This document shows, piece after piece, positions 1 through 64,000 of a DNA stretch of 64,000 nt. The notes beneath the pieces are model-generated. The model saw only the letters and a list, made by a program, of their open reading frames with translations. It made no database searches and was not told the DNA's origin. Position 1 is the first letter of the stretch, and the number at the start of each line of letters is the position of its first letter. The DNA comes from Paramacrobiotus metropolitanus (Eukaryota; Tardigrada; Eutardigrada; Parachela; Macrobiotidae), in NCBI RefSeq assembly GCF_019649055.1, contig NW_026570269.1, forward strand, positions 248,001 through 312,000, written 5' to 3'. A program made the position numbers and the translations under genes.

Positions 1-138
1 GCCGCTCTAAAAGAAGATGGATTTAATGTGGAGAAAGTCACAGATCCACTTTATTTCTGGAATCCGACCAATGCTCAGTATGAACCGCTCAACAAAGAAT
101 CCTATGACAAAATTATGAAAGGTCAAATTCGGTTTTAA
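1..138 (+). CDS. C-terminal 45 codons of an unidentified protein (5' truncated by window edge)
   Basis: An open frame enters from the left edge in frame 1 and stops with TAA at 136-138. It encodes 45 residues, including the segment DPLYFWNPTNAQYEPLNKES and ending in KGQIRF. No intron is needed and the codons look normal for the neighbouring genes. I do not recognise the family from this tail, so I give no function. The reading frame is supported only by its openness and composition. It could also be the last exon of a multi-exon gene, since the window begins inside it. Confidence 0.55.
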   Translation, partial: AALKEDGFNVEKVTDPLYFWNPTNAQYEPLNKESYDKIMKGQIRF

Positions 139-3100
139 CCAAAATTTTCTTCAGTTGTTCCTCGTATTAGAAATCGGCAACTGCAGTGACAAATAATTCC
201 TCATTTGATAACTGTGAAATGCACTTATAATGTACAATTTTTGTATTGGCGCATGGTTTATCCAAGATGTCCGTAATACTGTATCGTGATCTTTGTACCT
301 TGAATAGTTTCTAAATTTTCTGCTTCACGGTTAATGAAACAAAATGAATGTCTGCACAAAGAGTATTAAAACAAACAAATTACAAAAGCAGATTTATCTT
401 GATACATCACATGGTGGCTGCAACACACTTGCCGAATCCAGCAACCGTGTTTGTGGCAATCAGCAGCGGAAAAAAGCGGATGCATGTCTGCAGACTCCGC
501 ACATGCTGCCGCTAAATTCCCCTTTCCGGCCCACTAACAGCGCAATTGTCCACGTAACAAAAGATACAATTGGATTAATGTTATTTGAATTTCATAAGCG
601 CCGATTCGGCAACATGTCTGAAAAGGACTCCTAATGGACTCAGCTGGCACAGATACCCGTCATTCGACATCGATTATTCTTCCGCCATGCGCTCCCGCAA
701 GCCGCTGCACTGGCTGTCCTGTGCAGTGTACAAAAATACCGTAAAATGTATATACAACACCAAGATCCGCATATACGAGTAACATCATCGATTACAGGAA
801 CTGAGCAAATACAACTTTATTTTCATCACTTGAAATTCGGCATCCGGTTCGCCCTGCACCAAAAGGTCATCAGCGGAATAAGTTATGACCTTTTCCTAAC
901 TTCGTCATGTTAACATTCACTGCACCGCTTGGATAAAACCTTCAATCGCATAAAAAGGTACTGAAACCCTATAGTAACGCTATATATCTTTTTTTTCTAA
1001 CAAACATGAGCATGCGCATGAGAACTTTAATTTATTCGTTTTCACTGTGCTGAATGAGATTCACATAACCTGCAGGCTGCAGGTTGTACCTATACTAGTA
1101 ATTAAAAGGCAGTAATAAATCACTAAGGACTGGTTAACAATAAACAATAATTTATTATGATTTTCATGCGTTGGAGTGCGTTTGTAATTAGTTAACACAT
1201 TTTACTTAAGTATAAATTTAAAACTTTGCAGCTGAACTCTACGGTAAAGTTGCATGTGCGGTTCAGCCATTTCTAAATAATTAAGATTTGGAGGGTTTTT
1301 ACCCGCGAGGCCCCCTACAAATCAAAGTAGCCCGGTTGGTGCGTCGGATTGCAGAAAAGTAGAAAAAAGAGAACAGCTTCGGCGTTGTTGGCCGTTATCG
1401 ATCGCGTGGATATCACAAATAATCGGCAGCTGCCGTATATATAACGAGGCAAATTGCCTGCTTCACAGGTTCTCCTCGGTTTTTAATTCACTTTTTTGTT
1501 CCAGCTCGTTACGTCCCAGTGTCAGGACGCATGTGTTGCCGTGGAACGAATTGCCCATATGCTGCCACATGAGCACAAACACACAGTCGCTGCAGCATCA
1601 GCAGCGCAATCTCCTTTGCGAAGCACACTGCGCATTCTCAATCCTCAATTGCTTTACTCATTTATGCCGAAACGGAAGTCACCCGTTTAGAGAAGCATCA
1701 GTCAGGGGAAATGGCCATCATAAGCGATTAAAATGAGGAGGCGCGGCTGGAGAGAAAAACACACCACACGTACACACGCTTAGTACGGCAGCGACGCGCT
1801 TGTTTTTTGCCGATCGGATGTCGAAGAGTTTAGTGGGCTCTTCGGCGCGCGTGTGTGTGATGCTGCTGCGCCCAAGTGCGTAATGCATCCTCGGAATACG
1901 ACTGGATTCGCGGAATGCGAGTGATGCCCGCCGGATAATCCGATACAGAAATAGAAACGTTTGAAAAAACAAATACACAACGAGGAGCGCAAATCGACGC
2001 CGCAGATGTGTAATACCTCGATGCGGAGAAAATGGGTCAACGGTGCCCGCGTCAAGTGGCCACCGTGCAGCGGGGCAAATCAGCGAACGTGTTCCTCATT
2101 AGATTCCATTAAGCGCGGAATAATATGGACACTCAATTCGAAGTGTAACAATTTCTAAAATCTAACATTTAGTAGACTCGATTCATAGGTTCACCTACAC
2201 AAGATTTTCTATACAAAATAAAACACGTTCTCGTGCAAACATTAAGCCTGCCGACCATAGATTTTCGTTGACCGTTGATACTCGTAAATTCAAAATGTTA
2301 GACGCGTCGCACGAAGTATGTATGTGCACTGCACATTGTGCAGTGGCACCGGTTCAGACTTTCCTAGAATAATATGTGCCACTGATCAATGCAGATTTAA
2401 TACTTAACTTACAGACATTTTTAGCACAGTTAATTCAGTCGCGTATATCAATATGATTTGATGGTTTTGCTGCGTTTAGCAACAAGCTAAATTTGGTTTT
2501 TTTCGTAAAGAGTATGTTAGCAGTTAGTTAATGTTTGAATATTTTGCGGACAACCGCGTCATTCTTACCCTTCTGACCTCACTGCACGAATGTGGGGTGT
2601 AAGTCAATTTAAATACATTAGATTTACTTAACAAAATTTACCGCTAAGAAAAAATATATTTTGTATGTCGCAAACTTTGACTGATTTAAACTGGAACCGT
2701 TAGTTTACGATAATTGGCTGACGCATCTCGAAGATTGAGACGCGTGTGCTTCTGTTCGGATTCACGGTGTAATGGGCGGAGCTGCACAAGAGCAGCATCT
2801 GTACAGCCACTACGGTACTACTACCAGGCAGACAAACACAGCTGAATAAAAAGTGAATGGTGTTTTAAGAAACTGCTGAGTGCCGACCGACCGATTCGAG
2901 GCCGGTAATTCAACACAACGGAGAAACGCTTGATCCCTGTGCTATCCATAAATACGTACATTCTCATGGAGCACCACTATAGTCTATCAATAAATCTGGC
3001 TATGCCAAACAGTTTTCCTCCTTACTTGTTATGATGCGTTTGTGTAGAACAAGAAAGGCCCAAAACGCTCGACGCCGGCTGCAATGGCAATATTGGCCTT

Positions 3101-3742
3101 TTTAGCCGGATGATAATTCTCCCATAACGATCTATCACAGCTGATGCCGGCTTGTTAAGTACCACAGGAATGGCGGTCGGAGTTTTGACAGGTTAATTCA
3201 CCGTCAGTCTCCCTTACGCTGTATACGCTACCGTTGACCAACGTAATCCTGAATTATTAACGGGAAAGATCGTAGTTATCGACACGAGCGGAAACACCGG
3301 CGGAGTGTATCAAGTATATTGCGAATTCGGAAGTGCTTCGGTGACGAAAAAGTAAATTCTTATGCGTTCACCGTTTACATGCATTATTCCTCGTCGTACA
3401 AAGCAGAAAGGGGAGCAGAGCGCAATTACACTACACGTTTTAGTTTCCATTACAAGACACTCGCTTGACACCGGCCGGTGATTCCATCATTGATCATTGC
3501 TCGGCAATTGCCGTGTCGGCTGTAATTATGATCATTACACGTCCACTGGATTATTACCCATCTAGCCCATCATCCAGCTGAACGCGCTCTTGCCACTTTC
3601 AATTCCCCCGGCATCCACCCTGGCCCGTAGAGTGCGCCCGCGCGGCCTCTCGCATTTCTCCCCTGTTATATCGATAATTCTGGGAATTCCTGGTCTTTTA
3701 TCCGTCTGCCGCATCCCCCACATTCCGCTATGCTGACCTATC
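139..3742. other. Intergenic region before the glutamate receptor gene
   Basis: About 3.6 kb between the stop of the truncated left gene and the receptor ATG. The short open frames (for example around 1496-2158) have no recognisable domain and overlap on both strands, which suggests chance. The GC content rises around 1730-2100 and again near 3560-3740, just before the receptor start. A TATATATA run lies at about 1435-1442 with no gene start I can tie to it. I see no RNA gene or transposon. Confidence 0.5.
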
Positions 3743-6700
3743 ATGCCGGCACGGATGCCGCTGTGTTTCATCCTCCTGATCTGGTTGTTTGTCGGCCCGG
3801 TCTGTCCGCAGCCGTTGCAACGGCTGAACATCCTCACCATCTTGAATGAGGCCACCTTCGCCACCGATCAGCAGGTCTTTGCGCGGGCGCTCAACGCCAA
3901 GAACGCCGAGCTGCAGCGCCGGTATGCCGGTGTCACGCTGCACAGTACGGAGCTGGCGGTGAGCGGGAGTGGTCGCAGCAGCGGCGTGGCCGGTCTGTTG
4001 CGGACGCTGTGCAGTAGTGCGGAGACGACGTCCGCCGCCTGGCTGGCGGTTATCAGTCTGGCGGAACCGGCCACGCTCTTTACCGCGGCCATGGCCGGTC
4101 AGCAGCTGGCACTTCCGGTCCTGGGTTATGTCAACACGCTGCAGCCGGAAATGTTTCGGGTGAGTTGAGGGGATCGGAGATTGTGTTCTGTCTCTGTGTG
4201 TGTGTGACAAATGCACGTGTTGCTGTTGCGTTGTGGCATGCGAAGCGCGGGATTATTAAGACAAATTGCGCCAGCTGTCATGTAAAATTCGTTTGTATGT
4301 GAGAACGCTAGCTGCCCTGTAATCTTTTTATAATGCTTAACTTGTCAATACAAATGCGTCATAAGGTTATTAGAAGCCTACGTTAATCACCAAAACTGTT
4401 CACACTAAAATAAAAATTAATTTAATAAATTTTAAATAAGCACAGAGGCCAAGGCTTACAATTTTGGGCTAATGATTTGAATTAATGTAGTTTGTTTCGA
4501 AAGTTATCTGTCTCGAAAGCGGTTTTAATTTCCCCCAGAACGTTTCGAATAATCTGTTATCAATAGTACACAATATTTAACTTTAACCTAGTGAACAGAA
4601 AAAGAAATATCTAGTGGTTTACAACTGAACGTGACATTCACATGGGACCATCCATCCGCCACACTAAACGCTCTTCATCGTATTTGCAAGGTCAGTCTCC
4701 ATGAGAATTCCCAACAAAAGCGCCAAAGTGTTTCCTGTATGGCCGGCAGTATTGACGGCAAACACTCGCTTAATACAAACGCATTTTTTATCTCCGATCC
4801 ATTCAAACTTGTTCATCTTGTACAGTAGACGGAATTGCATGGCGCATTTGTGGACATTTCCATTGCATAATACGTGCTGCCTGTGATCTACAAATAGCCC
4901 AACGCGTCGACGACAGTCGCACATAATGCAACTTCGTGACAACATTACTGGGGGCCACCGAAATTTCCCCGGCCAACCGGAAGTGAGGGCTACGATTTTT
5001 TTATTTAGTCTTTTATCCATCAGTCAACTGGGTGGCATTCATCACGGGCAATCGATGCTCGGTAGTGTGTTTTAGAAGAGAGTTTATTATATATCTGTGT
5101 ACCGTGGAAGCTGGCGCGCTGCATTAGGGCGGCCCGAGTTGTAGTTGGGATGGTGCAGTTTGAATTGGAAAACAGTTTGACAAGTGTTTTCCATATGCAC
5201 TCTACAAGCTTGTCGGGTCGAAAAGCCAAACATTGCCTAAGAGCACTAATGCAAATATTTTTGTCCTCTTTAAATACACTGGTGCGGGATATGCTCGGGT
5301 ATATGTTGGGACATTTCAAGTCGGCACCCGGGATCTGGCTGCTGCGCCGGCCTAAGCCGGGACGGAACACAAATTAATGGTTCGCTGCACCAGAAAATCA
5401 ACCGCTACGTTCGGTAACACCGAATATATACCGGCTACGCCTTGGCGCCTTTCGAAGTCACCCATAATTTACCGGGTTTATTGCTCCAGACCCGTCAGAA
5501 TTTCGCTCGCTGATTAAATATTTAACAGGAATGCAAATATTTCTAATTAAATACATTTTTAATGTGTTGTTGGACTGACCATAGTCATCTTATAAGTTTG
5601 CGTGGGTATGTCTGAAAGACTCGTTTTAGGTAAATCTTTAATCCTAACTTAAAAATTATGAATAATGACTTGAAGAAATAAAAGTACATTGACAATTAAA
5701 ATAAATAAAAATTACATTAGCCACGCAAAACGCTTACAAAAATTTTTTTATGCATTTTCTGTGTTTCCGTCAAGCAAAAAATTTAGTAAATTCTGTGGAG
5801 GAAAGTTTTGAACGTTTTGGTACTATAAGTTTTTGCAGACAGCGCGTATCAGATTCCGGAAGATTACACTCAAATGGCAGTGTAAATTCAATTTAGAATC
5901 GTTTGACCAGATGTAGGGCCGTTAATATTTGAAGTTTAGAGTGTAATTGGAAAAAGTGTATCTTTATTGAGTTATAAATAGCCCGGCAATATCCTTGTCG
6001 TTGGCAATTAAAGTCACATCAAATTGCTAGCTACGCGAAACAGATGCGACCATCATGGATTGTTCGCCAGGCTGTATAATCTGCATTTCCTTAATGAAAT
6101 TGCGTATATGTGCGCAGTTGTTTCCGAGATCGGATCGTTGTTTCGTAAAAGCGAGAAGGAATTTTCCTCCTATAATGACGTTAATCAACGCTAACCCCAG
6201 CTGCCACCGGTTGATGTTTGTTGATTGGATCTAATCAAATAAAAACTCTAATGTAGCCGGGCGTTAAATCTAATTATGCTAAACAATTGCCGGCATAGAC
6301 ACACGGGAAAAAGAAGAGAACAAAACTCCCATTTGAATTGCAAAACAGCTCATTGGTGATTAAGAGACGCTTCCGCTTCCAACATAAATTGATTTATTAA
6401 CAGGAAATCTCAAAAAAGAACTCACAAAATGTCGCTTAACAGAGAACCATGATCCGTGATTATGTGAACATTTTTGTGAGAATAATAATTTAATCCTTCA
6501 TGCAAGGAGCCGTGTGCATTGTAAATTTCTGTAGCAGGAAAACTTTAAATGTAATTTCACTCGTACTACACCTTCAAGTGGCTTAATGCGTGCATTTGTC
6601 TTAATTTTGTGTTCAATAAAAATCCGCAGATTCCAATTTCTATTACGGATGATATCATTAGGGATCCGCTTACGAACGATTCATTTATTATTCGGCACTT

Positions 6701-9700
6701 AAACTTCAGTTAGGCTCACTCCAGGTTCAGCTCTTGTTTAACTTGAATTGCAAATTCTACGTACGGATAAGTAAAAATTTTGATTATGAACAGAAATCGG
6801 GCATAATTATGAATGCAGCTCCTAATATAAACGGAAATTACAAGAAGTAGTTCTACCTTGTTACGTATACAGGGCAACTGAGTGGCTGCCTGTACATATT
6901 TCAAGTTTTGGATAACAACATAAGCTTCAAAATAGCCGAACATAAGCTGCATGAAGTTTCTGGCGCGTTTTCTGAAGTTAATTTTGGTCTGTAAACATGC
7001 ATTATTGAATAAATTATGCATTTCTATGTATGTTTATTCAATGTCTGTCAAGGACGTTGCAATATAGCTGGTTTATGCTGACACAGAAAGGTCACCAGTG
7101 TTTGCCTTGCATGATCGTTTTCGGGACGCTGGTGCGGCGTTGAGTACAGCTGGAGAGGCCTTAAAGGAAAAGCGGAATTATGTAATCTGTATTAGAGCAG
7201 CGTGATGTGGAACAAAAGAGGGAAATATTTTTCAAGTAGTAACCCGATCAGCAGCAGGCAGCCGCAGCTAAACAAAGTGTCAAATGTGATTAAATTCATT
7301 GAGAGATCAGACTCATGTAAAAGCAGTCACAGTGGATGAACGCGGCCTTACTGTTGGCCAAACTACTCCGTCAAATTAGTTTGACATCAACACAACGCGC
7401 TGCTGCATATGCGTGCATTACCGCATTTCAATGGGTTTGGCAATTTTTTCTTGCATCCGTAGAAAAAATTTTGTCTGACTTATGTACGAGTTACGACAAC
7501 ATAATATTACTGGAAAAACTCTCTCAAGATATATGTATCTACAGTTAGGAAACTCGTTTAAAATAGTTTTTTTAAAATTTCTTTAGCGATAAAAAAAATC
7601 TCAAACTTTGTTTTTAACAATTTCTTTAGTGTCGAAGACGTAAACGGTTCACTGCAAATTAATGAATGTGGTTTTAGGCTTTAGCATATTATTTACGAAG
7701 TCCCGCGTTGTTGCTAATAATGGGAATATCGTATCTCGTAAAGCCCAGTGATGTTTTTAGACCATACAGCCGCAGTTCATAAACTTATCAACGGCTAAGA
7801 ATTTGTATCGTGCTAAATGACTGCGCAAGTTTCAGATGAGCATTTGTGCTCAGAGTTATAGGATTTGTTGTGTAGAATAAAATTAGAACTTTGTTTTCTC
7901 TCGATGGCTGTGCAAAACTCTCCATGTAATTCAATGCAATGATGCACAGGGTAGTCAAATTATCGGGCATCCCCGACATGTCTGCGATTTCGTTCCGTTC
8001 CCGGGGACGAAAATGCAAAGTGCAAATGAAGGATTTATTATGGGCCATTGATGAAAGAAGCGTTAGTTCTGCTTGACAAATGATGCTTCAGACGGCGATT
8101 ATCCATCGCGCGCCGCTCTTTCCTTATCCCATCTAACAACTCTCCTACAATTTCCGACATGCAGCGCGCCTGAGTCGATCTTTTCTGGACATTCATGTAC
8201 CGTATATATATACAGTGCAGGAATATTATTCCCAGATAATCTACATCCCATCACATACAGATGCTATCCAGGCTAATCATTCGGCAATCACGGCATCCAC
8301 TGCGTCTGTTCCCATCGAATTGTCCACTCGGATATATCTCGGCGCCATGCAGTGCCGGCGCTGCGTACAAGCAATATGTTTACCCAAACGCCAATCTCTC
8401 CCTGGAGATTTTTCAATATATTTGTGTCAGTTGAACAAATAGTTGGACGATATAGGATTGCATTGGCTTTTGTACTTTATATACATGTAGCCAGAGTGAT
8501 TCAACTCTTAAGGATGCCGGGGCCAGCGTCTTCCGACCTTTACGTCATAAAAAATGCATCACGCCATTCATCGACGAACACTTTGCTAAACGCAGCGTTG
8601 ATATTACATGAGTACCCAACGAAACTTCGTATTTATTGTACAGTTTAATACACCACGCGTACAATCTTGTGTCCAGCACCACCAAAACATTAGTAATAAA
8701 AAAACGAATAATTCTGGTGCTATAGCAATAAAATAAAAAATAAGGTTAAGTACTTAAATTTGCAAACGGCGCTGTAGTCGGTTAGTTTTCCAGAATTCAG
8801 TCAATGGTGTGCATGTTATGTCACAAACTTAATGAATAACGATATATTTATGTTTATACAGTATGTGTAATGCAGTTTCATGCCATAACATTAAAACAAC
8901 TTGCGGGATCAGTACTTACAAATTAACTACAAATAGCTCAGGACCAAACAGGATATGTTATACCGTGCCTGTTCGTGGGAACCGCTGTCATTCCTTATGG
9001 TTATGGGCGTCCTTCATTAGCATCTGGAAACTGTTGTGTGGAAATCGAAACCAGTTTCACAGCAAAACAATTTAAGGCGAATCGTAGTGTACTGGCAAAT
9101 CTAAATCAAGGCAGCTAGCCCGTATGGATTAATTATTAATCCATACGGAACTACAGGTGATCATGGGGGTGACCAGTTGTCATTTAACAACAAAACCTTA
9201 TTTGCTGTTTTGCATTTGAAACATACAAAACTGCATTTCGTAAACGTTTGAAGGAGTACTGTGTACATGGGTAACAGGCACCGGAAATGTTGTGGGGCAT
9301 ATTGCTGCCATGCATATACTCGTATATGAAGCATCTTGAATGTTAAATTTTAGATCAGCTTAATAATTTTTTCTTTTGCTTCCGTACGTATATTTCGTTG
9401 TTGATGATCGTAGGATATTGCTCCTGACTATTACGTCCCCATCAACCCCAACAGCGCCCACATCGCACAAGCTGTTGCCGTCTTCCTGCGGGCCCAGCGC
9501 TGGGACATCCTGGCAACGGCCTTCATCGACTTCACCGCCGCCGGCCGGCTGTTCCGTGATGAGCTGGTACGGCGCTCTGCCGTCCAGTATGTCCACGATC
9601 TCACCAAGAATCCGGACGAGATGGAGGTCCGCGAGAAGCTGTCGCGGGTGAAGGAGTCCAAGAGTCGCGTGCTGGTCTTGTTCTGTGAGCCAGGTCTGGC

Positions 9701-12700
9701 GCAGCAGATCTTCCACGTGGCCAAACGATTGAATCTAATTGGTACCGGATGGGTGTGGATCATCACCGATTGGAGTTATACAACCAGCGATGATGCCTTG
9801 GAAAATTATCCCCACGGGAGTTTGGCTGTGAAATTACGCGAACCGAGCTTTAGCCAGATTAGCCAAACGGCACTGGACGCCGTATCCGGCGCGGCGGCCA
9901 AATTACCGGCACCGCTTATCAGTCGGCTGCAGGATAAAACGGTTAGGCCACTCAGCTGCTGGACTGATACGCAAATGCCGGCTAATGTACAGAAATCCCT
10001 CAAAAACTATACAGAGTAGGTTTAATGAAGTACGTAAAAATTGTTTTTTTGTTGGTAATGCAATTCAGATTGATTAATTTCGCCTTAATTTATTTTTATA
10101 TTTTTAAATAGATAAAGTTCTTACATTTCAAGTGATTTAACCGTGCTTCTGTTGTACTACAAAATGAAAGCTACGTAGGGCACTGATTAGGGCTGCATGT
10201 GTTATTTTTATTCAACTTCCTTGTCGGGGCAGTGATAACGGGTATCTGTACATACAGCTACGTACTACGTAGTAAATACGCTAAATCAAAACTTAACCGG
10301 TTCAGTCATTGTCCGCTGTAATCTGACCTAAGAAAGCAAACTATCTTGCTGAAATGTTTTTGCGATTTGCAGTGAAATTCAGTTGTCCATGCAGAAGGCA
10401 TTCACTGAAAGAGACCGGGTGTCGTTTGAGATTATGGGGCTGATACAGGCAAAAACGCGCCATCGTTGGAGACGCATCGGCAACATCACATCCGTCGGTC
10501 TGCAGACACCCGCTGCAGTAGCATGGGCGGCGACCGAACGTATGGCCGGTGCGCTGACCGAGTCCCGGGGTCATCTGCGTGTTGTGACTAGTAAGAGTTC
10601 GTATATTTTGTATATAAATCAACCGCTAAGAAAAACTGTCTACGTTAAGGAATAAGTCATCCGTTTACCATTGAGGATGATGTCTGCGACGGAATTACGT
10701 GACGGTGGTGAATGGTAACGTTGCTGGTGCTACCAAGAACAAGGATGACCTTAGGGATATATTTGCTGAATTCGAGAACGGTCTGCAGAACAGCGAAGGA
10801 CGATATAATTTCTCGTGTTGCAAAGGCTTGGCAATGGAGTTACTACAAGTATACAACAAGTTGTATATGCAAAAATATCTGTTACAAAATATTTAGAAGT
10901 TCGTTAGAATATTTAGAAGTTCGTTAGAACTTCTAATACAATATATTAGAAGTTCGTTAGAACGTAATGTATATACTTGTACAGGCGGGATTACAGTATT
11001 CACAAACGTATTAGACATTATTCTAGGCACCGGAAATCTGAACGCATCAAAAATCAGCGAAATTTTTTGTTAAATCAGTTCCTTTTAGGCCCTCAGCCGG
11101 GATGTTGGCTTTGACTTTGACACGTACATCGTGGCGGACGGAAAGGACGGGACGCTGGCCGAGCACTCCAACATGTGGGACGGCATCGTCGGCGACGTAG
11201 TGTCCGGTGCCGCCCACATGGGCATTGGGCCAATCAGTGTCACCACCCACCGCAAACACTCGGTGGACTTCTCCAGTCCCTTTTATTATTCCAAATTCTC
11301 TTTCCTGGTAGCCACAACAAAAGCCAAAGTCAAATTATCGGCATTCCTTGAGCCGTTCAGTTGGAAATTATGGATTGCCATCTTTTCTGCTCTACATGCC
11401 ACTGCGATTGCTGCCGCAATATTTGAATGGGTATAATAAAATCAACCACTTTTAAACTTAAAGCTGGTAATAAACGAAAAGTAATAGTTCTGTGCTTATT
11501 ATACACGGCATGTTTACGCGTAATACCGATTCTGATGCATGTGAGTATAGCCAACGGATAAAAAATACATTTATTGATGATTCTGATGCATGTGAGGATA
11601 GCCAACAGAATTTTGGTGAAATGCATCGTTGTAATAAATTGCAGATAAGTCCATTCGGATTAAATCCAACCGGAAGAATGAGGAGTCAGAATTTTACATT
11701 AGCTACGGCTCTGACAACGGTTTACAGTTTATTCTTTAGCCACGTTATGGCTTTCAAGGCACCAAAGTCATGGCCAAACAAAGGTATAACAAGTTATCAT
11801 TATAAATGCTATTATATACATACATACAGAATGCTATTATAAATTTACGATGTTGCTAACTGATATATTAAACGTAATGCTTTCTTTATTTTCAGTGCTA
11901 ATTAATTTCTGGGGGAGTTTTTGTTTCATCATTCTAGCAAGGTAACAAAAGCTGTTAACATGTTTATTGTACATTTCAAGTACGTGTCTATCACTGGAAA
12001 ACTCTGCAACGCTGGTGTTTCAGTTACACAGCAAACCATGCCGCAATATACGCTGGACTAAGCAATAAACCGAATTTCGATAATATCTTCGACAACGAAG
12101 TAGGTAATTTACTCTGTGTTCACATAGAAAACCAATTCGTTCAAGGAACATAGTGAGGGCAAATATTCTTTATTCTAGGATTTGTTAGCAAGGAAAGTCG
12201 CAACTATAAAAGGAAGTTCTGCTGAAATATTTATCAAAAATATTAATGCACAGTAAGTCTTGTAAAGTTTTTCAGTATTTCTAAATACTGGGAGCAAGAA
12301 TTGTCGGATTTAACTAGATTACATGCGCACATGAAACAACATCGATATTTCGTGGAAACAGTCGAGGAGGCAGTGGAAAAGCTCAAGTACAATTAGCAGA
12401 ATATAAGCAATTACCAATTGTAACCGGGATGCCGTGGCGTGGATAGTTGACCTAACAATTTGCTTATGGTCTCACACAGAAATGGAAGCCTGGATGCATT
12501 CATTTACGACGCAGCTCTTCTGGACTACGTGCAAGCCAATGATAAAAACTGCTCTCTGAATACTGCCGGAGCTGCGTTTGGTAGTTTGGGATATGCTGTG
12601 GCGTTTCCAAAGGGTTCATGGCTTAGGGTAAAAAAAGTATTTGTTGCTAATAATTTCTTGTGATGTTTTCTTGCACGAATAATAATTACCCCTGTTGCTG

Positions 12701-12856
12701 GTACTTTCAGACATCAGTCAGCATGGCAATCCTCAAGGTAAAGATCTGCAATAACCTTCAACCAAAAATTCAGTGCTCGGTTAATTTGACGCGAATCCTT
12801 TGTAGTACATGGAGAATGGATTTGTGGATGACCTTAATCGGAAATGGTAAATACTG

Positions 12857-12892
<36 letters not shown>

Positions 12893-14543
12893 CCTTTTTG
12901 ACAATAGCAGTACATATTATTACTTTACAAAATCTAATCGATACATCTGTAAACAACTAACGTTCGTTTGCTAACACCTGAGTGACTACATAAATTATTT
13001 TAAGGCCAAGCACAACAATGACAACATTTTTGCAAATGTGTATCCAGCACGCAACGACTGACGTTCCATCCACACATTTATTACATGCATAAACTGCGAG
13101 TGAAAAATTTCATTCAATTTCAGAATAGTTAGGTTTTATTGTATTAAAATTTGAAACTCTTTTGCAGTATATGTTTCTGGTTTTGACAGGTTTGGTGGAC
13201 TACCGTGCAGTTTGCGATCCGAAGCCACAATCGACCAGCTGGAGCCGCGTGCCTTGGGTTTAGAGGATTTCGCGGGTGTCTTTGTCTTGTTGGCCACCGG
13301 CGGTGCGGTGGGCATTCTCATTCTGGGATTGGAGCACGTTGTGTATCGCTGTCTTCCGCGTCTGAGACGCTCTCCCAAGAACAGTATTTGGCGTAGCCGA
13401 CATGTGATGTTTTTTTCGCAAAAGCTTTATCGCTTCATCAACTGCGTGGATTTGGTGTCGCCCAATTCCAGTGCCAAAGAATTTGCTTCTTCGCTCAAAC
13501 AAGGACAGGTAAACACCAAGTCATCGAATTCAGATAATTATGCGATGCGGTTAAACATAGTCCAAGATTCGATCAACGACAGTGAATCGTAGAGCTGTGC
13601 GTACCAGAAGTTACGCTTAACTGCAAAGTTATACTTAAGTGGTCAGAGAATGTTTCATATAAACGTTTTATTTTCTGTCTAGTTTATTGGAATGTTTCAA
13701 AAGAGTGTCAAGAAGCGCGCCAAGGAGGAAGAATTGCAGCAAAAGCGCACCCGCAACGCCGAAAACTTCTTCGAGACCATCCATGAGCTGACGCGCAATC
13801 TTCGCGAAACCCTTCCCGCCCAGTCGTCCACGGAAACCGACGACATCCTCGCCGACGCCCAGCCGACCTCCAAAACCCCACAAAACGGTGACCTTTTGCA
13901 GCAGCTCCGCCACATTGACAGCGAGAACGTTGTGAAAAACGCCGAACGGAAAAAACCTTCCATCTTATCCAAGAAACTCAGCCGGCAAGAACATGTCCAA
14001 ACGGGCTCATCGGAAACCGAAGATGATAACATCATCCGCTCCTTCCCGGATTTCCAGAAATCCATCAAGAAAGCGACGATCAGCGTGGGTTCACTAAAAG
14101 ACGCGTCCAAAGCTTCCACCAGCGCCATCAATATCCTTAAAGAAATACCGCGGAAGCCAGCGGAGAAACAAGCCAGTATTACACCATCAGATGCACCGAA
14201 GAAATCGGTGTGGGTGACCCGGGACGCGGCGACCAATAGCATGTCGGACGACGAAACCAGTAGCCCGACCACGCCCCTGGCGGCAGCAGCACCGGCCAAT
14301 AAGGCCGCGTCACCTTTGGACGAACACTATCCGTACACTTCACTACGGGACTGGGATGATGTGGATATTGAGGATATTAGCAAGCAGGATCTGATTAAAA
14401 TGTGGCAGTCAGCGGAATGTGATCTGCGACTACAGATACAGAAATTGGCGAAGGAGAAGAATGAACTGTTGGAGGAAAAGGGCAAGCGCGCCGGTCGACG
14501 CGATCGTGGCTCATTCAATACAAAATCAACTTCCATGCACTAG
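3743..14543 (+). CDS. NMDA-type ionotropic glutamate receptor subunit (GluN1-like ligand core, divergent pore), 15 exons
   Basis: Ligand-gated cation channel subunit of the plasma membrane. Exons: 3743-4159, 9414-10015, 10373-10590, 10650-10848, 11089-11430, 11645-11783, 11896-11941, 12024-12099, 12179-12252, 12276-12386, 12480-12627, 12711-12737, 12806-12846, 13190-13508, 13683-14543; about 1206 residues. The order is signal peptide, amino-terminal domain (to about residue 400), S1, M1 (about 570-592), pore loop (610-635), M3 (640-663), S2, M4, and a roughly 290-residue cytoplasmic tail. Family marks include CCKGLAMELL, SPFG, APKSW, SYTAN, DAFIYDAA and MENGFVDDL. The S2 half resembles GluN1 (SSAE, NGF-DDL). 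Exon 4 needs one extra base to stay in frame (see findings). All other phases agree. The pore N-site and the SYTANLAAF motif are altered. An unusual NMDA-type subunit of another class remains possible. Confidence 0.88.
4160..9413 (+). other. Large first intron of the glutamate receptor gene
   Basis: The 5.25 kb intron runs from a GTGAGT donor to a TAG acceptor, both in phase 0. The joined protein reads continuously from QPEMFR into DIAPDYYVP. It contains only short overlapping open frames on both strands with no recognisable domain, AT-rich stretches, and a 29-bp palindrome at 9120-9148. I see no nested gene. Confidence 0.6.
9120..9148. repeat. 29-bp near-perfect palindrome
   Basis: Two 14-bp arms (CCGTATGGATTAAT and its exact reverse complement) flank a single central T. 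It lies in the first intron of the receptor gene. It could be a homodimeric transcription-factor site (the core holds ATTA homeodomain-like half sites) or a remnant of a small mobile element. No flanking duplication is obvious. Confidence 0.7.
10888..10960. repeat. Tandem and inverted repeat cluster in receptor intron 4
   Basis: Two exact 20-bp units, AATATTTAGAAGTTCGTTAG, lie head to tail at 10888-10907 and 10908-10927. A shortened third unit is at 10943-10960. Between them, GAACTTCTAATA (10927-10938) pairs with its reverse complement at 10944-10955 across a 5-nt loop, so the transcript could form a hairpin just downstream of exon 4. Confidence 0.75.
11528..11606. repeat. 28-bp direct repeat, 51-bp period, in receptor intron 5
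   Basis: A 28-bp sequence starting GATTCTGATGCATGTGAG occurs at 11528-11555 and again at 11579-11606 with one mismatch. The copies lie in the intron between the M1 exon and the pore exon. This looks like a local duplication. No function is evident. Confidence 0.75.
12857..12892. repeat. (TA)n microsatellite
   Basis: An alternating TA tract broken by a single ACA lies in the receptor intron after exon 13. It is an ordinary simple repeat and likely length-variable. Confidence 0.85.
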
Positions 14544-14924
14544 GGCGCTCTCTTGACTCGCAAAGGGTGTTTTTTAGGGTGATAATTTATTTTTGACTGT
14601 GATGGCAGAGAAATCTGTTAATCTTTATTCGGTGCATACAATGCCAGTGAACAAAAGCTCTCATCTGCTGCGCGATGGCAGAATCATCTCACAAAATACG
14701 TATTAAAAATTTGAGAAGTTTGAGTTACGTATAGAAGTACTTAAAATGCGTTTCAAAGATAGTTATCAAGCACGACAAAATATAGCCATTCAAGGAGTAA
14801 TAACTGAAAATTAAAATACGCTAATAAAACGTCTTTATTTGTACAAGGTTATACCACACAAAAAAGCAGTTCAAAACTTCTTTAGTCAAAAATCTGCAAC
14901 GCTTATGCGGTGCAAAATGTTTCC
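14544..14924. terminator. Shared 3' region of two convergent genes with facing poly(A) signals
   Basis: The receptor gene (+) stops at 14543 and the astacin-like gene (-) stops at 14925, leaving 381 bp. AATAAA lies on the plus strand at 14823-14828. TTTATT at 14834-14839 gives AATAAA on the minus strand. The two signals are only 5 bp apart and serve opposite transcripts, so the two 3' ends probably overlap. Confidence 0.5.
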
Positions 14925-15731
14925 TTAAAAGTTTTCGGATATCCGTAGTCCATCTATAAAAGGTAGGGTTGTATTCGAGCAATATACAACAGGCTCTGGA
15001 ACTGATGTTCTGCTTACTGGAAAGCCATTTTGTTTAGTCAGGTACACCTTATTGTGGGTGAAAATAAGCAGTCGATTCCTTCCAATATCGAAAAAGGAAT
15101 TTACTTCGGTGGGCCATCCGGTGTGCTGATTCTGTTGCAATATCATCGCATTGTGAAACAACCTATTCTAGACACCGAGGAAAACAGCTAACAATCACCA
15201 GTAAATTGAATGGAGTCTTCGGCTGTAATCGATCCGAAATAAGGTCATACCGAACTATCGAGGACCCTGAAACACGAACAAGCAAAATATTGCATTGTTC
15301 TAATCCTATAGGTCTGTGTCTTGAGGTTAGTTACCGTTGGAAAAACTAAGAATGTTCGAGCTTTTAAACACGCCCTTAATCGGTAGCGGCACGCCAGGAA
15401 ACACCTGTGAAACCGGAGCTGTGTCAAGCAGCTGTTTGTCGCCTTGGCCGGATAAAATCCAAACTGATGCATTCTGCAAATTGTTTCCCATTAATCTCTT
15501 GCTTACATTGCATCCTCTATGAAGCGCCAACATGATTTCAAAAACTACCAAAGGTCACGCAAGAATGTACCTTGAAAAAGTATACATCGCTGTTTATTTC
15601 CGCAGCACTGTCGATATCCTTGGGAAGCAACTCATGGAACCGTTTTTGAATAGTATCCGATGCGACGTTCTTTGGGAAAAAAACGGTGGAGCCATTATAC
15701 ACTCCCTCGACCACTTCCCAAATTTTGTTTC
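14925..15731 (-). other. Hemopexin-like part of the astacin-like gene
   Basis: The exon at 15571-15731 joins in phase 1 to the astacin exon, giving NSIYIGNGNKIWEVVEG, then LLPKDIDSAAEI and DVYFFK. The next exon gives SVWILSGQGDKQLLD, VPLPIKGVF and NILSFSNG. The last exon gives GWPTEVNSFF, LLIFTHNKVYL and the stop. The recurring pattern Pro-x-x-Ile/Val-Asp/Asn/Lys-Ser/Gly followed by an aromatic beta strand is that of hemopexin repeats. In matrix metalloproteinases such propellers bind substrates and partners. Here the role is unknown. A 16-bp microexon (15251-15266), or alternatively a longer exon 9, links the last two blades. I could not decide between them. Confidence 0.6.
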
Positions 15732-18212
15732 CTGTTGATGGCAACAAATGTCGTTGTATATACTGATGCCGTACGAGTAGATGCTAAATGGCTAACATTA
15801 ATACCAACAAGCACACAGCCTGAGCATTACCATTTCCAATGTAAATGCTGTTCTTTGTTTTGAGGCCAAACGTTGGCATAAAATCCAATGATCCTTGGCA
15901 AAGAAGATTGTTATCCTTCGCTTGGGAGTATTCCTGCATTTGGCTAAATACTTGTTCCAGTGGCTTTTCGGGAACAAGTCGGTCGACAAATTTGGTCGAA
16001 ACTTTTAGATTTGCTTGGCAGTTATATGCGCTGTTGACCTTGGCGATGTCACCTGAACTTAACTGCTTCCGTTGGCCAATACGAGCGGACGAGGTGTGGC
16101 GGGGAATTATTGTCGCTAAACCAGCGGCTGCATCCTTGCTAAATGCCGTTGACGAATAATGCATGATCGAATCATAATCGTACGGAGAGTTAGCCGATTC
16201 CGGACTGTCGCTCAATGTATTCGCAGTAATGCCACATGACCGATCATCGGCTAAAACGTTTTTGATTTTAAAATCGTGCAGATCAACATTTTCTTGTCGA
16301 TGTGAAAAAGCGATTCAGGGTCATTCTTACCGATGCAAGCGACATGGTTCCAGTCTACGTCCACGTACGTATCTCGATCGGCTCGGGAATGTTCATGCAA
16401 AAACCTAAAAGCACAGAAATTAGATAAGTATTTATATAATAAGAATAACCGAGCTTAGGTGCCATCATACTGGTTTGATTTTTGCCATAATTTGTGCATA
16501 TATTAGCTGGCTCAAGCTATGTAATGTCATTGTGCAATTAGTGTTGTATCTATCGTTAATAGAACCTTACCCAAGTGTATGCATCAGCTGATGTAGAATA
16601 GTCCCGCTGACCTGCACACATTTGGAAGATTCCAAGTGCATTTTCTGTTCGCCTCCAATCTTTCCGACGAATGAAGCACATCCTCTTCTGGAATTGCTCG
16701 AGATGTGCAAATAGTCTTTTTGGGTTGTTCGGAGAACAAAGCGGATGCAGGTAAACTGGTGGAATTCCAGCATGGCATCGTGAATGAGAATACGTTCATG
16801 GCGGCTAAACTCGGCTTTGGGGTCAATCATAAAGGGTATGATACCGTTCGGCCATTTGGCAACCTTCGAGAAGCGGAAATGTGTAAGTATGCAGAAGCGG
16901 AAATATGTAATATAAGTCAGCCAAACTGTGAAAGATCTCGTACTAACTTGTAAGCTCTAATATACTGTCGAGGACTAGTAAGATTTACTTAGCTCGAGAT
17001 CTACGTTAGAAGCAATCTTTTTTCAGCTATATCAGGACACTGCGCAGTACTAGTACTTGTACTTTTATTCTAAGCGCTCACCTTTAGGGAACTGTTGTTC
17101 CATTGATGCGGCGCTACCAGTATATCGCCTTCTAGGACGGATTTTTCGAAATTGAGTAAATGGTCTGAAATAATGACTAACATTATAAACGAAGCATGCA
17201 AATCGAATTTTTTTCATAATCCCCGCAGCTTACCGTTGTGTTCCTCTGCATTAACTGTGAACATAAAGCATGATTGATGTAATTCTGTATTCCTTGTCTA
17301 TATATCACTTCGAGACGTTCTTAATTGTTATTTTTTATTAAACTCAGGCATTCTGTTTTGATGTACGTCTTTATGAATTTTTGTGATGTGCAATTGGATA
17401 AGTTTAGGCTGTTTAGCTACTACACTCGTAAATTATAAAACAATACATACGTATGCAACAACAAGAATATACAATCGCATTTGCCGTACACTTACTACTG
17501 CTACGATTAACACAATCCGTTTTGTGTAAAATACTTCAAGACACTGAAATTTCGTCAAGATTTCGTGTAATGTTTACCGTTTGAGCCCGGGTTAGTACTA
17601 TCCTGCTTCTGAAGCTGGTCGTTACTGCCGGTGTATCTGTCGGCCTCCACTGCAAAATATCATTTACAAGGTTGTAAGAAACTTACAATAAATTGTGAGT
17701 AGCTCACTTTGGTTGAAACTAGCAAGTACTAGTTAACCACAGAGTGAATTCCAGTAGCACTGGAAAGAGAATATTGGATAACGTGACGCTCTTCGAGATG
17801 TTGGACAAATCTGGGCCATCGGCATCACCTTGACTATAGCACTTTGCTGCGCTCATTGCAAATTAGAAAGATAATTGGAAAGTCTTTATGTTGTATTCTA
17901 ATAAGGCAGATCATAAATGATGGCGTTCAATGATTGGACAAGTTGAAATGCATCAAATCATGCATAATACGAGTACGATTGTGTGAATAATGTAATACGG
18001 CCTCAAGTAAGCTTCAAATCATTTGGTGCTGTTTGCAAAATTTGCAATAAAACAAGATCATTATACAATAATGTGTAACTGAAGTGAATATAGACAATAA
18101 TAATATTTAGCTTACCAATTAAATTCAGCCGCAGTGCTTCGTCAAAGCGGTCACAAATTAAGTATTTCATCCAGGATAACAATAAAATATATAATAAAAG
18201 CTGCGATGACAT
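14925..18212 (-). CDS. Secreted astacin-like pseudoprotease with C-terminal hemopexin-like repeats, 10 exons
   Basis: Exons in gene order: 18116-18212, 17578-17649, 17082-17164, 16571-16863, 16331-16404, 15831-16292, 15571-15731, 15335-15473, 15251-15266, 14925-15162; about 544 residues. The signal peptide (MSSQLLLYILLLSW) is followed by a propeptide with LEGDI, resembling the astacin aspartate-switch motif. The M12A domain (85-299) keeps WPNGIIPF, four cysteines at the usual places (FTC, RGC, SKC, YNC), the third zinc His and GFLHEHSRADRDTYV, plus the Met-turn SIMHY. The zinc helix reads HQLMHTLGFLH, with Gln where astacins have the catalytic Glu. Residues 300-544 form four hemopexin-like blades (PKDIDSAA, PLPIKG, WPTEVNSFF). 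The last two junctions (exons 9 and 10) are uncertain. Without the 99-nt intron at 15732-15830 the frame would instead end at 15784 with a short hydrophobic tail. Confidence 0.8.
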
Positions 18213-21200
18213 TTTTAAAATTACAACAACAAAAGCAGAAGAATTACAGTAGTTTTTATATTTTTTTAAATTAGGCAAATACTTTACTGCGCTGGGTGTG
18301 CGTTATGGATTCCAATGGTAAGCAGTATTTTTAAAAACGGTCTTCAAAACTGACAAGTTACCCAGAATATTCGAAAATGACAGAAGGCGGAAAACGAGGA
18401 GAATAAAAGATCCTGCTCTTTTGTGATTGAAATATATGAGCAGTGCTTTTTCTTGACCCGGCTTTGACCTTTTTGAACACTGCGTACGTACATAATTGTT
18501 GGTACTGCAAAGTTTCAAAAATGTCTGCCCACTCCGTGCATTCTTGTATAACGTCATTTAATATACATATAACGGGATGTTTTTTTGTAGATGCTTACTT
18601 CCGGGTATACTTGATTTTAGCCCCTGTTGGAAAAAAATAGTATGATTTTAGGCTAAACTACGCATTGCAAAGTACGCTAAACTACGCTCACAAAGTACGC
18701 ATTGATAAATTAATATATAATGGATGAGCTCGATTTCGCGCGCGCTATTTATTAATGGAATGAATATTGCGCATTGTTTTAATTACTCACCATGATTACG
18801 ACTGTTGTCAACCCAGCGCGTAAATACTCACACCGAACCGCGCCGAGTCCGTCAGTCCTAATTGAACACAAATTTGAACAAAATGCACAGACACGGATCC
18901 CTGTTTTTAACAACAGCTCATTGCATTTACATAGTCCGATGATATAAAATGATGATATCGTGCATTTATTGCAATTTTACAGACCTAATTAAGTTCTACG
19001 CACAAACTCGAGCGCTTACTGTTCATACGTAAATACTTTTAATTTAAATAAAAGTTGATGTGGTTTCACATGGAACGTTTGTGTGCACGGCAAGTGCGAC
19101 CCTGATGACAAGTTGTATCAAACGTATTGATGAAATACATGCAAAAACATAACGTCTGCGACTGCTGCAACCGGCACGTACTGCACGTGATACATGTTGG
19201 TGCTTTCATTTACGTTAATTACTACCTGACTGCACTAAGTGTCATGCATATTAATCAATTTCCCATCTGCAACATAAAAGAATGATTGCAAACAACTCTC
19301 TTTTTTGCCGCACACAGTGCCGGTTCGCATGTTTATGCACAGCAACCCTAGTACACGGTTAACAACAATGTGCGAAACCGATGAGAGGGGCTTGCACAGG
19401 AATGTGCGTTTTTTGTTCTAAATATAGCTTTTAAAAGATTTTTGGTATTCAAAGTCACAGCACGATAGCGCACGAAACGTCTATGATATGTAAAGAAAAG
19501 AACCGTAAATAATCGCAGAAAACTCGTTAGACATCCAAAAGATTAATTGCTTAAAAAAATTTGGGTGGGTTGACGATGTCCCATTACGACAAATCAGCTA
19601 AAATATTTTCCAACATTTAAGGAAACACCTCTAAGAAAATCAAAAAAATTGATACTTCTTACAAATATGCAAACTGTCTTGTAGGTTAGTTTACTCGAGA
19701 AACTGTTAAATTTGATCAAGCCAGCATAAACTACTGAGTAATTTGACATTTGTTGGTACTACGCGGTGTAGATTTTGTCGACAACAAACTGTCATCCATT
19801 TTAACTTCCGTTTCGGACAATGTAACAAAAATATATTTTGATAAATGATGAAACGATACATTATATAGAAACGTTCTGCAATTTGTTACACTAACCCCTG
19901 TTAGCATATGTCGCCAAGCAATGAAACACTGGTCCAGTTGGCGTAAGCAGCGGGAAAATTTCCTAAAAACTTCCTTGTTATTCTGCTCAAAAAATTAGCT
20001 CGCTGTCTGCGTTAACAAATGGGTTAATTGTGAATTGGACAGAGTTCTGAATGGTCTGAAACGCATCTGCGCCTGCCAATGCCCGATGCGGTAATACATT
20101 TATGGCTGATTAATTTTTGCGGTTTTTACGGAACTTATCAAGCAGTCGCTTTACATAACGGTTTAAAATGTTTGTCGGTTGAGGTATGCAATTAGCACGC
20201 TTGATTGTGTGTTATTGACTTTTTACCGAGTTTCATAATCGACGCGACAAGCAAAGCAGATATTGAACTTGAATTCCATGCGACTGTAGCCGACATATGA
20301 TTATGAAATTCCCACGCTGCAGTATCATGGAAAACCAAACATACCGCCTCTGCATTTATGCATAATTTAAATTAAGTTCTAAACTGTGGTTGGTTTTGGG
20401 TCCATATTTTACAATGCATGAAAATTTCGTAAAGAGATTTTGTAAGACCACTGGCAATATGAGGAGGCCAGCTCGCGTTATGTATAATTTTTCAATATAC
20501 TTTAATTACATGCGGCTGCCGCTTGTGAGCGCATCCGATTGTATTACGTATGTTGTGGGACTGCGGTTAGGGGCTCAAAAAATTATATTGTGAAAATAAT
20601 TATCATTTATACCCACTCAAAATGGTTGTGAAATCAGCACAACTAATGCATACGTATACATCCCACACGATTTGGAGCAAAACTTTCGCTGTATTCGTCT
20701 CCGAAATAAACCACAATCATGTAACCGTTTACGCCTACACTATTAACCACTAATAACTGTGAATACTGCTAATCAGTAATATTAAACTATTGACTATAAA
20801 ACTAAAATGTTACGAGAACTTGCAGTTACCAGAACTTACGGTGGTTGCTAAAATAATGTGATGATTGTGTGTACTGAGGCAGACGATGTGTGAAATGATG
20901 GATAAGCATGCCACAGCTTAGGGAATTAAATCTAAAAATAATATTATGAATTATTTATTGAAAATGTAATATTTTGCTCTGCCAGAACATTGCAAAGATA
21001 ATTTCATGCTGCATTCACTGACACTGCCTATTTTCTCGTTTTGGTATTTCAGGTTTGAGTTTCGATTTTAACGCTACCATTGCAGAACGTCGAGATAGTT
21101 CGTCAAATAACAATGGCCAAACTAATTAGGTATAAATAATTTAAAAACTGCCAAAGCCGTGAATTTGCAAAATGATGTAGCATATCAACCGCGAAAACAT

Positions 21201-21533
21201 TTGATGCATATTGAGGGTTGAAATTGCCGGGTTCGTCGCTACTGGCAGCACTGATGTGGCCGCGGGCGACGTTCTTTCACTCACAGGTGTTATGTTTGTA
21301 ATTACGAAATTCTTTTCTCTGCCTGGCATTGCAATTGTCTTGCAGGGCTGAATCATTCTAAGTGGGCAAAAAAGTGAAAGGCATATTTAATATAAAAATC
21401 TCACACACCGCACTGCATTCACTCAGACTCATTTCACTTTTCGACGCATTGTTCTTCTTTCTTTTGTGCTTACACCGGCCGCGATACAGTTTCGGTAGAA
21501 GCACACTGGTGAAATTATCCATTACCTGCAACC
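18213..21533. other. Divergent intergenic region between astacin-like and DM13 genes
   Basis: About 3.3 kb lie between the starts of two genes read in opposite directions, so both promoters should lie here. I found no convincing TATA box, RNA gene or coding exon. The open frames (for example 18303-18557 minus, 20390-20593 plus) are short and unrecognisable. A small direct repeat of CGCTAAACTACGC-like units occurs around 18650-18700. Confidence 0.5.
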
Positions 21534-24500
21534 ATGCTCGCCACACTCTTCAGTCTAGGTAATGTCCATTTATACTAATTAACAAATATCTGACAATGTT
21601 TGCATATATAAATATTGGTACTGACTAATATTTTTACTGGCAGTTTAAGGGAATAGGCAGAATGCCTATTTTTATGCGCCTATGCGACAACAAAAATAGG
21701 CAGAATGCCTATTTTTGTTGTCGCGCTGAATGAGCTTGTTGGTAAAATTTAATTATCGTATATTTTGTTTATTTGCTTTGCATTTGCGCATGATTTTGAT
21801 ACGGTTGTTGTAAATGCATGTGTGTGCAGGTGCATTAATATTAGCGGTACATGCCGATGATCCCAGTACATGGCTCGGCACCCTGGACACACTGGCGCAC
21901 GGTGTCAACGGGGAAGTGTTCGCCGAAGATGACCACACCCTTTTGATCAAATCCTTTGTCTATGATGGCGAGACGGATGACGGATTTTTTGTTATGTCCA
22001 AGGGAGAAAACCTGGAAGAACCGCTAGAGTACATTGCTGACGAAGTGGGCAGCCGGCAGAGCCTGGCCACGTACATGAACGAAGACATCCGATTGCGACT
22101 TAATCCCGGCAAAACCATTGCCGATTATAAATCCTTCGGCGTCTACTGCCAGAAATGCTCGGTAAGCATATCAGATAAATTTTAATTATTATCACTAATT
22201 TCACAAACCAAGAAATCACTGCAGTTGCAGCATGTGTTAGCATTTTGAAACAGAAAACGAAGGCACTCCGACTGCAAAAGCTGTTTAAAATTTAATTTAA
22301 AAATGTACTTTTGTATCGTGAGAAATTCGTCGGCGTCTTATGAATGAATTTATTTCAGCTAACAGTAAGCACCGGCGTTTTTGCGAAAATGAATGACATG
22401 CCCACAAACAATGCTAATTATTGCGATTAGCGGCACTTAGTCTTGGTATGGCATGAAGGCATGCAGGAAAAATTCAGAGAAACCTCTTTTGCTTACGGGG
22501 ATACCACTTGAGAAACACGTTTCACTTTCTCTTTCTTTTGTAAACAGCTAATTTTTCCGATTTGTTACATAACCTCGCTAACAGCATTGCATTTGGTGAC
22601 TTCCGCCTTTTTTCAACGCATCGTCGCTTTATTAAAATCACACAGTTCTCTAATTTCTAAGGCGAATGAGGGTTAAAAGTGAAGACATTTTAAAAACTTA
22701 AAAAATGAATAGTAGCAGCATCGTTCACTACTTTCAAATCGGTAATTAAGAATAACAGGTTCCTTGTCTTTACAGCAAGCTTACGGAATGGTGACATTCA
22801 ACAAATTCCCCAAACCGTTCGTGCGCAGCATGGTCTCACTGGGCAAACTCGCTAACACCGTCCACCATGTATCCGGTGAAGTGTTCGCCATTGATGAACG
22901 AACTCTGCTACTCAAAGGTTTCAATTACGACGGATTAAGTGAAGGTTTGTTGTTCTACATACATCTCGCTCTCCTCGTCCATACCAACACACCGTTGACA
23001 TGTTGAACCAGAAAACATGTACACATATTTATTGAAAACATAATCAACTCTACTTAACGAATACACTACCGCTAAGAAAAAAGAATTTCCCGCTCAATTT
23101 TGCTCGTTCGTGGCGACAGTAACGTGCGTACGTACGCGACGGCCACAACCTGACCGGTGATTAGTATGCGGCATATGTAGATGCGCGCGAATGTATTTGA
23201 CCTTTTACACTTTTAACTTTAAAGTGACACCTACAATTTTTTCCCTGTCAATTACGTAACCGATGACCTTACATAATTGCATACAAGACAATAGCAGACA
23301 GTCTGGTCGTTTTATGATTTTTATGATCGTGTTTAAAATTTATTGAACATATTTAGATGGTCAGTTCGTTCTTTACCATGATGGAAAGAATATCAACGGT
23401 ACCAGCGAAATCATTGACGATGAAGACGGTACGGATAATCCATTGGTCACCTACCGCGATATGGATGTCATTCTTAGAATCAAAGCCGGAAAGAAAATCT
23501 CGCACTTCCGCGGCTTTGCTGTCTACTGTGGCAAGTACAACGTAAGTATTCAAGTTAAATTTTAATAATTAGTGCAATAGATTGACACACGAAAACAATT
23601 TTTCTTAAAACTTCAACGATGTGTACTACTTACATCCATATAAGTGCAGTTCAAAATTGTAAAAGCCAATAATTATGCTGTAATGATAATTTAATGCCGA
23701 GCAAACGTCAAATTTTATCTGGTCATCATGCAGCTAGGTTACGGGTTCAAGGGTATAAGACAATAATTTTCGGGTTAATTAATGCAATCTTCTTGGCTGA
23801 TGACACTTTGCAGTGAAAGTGAGTAGATCAATAGACGAATTGTTCTTTCCGGTGGAAAAACTAAACGAGCAAATTATTCATTAATGTGATGAGAAATTAC
23901 CGGCAGTAAAATCACCATTAATCCAGTCATCGACTTCCGTCAGCTCATTTTTCTTTTCTTTCTTTTGCAATAAATCTAGTCACATAGATCCGCATGCATA
24001 ATAATATCAACAGTTATTAAACCAGTGAGATTTATGTGTTCACAGTCATGAGTAAAGCGAGTGATTTAATGCGTAATTAGCATAACACAACACAAATATC
24101 TGTTTCGAAACCTCTTTTCCCAGGACAGTACTTAAACTAATTCAAAAATCTGCCCTTTTAGTTATGATATGTAGCTAAGCCTTCAAAATATTTTAACAAC
24201 ATGTAAGAGAATAAATTTAATCGTATGACTGCAGTAATTAACATAACGTTTAATTACAACGCTTTACAGCTTAATTTCGGCAACGTTGACTTCCCGCTCA
24301 AAATGCGCATTCCTCGTGGTGCCAAGAAATCGTCCGAACGCCCGATTTTCCTTGGTCCGTTGGTGAACAACAGCCATAACGTTGGGGGCAACGTTTTCAA
24401 AATTGATGATAAAACCATCTTGATTACCCGCTTCACCTACGACGGCATGAGCCCAGGTATGCTATATTTCTCCCTGACTTTGTCAACAAATCTGTAATCG

Positions 24501-25756
24501 TGATTCATATCAATTTCCAGCAAATCATGTTTGATTGCCGGTATAAATCACAGTAACCGGCGCCGATGAGTATAAAAATACTTTATATGTACATGAATTG
24601 CTGATTAATGATTTGATTGTTTATTAGTGTTTTGTTGATCTCTTCACCAATAACAACCATTGATCATCAGCACTGAACAAGCAAATACCAGTTGCAGAAG
24701 ATGAATCTTGGTTGTGCTTACGTTTTTCAAAATGTTTTCATTAAAACGCTGCCCTTTTCTGACGAAGTTATTCTATGAAATACCTATCAGCTTCCGGCGC
24801 CTAAACAATAATTTATAATTGTTAAAAAATATATATTGCAATACCAGCTTCTTTGCAGATGGTCAGTTCGTTCTCACTCAGAAACCCGGCGTCGTGGCTG
24901 AACCAGTGGAAATCATTGGGGATGAGCGCACCAACAAGGGACCCCTCCGCAAGTACAACAACCGTGACATCTTCGTCAACTTGAACCACGGCACCAGCCT
25001 GGACGACTTCAAGGGCTTGAGCATCTACTGCGCCAAGTACAAGCTGGACTTTGGCCACGTCTTCTTCCCCACCCAGTCCATGAAGAAGCCCACGTACCCG
25101 CTTATGTGGGCCAAAGCCAATCTGGCCGGCGCCTCCAAACTCGGCTCCTTCCGCACACTCATGCACAACGTTTCCGGTGAGGTGTACGCTCTGGATGATA
25201 CAACGCTGTTTATTAAGGGATTCTCCTATGACGGAACCAGCCCAGGTAAAGGTCATTTAAAACAAGCCAAGCCTAATTATGTACGGTATAGGTGTATCAG
25301 CTCTATCACGGCCTGTAACCTAAAGTCGAAAGGTCATAAAATGTCCGTGGTCGGTTGTGCGGAATTGTTGTCCGTGACACTAATTTTTTTACAGACGGTA
25401 AATTTGTTCTTTCCAAAACCGAATTGATCCAAGATCCCCTGGAAGTCTTGGCTGACGAATGGGGAACCAGCAATGACGGTCTGTTGGAATACGTTAACAA
25501 GGACATCATTATCCGACTGAACCCCGGAACCAAACTTTCAGACTACAAAGCTCTTGCAGTATATTGCGCTGACTATAAGGTATGCAGAATGCACATCCCG
25601 GGTGATTGCTTTCAAGTTTCGGCACACGTGATGAATAAATGGTCGGCCTTTTTGTAGCTGGACTTTGGTCATGTCATATTTGGCAGCAGCCTATCCGGTC
25701 TCTCGCAGTCCAAAGAGGATCCCAACTCCTTCATCAACACCGGTGTGATGTGGTAA
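21534..25756 (+). CDS. Secreted protein of four DM13 domains, 8 exons
   Basis: Exons: 21534-21558, 21830-22161, 22776-22944, 23357-23541, 24270-24456, 24859-25245, 25395-25579, 25658-25756. The sum is 1569 bp, giving 522 residues with all phases consistent. The start is MLATLFSLGALILAVHA, a clear signal peptide split by the first intron. Four DM13 units follow (about 24-119, 120-237, 238-361, 362-490). Each has H-x-V-x-G-V/E-V-F, a TLLIK strand, FxYDG, D-G-x-F-V, L-x-x-Y-x-x-x-D-I, L-x-P/A-G and a YC near the end. DM13 domains are known from Skeletor-type and other extracellular proteins and are thought to be redox or matrix modules. No DOMON domain or membrane anchor is present, so this is a DM13-only secreted protein. 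The exact role is unknown. Confidence 0.85.
21652..21724. repeat. Perfect 41-bp hairpin palindrome plus a partial copy
   Basis: At 21684-21724 two perfect 19-bp arms (GCGACAACAAAAATAGGCA and its complement) flank the 3-nt loop GAA. At 21652-21670 the inner part (AATAGGCA-GAA-TGCCTATT) is repeated. Both lie in the first intron of the DM13 gene. This could be a tiny inverted-repeat mobile element or a structured RNA hairpin. Confidence 0.85.
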
Positions 25757-26419
25757 AACACTGCCCTCCCAAACACGTTTCGTACTTCCTTTGCCAAGAG
25801 ATTTTCTACAAAAACACAATTACAAAAACTAGTTGAACGGCTCGACGTATCCGCATTAGCGCGCGTGTATGTCAATGTGCACACTGAGCGGCACACACGC
25901 CTACAGTGCACCTGGACGACATGATTAATTTCCTGCCTTGTTATATAAACACGTTTTTTCCTTCCTTTTCCCCCAGCGCACCGCCTTCCGAGAGATGTTG
26001 TCTGTGTTTGGTTGTTTTTGTGTGCTGCATTATTGTATTAATGACAAAAACTCTCTGGTATGCATGCATACGTGTAATCCGCTTAACTAGCCGGCAGTGC
26101 CAACTGGTTACGCCAGCGTCATTAGCGTTTTTGTCAACCATCTGTCCAGCACGTGATTGGCTGTTGTTTTCTGTCGGGTCTGTTGTGGGTTGTGTGTGGC
26201 TGCGAAATGCGATGGGAAGATTCGTGTTCACTCATATGTTCCTGGGAAAACGGTGAAATAAAAAATAAAACTATTGCTGCTCTGGCTGAAATAACAAAGG
26301 CCACCGACTTAATTTACAAACATCTGGAGGAATCAGATCGCTTTATCTTATTAAAAATAGTAAGAACTAGCGAAACCGGGGGAAGCCTTTTAGTTGTGTC
26401 GTTCATATATCTCCGCATA
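25757..26419. terminator. Convergent 3' region between DM13 gene and FUT8-like gene
   Basis: Both flanking genes end here (DM13 stop at 25756, FUT8-like stop at 26420 on the minus strand). An AATAAA at 26257-26262, with AATAAAA again just after it, is the best plus-strand poly(A) signal, about 500 bp past the stop. No clear minus-strand AATAAA was found close to the FUT8-like stop. The open frames here are short and unrecognisable. Confidence 0.4.
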
Positions 26420-29400
26420 TTAAAACAAAGTATAGTTTCCTTTATAAAACAATTCCTCTACTTTATGAAATGGAAAAGTGCCATTGAGTTTTGTACGCAT
26501 ATTGCTACCAACTGCAAAACCGTTCTTTAAAGAGCGAACATCAAACAGCATATCGCCTTTTCTAAAGTGTAAATCTTTGATGTTATCCATAGTTGTTGAG
26601 TAAAATCGTCCTCCGGATCCCGGTAGCCAGTAATGGTGATCCAATGAATCAAAGGATTTATATTCATCTCGAGAAGTTTGCTTCAGTTCATACGCCATTT
26701 TGCAAATCTGCAAAAACAAGTGCAATCTTACGGGCTGCTTAATCCGAAAAGAAACAGTACTGTTGACTTCAGGTCTGACATTAGTTATTGGCATCCATAA
26801 GCAGTGTGGCGTCGTAAAGATCTTTTGTAAATTTTTTGAGACTTACCAGCGACGAAAAAGTGCAAACAAGATGCTCTGATTTGGATAAAAAGTGAACATC
26901 GTATAGCAAGTCAAGCAGCGAAGGCTCACTGTATCGCTTCAGTTTTCTTGCATTGGCATTACAATAAACAGTATAATTCTTCCCGTATCTACAAAAGTAA
27001 TCACAGCAGTTGAAAGCAGCAGCTGGCACCATGGATTTGCAATCTTAACAGCATATTCACCTCTCCCGAAAATTCTTTATCACGCTGGGATCATCTGAAG
27101 CAATATACACGCGCTTTTGGTCGGCACTAGTGATATTGTTTTCATCCCAATACTTGTCGGCTAGCTTGGCATACTCAGAAATATCGTAGATCCTGGCCTC
27201 GGCTTGAATTTTATCCGTTCGTCTGACATGGATTCTTTAAGATGTAATGCATAATACTGTTTATATGCACATTGCAAAATATCCTACTAATAATGAGAAC
27301 ATCCATATAACCTACAATATGACCATGCATTATGCACTTACGGTTATATAATTATACAATAATTATATGTACATCAGCCATATACAACAAGTAACGAGGT
27401 TCTATGTGACAGTGCAGGGTGCTTAGATTAAATCCAGCCACTGCACTCACCCCACAAAAGGAGTAACAGGGGTGACCTTTCCCGCCTGCAACCTAATCAA
27501 ATCCGAGACGTTTGGCTGCAGTCTCCAGAGATACGTCAGCCCTTGCGAAATCCACCACAAGCTGGGATTTTCGTGGACACGGTGCACCATTCCCGGGAAA
27601 TCATCGGGGAGAGCAAAGGGCAACCACTGTGGATCAGGATCCGGAAAGAATGGATAGAGCAGCAACTTATGCCGGCTGCGCGTCAACGGATCCGACACAT
27701 TCATTACCGGCAGCGTGTCCATATCGAAGCTCTTTTCTTGACAGTGCGTAACAGGAAGAAAAAATGTCTCCCAGCCGTTGGGTGAGTAGTTCCACGGTCT
27801 GGACACCAAGATCATGGTGCGATTCAGTGCCACTGCGGCGACCAGACACATGAGGACATGGTGGATTTGGCAACCGAATCCACATTTTTTGTTCAGATTA
27901 CAAATCAGTTTCTTCTTCTTCCGACAGTTTTGCGGATGCTGCAAATTACCAGTGCTGCCATATATAATTAAGCGCAATATTTACGTATCTATACATGCAC
28001 ACAGCACAATCTGTAGAATTCGTACGTAACCTGAACAGCCTATGAAACTACCGACATTAATATATTCCTAGCTGTGCTTACAGTAAGATGCAAAAACTGC
28101 CGGAACTGCAAAATCTTCCCTACTTCGAAGTAGGTAAGTGATATGACACTGATGTCATCGAATTCCCGCAAAACTCTTTTAAGATGAAATGCTTTGCAAC
28201 GGATAACCTACTTATACCTGAAGATCCAACAAACGGTTTTGGACTTTCGTGGTTTCCATTTGTAGTACGGCAGTACGTGCGCCTTCATGCACATTTCGCA
28301 GAGAACGTAGCGAGCGCTTTAGCAGCCTGCAACATCGAGCAATAATTCTTCCTTGTACAGATCAACTAATTTTCCCCCAGTACTTACTTTACAGACTATG
28401 TGATATTATTCAAAATATTTTTATACAGATTTATTATTTTTCTACGTATTCCAACATATCATTACGAGTTTGTGCAGCCCAGAAATCCGAAAGTCAAAAC
28501 ATGAACATGAAATACTGATGCTACGAGCCTACGATACATTACCGAACTACGAGCTACACATTTGTATTTGTAATCGCAATAATGATATCAACTAATCGTG
28601 TGAGTATGCAAGTGCTCAGTTAAATAGCTTGAAAACCGTGAGTAAAATATAATAATTATGACAATTTGCACTATAAAAGCACGAACTAACAGAAAATTTG
28701 TTTCATAGCTTTTCAGTTCTTCAAGCGCGTTTCTTTGTGAATCGCCAATGATTTTCTTAGCCGACCAATGCTCCAGGGCATTAAACAATCCGTCGTTCCA
28801 ATCAACTTGGAATTTTCTGATTTTGCCCATATGCTCCAAGATTCCCCTATTCACACGGTCGCGCTCACCGGATATCACCAAAGATTCAATGTTCTGCAAT
28901 GTTCATGCGTCTTACAGTTTATCCAGTATATGTACTACACATGGTTCACAATTTTCATGGTGTATACAATTACAAATTACGTACTATCGATACGTGCTAT
29001 TGATATCAAACTGCGTACTATTTATTAATATAATATCGATACAATTAAAAACAAATTTAAAACTTAACTAGGGGACTGCGTGTGAATTTTTCAGAACCTG
29101 CACCGAGATGGACATAGAAACATAAGAGACAGTAGTTGTTGTAATAATATCTGGTACTGTGATGACAACGGAAACAAAGCGTTCGAAATGGCGGAAAAGT
29201 AATTTTTATCTACAACATATCGCATATCGGCTAATTGTTATGGCGAATGTTGCTACCAAGTATTATTATACAATTATTTAGCTGCGCTTTCTTTTTGTGG
29301 GCAATCTCAGCAGGTCAGATTCTGTTTAATGCGCATAATACTTGTTGACGAAAATATGCTGCTGCACATTTTGTATTTCAGGTTCATCTTGCAATGTGAT

Positions 29401-29645
29401 TACTTGTATATGCTTATGTGGGATACTTGCTGTAAGCTTTGCACTTGCTGCTCCAAATTGCGCATCCTGTTTGTGATATCCTGGTAACGTTGCACCGCCG
29501 GAACGGTTATTGGCACGCAGCGGCGGGCTTTCCCAAAATCATTGGCCAGAAGCCTTTCAAGGAGGCGATGAGCATTCCATAATATGATACCCGACACGAG
29601 GCATACGAACGTTAGTAATAAACATATACAAAAATTGACGTTCAT
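26420..29645 (-). CDS. FUT8: Alpha-1,6-fucosyltransferase (FUT8 family), 6 exons
   Basis: Exons in gene order: 29427-29645, 28691-28893, 27451-27954, 27061-27234, 26847-26988, 26420-26707; the sum is 1530 bp, 509 residues, with phases consistent. FUT8 adds core fucose to the innermost GlcNAc of N-glycans in the Golgi. Seen here: a type II signal anchor (residues 4-23), a coiled stem (NRMRNLEQQVQSLQ), the CGFGCQIHH region, GWETFF, the GDP-fucose site GIHVRRTDK (309-317), YIASDDPS, and HFLSKSEHLVCTFSS. A C-terminal SH3-like segment follows (KGDMLFDV, NGFAVGSN, GTFPFHKVEE). The Arg pair of HVRRTDK, central to catalysis in the family, is kept. The protein is about 65 residues shorter than the vertebrate enzyme, mostly in the stem, so a small missed exon is possible. 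ATG 29645 is the first in-frame Met before the anchor. Confidence 0.9.
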
Positions 29646-31169
29646 TCCTTGTGATTTAATAAACCGAACCAACGACTCAACGCCTCCGCCAAAAGTTGTA
29701 CGAATAATTTACAGGAATTGTGCCGGTAAGAAAAATTTATGTGTAGCATGAATTGTGAATATTCCCGGTTCCAGCTGTCAGTCGCAAGTCTTTTCAGTAA
29801 ATGGATACAGTCAAAATGTCAAATGTTCACAAACACACGTCACTGCCAGACAATAATCTGGTAAATAAAAAGAAGTCAGTCAGTATCACAATAATATAAG
29901 CACAATACTAATGGTAAAGTTTTCCGACCAGACATGCGCATGGACGCAACACAGTATTGTGTATTAAGTCACTTAAAGCTGCTTATATGACTTGCGGTTT
30001 GTTTTGTTATTTTCGCGTCGCTCAATGCGCATATCCATAACGGAATCTAAAACCTGTATGCCGGAAAGAATATTTCGAACTGTCAAGGTGATGCGGAGAC
30101 TTAGACGTTGTACAGCTAAAAACGTAAGATGAGTTTGCCTGCCGGAAGGTTCATTGTCCGCTGATGCGCCACAAAGGCGCAAACTAATGAAAAAATGGGG
30201 ACCGTAGATCTGCTATACTGATACTGTGAGTGATACATACTGTATTACGCCCACATTTAGTAATATTTTACGCTACATGCTGTGAATACGAAATAAGCAC
30301 GGTGCAGCATCTAATTAATACCTACATTATACATAATACATTATATCTGTACGACTCCTAAGCTTATTCTTGCAGCAGATTTGTTTTGGTCCCGGAATTT
30401 TTTGATACAACCATTTTTGCCATCTGTCAGAGTATTTTTCTAATTTTTTTGCGATCTATTTTTCAAAAGATCGTTCTCCTTCGATTTTGAGTTCCACAAA
30501 ACAAACGCAATATTATTCGGAAGAAGGTCACTTGGGGCTTTTTCTGGTAGTCAAGAAACTACGTACTACTACTACTACGTAAATAGAAGTACCGCTTATT
30601 TTACTACAATTTTCCGCTAATTGTTGCTTCCATGAAAATCCCATGTTCCGAGTGTTTAATCAATCAGATCAGTTAACAATACAACCATAGTAAACAAAAA
30701 AATTTGTTAATACACAAACAAAGGATTCAAAAAACGCCATCTGTACAGAACCCATGCAAGTACAGACGATACTAACGAGCACATTCGTACAAAATACCAG
30801 GAGAGACCTCATCACGGGCTTTGGTCAAAAAACAAGTGAAACATTTACTCAGCATCATTCTGAACTCGTACTAAGAAACCGACAACCTTATGGCTGTACT
30901 AGAAACTAAAAACAACAAAAATGCAACGTATCTTGGTCGCACAGAGCACCCCCAATGTGCCTCTCACGAGGCAGCCACCCCATGTCCAACTGTACACTGA
31001 CTTGCAACGCCCAACGATAACTGAGCAAAACTCTGACTAAAACTCATGGCTATCCACTGATTATAAAAGGTTTGGCAGTGTAGTAGGAAATGTTCACAAT
31101 CACCGGCCGGCTTGCTTTTGCACCAAGCCGACAGTCACAGAAATCAACCGATAATCCTTTAAAAATGGA
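29646..31169. other. Intergenic region between FUT8-like start and N-cadherin end
   Basis: About 1.5 kb holding the 5' flank of the FUT8-like gene and the 3' UTR of the cadherin gene, both on the minus strand. Only short unrecognisable open frames occur (for example 29973-30182 minus). I see no RNA gene, and no clearly placed AATAAA on the minus strand close to the cadherin stop. Confidence 0.45.
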
Positions 31170-31950
31170 TCATAGGTTCTCATCGTCCTCGGCAGTTTCT
31201 GCATATAATTTGGCCAGTTTCTGAAAAATAAAGAAAACCAAATCTTAAAAAATCCTGAGTGTTTGCTTTATTTATAACTCTTGGCGATACCAGTGTCTTT
31301 TCTTGCAAAACACAGAAAGAAGTGCCGCAAAACAAGCAAATTAATCGTCAGTGTAATCGACAAAATTTATATCAGTTTAACAAACTAACCTCAAATCTTG
31401 GTCCCCAAGATTTCAGATAATCATAATCGCCCTCTTCTTCGTCACGGTCTTCGATGTCACTGAGATCAACTGGAGTATCGTTTCCGCCTTCATAGGCGTA
31501 CAATCTGAGCTCATCATATGGCGGCGCCATGGGATCGTTATCGGCTTCCTGCAAGCGCTGCTGCAGGAGTGTCGGCAAGTCAGGCATTCCACCATCACCC
31601 GCAACTATGGCTAAATAACGATAAATTTATTAAAGATCAGTAAGAAAATCCACAAACAGTACTGTGGAACTTACGTCTGGCTCCGGGAACCTGCCCAGGC
31701 CGGAGACCTTCCGGCGGAAGGATGGCTTTTCGACTGGGATCATCCTTGCCGGGATGCGGCAACACGCCCGGCCCGATGGGAATGCGCAGCGGCGTGATAT
31801 CGTACGCCTGCATATCTTCCTCACCGGCGCCTTCATCATGGTACGAGACAATATTTTCCCGAATGTCGTCATCCGGATCAATGGTCAGAGCCATTTTCTC
31901 GTCGTAGGCCCGGCGTCTTCTCGTGTAGAAAATGATACACACAAAGAACG
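31170..31950 (-). other. CadN: N-cadherin cytoplasmic domain (p120- and beta-catenin-binding)
   Basis: Three exons: 31675-31950, 31390-31610 and 31170-31220. After the stop-transfer RRRR comes [20 protein letters not shown], the juxtamembrane p120-catenin core. Then [14 protein letters not shown], a Ser-poor acidic stretch, and [13 protein letters not shown] joined to [16 protein letters not shown], the beta-catenin-binding end. All key contact residues appear present, so adhesion coupling to actin should be intact. Confidence 0.93.
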
Positions 31951-34900
31951 CTGCAAAAACAGAAAAAATCTGCAACATGTGCTGCATTTAAACTGTTACC
32001 GATGCTTACATAGAAGTACGACTGCCGATATCACCATCGCAATGATAGCACCGTACGACATCCCTAGCCGCTGCTCTTTCATCGCCGCATTGCAGTTCTG
32101 CCCGACGTAACCAGGCTGGCACATGCACGCATATCCGGGACTGCGATCCGTCTTGTCAGTTTTAATAAAGTTCTGGCATGTTCCACCATTTCGACATATC
32201 CCTGGATCCTCTTCACATTCATTGACATCTACGCAGTTACTCCTACAATCACAATCGTCACGCAAACCTACTTCAATGGCTATTAATCTCAATTGTACCT
32301 GTCACTAGCGTCATCGGACTTTTTGAATCCAGGTGGACACTGGCACGATGCCAGCCGCCACAGATCCACGCAGATCATCGGATCGGGGCAGATAAACCCC
32401 TTACAGGGATCTTTGGACTCACAGTTGTCGGTTACGTTGACAGCCGTCAGAATTCTAGCTCGGTTGCTTTGTTCGTTGTGATCCATCGGCAGGGATTCCC
32501 CGTCGTAGCGGACATCGTTCATACAGCCTTCAAAGTCAAACACCACTTCGAATTCCGACATGCCGCGTTCCTGAACGCGAGCCCCCAAGGTAGCTTCCTT
32601 TTGTAGTTTCATCTTCCGATGGGATGCAGGTGTGGGAGAAATTAGTTCTCCATACCGTCGTCCGTCGCCTCCGTCAATGGTCATCACCGCATCCGCACCA
32701 TATCTATAACATCAATGAACATTTAATAGTGTATCAATCCGAAATTCAGCGCATTGTACTGGTTGCATATGAGAAATCTTTGGATAAAAAATACACCAGT
32801 CAACATGTTTTGAACGGATGTAGTATCATGTCACTTATAACATTACGGACTCTTCTACTTCCTCTTTTTCCACGACACATAAATAATTCATCGTTCACAA
32901 TCAAGAGTCTTAACTTACCGGTTGACTCTGACAGTGTGCCATCGCCCATCATCCACTGGAAAATCTCCCAACGTCAAAATGTATTCCTCGTTTTTATTCG
33001 GGTTCAGGTCGTAGCGGAAATGCAGCGTATGATTTCTGATCTCCAAGATCAAATACTCTCCACCGCTAATGCTGGTCGCCGCAAATATCTGACCGAAAGC
33101 TTTCCGGGTCCGGAACATCAGCTGCAACGAACTAGAGTATTCGTTGATGTCAAACGCCAGTTCCAATCGCATAAAACTCCGCTTCTCAAACGACTTCTCC
33201 TTGGTCCGGAAATTACACTGCTCGCCCCTGAATCCCGGATAACATTCACAATGGTAATCATAGTATGTCCCGATGCACTGTCCATTGATGCACTTCCGGG
33301 ATATCTCGTTCGGTCCGCCGCCGCACATGCGATCCGACGGCTCACAGCCCGGTGCAGATTCTTTAGCGTGTCCACTTGACTGCATGTCGTACATATTTCC
33401 GTTGTAGATGACATTCCGCATGCAGCCTTCAAAGGACCGCTGTGAAAAGGGCGTGGATGAGCTGGAAACGCCATACAGTCCGCCCAACTGCAACGGCTGA
33501 TGGACATTCAGTCCGGTCTGAAAGCCAAGCGTCTGGCCGCGCGCTTCGCAAGCAGAAAGGTCATTTGAGGGAGTTCCAGAAGTTTCCTCGGGATCGGTGA
33601 TGTTAGAGTCACGGCACCAGTCGACGACGATACGTGCGCTCTGACCAGACCAGTAGATGTCCAAACGATGCCATGATCCATCGCTGATCGGTCGACGCGT
33701 TGCAACTTCCAATTTCAATGGCGTTCCTGTAATCATTTGCATTTCCAGAATTACGAACATCGCTTCAAATGTAATATGATCGAAACCATTACTGAAATTC
33801 CGAGAAACGAAAACAACCGTTCAAGTTTATTCACAAGAAAACAATTTTCCACTAAGGCAACCAAAACTAAAAATTTTAACGTACAAGACAAAAACCGCAT
33901 CACAGTAGTAGTGACTGTTTACACTTTACATTTCGCAGTCGCTGCCTTTGCTCCTGAACTACGAAGGTATTTATTCAATCGATTTCAATATTAACTGAAG
34001 CGTCTTTTACTGCTGCTGCCACATAGTAAACGTACGACTAGCGCGTCTTGCAGTAAATAAAATAAAATATTAATAATTAGACATCGAAAACAAAGCAATC
34101 AACTGTCGTCATAAATTTCAACTCCGAAAATAACAGAGAAACTTACCGAATCCCAAGTCAAGATGCACTCTGGGACGACCTTTCGATAAATCTACTGCCA
34201 GAAAATCTGTCTTAGCGCCATTCTTGGTTCCAATCGGTCCATTATACACCAACAATCCTTCCGGTATTTCGGTCATGAACTCAAAACTCAAGTGCGAATC
34301 CTGACATTGTTCAAGCGTAGGGAACCATGCGAATGAATTTTCTTTAAAATTTCGCATGGTTCGTTGACATCGCGGTCCATCGAAGCCATCAGGACACTCA
34401 CAATAGGGATGGGGCTCCCAATCATCGCGACAAACGCCACCATTATAGCACTGCAGTGTAGCGCACGACTCCGGTTTCCTGAAATCGGTGGCTTTACAAA
34501 CACACTGGCGCTCGTGTTTAATCGTTACGGCCAAGAGGGAAGTTTTATTCGCATTTATCAAAGTGGCAACATCATCCAAAGGGACAGAATGGAGTGTTGT
34601 GCAGCCCTCCTCACAGATGTCATCGTTACAAAATGTTATAGGAACCTGAAAAAAAATATTTACAAAAATTTCAAATTCAAAAATAAATGGGTAACGGTAT
34701 TAATTTATTTTTAACAAATTTTAACCACTGATTTTTGACGCATACGTACTAATGTCCGACTTAAAACAAGTTCCTGCATTTCTGAATCCGCCACATATTC
34801 CAGAAACGTATTATTAGCACTAAGTTATTCATAGATACAGACATATGTTAAGCTGGTCCATGCTAGAGTCTCTGAATAGTAAATTACAGGTTTACCATAT

Positions 34901-37900
34901 CAATCTTCACTCCTAACGTGTTTTCCACATCTTCTCGGTTCAATTCCAACACTCCATCCAGCAATACCGGCGAATACAGTGGTGATCCGTGGGCAGAGTA
35001 TCGCACATCTGTATACGGCGGTTTGGTCCGGTCCGGTGATATGACCGAGAATATTTCCACTACTTTGGCACCGGTTAACTTCTTGACAAGCTCCTTGAAT
35101 TTGTCGTACTTCGAGCTTCCATCTGGTCCAATCTGAATAAAATCCTCAGCTGAGATGCCTCGAAGACGTATGGAGCCAGACTTGGCCACTGCTTCCTCGG
35201 TCACACTCATCACGTTGACGACAACCGTCGATGTCACGCTTTTCTCGTATTTTTTGTCCAAAACATCCACTGAGAAACGATACTGGCCTTCGGTAGCTCC
35301 TCTCTTCATGGTAATCATACCAGTGTCCCTATGTGAATCGAAGATGTAATATAGCATAAGAAACGTACTCAACCACGCTCGCTAAAATCTTTATACGGTT
35401 CATCATATTATAATATCATATTATTATTGTTGTGCAGTCATTATGACCGAATGCTAGTGCCGTCGCTGACTGCGGGTGCAGAAGATACAGAAGTTTTGTT
35501 AATACTAGTTTCAATGCATCAAACTATTACATTAATTTTTCACCTGTTTAAATCGAAATACGGACTCGGCTCCGTGCCCATGGCCCATGTAAACTGTTTA
35601 TCCGGCAGGTCCCAGTCGTCTTTATCTTCCACGTGCACACGCCCGATTTCCACATTATTAATTTTGTCCATGTAATTGTATACAAAAATCTCCTTGCTTC
35701 CCGGGAACATTTCGTTATCATTACGATCACCGATGGTCACCGTGAGCGTACTGGTTCCAGACATTCCGCCAACATCCTCAATGATGATGGGAACATAATA
35801 GTACTTCCGATCTTCTCTATCGAATGTCTGGGTAGTATAAATCATAGCCGAGCCATTGCCATTTGCACCACCAGAGTTCTTCGGCTCCAATCGGAAAAAA
35901 TTATGAGCCGGATTGTTGTTGGGATGAGGGAAGGAAAACGTAAAAGGCCCGCCGTGATTTGTTCCTACAGTTAGCATATACAATACGTAATTATAGTCCG
36001 ATGGTAACGATATCCAAAACCAGCATAAAACGATGCAAAACACACAACGAATGCGTACCTGAGTCTGGATCCATGGCGCTAACTTCGGCAACCAGCTGAT
36101 CTGGAGGTTCATTCTCGAAAACCACAGGATTATAGTCTTCCGCGAACTGGGGCGGATTATCGTTCACATCCAGTAAGTGAACCGTCAACGTGGCCGTGGA
36201 CGTGAGTTTTGGTGTTCCATCATCGACAGCCAGAATTTCAACATAGTGCGTTTCAACTTTCTCCCGATCCAGTGGCTGCTGGACACGCACGATGCCTTCC
36301 GGGCCGATCGTGAACTGACGTCCGGGATCAGTAGATCGTTTGATGCGGTATGACACTTGCGATTTTCCATCGTTATCGGCATCAGTAGCTTTGAAAGTTG
36401 CCAATTCCTCCCCGACCTGCATCGAATACCCAAAAAAATTAAAAACAATGCTCATACAATAACCGAACTTGGTGTCTGCAGTTTGCTTTACCCGAATATC
36501 TTCTCGGCGTTCAACGCGCTGGTTTGGCTTGTCAAACTTTGGTGGATTATCGTTGATATCGTTTAATGTAATCTGCACCTGGGCGGTATCTTTTGGTTTG
36601 GTCAAATCGCCTCGATCATTCACGAAAATCCTGAACCTGAACCCAGCACGGTGTTGATCGTTCTCAAAATCCAATGGTGCCAGCACAAACAACGATCCTG
36701 ACCCATCACTATTTGAATTTATGTAAAAGTGTTCGCATCCATATTCATCTTTGGCGCACGGTTTCACAATATCATAAACGAAGTTGTTGGTTATATCCGC
36801 ATCATTTACTCCGACATCCAGCACCGCATTATTCGGCAAGATGCTCCCTGGAGTTTCATCAATCGACTGCGAGTACTGTTTCCTTTGAAACTTAGGCGGG
36901 GAGTCGTTTTCATCCTGCAGATCAATAGTCGCTGTACCGGTTCCTGTGCGGCCTCCACCATCGGTTGCACGAACAACAATCTGATACGATGCCACCCGCT
37001 CGCGGTCCAACCCAGCCCAAGCGGTCTTCACCACGCCCGACTCTGCATCAATCTCGAAGATGGGCTGGCCGTTATCGCCCATCACATTACGAAGGATATC
37101 ATAGCGGACGATAGCATTACGATCGGCGTTGGGGTCATCATAATCCAGTGCCGACATGGTCATCACGCGGGTACCCACTGGCGAGTTCTCCTTGACCGCA
37201 CCCACCGTCTTTACCGAAGGGAATACGGGATCGTTGTCGTTAATGTCCAGCAAACGTACCTCGACGTCAGCGTAACCTGCAGAAATCAGTCTCCATGAAA
37301 CATTTAATCAGCATTGAAAGTGCATCAGGAACAGTGCAATTCAACTGACCCCACAATAAAAAATAAGAAACCGGAATCGAAACCGGTGCGTCGAAAAGAT
37401 TTTTCGGATACAAACTAATAACACTAGGTGGTGTGACGCACATTACGAAATAAATTTCAGATTAGGGAACAAGGAGTGGAAATAAGCTATACACATGGGT
37501 TACTTGCTTACTTGACACGTAGTTACAGTACATTATATCAAGCAAAACAGCGAAGTAGCCGCTTTTCATATAAGTACGATCTGCTTTCCCAAAATTTTTT
37601 TTGTACCCGTAAGTCCTTTGCCATCTTCATCCTTTGCTAGAATAGTGAAAGTCCACACCGGATCTCCCTTCGGTGGATCGCGATCAAGCGGTTTAGTGAT
37701 CAAAATCTTCGCATACCGATCGTCCGGAATGACGAACACTTCTCCAACGCCTTGTCCGACCAAGGAATATCGAATCGGATCGTTTCGCGCCGTATCACCA
37801 TCTGTAGCTTCGATTTTCGGATTGAACTGCAGCTCTTTTGGTAGGCCACTGGCATCCTCTTCCATGATCTGTGTGGTGTATTTTTTACTGGTGAACACCG

Positions 37901-40900
37901 GCGCAATGTCGTTGACATCCTGCACCACAACATGAAGACGAGTCTCGTTCTGATGCGCACCATCCGACACGACCAGAACCAGGTTGTAATCCCTGAGCGT
38001 CTCATAATCCAGTTCTCCGTTCAGAAATACTACACCGGTTGATGGTTGAACAGCAAAGACACCGGCCACATTTCCGCGTGTGATTTGATAGCGAAGGTTA
38101 TTCAGTTCGTCTTTATCTTTGGCTACTACTTGCATGATTGTATGGCCAACCGGTGCACTTTCTTGAACGGACGCCTCGTACAGCGGTTGTTCGAAGAACG
38201 GTACGTTGTCATTCTTGTCTCCGATTTCGATTCGCACGTAAATTTTGTTAGTATTGGGACCGACAACGCCTGGGATTGCGGAAGGGAAACCGTCAGACGC
38301 TACAACGGACACTGTGAATTTAGATTTGTGCTCGCGATCAAAGCTGGTTTTAGTCCGAATAATCCCTTCCTTGGGGTCAATCTCAAAGAAACGCCAGTCT
38401 CCATTCGACGAATCTTGGTCAATCGAATATGTAATCGATCTAAATACAGAAGTATCGGTTATTTTAAGCTTATTATATTGAAGCAAGAGTTAAGATGCCA
38501 AGCATAAAACAAAACAGTTCCGTGCCACCAACTAACGGCTTCCTACAACAACTTCGTTTCGCTATTCTACCTAAATCGAGCATCTCCGTCCGAATCCTTG
38601 GCTCTCACTTGCCCAACGATGGTCAGTGGTGGTTCATCCTCCAAGACAGTTAACACCGGTGATCTTTCAAACAGCGGTATCTCATCGTTCTGGTCAATAA
38701 GATCCACAACAATATTGATGGTTTCGTCCAGTTGCGGATCAAGATCATTCTTGGCTTGCAAGGTCAAATTGAACCGCGGAGTGGTTTCAAAATCCAAGGG
38801 TTTATACACCACGAGATCAGCAATATCGTCGCCGGCATCGTCCTTTCGTCGCTTTAACAGAAAGTGTTGATCCCTGTTACGATCCAGAGTGTTACCGTTC
38901 AGTAACTCGTAAAATATTCTCTTATTAGTGGGAATTTCGGAAGTTGCTTTGATCGTCGCACTGCAAAAATTATGAAAAATATGCATAAGATCATTTGCGC
39001 AGCGATGAAATACAAATACCAAATGTGATTTCGTTGGACAGTTTCGTTAATCGAGATTGACTTCGGAACTTGCACCCATTTTGGAGGTCGTGATGAAACA
39101 TCTGTTACACGAATCATCACCGGCACTCGCCCGGATAGAGATCGTTCGCCCTTGTCACTAGCAACCGCTGTCATTTCATACTGGCGTGGTGATGCCGGCA
39201 GCGAATCCTACGAAGAAATCGTAAACCTTATTCGACAGTAAAACTCGCCCAACAAACAGCTTTTAAATCGCACAGATTTTGTTACTTACACTCGAATCAA
39301 TCGCGGAACAAAAGCGACAAAATAATTTCTAACAGAAAAATAAATGTACCTTTAGATAAATCCACCCGGTATCTTTATCGACGCCAAATAATCTCTGGGT
39401 CAGCTGATCATTAGCATCCAAAGAATATTCGATTTCGGAATTCCGACCTATAAAAATTAAAGGTCAGAGCTAACGTAACGACGAATGCATCAAGTTAACT
39501 GCAACAGTAACAGCATATTGACAGCTAACAACGGCATTTCAGCTTTTTGACGTGCACGTTTTAATGTCTTTTAAAATCCTTGAGTAGGCAATTCCCAAAC
39601 AATATTCAATTTCGAACGCAAGCGCAATAATTCGGAAAAAAACCCGGTGAAAAATATTTCCAACCTGCATCAGCATCAGTAGCAATTACGGCAATGACCG
39701 GTCCGCGTTTCCTGTCCTGTCTAACGGTTGTCTCATACTGCGTTCTTTCGAATACGGGAGGATTATCGTTCTCATCCAATAATTCCACTTGAAACGAGCA
39801 GATCCCAATCAGCGGTCGCATGCCACCGTCTTTCGCAATGACAGTCACACTGACATAGCGGTTACTCTCGCGGTCAAACCGGCCACGTGTTGTTATGACG
39901 CCGGTTTCCGGATCAATGTCAAAGCGCTGGGCCTGTTGGAAATCCTTCTCAATCTCATACGTTATCTTGCCGTTCATCCCGCTGTCCTGGTCGACAGCGT
40001 GGACCTAGAAAGGACATCACTCGCGTCAGCGGATTTGCCTTGTTAGCTTCTGATTTAACACTATTATCGGCAGTTATTGTACCGTAGTGACATAAGTGCC
40101 TTGCGACTTCTCTTCCATCACGGTCGGACGTTTGCGCTCATAATCGGAACAATTGGTAAACACGGGCTTGTTGTCATTGACATCCGTTACACTAACAATG
40201 ACCAACGCGGTACTGGTGTGGCGCAGACCATTCTGTGCTTTACAACAGCTCCCATCGTCAGTGGCCGTCACATTCAGCTCATACTTGTCCAAATCGAGTT
40301 TAACGGGCTGATTCCATAACTGTATCACACCTGAAATATAAGTAGCGTTAAGTCGCACTGTTGACACACTTCCCGCCACTTATTAGCAGTTGTTAACAAT
40401 CACGATAATATTTATCGCTGTAACGATTTGCTTCAGCTCAAATCACTTGAAACGAAATTTTTGTTAATTGTCATTACTGCTGCTTGTAAACAGTAGTATC
40501 GGATTATCCAATGCGCTCGAAAAATATCCCATTTAGACTTTGGAGGAATTTGAAAAAAAAGAAAAGTGTCATAGTATGAATTTTTTACCACAAAACCCTA
40601 CTGGTACCAGAAAGAATAAAACGTTAAAAATGTCTCGAATACAATTACTAAGTATTTACAACTAGGTATAACGCGTTATTCTCCAAACCATACCGGTATC
40701 TTTATCAATGACAAATTGTCCGACCGCTGCCCCGGTGCCGACAAAGCCATAAGAAACTTTATCCCCATCGATATCCGTCGCATATACTGTGGCAACGACA
40801 GCACTGGGCTGAGCGTTCTCTTCCAAACTAGCCGTGTACACCATCTGGCTAAACGTGGGAACTTCGTCGTTGGTGTTGAACGTAAAGATGCGCACCGTAC

Positions 40901-43900
40901 TCGTGCTGGAACGTGCCGGTGATCCGCGATCCGTGGCGGTTACGATTACCTCGTACTGTTTGACCCGATCGGCATCCAATCGTTTCGCAGCATAGATCAC
41001 GCCGGAGTTACCGGCTTTACGGATTTTAAAGTTTGGATCGTTGATAGAGTAATCGATGAAACCATTATCACCCTCATCAGGATCATTCGCCGTCACTAAT
41101 ATGGCGAAAATAATTTGAAACCACATCTTTTTCAGAAAAGCTGCTGCAAAATTACCTGTTAAAATTTCTGCTTCTGTGGAAATATCTTCGTCAACCCATC
41201 CCTAAAAAAATTTTAAATAAGCATATAAATAAGCATGTTATGTTACCTGATAAATTGGCGCGTTTCATGTTACCTGATAAATTGGCAAACCGAATTTCGG
41301 TGCGTTATCGTTCACATCTGAAATACAAAAAAGCAGTGATTCAAAGCAACCCAGACCGGGAATGGGCTATGTACCTTTAACATTGACCGTTAGCCGAACG
41401 GCAGTGCTCATGCCACCGCTCTCTTTAGCCAAGAGCGTCAACAAGTACGTTTTGGGTTGTCGAGGGTCATCATAATCCAATGGCTTTTCTAATGTAATGT
41501 CACCGGAAGTTGGATTGATTTTGAACATATTTGAATCGTCGTTGTCCAGTGAGTAGGAGATCTGCTTATCCGCAAAGCTTCTTGCCCGAACGGAAATGAT
41601 ACTACAATCGAAACAATTTAAAATTCATACTGTGATGTATTATAATATTAGGAAACCATTAACCAGAAATACAGCGAGAACCTCAAAGGATTTTTAATTA
41701 ATAATCAATCAGATAGTTAAAATTTTCGGTTGAGTTTATTTTTATTTTAACCCTTCTAATAAGAATTGTTTCTAAATTTTGAATCCAGATTTCTCTCGAT
41801 AAAAATTCTTTACGATGCATCCAAACAAAAGGCTCTTCACGTATCACCAGCCAACCAGCAGTTTGGACATGGTCGGTGAGGCGCAAAAAGTCATGAGCAT
41901 CTTACAAGTTTTAGAGTGCCTAGCACTTCGGACATTTGCCAAACAGACCCACTGCCATCAAGAGAGAACGCCCCCGCAACTTGACCTTACCTCGATTTCG
42001 GCGGTTTGTTTTCCGGTACATTGACGGTATACTGTTGCTCGTAAAACTGTGGTGGTCGGCGTCCGCCCACGATGCTTACACGCTCGTCTTCGGTGTTCTG
42101 ATTAATTCCGTTGCGGTCTTCTGCACGCACGTAAATAACATACTCACGATCCTGGAAAACAACCACTGTCTGAGTGACAAAGCTACTTAAACAGCAAAAA
42201 TAAAATTTGAGAAAGCTCCAGCTCAACCATATTTCTATCCATAATCCTAATTCCAATGTAAATATCAAAATATGAATCAACATTGAATAACTACAAAAAG
42301 CTTTCTTTTTACAGTAACTTTCTATAACCCAGCTTTCTGCAGTAACTACTTGCAGGTAGCTCTTGAAATATGCATGCGGACAAAAGAGTACCCATACGAT
42401 TACAATAAGAATGTTCAAAAGAGTAATAAAGAATAGCACACAATACTAAAAATTCAGCATCATTATCAACTTTTATCTGCAAAAATCAATTCATACAAGC
42501 TTTTTATTTAAATACCGTACAGTCAGTTTGCAATATTATCTGTACTGTATTCAAAAGGGCAAATGCTGCGAATCACGGTAAGAAAAATTGATTAGTTGCC
42601 GACTGTCGACCAGTTAAGAATCTTACAATCCCTCATCACATTATTCACAGTATTACTTATTCCGCTTCCAAAAGACGGTCATCCTATAATTACATTACGT
42701 TCAACTGGTCAACACAATTCATTTCTTCCACAAAGTGAAAAACAGCCCTTTTAACCAGTGGACAATTTCAATCAATAGCCTTCAGCCATCAACAACATGG
42801 TAGGAATAATACCAACCTGGATAATATCGTGTTTGCCAGCTGCCGTCGTCCGAATATCACCGGTGACCTCGTCGACAGTGAACTTGCCATCGGCCTGGTC
42901 GCGGGTCAGTTTGTAGCGGATTTGGGCATTAGCATCGGGATCGATTGCCTCTAGCCGGAAGACAGGAAAGTTCTCCGGCGCATTGATGGGCACAACAGCT
43001 TGGAAGGGACGCGGCGCATTGATGAAATGCGGCGGTGTATCGTTGTCATCTTGCACCGTGATCGTCACTCGCTGCGTATTCACAGCTACAACATAGACAA
43101 ACAGAGATTCACATCCAGATGTGCCAGACTGTCAATTTCCATTTTAGAGCTGGGATAAGACTTGAAATCTAGGCCAATATTTATTTATTTCCCCCCTGTA
43201 ATACTCCCCACAGACCGCTATAGGAAAACGGTTCTGGCAATTGTCTTCTTGATGGGCTCATCTTCCCTTTTATGCAAGATGGGGGAATTTGTCAAGATGG
43301 CCTTATTAAAAACACATTATCACTCTTCTGACCACTGGATCATTCTCAGAATTGATAATGCCAGATGGATTAAAAAGTCGACTGGCTTTAAATATTTCCG
43401 GACTATTTTCAAAAATAGACCATCTCAGCAAACGTGATGTGAAAGATTATCCCCGATTGCATTCAACTATTTGCAACACTTCGAATCAGGGCATTCATGG
43501 ATTCCGAATTCTTCGATCATTCATGAGCGCTTTCGTTAAATTTTAGCCAGATACAATCGAAATTTATGGCAAGCTATCCTTTGATGAATATAAAAACATT
43601 AATATTTGGTTTTAAGCATCTGCAAATTATTTCCCTTAGGAAAAGCACAGAAACTTATGCAGATGTATTTACTGTAGCTTTCTTCCAAAACCAAAATTTA
43701 ATGCCAATGCATAATTAAAATTATTAACAGTAAGATAATGCGGAAACGGTAATTGTAGTGTTCGTAATTCAATGTCGCATAACAGCGTTAACGGTTTTTC
43801 AAACTTGTGCACAGCATATCAGTTGTGGCTTACTGAAAAAAACAGACCAACAAAACAAAGACGATTTCTTTCCCCAAACTGAAAACGCAGCAGATATTTT

Positions 43901-46900
43901 GCTGACTGTTTGTTCGCAAAATTCTGGAGCGGTGCTGTGTTGTGAATTCTGTATCTTTCCGACAGTAGTTTACAATGACAAGATCAGCGTGATGCATGTA
44001 AAACTTTTTTATTGCTTGCATAGTGCGATCTGACTCTTACAACGCATAAATGTCAACAAACGTTCTCATGATTAGACCAGCCACTTTGCTAACATTGTTT
44101 TTCCCTCCAGTTGACCAGTCACCGCTATCCGTCATCCTTCTTCTCTGCATTCTGCGATACTTGATTTTCGGCCGAGCGTCTGCCGTATTACAAATGCGGA
44201 CAACTTGACATGAAAGTAAAAAATCACAGTAGTGTACAGTATGTTATTTGCGGCTGATCAGTAGGCAGGAAACTTGGGTAACCCGTTAAATTTCCCCTCC
44301 GCAACTCCCCAGCAGCAAATCAAAGAGCAAAATAGGACAAATCGATGGCGGTCTATAACGGTCTAAATGAGAATGTGCCACATCCAGCTGAATGATCCGC
44401 AATATGTGCAAAAGGAGGAGAGAGCGCCGGTCCCAACTTCACGCATGTCAATTACGCAAAACATGTGTGCCCAAAAAACCCGTCCTGGGTCGGGATTGGA
44501 GTCGGAGCGGTCTGGTCAAATGAAAACTACTTTCACACGATCTACCCCGCGAGCACAAGCAAGTGCCGATCTACCGGGTCACGCAAAAATGTCTCCTCTT
44601 CACTTTACGACAATACTCAGATTTCGTAACGATCCTATCAAATAATATGGAAGCGATAGATCCACGCACAATAAAACACCGCTTACTCATCGTTTACGAC
44701 AGAAATATGCAAAGAAGTTCTGACTGCATTCTTACCAAAACAAAAATTAGCAAGTCAATTAATTTGCACAATTTAAAAAATCATTATCCAATATAACTTT
44801 CCTCACCAACAGCTGAACGAGCCTTATAACTTTCTTTATGTTGCGCAGCGGTCAAATATACCATCAATAGTCGAAGCATAGCAAAAACATTTATTTTACA
44901 GTATTATTTTTTCTATGGTCGAAGAGACTGCAGAGTGAAGTTATGTAAGCTTACTTCTTTTTGCAATGTTCTCAGTTCGGGTCAAAATTATTAGCTACCA
45001 CCCCAATTTACTGCACTGCTGCCGCCTTATCTTATTTTTCATCAAGTTTGTAAATTAGTCTGATGCTTCAGAGGTAGAAAAAAATTCCAAACTCATGAAA
45101 TGTAAATATCAAGTGACTGACAGCGCGAAATAAATGATTACAGACCTAGCCTGCAACATGACGAGTGTCAATAGATTCATTAGTTCCTAACAAAAATCCC
45201 AAACATAGCCGCAACATTCTTTGAATAGCAGCGTTAAACAAGGCGTTCGCTGACTTTTCCCTGGAAGGACAAAACGTCCTCTCAACTAGACAAATTCCTG
45301 CCCGCAACGGAATCTGTACACATACTCCAAATCAGCGCTCCCTTGGTTTTTTCCCTATCGACAAGAGAAGTTGCTGAAAGGTTTTCACACTCAACGAGAT
45401 GCAGTGTTAACGCTTGGGCTGTGCGATAACATGAGGCAGCGCAATTTCCTGCACTACAGTAGTACTCCTAATATTCGCGATGCCATACGTGATGATCACT
45501 CCCGCATCCGCTCCTGTGTTTCTTGACAGCAATTCACCGGCTGTCATCTCTCTCACCCAAAAATCCCTGAATGCTCCTACTGGCTTACTTCTTTCACCAC
45601 TTAAGCACGTCGTTTCTTTTCTGTGCGGCAAAAGTGTGCCAAACGTTAACGGGCATGTGAATGCATATTTTTATATATTTGCCAGGAAATCTGATATCCA
45701 CTCATCCCACACCGGAAATCCAATGATCTACCACTAATCTCTTTAACAAATTCCATTGAACGACAAAGTCAAAATCAGAAAACCCAAATTCGTAAAATTT
45801 TAAAAATGAATGAAAGTAAGTAAATCAAAACACAGTAACAATATCATGGAAGCGAAATTAATGTAAAATCTGACTCAGTCTAATCGCAACAGCTTACTGT
45901 CACCAGTTTTGCAACGGTTGACGCAAATACGTGCTAATACGATAATTAAAATTGTGATATAATTTTTCAAATAAGCTTTCTGGTCAATTGCAATACAAGA
46001 ACATGAAAAAAATCGATTTAAATAAGAGATAAGTATTTTCTGCCACCCGGAAGCACTTTCTTAAGAAAGCAGATTTGCGTTTTTACTTGTCACACACGAA
46101 AGCGTTATTAACGTTTATATAACTGGCGATCGATGGCTATTTTGCGAAACAAACATGAATTTACGAAAATATCACGGATTAATCACAGCGTCTATCCACT
46201 CTGTTTAGCAAAAATTCAACAGACAAGAAAAAACATCAGCTGCATACACATAAAACTCGTCAAGGAAATGAAGCATAGTTAAAATAAGCAGTAAACCCGT
46301 AATTACGAGCGACGTACATCAATGTTTGCACTGTAATTTTTCTCAAGGACAGACTGCGAATCTACGATGCGAATAGACTCGGTGCGTTGATATTCCTTGA
46401 TCAGCGTGATGCCAAACACAAAACAGAGTCGCTCAATAGAAAACATTAATCGCACAGTCAACATGGCCCACTTTCGATCGGAAGGCCATCGCTTGCGAAT
46501 TAGAAAATGTTTTTCACAACGTTTACTGCAAAAAATTTAAACCGAAAGTTTTCTTTACAAAATACGGGTATTGTGAACTGTTTCTGACTGTACAGGGATC
46601 ATCAATACATGCCAAAAGAATAACAGCTTAGAAGCTGACTGACTTATTTCAGGCTCGTTGTGCATGAAAGGGATTATTTGTGGAAAAAATATGCATGGTT
46701 CAAATCCGTACAAATCTGTGACACATTTTAACTCAATGCACACATTCACAAGGATTTTCGATTTTTAAATAAAAGTGACAGAGGTGTGGGGAAGGATTCG
46801 AACCTGTCTGTTCGAAAATGGATCACAAAAGAAGGGCGGTCAGAATCCTCGTTTGGCGGTTTAAGATGCTGAATGAGATTTATTTCCAGTCTCCGTGGGA

Positions 46901-48582
46901 AAATCATATCGAAGCGGAACGATTACGAATCATATACGCGTATAATAAGCTCTTTTTATAATCACTTTCTTCATGTGACTACGCAAATGGTATTCCATTA
47001 TAAAAACCGATAGGTACATTCATTTTATTAAGATCACTCAAGTACATGATTATTTTACAAATTCGTTCAATTAGAAACAGAAAAATTAAACTTCTAAAGT
47101 CAAACACTTCTGGTAAAGTGTCCGTATAGTGAATAATTATGGAACTGGACCTACACATTTTCATCTTTAGATGACGCCCCTCATTTACTAACTTGTAAGC
47201 CATTCGTAAGTCGTATAAAATGCGGCTTTTTGCGTAAATTTGCTGCTTAACATGCTTCTGTTAAAAGCTGGATGTTCCCGTAATTTCGTTTGTTAAAACA
47301 GTACGCCATAATCGTAAAACGCGTTTGCTCTGAAATTCAAGTCTCAGTGAACGCTCAAGTACAATGTGCGCCTTGTTGAAACAGTTCATCATGTTCGTGC
47401 ACCCCATCAAGGTCGTTTCCTGTACAAGAGCCCACTAGTGAGCCAAAAAGAAAAAACCGTCCACTAACAGTCTTCATCTCCCGTAGTGATCGCCCCCCAT
47501 CTCGAAGCATGCAATTTCCCATCAAAACTAACCCAGAAAGGCTTGACACGCAGGGCAGATTATCCTCTATTACACAAGCACAGGAAATTTAGATGTGTTC
47601 TCCTTACCTCCGGTCAGTGTATCGTTGATGAGAACGAAAAAATCAATAGACTTGCTCGCATCCAATCCCTCGTAATCGAAGGCTTTTTTGACAATGATTG
47701 CTCCATTTTCCGGGCGTAATTCCACCCAGGGATTCTCTGCACGTAAATAGTAACGTAATGACCGGCTGCCACCTGTCGGCTGGAGCCGGCGGATCTCTTT
47801 GCCCACAATCTGATAGTCGCTTTCCTTAACGGTCATTTGAATAGGATTGAGATCGGCCCGTTTCCGGCGATGACGGGAGTGTGCTGCCCGGCTCTCTGTG
47901 CCGGACAATAAGGGATCGACCGCATGCTTAGCCAGCCGATAATCCCGTTTTGACCGGGTCAACAAGATACTGTCCGGCGATTCCCTGGATGCGGGAATTA
48001 GAGGATTAATAAGTACGCAACCATCAGGCAAAAGTAGTTTTCCCATTTTATGACGCAATCAAACATCAAGACTTTTGAAAACTAAAATTTTAAGCGAAAT
48101 CGTATTTTTGAACTTTAAGTAAAGCATTTTCGCTTTATTTAAGACTGCCTTGCAACAAAATTGTGACTTCTAGTTTTATTATTAGCGTTTAGGCAAAAGT
48201 AAACTACGCACGCAGAAAAACATTTCATGAAACTAACAAAACCAAATACTACCGGCCAAAACTGCATAAAACATTAAAAGTTCGCAATTATTCAGTTCTG
48301 CAAATAACATTTTTATATACCGTAAATATTAAAAAGTGGAAATGGAAACCAGAAGCTATTCCACTCGTTGATATGAAAACGAACAAAATGAATAAGACAG
48401 TATAATTTAACGAAGTGGCGATAATACCTCTGAGAGTCGCTGAAGCCGGCTTCCCTGTAAGACAAGGGATTATTGGGGCATGGAAGGTTGAGGGATTGGT
48501 GTCCGGTTGCCATCCGGACCGTCCACAGGAAGGCTAACAAATTCGCCAAACTTCGCATGGTCCAGTTGGATCTGATTATCAT
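31170..48582 (-). CDS. CadN: N-cadherin (invertebrate classical cadherin), 25 exons
   Basis: Homophilic, calcium-dependent adhesion receptor acting at cell contacts and in axon guidance. Exons in gene order: 48428-48582, 47608-47984, 42817-43085, 41991-42151, 41375-41601, 41274-41317, 41156-41201, 40694-41095, 40083-40330, 39665-40004, 39350-39447, 39020-39207, 38571-38960, 37607-38439, 36492-37276, 36059-36416, 35544-35964, 34896-35328, 34147-34645, 32919-33726, 32299-32703, 32010-32242, 31675-31950, 31390-31610, 31170-31220. The sum is 8268 bp, 2755 residues, with every phase matching. The order is signal peptide, furin-type prodomain site, about 15 cadherin repeats, Cys-rich box, EGF and LamG modules, one membrane span, and p120- and beta-catenin-binding tail. 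This is the Drosophila CadN layout. Two ATGs (48582, 48558) could start the signal peptide. Confidence 0.95.
32010..34645 (-). other. CadN: N-cadherin Cys box, EGF and laminin-G block and start of membrane span
   Basis: Exon 34147-34645 opens with [15 protein letters not shown], the Cys-rich box of non-chordate classical cadherins, then an EGF module ([20 protein letters not shown]) and the first LamG. Exon 32919-33726 continues the LamG, an EGF module ([20 protein letters not shown]) and a second LamG, completed in 32299-32703. Exon 32010-32242 has an EGF ([24 protein letters not shown]) and most of the membrane span ([15 protein letters not shown]). Confidence 0.88.
36417..36491 (-). other. 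CadN: 75-nt stop-free, frame-preserving intron in N-cadherin
   Basis: The GTAAAG donor after EDIR and the GATGCAG acceptor before [12 protein letters not shown] are both phase 0. The intron is 75 nt (25 codons) with no stop, so both spliced and retained forms are translatable. The spliced form matches a normal cadherin repeat start. Confidence 0.6.
41240..41286. repeat. 20-bp direct repeat covering an N-cadherin splice donor
   Basis: ATGTTACCTGATAAATTGGC occurs at 41240-41259 and again at 41267-41286, 27 bp apart. On the minus strand the second copy contains the 3' end of the 44-bp exon 41274-41317 and its GTAACA donor. The first copy recreates the same donor inside the intron. Confidence 0.85.
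43086..47607 (-). other. CadN: 4.5 kb second intron of N-cadherin
   Basis: This is the largest intron of the gene, between the prodomain exon and the first full cadherin-repeat exon, in phase 1. The joined protein reads NDTLTG into [11 protein letters not shown]. The intron holds only short chance open frames and a perfect tRNA-like B box on the minus strand near 46789. Long early introns often carry enhancers, but nothing specific is visible. Confidence 0.55.
47608..48582 (-). other. CadN: N-cadherin signal peptide and prodomain exons
   Basis: Exon 1 (48428-48582) encodes two Met start options and a hydrophobic signal ([12 protein letters not shown]). Exon 2 (47608-47984) joins in phase 2 and holds RHRRKR at residues 89-94, a furin-type site expected to release the prodomain. 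The first cadherin repeat starts soon after ([13 protein letters not shown]). Confidence 0.85.
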
Positions 48583-51500
48583 GAGGATATCCTCTTATGC
48601 TTCTGATTTGGCATTCCTCTGCAAACAGGAATATTTTAGTATGCACGCCGGGTCTAATGCCAGAACTAATCCCATTTCCATTTTGAAACTCAGACGCACA
48701 TGTTCAAAACATATAAATTTTTCATGACACTCTTGAAGCGATTTTCGACTACTTATTAGGAGACGGTTGTATAAACAAGCAATTCACCGTGGACAGCATT
48801 ACAGCGAAATAAATCACCCTTGAACATAACACGACTCGTACAAATACCGAAAGACAATAAAACGAAAAGCTAAATATTTAGCCAAAAAAGAATAATAAAT
48901 CAAACGGAGATACAACGCCGCCACCAGTTGATGTCCTGATTGTGAACAGAGTCATAATGTGGCTTTATTACCAACAAATTTTTACTCAAGATAAAAACAA
49001 AATGGATCTTTCGGAAAAAAATAATTCCGATTTCCCAACATCATATACGCGGTCAGTTTGATGGTGAGTTTTACTAATTAGAATATCAAATTTGTTACAT
49101 TTCAGTATTTGCTACAATGCAATATTGTTAAACTCCAGTGCAGGACTACTTAAATTATTATTTATGGAAACGACTGCGATGTTCCAAAAAATTGCAAGCA
49201 ATTTTCAAGTTGCCGACTGAGTAAAACAGAAGGAAGCGTTCGCTCTTCAAGATGTTTATATCAGACTATGTGTACTGCAAAACAGCAACAATGACCTAGT
49301 TCAATTAGGAAAGCCTTCCCTCCAGACCTAATGCAGCCTAATTTATTTTCCCCCTTACGTTAGCAATTTAGCAACTCGTACGGTATTGCTTCCCACCGCC
49401 GTGCTCGGACGTGCTAGCTTTTATCCAGTTTCCGGTGGTTGCCAGTAATCAGGTCTCGCTGCTAATAGCCAGCCTATTTGCTCTCCTCAATAGAAATTGA
49501 ATTTCCAATTAAATTCCAAATCGCCTACCATAATTACTTTTATAAATTCTCAAGTAGTCGTTCTATTGATCAGGCAGTCAACAAATGCATTCCGATAATC
49601 CAGTCATCAACCCGCACGTTAAAGAATATTAATCGGGCTCAAAATATCTTTCGACTGACCGATTAGCAGCTATTTCGGTACCCTCCCGCAACAAAAAACC
49701 GGTATATCGAGTTGAAAGATTATTAAACGGCGATTGCTTACAAGTTACAACCAGTAGGTGAAGTCAAAACGAAATAGCCAAAGTGTTCTACTCACTAATG
49801 AAATTAATTTTGTCTAAGAGCTGCAGTGGTACTCGTATGGACCTTACATGTTATTATAATATAGATGTAAAAAATTAGTACAGTAAATTTTGGACATCTT
49901 TTTCTTCTCAAACTCTCAGCCAATTCAACGTCAAGGTACAGGGTACTACAGACGCAGAGTATTGTACAATGTAATTGTACATCTCACAATCAGCGCGCAT
50001 ATTCCCTATTCTATAACTAAATGAATCTCTGGAATGGCCCGAATTCGAATGGACACTGCATGAATATCGCAACGAGATGTATTTATTACAGTACTCAACT
50101 ACTCTTTTGCATACCATTCACTTACTACGTAAATTAACCCGTAAAATGATAGCATCGTGGATAACTGGGATTTATAAAAATACAGTTAAGAACTGTTCAG
50201 CGGAAACATGTTTTTCAATGTACTTAAAAATTACTAGCAAAAGTGAAAATCCGTGAAAGCAGCACCGTTATTATGGATCAATAAACACATCAAACGATTT
50301 ATATTCTGCAAATATTGCCCAAATGCTGTAATTACCGTTCCACCAAGCTCACAGTCAGTCATTATACCACCAGCAATCAGAATGGCACGATTAAACCATA
50401 ACGTGATTTATGTCGGACTCAACGAGTTCCTCATCCGCAAATTTTAATCACATTCGACGGTACTTACAGTAGTGTGATTGCAAACGTTTCCGAAATCTGC
50501 ATAAAATGCTACCGAATAGCGAATATGAGCAAGCACAATAAATCCACGTAAATCCAAAGATGAAACAAAAATCCAAACAATGCAGAAACAATACAGCGAT
50601 GTCCTAATCAGCTGCAAAAAATTCACATTCCAGAAGATCGGGAGAATTCAAAATGAAAGAAGCCTGCACGCGTGCCTGCGCTGCACTCCGATAAAGAATG
50701 CGTACGATCAGCGGGACTGCTCACTCAACGCTATGTCTGCCCGGCTAGTGGCTACCAAGCCCGTAATGCGGCGTGCAGACCCTGAATGACCGTCGGCCAT
50801 TTTGATTGATTGCCTCTCTCGTACGCACTTTTAGCCTGGACAGTTCACTATCATCCGGCTTTAGACCGGTCCACATGACCAGTATGCTGACCACCGTCCG
50901 GTTGTCACGTCTCGCAGGGGTTGCAACTTGTTTATCGCGGAAAAGAAAAAATATTGAATGTTACGAAAATTTCCAAAAAAAATATATTCCTGATTTCGAA
51001 CGAGCCGTCGAGTGATCGTGCTTATAAGCAAAATGGAGAGCTCAGCGTGACGGATGCCTTGACATGAACTCGATTCGCAAGCGGCTACGTTTGAGATTAG
51101 CAGACCAAGACCACTCGGCTCGTCTTTCGATCGAGGCTCTCCACACGCTAGACCATACAGCGCCGATGATGCAAAAACTGCACTGATACAAGAGGCCGGC
51201 AGCAGTATCGCACTGGTCCATGAACGGTGAACCGTTTCTATCCGCAGTATAATACGGCTTTCACAATGGAATGATGCAACGGCTGCACTCGTACATGTAC
51301 CAGTGTACCACTTGGTCCACTTTTCGTTTCTGCAAACCGGCTTCTTTCTGACTCATCGGCTACTGCTTCGCTACCTTATTCAGATAATTCACGATTTTTA
51401 TCGTATTTTGCTTGCTCAATAAAAATTTTTTTGCGTTATTTTCATCTGAATAATATTTTCAGACAGGCTGAACGGAGGCTTTGATGATCACTGATTGGTG

Positions 51501-54283
51501 CCGGTGTGCAAATGTCTACGATAACGATCTGCTCGTAAAATACGCTGTAGGAACGACGAGACTGTGAGGCTGCACTGTGCATGCGGGAATCTGGGTCAGC
51601 GTGGTTGGGCGTCACCGGGATGGGAAAAGCAGAGCAGTCAGAGAAACATCTCTGCTCGGCCATTCATGAGCAGTTCAATGACGCCCGGGAACGAGGTGCT
51701 GCTTATGTTACGGGTTTACTCCAGAAACACTTCTACTACCACCGTACTCTGAAGTCGCCAAGATAGTCTTGGCTTATATAATTTTAAACATCGATTTTTC
51801 CCTTCATTGGGGAGAAATATCCCATGGCGTCTTTATTAAAAACAGGGTGAAATGCCGCTTTAACTTCAATAAACCGGTGCTCGTTTTATGGATATTAGCG
51901 CGCACAACATGCGCAAATTACTTATGCCCTTACCGGTGTTCGCAAGCTGAGAGAGCGTCATCGTGGGCCACCAGGCCGTTTTGTAAGCGATCTAGTCGAT
52001 CAATAAATAATTGCGATAATCACGAAACTTGAAAGGAACAGGTACTAGTACTCTGTGAGTCTGTACAGCCAAAAACAGCGGCAGGTGTTTACGTATTGAA
52101 TACTACCGATCTTTGTTTACGGTTGAAGCGCATGCGACTTTATTTGGCTATTTATTAAATCTACAAGGTCAATACCTGTCCTACAAGAATGGCGCGAGTG
52201 TAAACTACACGACAGTTAATTCCGTATTTCTTTGATAGTGACGGAGTTGGTTACAACCAGGTGAAAAACGTTTTCACGTAACGAGCAATTAAAATGTGCC
52301 GCGGAAAAAGTGGAGTTGTGTTAATGATAAGCATAATTTATTGATTGTGTGCTTCTACGATACAGAAGTCTTCCCAATTATTATACCCGCTCCGCTGCGC
52401 TCTGTAATTATTTTAGGAAAAGTTGTTAAAATTTAGTAATTATTAAAAAGACGACGTAATTATTAAAAAAGTTCTTGTATCCGCGGATCATCACAGAAGA
52501 CCAGCGTGGGAGTGCAGGCGGCATCGGACTAGGTTTGAGAACACCATCCGGCCAATTTAGACGAGATAGTTTCTATTATTCGGTCGTGTAATTTCGCATT
52601 GCGATTCCTTATTCTGATGTTTTATATTTTGATATCTAAAAATATTTCTATTTCACTCTAAATCTGAATGTTGAGGCAGTCAAGTACTCGCGCCGCTTAT
52701 AAGAATATTTTTGTAAGTAGATGTGCTTGCAGTTGTAGAAATACTCGTACTATTCTTCTGTATAGATTTCACTCATTTCACAAGCGAGCACTACGTTATT
52801 TAAAACAACGTACTCGTGATTCGTGAAGCATTGCTCGCACTACGCAGCATTCTTCGAGCGAGTCTACGCCTAACTTTGAAGTTAATTAAGCAGCGTGCGC
52901 AGTTGGACTCCCTCAGTTATCGGCGCATAACCGCAAAGAAGCAAGCGATATGACCACTAAAAAAGCCTCCTTTTTCAATGCCGAAGATGTAATTAAAACA
53001 TGTTGCATCGCAGCTGAACATTGTGGGAGGAAATAATTAGCAGCACTTTAGGTGAATAGGCATGAAAAATGCTTCTCTGTGTCAGGGTAAAGCCGAACAT
53101 AATTGACTTTTTGACATGTGAAAAGAATGATCCGCACTTACAGCGGTGCGAATGGGCCGCGCGCGAAACTACTTGAGCACAGAAAAAATGCTCATGTTGT
53201 CACATTTTCCGACACAATAATCGCCCGAGCACGCCGGCTAGTACGAGGTGAATCGTGATTAAAAGTGGCATTTCAAGAGTTTTGCTAACGAATTGTCTAG
53301 CGTTAATTTAATTCAGTGCTTTGCCGTGTACCGTACGTGGCTTGGCTGGCCACAGGTCAGTTACACAATTTGCTCGGTGCTGTTTGTGCTAGCTAAAACA
53401 TACAAATAAATCAAATAAATCCAAAGGTTGACTTACAATTAGTGTTCGGTTTATACACGCTCTTAAGATTAACTGACAAAATGACACGAGCCACGGAACC
53501 TTCATAACGCGAGGAGGATGCAGTAAACAAAACAATTAAATACATAATATACATTCAATTAAACATCAAGAGATATTTGAAAAACCTTGCTTATTATCAG
53601 TGTAAAGACACGGGTGTGAGACTGTACGGCATCTCCAACTTGCATATCGCATTGTTTTAACCGTTTCCAGTGCAAATATTTCATTGTATCATTTGCAGTT
53701 CCCATCAGCGAAGCAATTTGCTCCATCGTGGGTCTCGGCAAACAGGTTCTCAACTAACAATAAGATACTAAATAGTACGAAGTGCATTCGTCTTGCAGAA
53801 ACATCAATTCAATGTACATATTGTGATTTTTAAAACCTAGAAATACTGGGGTAGACGAAAAACCATTCGCAAGTGTACAAGCCCCTTATTGCCGTTGTAC
53901 GTTAGTGCCGACTCCGAGTAGCAATATTTATAGAGGTATCCATAATCCATTGAATCACAACAACTAGCCAGGTCACGAGAATAAAACATTACAAAAGGCG
54001 CAAAACACGGTAAAATATCGTAAAAATAACACATCTGCGCTCTGCACAATATCTGCAGGGATTGAGGTAAGCAAACTACGGTGCTGTTGGTTGATGTAAG
54101 AAAAACATTACTTAAGTCCAGGTCGTGAAAAGCCCAAAACGTCACAAAAATAATTTTTATCGAATGCCACGAAAAATGAACACTTTTCAAGGAATGAACG
54201 AGATTCATCCAGTAAAACCAATGAAAACCGAATCAATGACATAACCTTGAAATGATTTGAAACAGCAGCAAAAGTTCGGGGAT
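48583..54283. other. 5.7 kb region upstream of N-cadherin
   Basis: It lies between the cadherin start (minus strand) and the 3' end of the dynein-light-chain-like gene (minus strand). It should hold the cadherin promoter and 5' UTR exons. GC content rises at 50650-51700. Open frames are short. One at 53559-53753 minus (MEQIASLMGTANDTMKYL) looks slightly protein-like but has no family I recognise. No RNA gene or transposon was identified. Confidence 0.45.
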
Positions 54284-55867
54284 TCAAACATCAGAGCGCT
54301 CCGACAGAAATATGACGTAGCTACGATCTTGAACACGCAGCTCGATAAAGTTGTCACCGTCGGTATCCAACTGTAGAAAAAAACAATGAAATTTCAATTG
54401 AATACATATCTGTACTCGTATGCACTATAATTTACTTTCATCTCATGTATTTGTATGTAAGAGTATCTACGCATCACATAATTATGAAATATTGTTATTT
54501 GACACTTTGAATATAGAATTATATTATGCACCTCGTCAACGGAAAATGACCGGGGAGAAAGGAGAACACGTGGTATTCTATATGGTCCCGCCGCCTGCAA
54601 CTCTGCATGGCCCTATCGATCGGGAATAACGCTTACCTCAAAGTCAAAGTCGGGATGTGCTGGACCACGCACACACTGCCAACGTTTAGGATTCCCGTAG
54701 ATCTCGCCCATGCGATCCTTAATGTGCGCCACCGCTCGGAATGATCCGGAACTGTCATTCCGCTCGCGCTGCATGGCATCACGGACTACATCAATGGTAG
54801 TGCGCTGCATGGATTCAGGCATGAAGGTCTTTGTAACTTCAACATTCCCCTATAAAATTTATAACAAACTTTTGTACCTTTGTAGAAAAAAAACAACTTA
54901 CTGCAGAACATTTACAAGCACTTCGACTTCGTACGGAGATGTAATCACAATAATGGACTGATGAAATCACAATAATGAACTAATGTAATCACAATAATGA
55001 CTGTTATTTTGTACAGGAATATGTTATCAGCTCAACGAAATACGTACGGTTTGCGGAGAGACAGTGGTGTGAAACTGGGTGTACAATGACACGACAAATG
55101 AGCCCAATTCGAACAAAATTGAGCTGTTATCCCCAAAGCGGAACTACAAAATTAAAACAGCATCATTATCATTATGGCAACAAACCAAAGGATATACATA
55201 TGTACTCGTTTTAACATTAAAACATGGTGTACAGTACATTCCTTACTATCAGTCTCGTTGTTAATAATGCTACCAGCTAACTCGCTAATTTTCCGTGCCA
55301 GCAGCCGGAAGTACGACACAGGAAAAAATTTTTAAGGTGCATACTAAAATCATGCTTACAAAGTAGTTGAGATCCGACCCCGATAATTTGCCGCTCCACA
55401 CCATGCAGTTCCATTCGCCGTATCCCACTGATCGGGCAAATTCTTCAGAGATCTTTTGGCCAGATCGCTGTTGGCCAAATCTCCCCCGCGGTTGCGAATG
55501 GTGTCAATCGCATTGTCCGCCACTTGAACAGCGATGTTTTCCATTTCGGGTGGCATTTGGCTTTCCAGAATTTCCAGACTGTGTTTCAAGTACTACAAAC
55601 GAATAACATTCTAAGCAACCACAAAATGTCTTTTCTTGCCACGGACAAGCAGCAGAGTAACCGATAAAGCAAACAACAATAAGTCTATAACGGCCTAGTT
55701 CAATAAATTCATAAAACCAGCATGAAAATGAAGCATACAGAGTATCTGTACTTCGTACACGATTTACGAGGAGCAAGATAAAGAGTTCCTTCACTTACGG
55801 GACGCTGGGGAGTGCTGTTCCCTCCATATATGGCTCCATAAGGAGGTGGATTAGAAGGATATGACAT
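54284..55867 (-). CDS. Protein with two tandem dynein light chain (LC8)-like domains, 5 exons
   Basis: Exons in gene order: 55799-55867, 55360-55592, 55044-55074, 54637-54849, 54284-54370; the sum is 633 bp, 210 residues. The ATG at 55867 starts a Pro/Tyr-rich leader (SYPSNPPPYGAIYGG). Domain 1 has MENIAVQVADNAIDTIRN and TAWCGAANYRG. Domain 2 has MQRTTIDVVRDAMQRE, HIKDRMGEIYG, WQCVRG, DFDFEV and DNFIELRVQDRSYVIFLSER. The pattern of two helices, then W-x-C-x-x-G, then two beta strands is that of LC8/DYNLL light chains. LC8 is normally an 89-residue single-domain homodimer in dynein and other complexes. A covalent tandem with a leader is unusual. The 31-bp third exon is the weakest part of the model. 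Both domains have diverged strongly. Confidence 0.6.
54939..55004. repeat. Three tandem 22-bp units in an intron
   Basis: Units at 54939-54960, 54961-54982 and 54983-55004 share ATG-AATCACAATAATG-ACT with a few changes. They lie in the intron between exons 3 and 4 of the LC8-like gene (minus strand). This is a minisatellite and should be length-variable. Confidence 0.8.
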
Positions 55868-56687
55868 GATTGCACCGCTAATCTAGGAGAACAAAACGAA
55901 ATAACAAAAAAAACTACTGTGGGATTCGCTCACTAGTCAGCCGTAACAAGAGCTAACAAGCGTCGCCAGCTTCAGCTGGAGTGAGTCAAGGTCGAAAGGA
56001 TACACAGAAGCGCCCACGGCTTCTATCTAAAAATTTATGTCTCAACAGTAAAACGCAATGCATTTGGCGACATACCTTTAAATTATTTAGAGCTTATAAA
56101 AGAATCCAAACAAGTGCAGGCGTGTAGAGTGGATGTTCAAAGAGGAAGGTCTGTATTTCTAAATTATAATTATAACTCACCACTTTCAACGAACAGCTCT
56201 ATAATTCTAACTTTGTGCGCGAAAACTTCTCAGCTGGGTGGTGCACTGGTGCCTTGTGAAACGGCAGGAAACAACCCTGTTTTTACGTCAATGCGCTCGC
56301 TATCTCTGCCCCGCCCCTAAAGAAGCAGTAGTGCAGTGAATCATACGCAGTACGGTAAGGTACCGCGTACTAGGTAGGTGTACGAGCCTGCATACACATT
56401 AGAATGATTTGAAACTTTGAAATTTGAATCATACCGGGGAAGCTTTTTGGACTGTGGATTTTGGATCAGTGCTGAAATTATTGCGACTGTGTATGTATAA
56501 TGTGTGTAGTAGCAGTGCAGTGTGTAGCGTGTACGAGTCAGCGCACAGCTACTAATCAAGAGGTGCCGACGAATTACGAAAAAAATATTGTGATTCAACT
56601 TTTTATTGTGATTCACAGATTCGACGAGCAGATTATTGGATTCTGTTGATTTCACGCCAGACTGGAATATTCTTTGATATTACAAAC
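55868..56687. promoter_or_regulatory. Divergent promoter region of the LC8-like gene and RCC1
   Basis: The 820 bp lie between two start codons facing away from each other. A TACGTCA (CRE-like) sits at 56284-56290 and a GCCCCGCCCC GC box at 56308-56317. There is no TATA box near either start. This looks like a housekeeping-type bidirectional promoter. The assignment rests on position and motif matches alone. Confidence 0.4.
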
Positions 56688-58948
56688 ATGCCTAAACGAA
56701 AAATCACCCCGGTAACTCAAGAACCCTTGGAGCGAGCCAAACGGACGCGCTCCACAGTTGCATCCGCTTCTGTACCGAAAAGTTCCCCGTTAAAAGCTCT
56801 CTCGCGCAAACCACGGGCTACCGAAGCGATACAGCCTACCACTGCCGTGGCGCGACTGAAACAATCCCCTCCGAAAAAGGCCACAATCGAGAAAGCTATT
56901 CGCAAAGCTCTACCAACTGGAAAACTCACGTTAGACACGAGCAGCAGCGGTCATCTGTTCGTCCATGGAACTAACGATGCAGGACAGCTGTCCCTGGAGG
57001 ATCCTATGGCAGCGCGACGATATCCATTCCGAATTCCCGCTGATAAATTTGGTGATGAAAAAATTGCCAAGGTAGTTTGCGGGGAACTGCATAGTTTGGC
57101 TGTAAGCGAAACTGGGAAAGTGTTCTCATGGGGATGCAACGACGAAGGGGCCTTAGGAACTGGAAAAGATGACGAAGAAAATTATGAACCAAAAGAGGTG
57201 AAGGGAATTGACGGCAAAATTGTTAGTGTTTCCGCTGGTGATTCGCATACGGCTTTCCTGACTGAAGATGGGAAAATATATTTAACTGGTAAGACATAAG
57301 TCAGTAATCCTAGAAAGATTGTTTTTTTAATTTTATCGTCGCGCTTCACGGTTTCATAGAATGACATAAGTTACAAAATTTTGTAAAACATAAAAGTTGA
57401 TTAATAATTTAATCGTGAAATATACGTATTTTGTATTACAAACTGGAATGTTGTTATGAGCTTTTTTAACTGATACTCTTGTATATCCGCTGTGCGATAT
57501 AAGTATTAACGAGTAAGTTATAAGTACGATCATCGGCGCAGAAAACATTATGTACATGTACAAGTTACAGTTACAGTAATTACGACTTATATGATTCGTG
57601 CCCGATGTTTTTTTTTTCTTGGCAGCTTTGCTGTGACTTGTTATTATTTTACAAATTACCTGCTTACATTTATAATGATTTAATAAATGGTTTTCAGGCA
57701 CAATGCGGGATAGCAGCGGTGCTTTTGGTTCGCGGAGCGACAGCAAAGAAACCTGTGAGTATGTGCCGTTCTTGTATCACGATCCTCGTCGAACCGATCT
57801 CCGCAACGATCGCGCTGTGAAGATCTCATCCGGACAGAACCATCTGGCGTATTTAAGTGGTGGAGGTGATGTATACGCCATTGGTGATCACCATAACGGG
57901 CAATTAGGATATGTGCCGTCGTATCGAGATGACGGCGGTCGAATGGGGAAGAGTTATTTTCTAAACAAACGCAGAGTTTGCAAGTTTTCGGGACGAAGAA
58001 TGCTCAAGTTCGCTGATGTTTGGTGTACACCATATGCGACATTTGTGAAGAGTGCGACTGAAGATCGCTGGTTTGCATCGGGAAATAATGGCAGAAATCA
58101 GCTTGGATTTCCACAGGTATTTATATCTGAAACTTTCTTTTAAGATTTCTAAGTATGGAATTCCATACAGGAATTGTAGGATAGCGTATGATATTTTTGG
58201 CTCTTATTGTTAGGAAAGGCAGATTCTGCACACTGTTCTCATAAAGTTATATATTTTGAATTGGTACTGCGCGAAAAGAAATATGCATCAGAAGATCTGA
58301 AGTGTTGGTCATAGTGACTTTCTACCGTACGAGTTTATTCTAATTAGTAGTTACGATCGAAGCATTTGAAGGTTACTTTTTTGCCCGGTGTTCTTATGTA
58401 TTATATGCCTTAACCCATAAACAAATCGTTTCAATTTATAGAAGGAATCAGAAGATGGGAAAAAGCTTGATATTGAAACTGGATGGGAAGAAATTGAGGG
58501 ATTTCGCGATAAAAGCATCGTCAAAATTGTAGGCACCGCCATTCAGACCATAGCGCTGTCTTCCGATGGCAAACTGTATGTCTGTGGTGACAAAGAGTAT
58601 TTGGGTTTGGCCGATACTGCTCAGACGGGCCCCACCGACACTCCAGTTGCTCATCCATTCGCTAACAAGGTGCGGGACGTTAGTTGCTCAAGTAACAATG
58701 CAGTAATCTGCATCACAGACACTGGAGACGTGTTTGTATGGGGATCTCCTGCCAGCTCGGTACTTGGACTGCCGAAGGATGATGATGATGCTGTAGCTGT
58801 GCAGCAGGCTAAAAGGATACAAGATGACGGTGGAGAACAGCAAAAAAGGAAGCCGTTCGAGGATTTTAAGATGTTGCAAGTGGCTGCTGGTGCGTTCCAT
58901 GTTTTAATGATCGGACAATCGAAGGAAGCAGCGAGTAGTGTCGTGTAA
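56688..58948 (+). CDS. RCC1: RCC1, Ran guanine nucleotide exchange factor, 3 exons
   Basis: Exons 56688-57288, 57698-58116 and 58442-58948; the sum is 1527 bp, 508 residues, with phases 1 and 0 matching. RCC1 sits on chromatin and loads Ran with GTP, driving nuclear transport and spindle assembly. The N-terminal 80 residues are basic (MPKRKITP, AKRTRS, PPKKATIEKA) and should give nuclear import and DNA contact. Seven-bladed propeller repeats follow, readable as GHLFVHGTNDAGQLS, GELHSLAVSETGKVFSWG, AGDSHTAFL, SGQNHLAYLSGGGDVYAIG, FASGNNGRNQLG, LYVCGDKEYLGL and NAVICITDTGDVFVWG. The length is close to insect RCC1, and longer than vertebrate RCC1 because of the basic N terminus and a charged insert near the end (EQQKRKPFEDF). 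The ATG at 56688 has AAAC before it. Confidence 0.92.
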
Positions 58949-61089
58949 GAGTCAGTAAATGTTGTCTTAATATTCTAATTTTGAGAATTATTTGTAGCAG
59001 CGGCTTTGTTAATAAATGCAATTTTTTACTTTCAAACCGTTTCTGACTTTCTGTGTGCATAACTGAGGCGAAAAATGTTTTGCTTAAGAAAACTGAATTG
59101 CTGATGTAAAATGTCGGAGTTTCATGCGGTTACGATGCAGTGATGTTCTCGTTTTCATTGTTCTAATAAGTCTTCTGATCCGTCGGTTCAGAAACTGCTG
59201 GTGCCACGCAGTTAACTTTTGGCAGTATCATGGTAGTGCTTGTAGGTGCAGATTAGCATTACATACCGAAAAAATGCTTGAAGTGGAGGCCCTGCAAAAT
59301 TTCTAAGTTCAAACTGCGTAATCTATTAATCTTGTATTAAATACGGAATTACCTTGTAACACTGAATTGTGATCAGGAATCAGACCATCTGCGAACGTTG
59401 GTAATTTGCGAAAACTCATGCGTCATGCTGTTTTTTATTCCGTGTGGCGGCATGATAATAAGTACGAGTACTTCTACAGTCGTTTTCCACTCGAATGGCA
59501 TTCATATGAAAATTAAAAGTTTCAATCCATGTAATAGTGATTTGATTATTGATACGTAAGGACGGTAAGGTTAAAATAGCATCTACCCAATGCTTGCAAA
59601 AAAAATGTTTGGCGTAAAATTTAAAGTTATTTCAAATGAAACTGCTTTAGTAAATCAGTAAAAATTTCGGTGCACGATATTCCAGTTAAAAATTACGGGA
59701 CATCTACTCGGTAGTCATCCCGTATACAGTCACGGTATACTGCTTACAAGTTGGGGCTTATACTGTACTTTTACGGGTGTTTTACAGTGCCCTCTGGCTG
59801 CTACCTGGCACCTATAGACTACAGCAGTACAGGCCTATCTGTTTTAGGAGCGTTGTTGTTGTTGTTGCATAAGTACCATACACAGTGTGGTCCTAAAATG
59901 GCCCTTTTAAATGGTTTAAAATGGTTTCCTTATACCAAAAAAATTTTTCCTTATACGACCATTAATTTTTAGGAGCGTATTATGCAGGCAAATGAACGTT
60001 GCCATGGGAAAAGCGTCGTTTTCATTGATATTTATTGTAACTGTCGTATGACGCAACAACTCGGATATGTTCAGCGATAAAAGCGATCCCTATTTACACA
60101 ATCTATCTCCCAAATGTTGCGCTCTACGTTTCATTTCCGGTGGTAAGCCCGCCCCCGAGCCGCTCCGACCAATCGTGCCAGCACGCGCACCAGCTGTCTT
60201 TGTTGCTGGTCGCTCCTCGAGGTATTTCTCTGAGTTTCTCTCTCGATTGTGCCGCGTTACAGTCGCAACAAATCCTTGAATCTCATCGGACTTTAGAGAT
60301 CACTCGTTTTTTTGCCGTGTGTTAATGATTAAGCATTCATCGATGGAGTAAGATGTTTGGTCATAAAGACGATGATTATCTTGTTACACATGTTTAACAG
60401 CGTGTAACAATGTTCCGCTATGAGCTTGCAGAATACTGTGCCGCGAGTTATACTGTACGGATGGGAAAAGTTATCGTTTCTCTAACTTTCTCTGCTTTCG
60501 CAGTTATCGTTTTGCTTGTGGTAATTTAACAGAGAACCCATGCGCCATGATCACTATTGTGATTTGTGGGTGATGCCCTCAAACAAATTTTGAAGGTAAA
60601 TAATTGTTTTAATTTTGGATTTTTGTGAGATTATGAATGCATTTGTGGAGCTGTGCTTGTAATCATTGCTTCAACTGCTCACTCCATTGAACGGTAAAAA
60701 ACTTTTTAAATCTCGCATTTACGTATTGACTAATGACTTTAATGTTATCGTTATTTTTTAAAGTTAGGTCTTTTATTGTGGTATTGTGATTATTATGTGG
60801 CGTACCGAGTATGGACCATATTAATGTGCAATCGTGAAAGAACTATGTGGTTTTTTTGTTATTATCTGGGTAGTTCTTGGTGTTCTGGGCTATTACATAA
60901 AATTTTTGTGCCAGTTTCATTGAGTTTAACCGATTTGTGCATAATCCGAATTGACATGCGATTTCGGATACACTGTTTGTGAAATTTTAGAGCAGAGCTC
61001 TCAAAATCAATACCGCCTTCCCTGTATTTAAATTCATCCCGGAATTTGATCCCCAACATCTGCCACTGTGATACTGGCGAGTGGCGCCT
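58949..61089. promoter_or_regulatory. RCC1 3' flank and upstream region of the KIND-domain gene
   Basis: About 2.1 kb. Around 60134-60180 lie TTTCCGG (ETS-like), GCCCGCCCCC (60147-60156) and CCAAT (60169-60173), a cluster that suggests a CpG-type promoter about 0.9 kb before the KIND ATG. If transcription starts there, the 5' UTR is long or spliced. The rest is AT-rich, with only short unrecognisable open frames. Confidence 0.35.
59011..59016 (+). terminator. Poly(A) signal of RCC1
   Basis: AATAAA lies 62 bp after the RCC1 stop codon in a T-rich 3' region, the usual position for cleavage and polyadenylation. No competing signal lies closer to the stop. Confidence 0.6.
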
Positions 61090-61456
61090 ATGATGGATCG
61101 TAATGATATTAACCAGGCGGAAGCCGGAGCGGATCTCGATAAGGAAAACACCGTCCCGGTCGGCTCCGTGAGCGGGGATTGTCAGAACATGACGGAGACA
61201 GTGACTCTGAAGAGGATCGTGGAGGCCTTCGGGATTGGGATCAATGAAGAGCAGGCCTGGGCCATACTCCACCAGACAACCGGCTACCTCAGGCGATCCA
61301 TCATCAGCCAGAGCAACCGGTCAGACAAGAGATTAGCCACTAATGCCGCCGCCGACAGCACTTCCGGATGCGGTTGTCTGGCGGCGCCCGAGATGGACAA
61401 CCTCTTTCTTGAGCGTGATGGCGGTGTTTTTCTACAAATGTCCGGAGATAATAATG
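61090..61456 (+). CDS. First coding exon of a KIND-domain protein (Spire-type), 3' part not found
   Basis: The exon starts at ATG 61090 (an in-frame TGA lies at 61069-61071) and ends at the donor GTAAGA after codon 122 in phase 1. The segment VTLKRIVEAFGIGINEEQAWAILH (residues 38-61) has the KIND pattern of a leucine-rich helix, then I-N-E-E-Q-A-W-A. DGGVFLQMSG near residue 110 matches the D-G-S-V strand seen later in the domain. In Spire, KIND binds formin tails and works with WH2 repeats to nucleate actin. KIND also occurs in a few phosphatases and Ras regulators, so Spire is only the likeliest choice. No continuing exon was recognised in the last 2.5 kb. Confidence 0.65.
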
Positions 61457-64000
61457 GTAAGACGGTAAACTAAAGCATAGCAAAAGGGATAATCTTCTGC
61501 CTTGCCTGCGTTAAAATTGATTTTATGTGCTGATTTTCGTTAAAATTCAGTTAGTGTGAGATGTTTTAGCTTCAGAAATTGTCTACCGTAATTTATAAAC
61601 AAATTTATTGTTTATAATTCTTTCGCATTCTTTTCGTATTTATACGAGCTATTGTAAGTCCAGAAGGGTATCATATTGCGTTGTCAGCGATTCAGCATCA
61701 CGGCCAGTGGCCGATAATGTCAAATCCTTTTGGTATGATTGATGTATATCTATCTCTATTCTCTTGGTGTGGTTGTCAATATCGCATTTATGTTCTCATA
61801 ATTTCTTATTCAACTCTTCAAAGTGTTTGTACTAAACAACCGTATAGCGTCGTTTTAATTTAATTTCTAGACTTTCTTTCTTTGCAGTTTATCGGATTTT
61901 GCGAAAAATTAAAGATTTTGTTATGTGATATTTTACCAGCTGCAGGCAGTTAATTTTCATGTCAAGACAGGCAAGTATATGTTTTAAATTATCCTGTAAA
62001 AATGTGCTTATTGTTAGCTGTAGAAATGTGTTGGCCATAACAGAAGTATTCACGATCACATATTAGGCAATTTAGCACAAGCCACAGATTTCATCAAATT
62101 TGATTTTATCCTGCACTCATTGAGTAGTTCACGTATCGTGCTCGCTGGTTAAACACACGGCGTTGTCTGTGTTTTGTTTGATTTGTTGACGATGATCATA
62201 AAGCGTAAGATAACCACATGGCGCTTATCGCTAATTCAACAATGTTTTACATTGTTCGGCACTCTGTATCGTCATTTGTTTTTGCGCACCCAACCATAAA
62301 TATGTGATTTTACAAACACAAATTTTGCAACTTTAATGGCACCTTTCCATGGAAAATACACAGAATATGCTTGTTGGCCAGCATGTTGTTGATCAGCGGG
62401 TCAGAGGTCTTTGAGCGGAAGTAGTGTTGCACACTGACCGTTAGATGACTCGGTTGCGAATTACCTCCTGGCACAATCATGGGTAATTTGAAGCGCTGTT
62501 TTTTGGCGATGATTCACTAAAATTTCTGGTTGTTATTTGCTAAAACCGGCGAAGTGAATGGATATAGATTGGTTGTGAATGAGGTGCTGTTTTGTATACC
62601 GTTATAATCGTTTTAAATGGATTAAGTTACCTTGTAGGTGACTAATGCCTGTTGGTAGGTTTACACACTATTGGTAGGTTTCACTTCGAGATCAAATAAC
62701 GTCATCAGAGATAAACTTCAAAAAACGTGGTTAAAACGTTAACTACTCCTCAAATGAGTTTGTATGCGTTAAAGTCTCATTATAATATTCAATCCGATGG
62801 TCTTTTTCCATATTTTTCTTACGTTTTTCCTGCAGCTGAGCAGCATAGTTTGTAAATGCGTAATCCAGAAATGAGAAATATTCGAATGATTCAGTAGATA
62901 GGGATGCAGAATGAAAGCATTTGTTTCATTAATTTGTATCGTTTGAATCGCTGACCAATAATTAGGGAAACTTATCGATTTCGAACTCTTGAGTTTTGTA
63001 TTTAAATTGTTCTTTTAAAATTTATACCAGCAGTGGAGTGATCCTTTCAGTTATCGTAAATCTTTACGCAAAACTTCGAGCAATGCGGATAGGTGGGTGC
63101 GTATTATTAATTAAAGACTTCTGATAGAAACTGTTCTAGAATGTTTATAATAATTTTTTATGCTTTCAAACAGTTTCACGTGGCCAGCCAGGTATGCATT
63201 TCCGATTCTGTTGCTTGCATTATCTCATTTAAAAAACGATTTAATGTATTCCGTGCCGAAAAATGTTTTACGTTTGTAAAGTTGGCCGTTGATATGATTA
63301 TGGTGCAGATTGAGTCCAAGGACAAGGGTCATAACAATATAGTCCGTGGGTCGGACGCAGATTCGTCTTGTGTATCGATCGCATCGAACAAACCGGTTTT
63401 TGCGGTCTCGCCAATCATCACTTGATCAAAAACATTTTTTGCGGATTGTAAAAATAGTTACCCCCTGTGATCGAGATTCGTGATGCGGGGACATGATTGT
63501 GTCATTTATTTATCAACTAGGGATGTTTAAGTGGCTGGAACGCCGCGAATACGCTCGTTAATGGCGTTGGCGGCAGTTATCCTTAATCTTTCTTTGGGGA
63601 AATCAAGATTTCCCACCACTTCACAAGGCGGATTATGTAAAATAATGTGACCGGAAATCAGGAATCCGGCATGGCTGGGAATGTCGATGCTCTGGAGCAG
63701 TAATGGAGTTGAATTTGTTGCGTTTTATAATTACATAATACTCTGGCGTTTTTCATTGTATGAGTAGTGAGCACAACAAGCCTGTTCATATAATATTGTG
63801 TATCCGTACTGTACATACTACATACGTTGTACATGTTTTGCTTTGAGACTAACTGACAAGCATTTGCTCGTTGTTCTTGCTCGTCCCACATTATCTTCAA
63901 CGGGTGATAGGGGAAGGTTTACTCAGAAAATTTGTTTGCAATTAAGCAGTAACAGCTGATATAACGAACGTTTCTGCGTTTGTGCGATTAAAATCACGTG
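61457..64000 (+). other. Probable intron of the KIND-domain gene to the right edge
   Basis: This AT-rich stretch follows the KIND exon donor. The open frames at 63141-63425 plus and 63658-63900 minus carry no recognisable domain and do not fit the missing KIND sequence. The remaining exons are probably beyond the window, or too short or divergent for me to see. Confidence 0.4.

What the first reader, a model, noticed from the sequence alone, without database searches (positions are those of the whole stretch)
14925..16292. Astacin joined to four hemopexin-like blades
A 99-nt GT-AG intron (15732-15830) in phase 1 joins the astacin exon to three or four downstream exons whose encoded segments show repeated hemopexin patterns (PKDIDSAA, PLPIKG, WPTEVNSFF, each followed by a YFF or LIF strand). 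Hemopexin propellers are typical of matrixins, a different metzincin family. Astacins usually carry CUB, EGF, MAM or ShK modules. An astacin-hemopexin chain would be a convergent MMP-like architecture, here on a catalytically dead core.
Basis: inference. Interest (0 to 1): 0.75.

Follow-up and report, generated by a model that had tools for sequence, protein, structure and literature searches.

The report
Astacin fused to MMP-type propeller
A gene in what is probably a tardigrade genome joins a protease-like domain of one family (astacin), apparently inactivated, to the propeller-shaped binding domain typical of another family (matrix metalloproteases), and three other genes of the same genome, one with an intact catalytic site, show the same combination.

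Summary
On the minus strand an astacin domain (Pfam 176.6 bits) continues through a phase-1 GT-AG intron (15830-15732) into four exons that encode a hemopexin-type tail. The spliced tail matches Pfam Hemopexin at E 4.2e-4 (20.6 bits, just under the 21.3 cut-off); 8 of 9 PDB hits are hemopexin domains. Single tail exons gave no hemopexin match. The strongest support is a second gene, L006: it has counterparts of all six introns with the same phases, four at exactly the same motif position, carries the astacin end and the start of the first blade in one exon, and its tail passes the cut-off (26.8 bits). L015 and L024 also show both domains. Four of four MMP genes examined have the blade-2 and blade-3 introns at the same position and phase, so the tail is MMP-type, probably gained by exon shuffling. 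The window gene reads HQLMH; L006 keeps HEILH. Correction: the astacin exon starts at 16250, not 16292. No transcript or fold was available. Inferred role: a secreted, zinc-binding, non-cleaving binder or competitor of active relatives.

The parts
17082..17164 (-). Propeptide exon, DHLLNFEKSVLEGDILVAPHQWNNSSLK (first base of the Asp codon from the exon before); LEGD resembles the FxGD aspartate switch of astacin propeptides (motif recalled)
   Evidence: reading; GT donor, AG acceptor; not tested with a profile
16571..16863 (-). Astacin exon: mature N-terminal part (VAKWPNGIIPF...) to HQLMHTLG; contains the altered HExxH (HQLMH)
   Evidence: Pfam Astacin 73.1 bits for the ORF; splice model
16331..16404 (-). 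Astacin exon: FLHEHSRADRDTYVDVDWNHVACI (third zinc His and family motif)
   Evidence: Pfam Astacin 22.3 bits alone; junction HTLG|F shared with L006, phase 2
15831..16250 (-). Exon with the end of the astacin domain (Met-turn SIMHY to AYNC), a linker, and the Cys and first strand of hemopexin blade 1 (LLCQGSLDFMPTFGLKTKNSIYIGN)
   Evidence: Pfam Astacin 62.6 bits for the ORF; 80-nt intron 16330-16251 preferred
15732..15830 (-). 99-nt phase-1 intron inside blade 1; reading through it meets the stop at 15784-15786
   Evidence: L006 and MMP L016 have a phase-1 intron at the same place relative to the blade-1 Trp
15571..15731 (-). Rest of blade 1 and first strand of blade 2 (GNKIWEV...LPKDIDSAAEINSDVYFFK)
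   Evidence: blade 2 is the Pfam Hemopexin match (tail residues 97-140)
15335..15473 (-). Rest of blade 2 and first strand of blade 3 (NASVWIL...VFPGVPLPIKGVFKSSNILSFSN)
   Evidence: phase-0 intron before it shared with L006 and 4 of 4 MMP genes examined
15199..15266 (-). Rest of blade 3 (GSSIVRYDLISDRLQPKTPFNLL)
   Evidence: phase-1 intron before it shared with L006 and 4 of 4 MMP genes examined
14925..15131 (-). Blade 4, second tail Cys (VVYC) and stop codon
   Evidence: 38% over 34 residues to L006 blade 4; phase-0 intron before it, in L006 about two residues away in the alignment

Best explanation
The locus is one gene for a secreted pseudo-astacin with a C-terminal four-bladed hemopexin-type propeller, a member of a small family (four genes found) in this genome. 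The tail descends from the same kind of hemopexin module as in MMPs and was probably joined to an astacin by exon shuffling. Shown by sequence: domain order, splice frame, corresponding introns in L006 and MMP genes, loss of the catalytic Glu in the window gene with the three zinc His and the Met-turn kept. Inferred: the propeller binds a matrix or protein partner as an exosite, the zinc site still binds zinc and perhaps substrate, and the protein works without cutting, as a competitor or scaffold beside active relatives such as L006. Architecture about 0.93 likely, the non-cleaving binder role about 0.45; the confidence given is for the whole, between the two.
For: Astacin 176.6 bits. Spliced tail: Hemopexin E 4.2e-4; 8 of 9 PDB hits hemopexin domains. 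L006: Astacin 194.4 bits, tail Hemopexin 26.8 bits over the 21.3 cut-off, 11 of 11 PDB hits MMP hemopexin chains. The six introns of the window model have counterparts in L006 with equal phases (2,1,1,0,1,0), four at exactly the same motif position. hhalign to MMP hemopexins P 5.9e-8. MMP genes L016-L019: blade-2 phase-0 and blade-3 phase-1 introns at the same place, 4 of 4; blade-1 phase-1 intron in L016. L015: Astacin 28.6 and 30.1 bits, Hemopexin 31 bits; L024: Astacin 29.4 and 33.8, joined hemopexin piece 24.2. Codon positions 1/2/3 of the two tails identical in 43/56/32% of 209 codons, the pattern of constrained coding sequence. HQLMH in the window, HEILH in L006. Exactly two Cys in the window tail, before blade 1 and after blade 4, as in the closing disulfide of hemopexin domains (recalled).
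Against: No transcript, no fold. The window tail itself is just under Pfam's cut-off and single exons do not match. Whole-genome searches with the window tail and the L006 tail found only their own genes, so the family rests on the astacin part, a weak local match (38% over 34 residues) and intron places. Two of the six introns (before the Met-turn region, before blade 4) are off by one and about two residues against L006. MMP gene L020 runs through blades 1 and 2 in one frame, so the introns are not in every MMP. In the astacin tree the four genes are not one clade (two changes; 0% of 200 bootstrap trees with one), though one clade is not rejected (p-AU 0.126). L006 as modelled lacks the second tail Cys. 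The non-cleaving role is not tested at all.
Confidence: 0.6

Rival explanations
1. Alternative ends: the main transcript retains intron 15830-15732 and stops at 15784, making an astacin with a short hydrophobic end, and the propeller is made only from a minor spliced form or not at all.
For: The read-through frame is open to the stop and adds a hydrophobic end, VCLLVLMLAI.
Against: Downstream exons stay in frame over 0.9 kb with corresponding introns in L006 and constraint-like codon identity; even the shorter product would end inside blade 1.
Confidence: 0.08
2. Decaying gene: the window copy is a young pseudogene of an active astacin-hemopexin protease.
For: Catalytic Glu lost; L015 and L024 have lost more of the zinc motif.
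Against: All modelled exons are open with standard GT-AG sites; zinc His, Met-turn, four standard astacin Cys (recalled numbering) and both tail Cys kept, not what free decay would spare.
Confidence: 0.08
3. Active protease after all: Gln stands in for Glu or activity is low but real, so the protein cuts matrix proteins through its exosite like an MMP.
For: Zinc ligands and Met-turn kept, and a propeptide with an LEGD motif.
Against: The Glu is the general base of metzincins (established knowledge, recalled); L006 keeps it.
Confidence: 0.1
4. Two neighbouring genes: an astacin gene ending at 15784 and a separate hemopexin gene.
For: A stop codon lies between the two parts in the genomic frame.
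Against: In the window and in L006 one exon carries both the astacin end and the start of blade 1; the same order is found on another contig.
Confidence: 0.02

Closest known systems
Astacin family (MEROPS M12A, Pfam PF01400)
   Same: Complete astacin domain, HxxxHxxGxxHExxRxDRD and SIMHY, LEGD in the propeptide
   Different: Catalytic Glu replaced by Gln; hemopexin tail instead of the CUB, EGF, MAM or ShK modules usual for the family (recalled)
Matrix metalloproteases (M10A) of the same genome, L016-L019
   Same: C-terminal hemopexin tail with blade-2 and blade-3 introns at the same position and phase; protease domain followed by a propeller
   Different: Catalytic domain is astacin, not Peptidase_M10; three MMP catalytic pieces had no tblastn match to window 10001-22000 or to L006, L015, L024
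Inactive ADAMs and other pseudo-metallopeptidases (review PMC11266112, passages seen)
   Same: Metzincin fold with a broken active site, proposed to act by binding
   Different: ADAMs have other C-terminal modules; the word astacin occurs once in that text, in a list of metzincins

Membership tests
Astacin (PF01400, M12A) | Profile match over the whole domain | tested here: met
   176.6 bits, positions 1-188 of 189, cut-off 22.5
Astacin (PF01400, M12A) | HExxHxxGxxH zinc motif with catalytic Glu | tested here: not met
   HQLMHTLGFLH: three His kept, Glu is Gln. So a pseudoenzyme homologue, not an active astacin
Astacin (PF01400, M12A) | Met-turn SxMHY | tested here: met
   YDYDSIMHY, read
Hemopexin domain (PF00045) | Repeat profile over its cut-off | tested here: inconclusive
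   Window tail 20.6 bits against 21.3; L006 26.8, L015 31, L024 joined piece 24.2, all over it
Hemopexin domain (PF00045) | Four collinear blades | tested here: inconclusive
   hhalign runs collinearly from tail residue 59 to 225 against MMP hemopexin 11-178; only blade 2 matches Pfam alone; no fold computed
Hemopexin domain (PF00045) | Cys before blade 1 and after blade 4 | tested here: met
   LLC and VVYC, the only two Cys of the tail, read; in L006 the second is missing in the model
Matrixin (MMP, M10A) | Peptidase_M10 catalytic domain | tested here: not met
   No PF00413 match listed in the window and no tblastn match of three MMP catalytic pieces to window 10001-22000
Any of these | Expressed full-length product | not testable with these tools
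   No RNA or protein data held

The most novel reading that the evidence does not exclude
A lineage of this (probably tardigrade) genome rebuilt the MMP plan on an astacin core: an MMP-type hemopexin module moved by intron-mediated exon shuffling into an astacin gene, the fusion multiplied, and three of the four copies found turned into non-cleaving proteins that keep the exosite, a built-in set of antagonists or scaffolds for the one copy with an intact catalytic motif.
Probability: 0.4. Interest if true: 0.75.

Novelty: new variant of a known kind. Interest (0 to 1): 0.6.

Why it matters
It would show two metzincin families reaching the same protease-plus-propeller plan, one by borrowing the other's module, with the donor's intron places still visible. 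The set of one intact and three degenerate copies makes a direct test possible of what a hemopexin exosite does on a non-MMP core and whether dead copies restrain the live one.

Tried and rejected
The first splice attempt was off and redone. One search had one acceptor a base off and gave a shifted product; its codon counts are void and were redone.

Single-exon profile searches of the tail, and whole-genome searches with the window tail and the L006 tail, gave no new relatives. L007 (HLLMH, SITHF) is a pseudo-astacin, but no hemopexin was found in the two ORFs of it that were scanned, and the local blade profile gave only a weak match upstream of the astacin part, E 0.39. L014 has a clear hemopexin match (37.9 bits) but no astacin or MMP catalytic match in L014 or L025.

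One origin of the four fusions: not settled. The tree of 31 astacin rows needs two changes and no bootstrap tree of 200 has one, with long branches warned of; one clade is not rejected, p-AU 0.126. The rows were chosen: the four family genes, L007, six near relatives (L008-L013) and twenty of the listed long matches, not a random sample.

Species: G000 has 169,799,020 bases in 533 contigs; C1 is 4,484,719 long. The Paramacrobiotus sp. TYO assembly is given as 170,483,395 bases, 684 scaffolds, longest 4,484,941 (PMC8277472, passages). Close, not identical: probable, not proven. A fatty-acid-binding-protein search was not informative.

Papers: searches (and 39 for the assembly). 51 papers hold both astacin and hemopexin (40 listed). 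Passages only were read in PMC12549020, PMC1867822, PMC11788884, PMC3675644, PMC8277472, PMC11191345 and PMC11266112. None of these passages describes an astacin-hemopexin chain; most subscription papers and all protein-architecture databases were out of reach, so absence from print is not shown.

Structure prediction was not sent: its stated rule takes only proteins that the DNA gives letter for letter, which a spliced chain is not.

Full report
What is there. The gene lies on the minus strand. The working model has exons 16863-16571, 16404-16331, 16250-15831, 15731-15571, 15473-15335, 15266-15199 and 15131-14925, with introns of 166, 80, 99, 97, 68 and 67 nt, all GT-AG, phases 2, 1, 1, 0, 1, 0. 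A propeptide exon, 17164-17082, reads DHLLNFEKSVLEGDILVAPHQWNNSSLK; a short hydrophobic start, MRLYILVVAY, near 17480 could be the signal peptide but was only read by eye. The product from VAKWPNG on is 453 residues.

The astacin part scores 176.6 bits in Pfam. It keeps the three zinc-binding His, the HEHSRADRD stretch and the Met-turn SIMHY, but the catalytic Glu is Gln (HQLMH). Of 31 astacin sequences of this genome printed, chosen and not random, 26 have HE at this place and five do not: the window gene (HQ), L007 (HL), L041 (HH), L015 and L024 (KT).

The tail. Spliced, 248 residues match Pfam Hemopexin at E 4.2e-4, 20.6 bits, just under the curated 21.3; within the longer chain it is 17.7 bits. 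A phmmer search of the PDB sequences gave nine hits up to E 10; eight are hemopexin domains (MMP1, MMP2, MMP9, MMP13, hemopexin), the best at E 0.0016 and most of them weak singly, and one is TraR. The exon ORFs on their own had no hemopexin match, and the genome-wide Hemopexin search did not list the window.

The sister gene L006 (contig C5, 338500-347000, minus). It was found through an astacin exon 47% identical to the window gene and a 34-residue match of the fourth blade, 38% identical. Its model has Astacin 194.4 bits and an intact HEILHNIGFFHEHSRPDRD and SVMHY; its tail alone scores Hemopexin 26.8 bits, over the cut-off, and 11 of 11 PDB hits are MMP chains. Exon 3816-3571 of L006 carries the astacin end and the start of blade 1, so the fusion does not hang on a splice there; the same holds for exon 16250-15831 of the window. 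Each of the six introns of the window model has an L006 counterpart of equal phase. Four sit at exactly the same place by motif (HTLG|F; blade 1, the split residue four before the Trp; blade 2, YFFK|N and YFFE|N; blade 3, the split Gly six before the Tyr). The one before the Met-turn region is off by one residue and the one before blade 4 by about two. L006 has two introns more. The two tails are identical in 59 of 209 aligned residues and the astacin parts in 94 of 191; the tails score 177 against at most 56 in 500 shuffles; codon positions 1, 2 and 3 agree in 43, 56 and 32% of the tail codons.

Two more genes. L015 (C3, 1550500-1559500, plus) has two astacin exons (28.6 and 30.1 bits) and, about 0.8 kb on, a hemopexin exon (31 bits), all over the cut-offs, with a Pro/Thr-rich open frame between. 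L024 (C3, 2558500-2567500, minus) has two astacin exons (29.4 and 33.8 bits) and a hemopexin piece that scores 24.2 bits when two exons are joined, while the unjoined ORFs do not match; a Thr-rich stretch lies before it. Both have lost two of the three zinc His. That each is one transcript is inferred from order, strand and nearness.

Where the tail comes from. Fifteen of the 17 Hemopexin matches of the genome lie by Peptidase_M10 matches, as in MMP genes; the other two are in L015 and L014. In four MMP genes read codon by codon (L016-L019) the blade-2 intron (phase 0) and the blade-3 intron (phase 1) are at the same place as in the window gene, four of four; L016 also has the blade-1 phase-1 intron, which the other three lack. 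L020 runs through blades 1 and 2 without a break and L021 was not worked out. hhalign of the two tails with the four MMP hemopexins gives probability 94.7, P 5.9e-8, over 165 columns (tail residues 59-225). So the tail is MMP-type hemopexin by descent; exon shuffling from an MMP gene is the simplest account, inferred.

One or two fusions. In a tree of 31 astacin rows over 113 columns L015 and L024 are sisters (100/99), but the window gene and L006 are not tied to them: the label needs two changes and none of 200 bootstrap trees has one. Long branches are present, and one clade is not rejected (p-AU 0.126). Open.

How it most likely works. Propeptide and an exosite propeller are as expected of a secreted metzincin. 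With Glu replaced by Gln the zinc site should still form but not activate water (established for metzincins, recalled). The best guess is a protein that binds what L006-like enzymes bind, without cutting, and so competes with or positions them; inferred, about 0.45.

Novelty. Astacins usually bear CUB, EGF, MAM or ShK modules (recalled). Eight paper searches and the passages read after them showed no astacin-hemopexin chain, within the limits told under Tried and rejected. The organism is probably the tardigrade Paramacrobiotus metropolitanus by assembly size and longest contig, not proven.

Noticed in passing
G000, whole genome: Very large astacin family: 164 exon-level matches, a lower bound since only 150 of 445 candidates were scored.
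   Followed up: partly
L007 (C6:235000-243000), 2845-3504: Another pseudo-astacin, HLLMHVLGFGHEHNRPDRD and SITHF in place of the Met-turn; no hemopexin found in the ORFs scanned.
   Followed up: partly
L041 (C50:1005650-1006300): Astacin with HHILH in place of HExxH.
   Followed up: no
L014 (C12:1609500-1618500), 4447-3980 minus: Hemopexin match of 37.9 bits with no MMP catalytic or astacin match found nearby.
   Followed up: partly
L022 (C37:935500-944500): Two neighbouring Peptidase_M10 genes without any listed Hemopexin match.
   Followed up: no
L024, 6874-5936 minus: Repeat-like open frame (units of the kind ALDSSGSSVTRSLNG) upstream of the astacin exons.
   Followed up: no
window 16331-16250 region, minus: Two extra Cys close together in the spliced window protein (VACIADDRSCGI), not present in the L006 model; could form an added disulfide.
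   Followed up: no
window 32289-41201, minus: Long open frames that read like cadherin and laminin-G/EGF repeats, probably a large cadherin gene; recognised by eye only.
   Followed up: no
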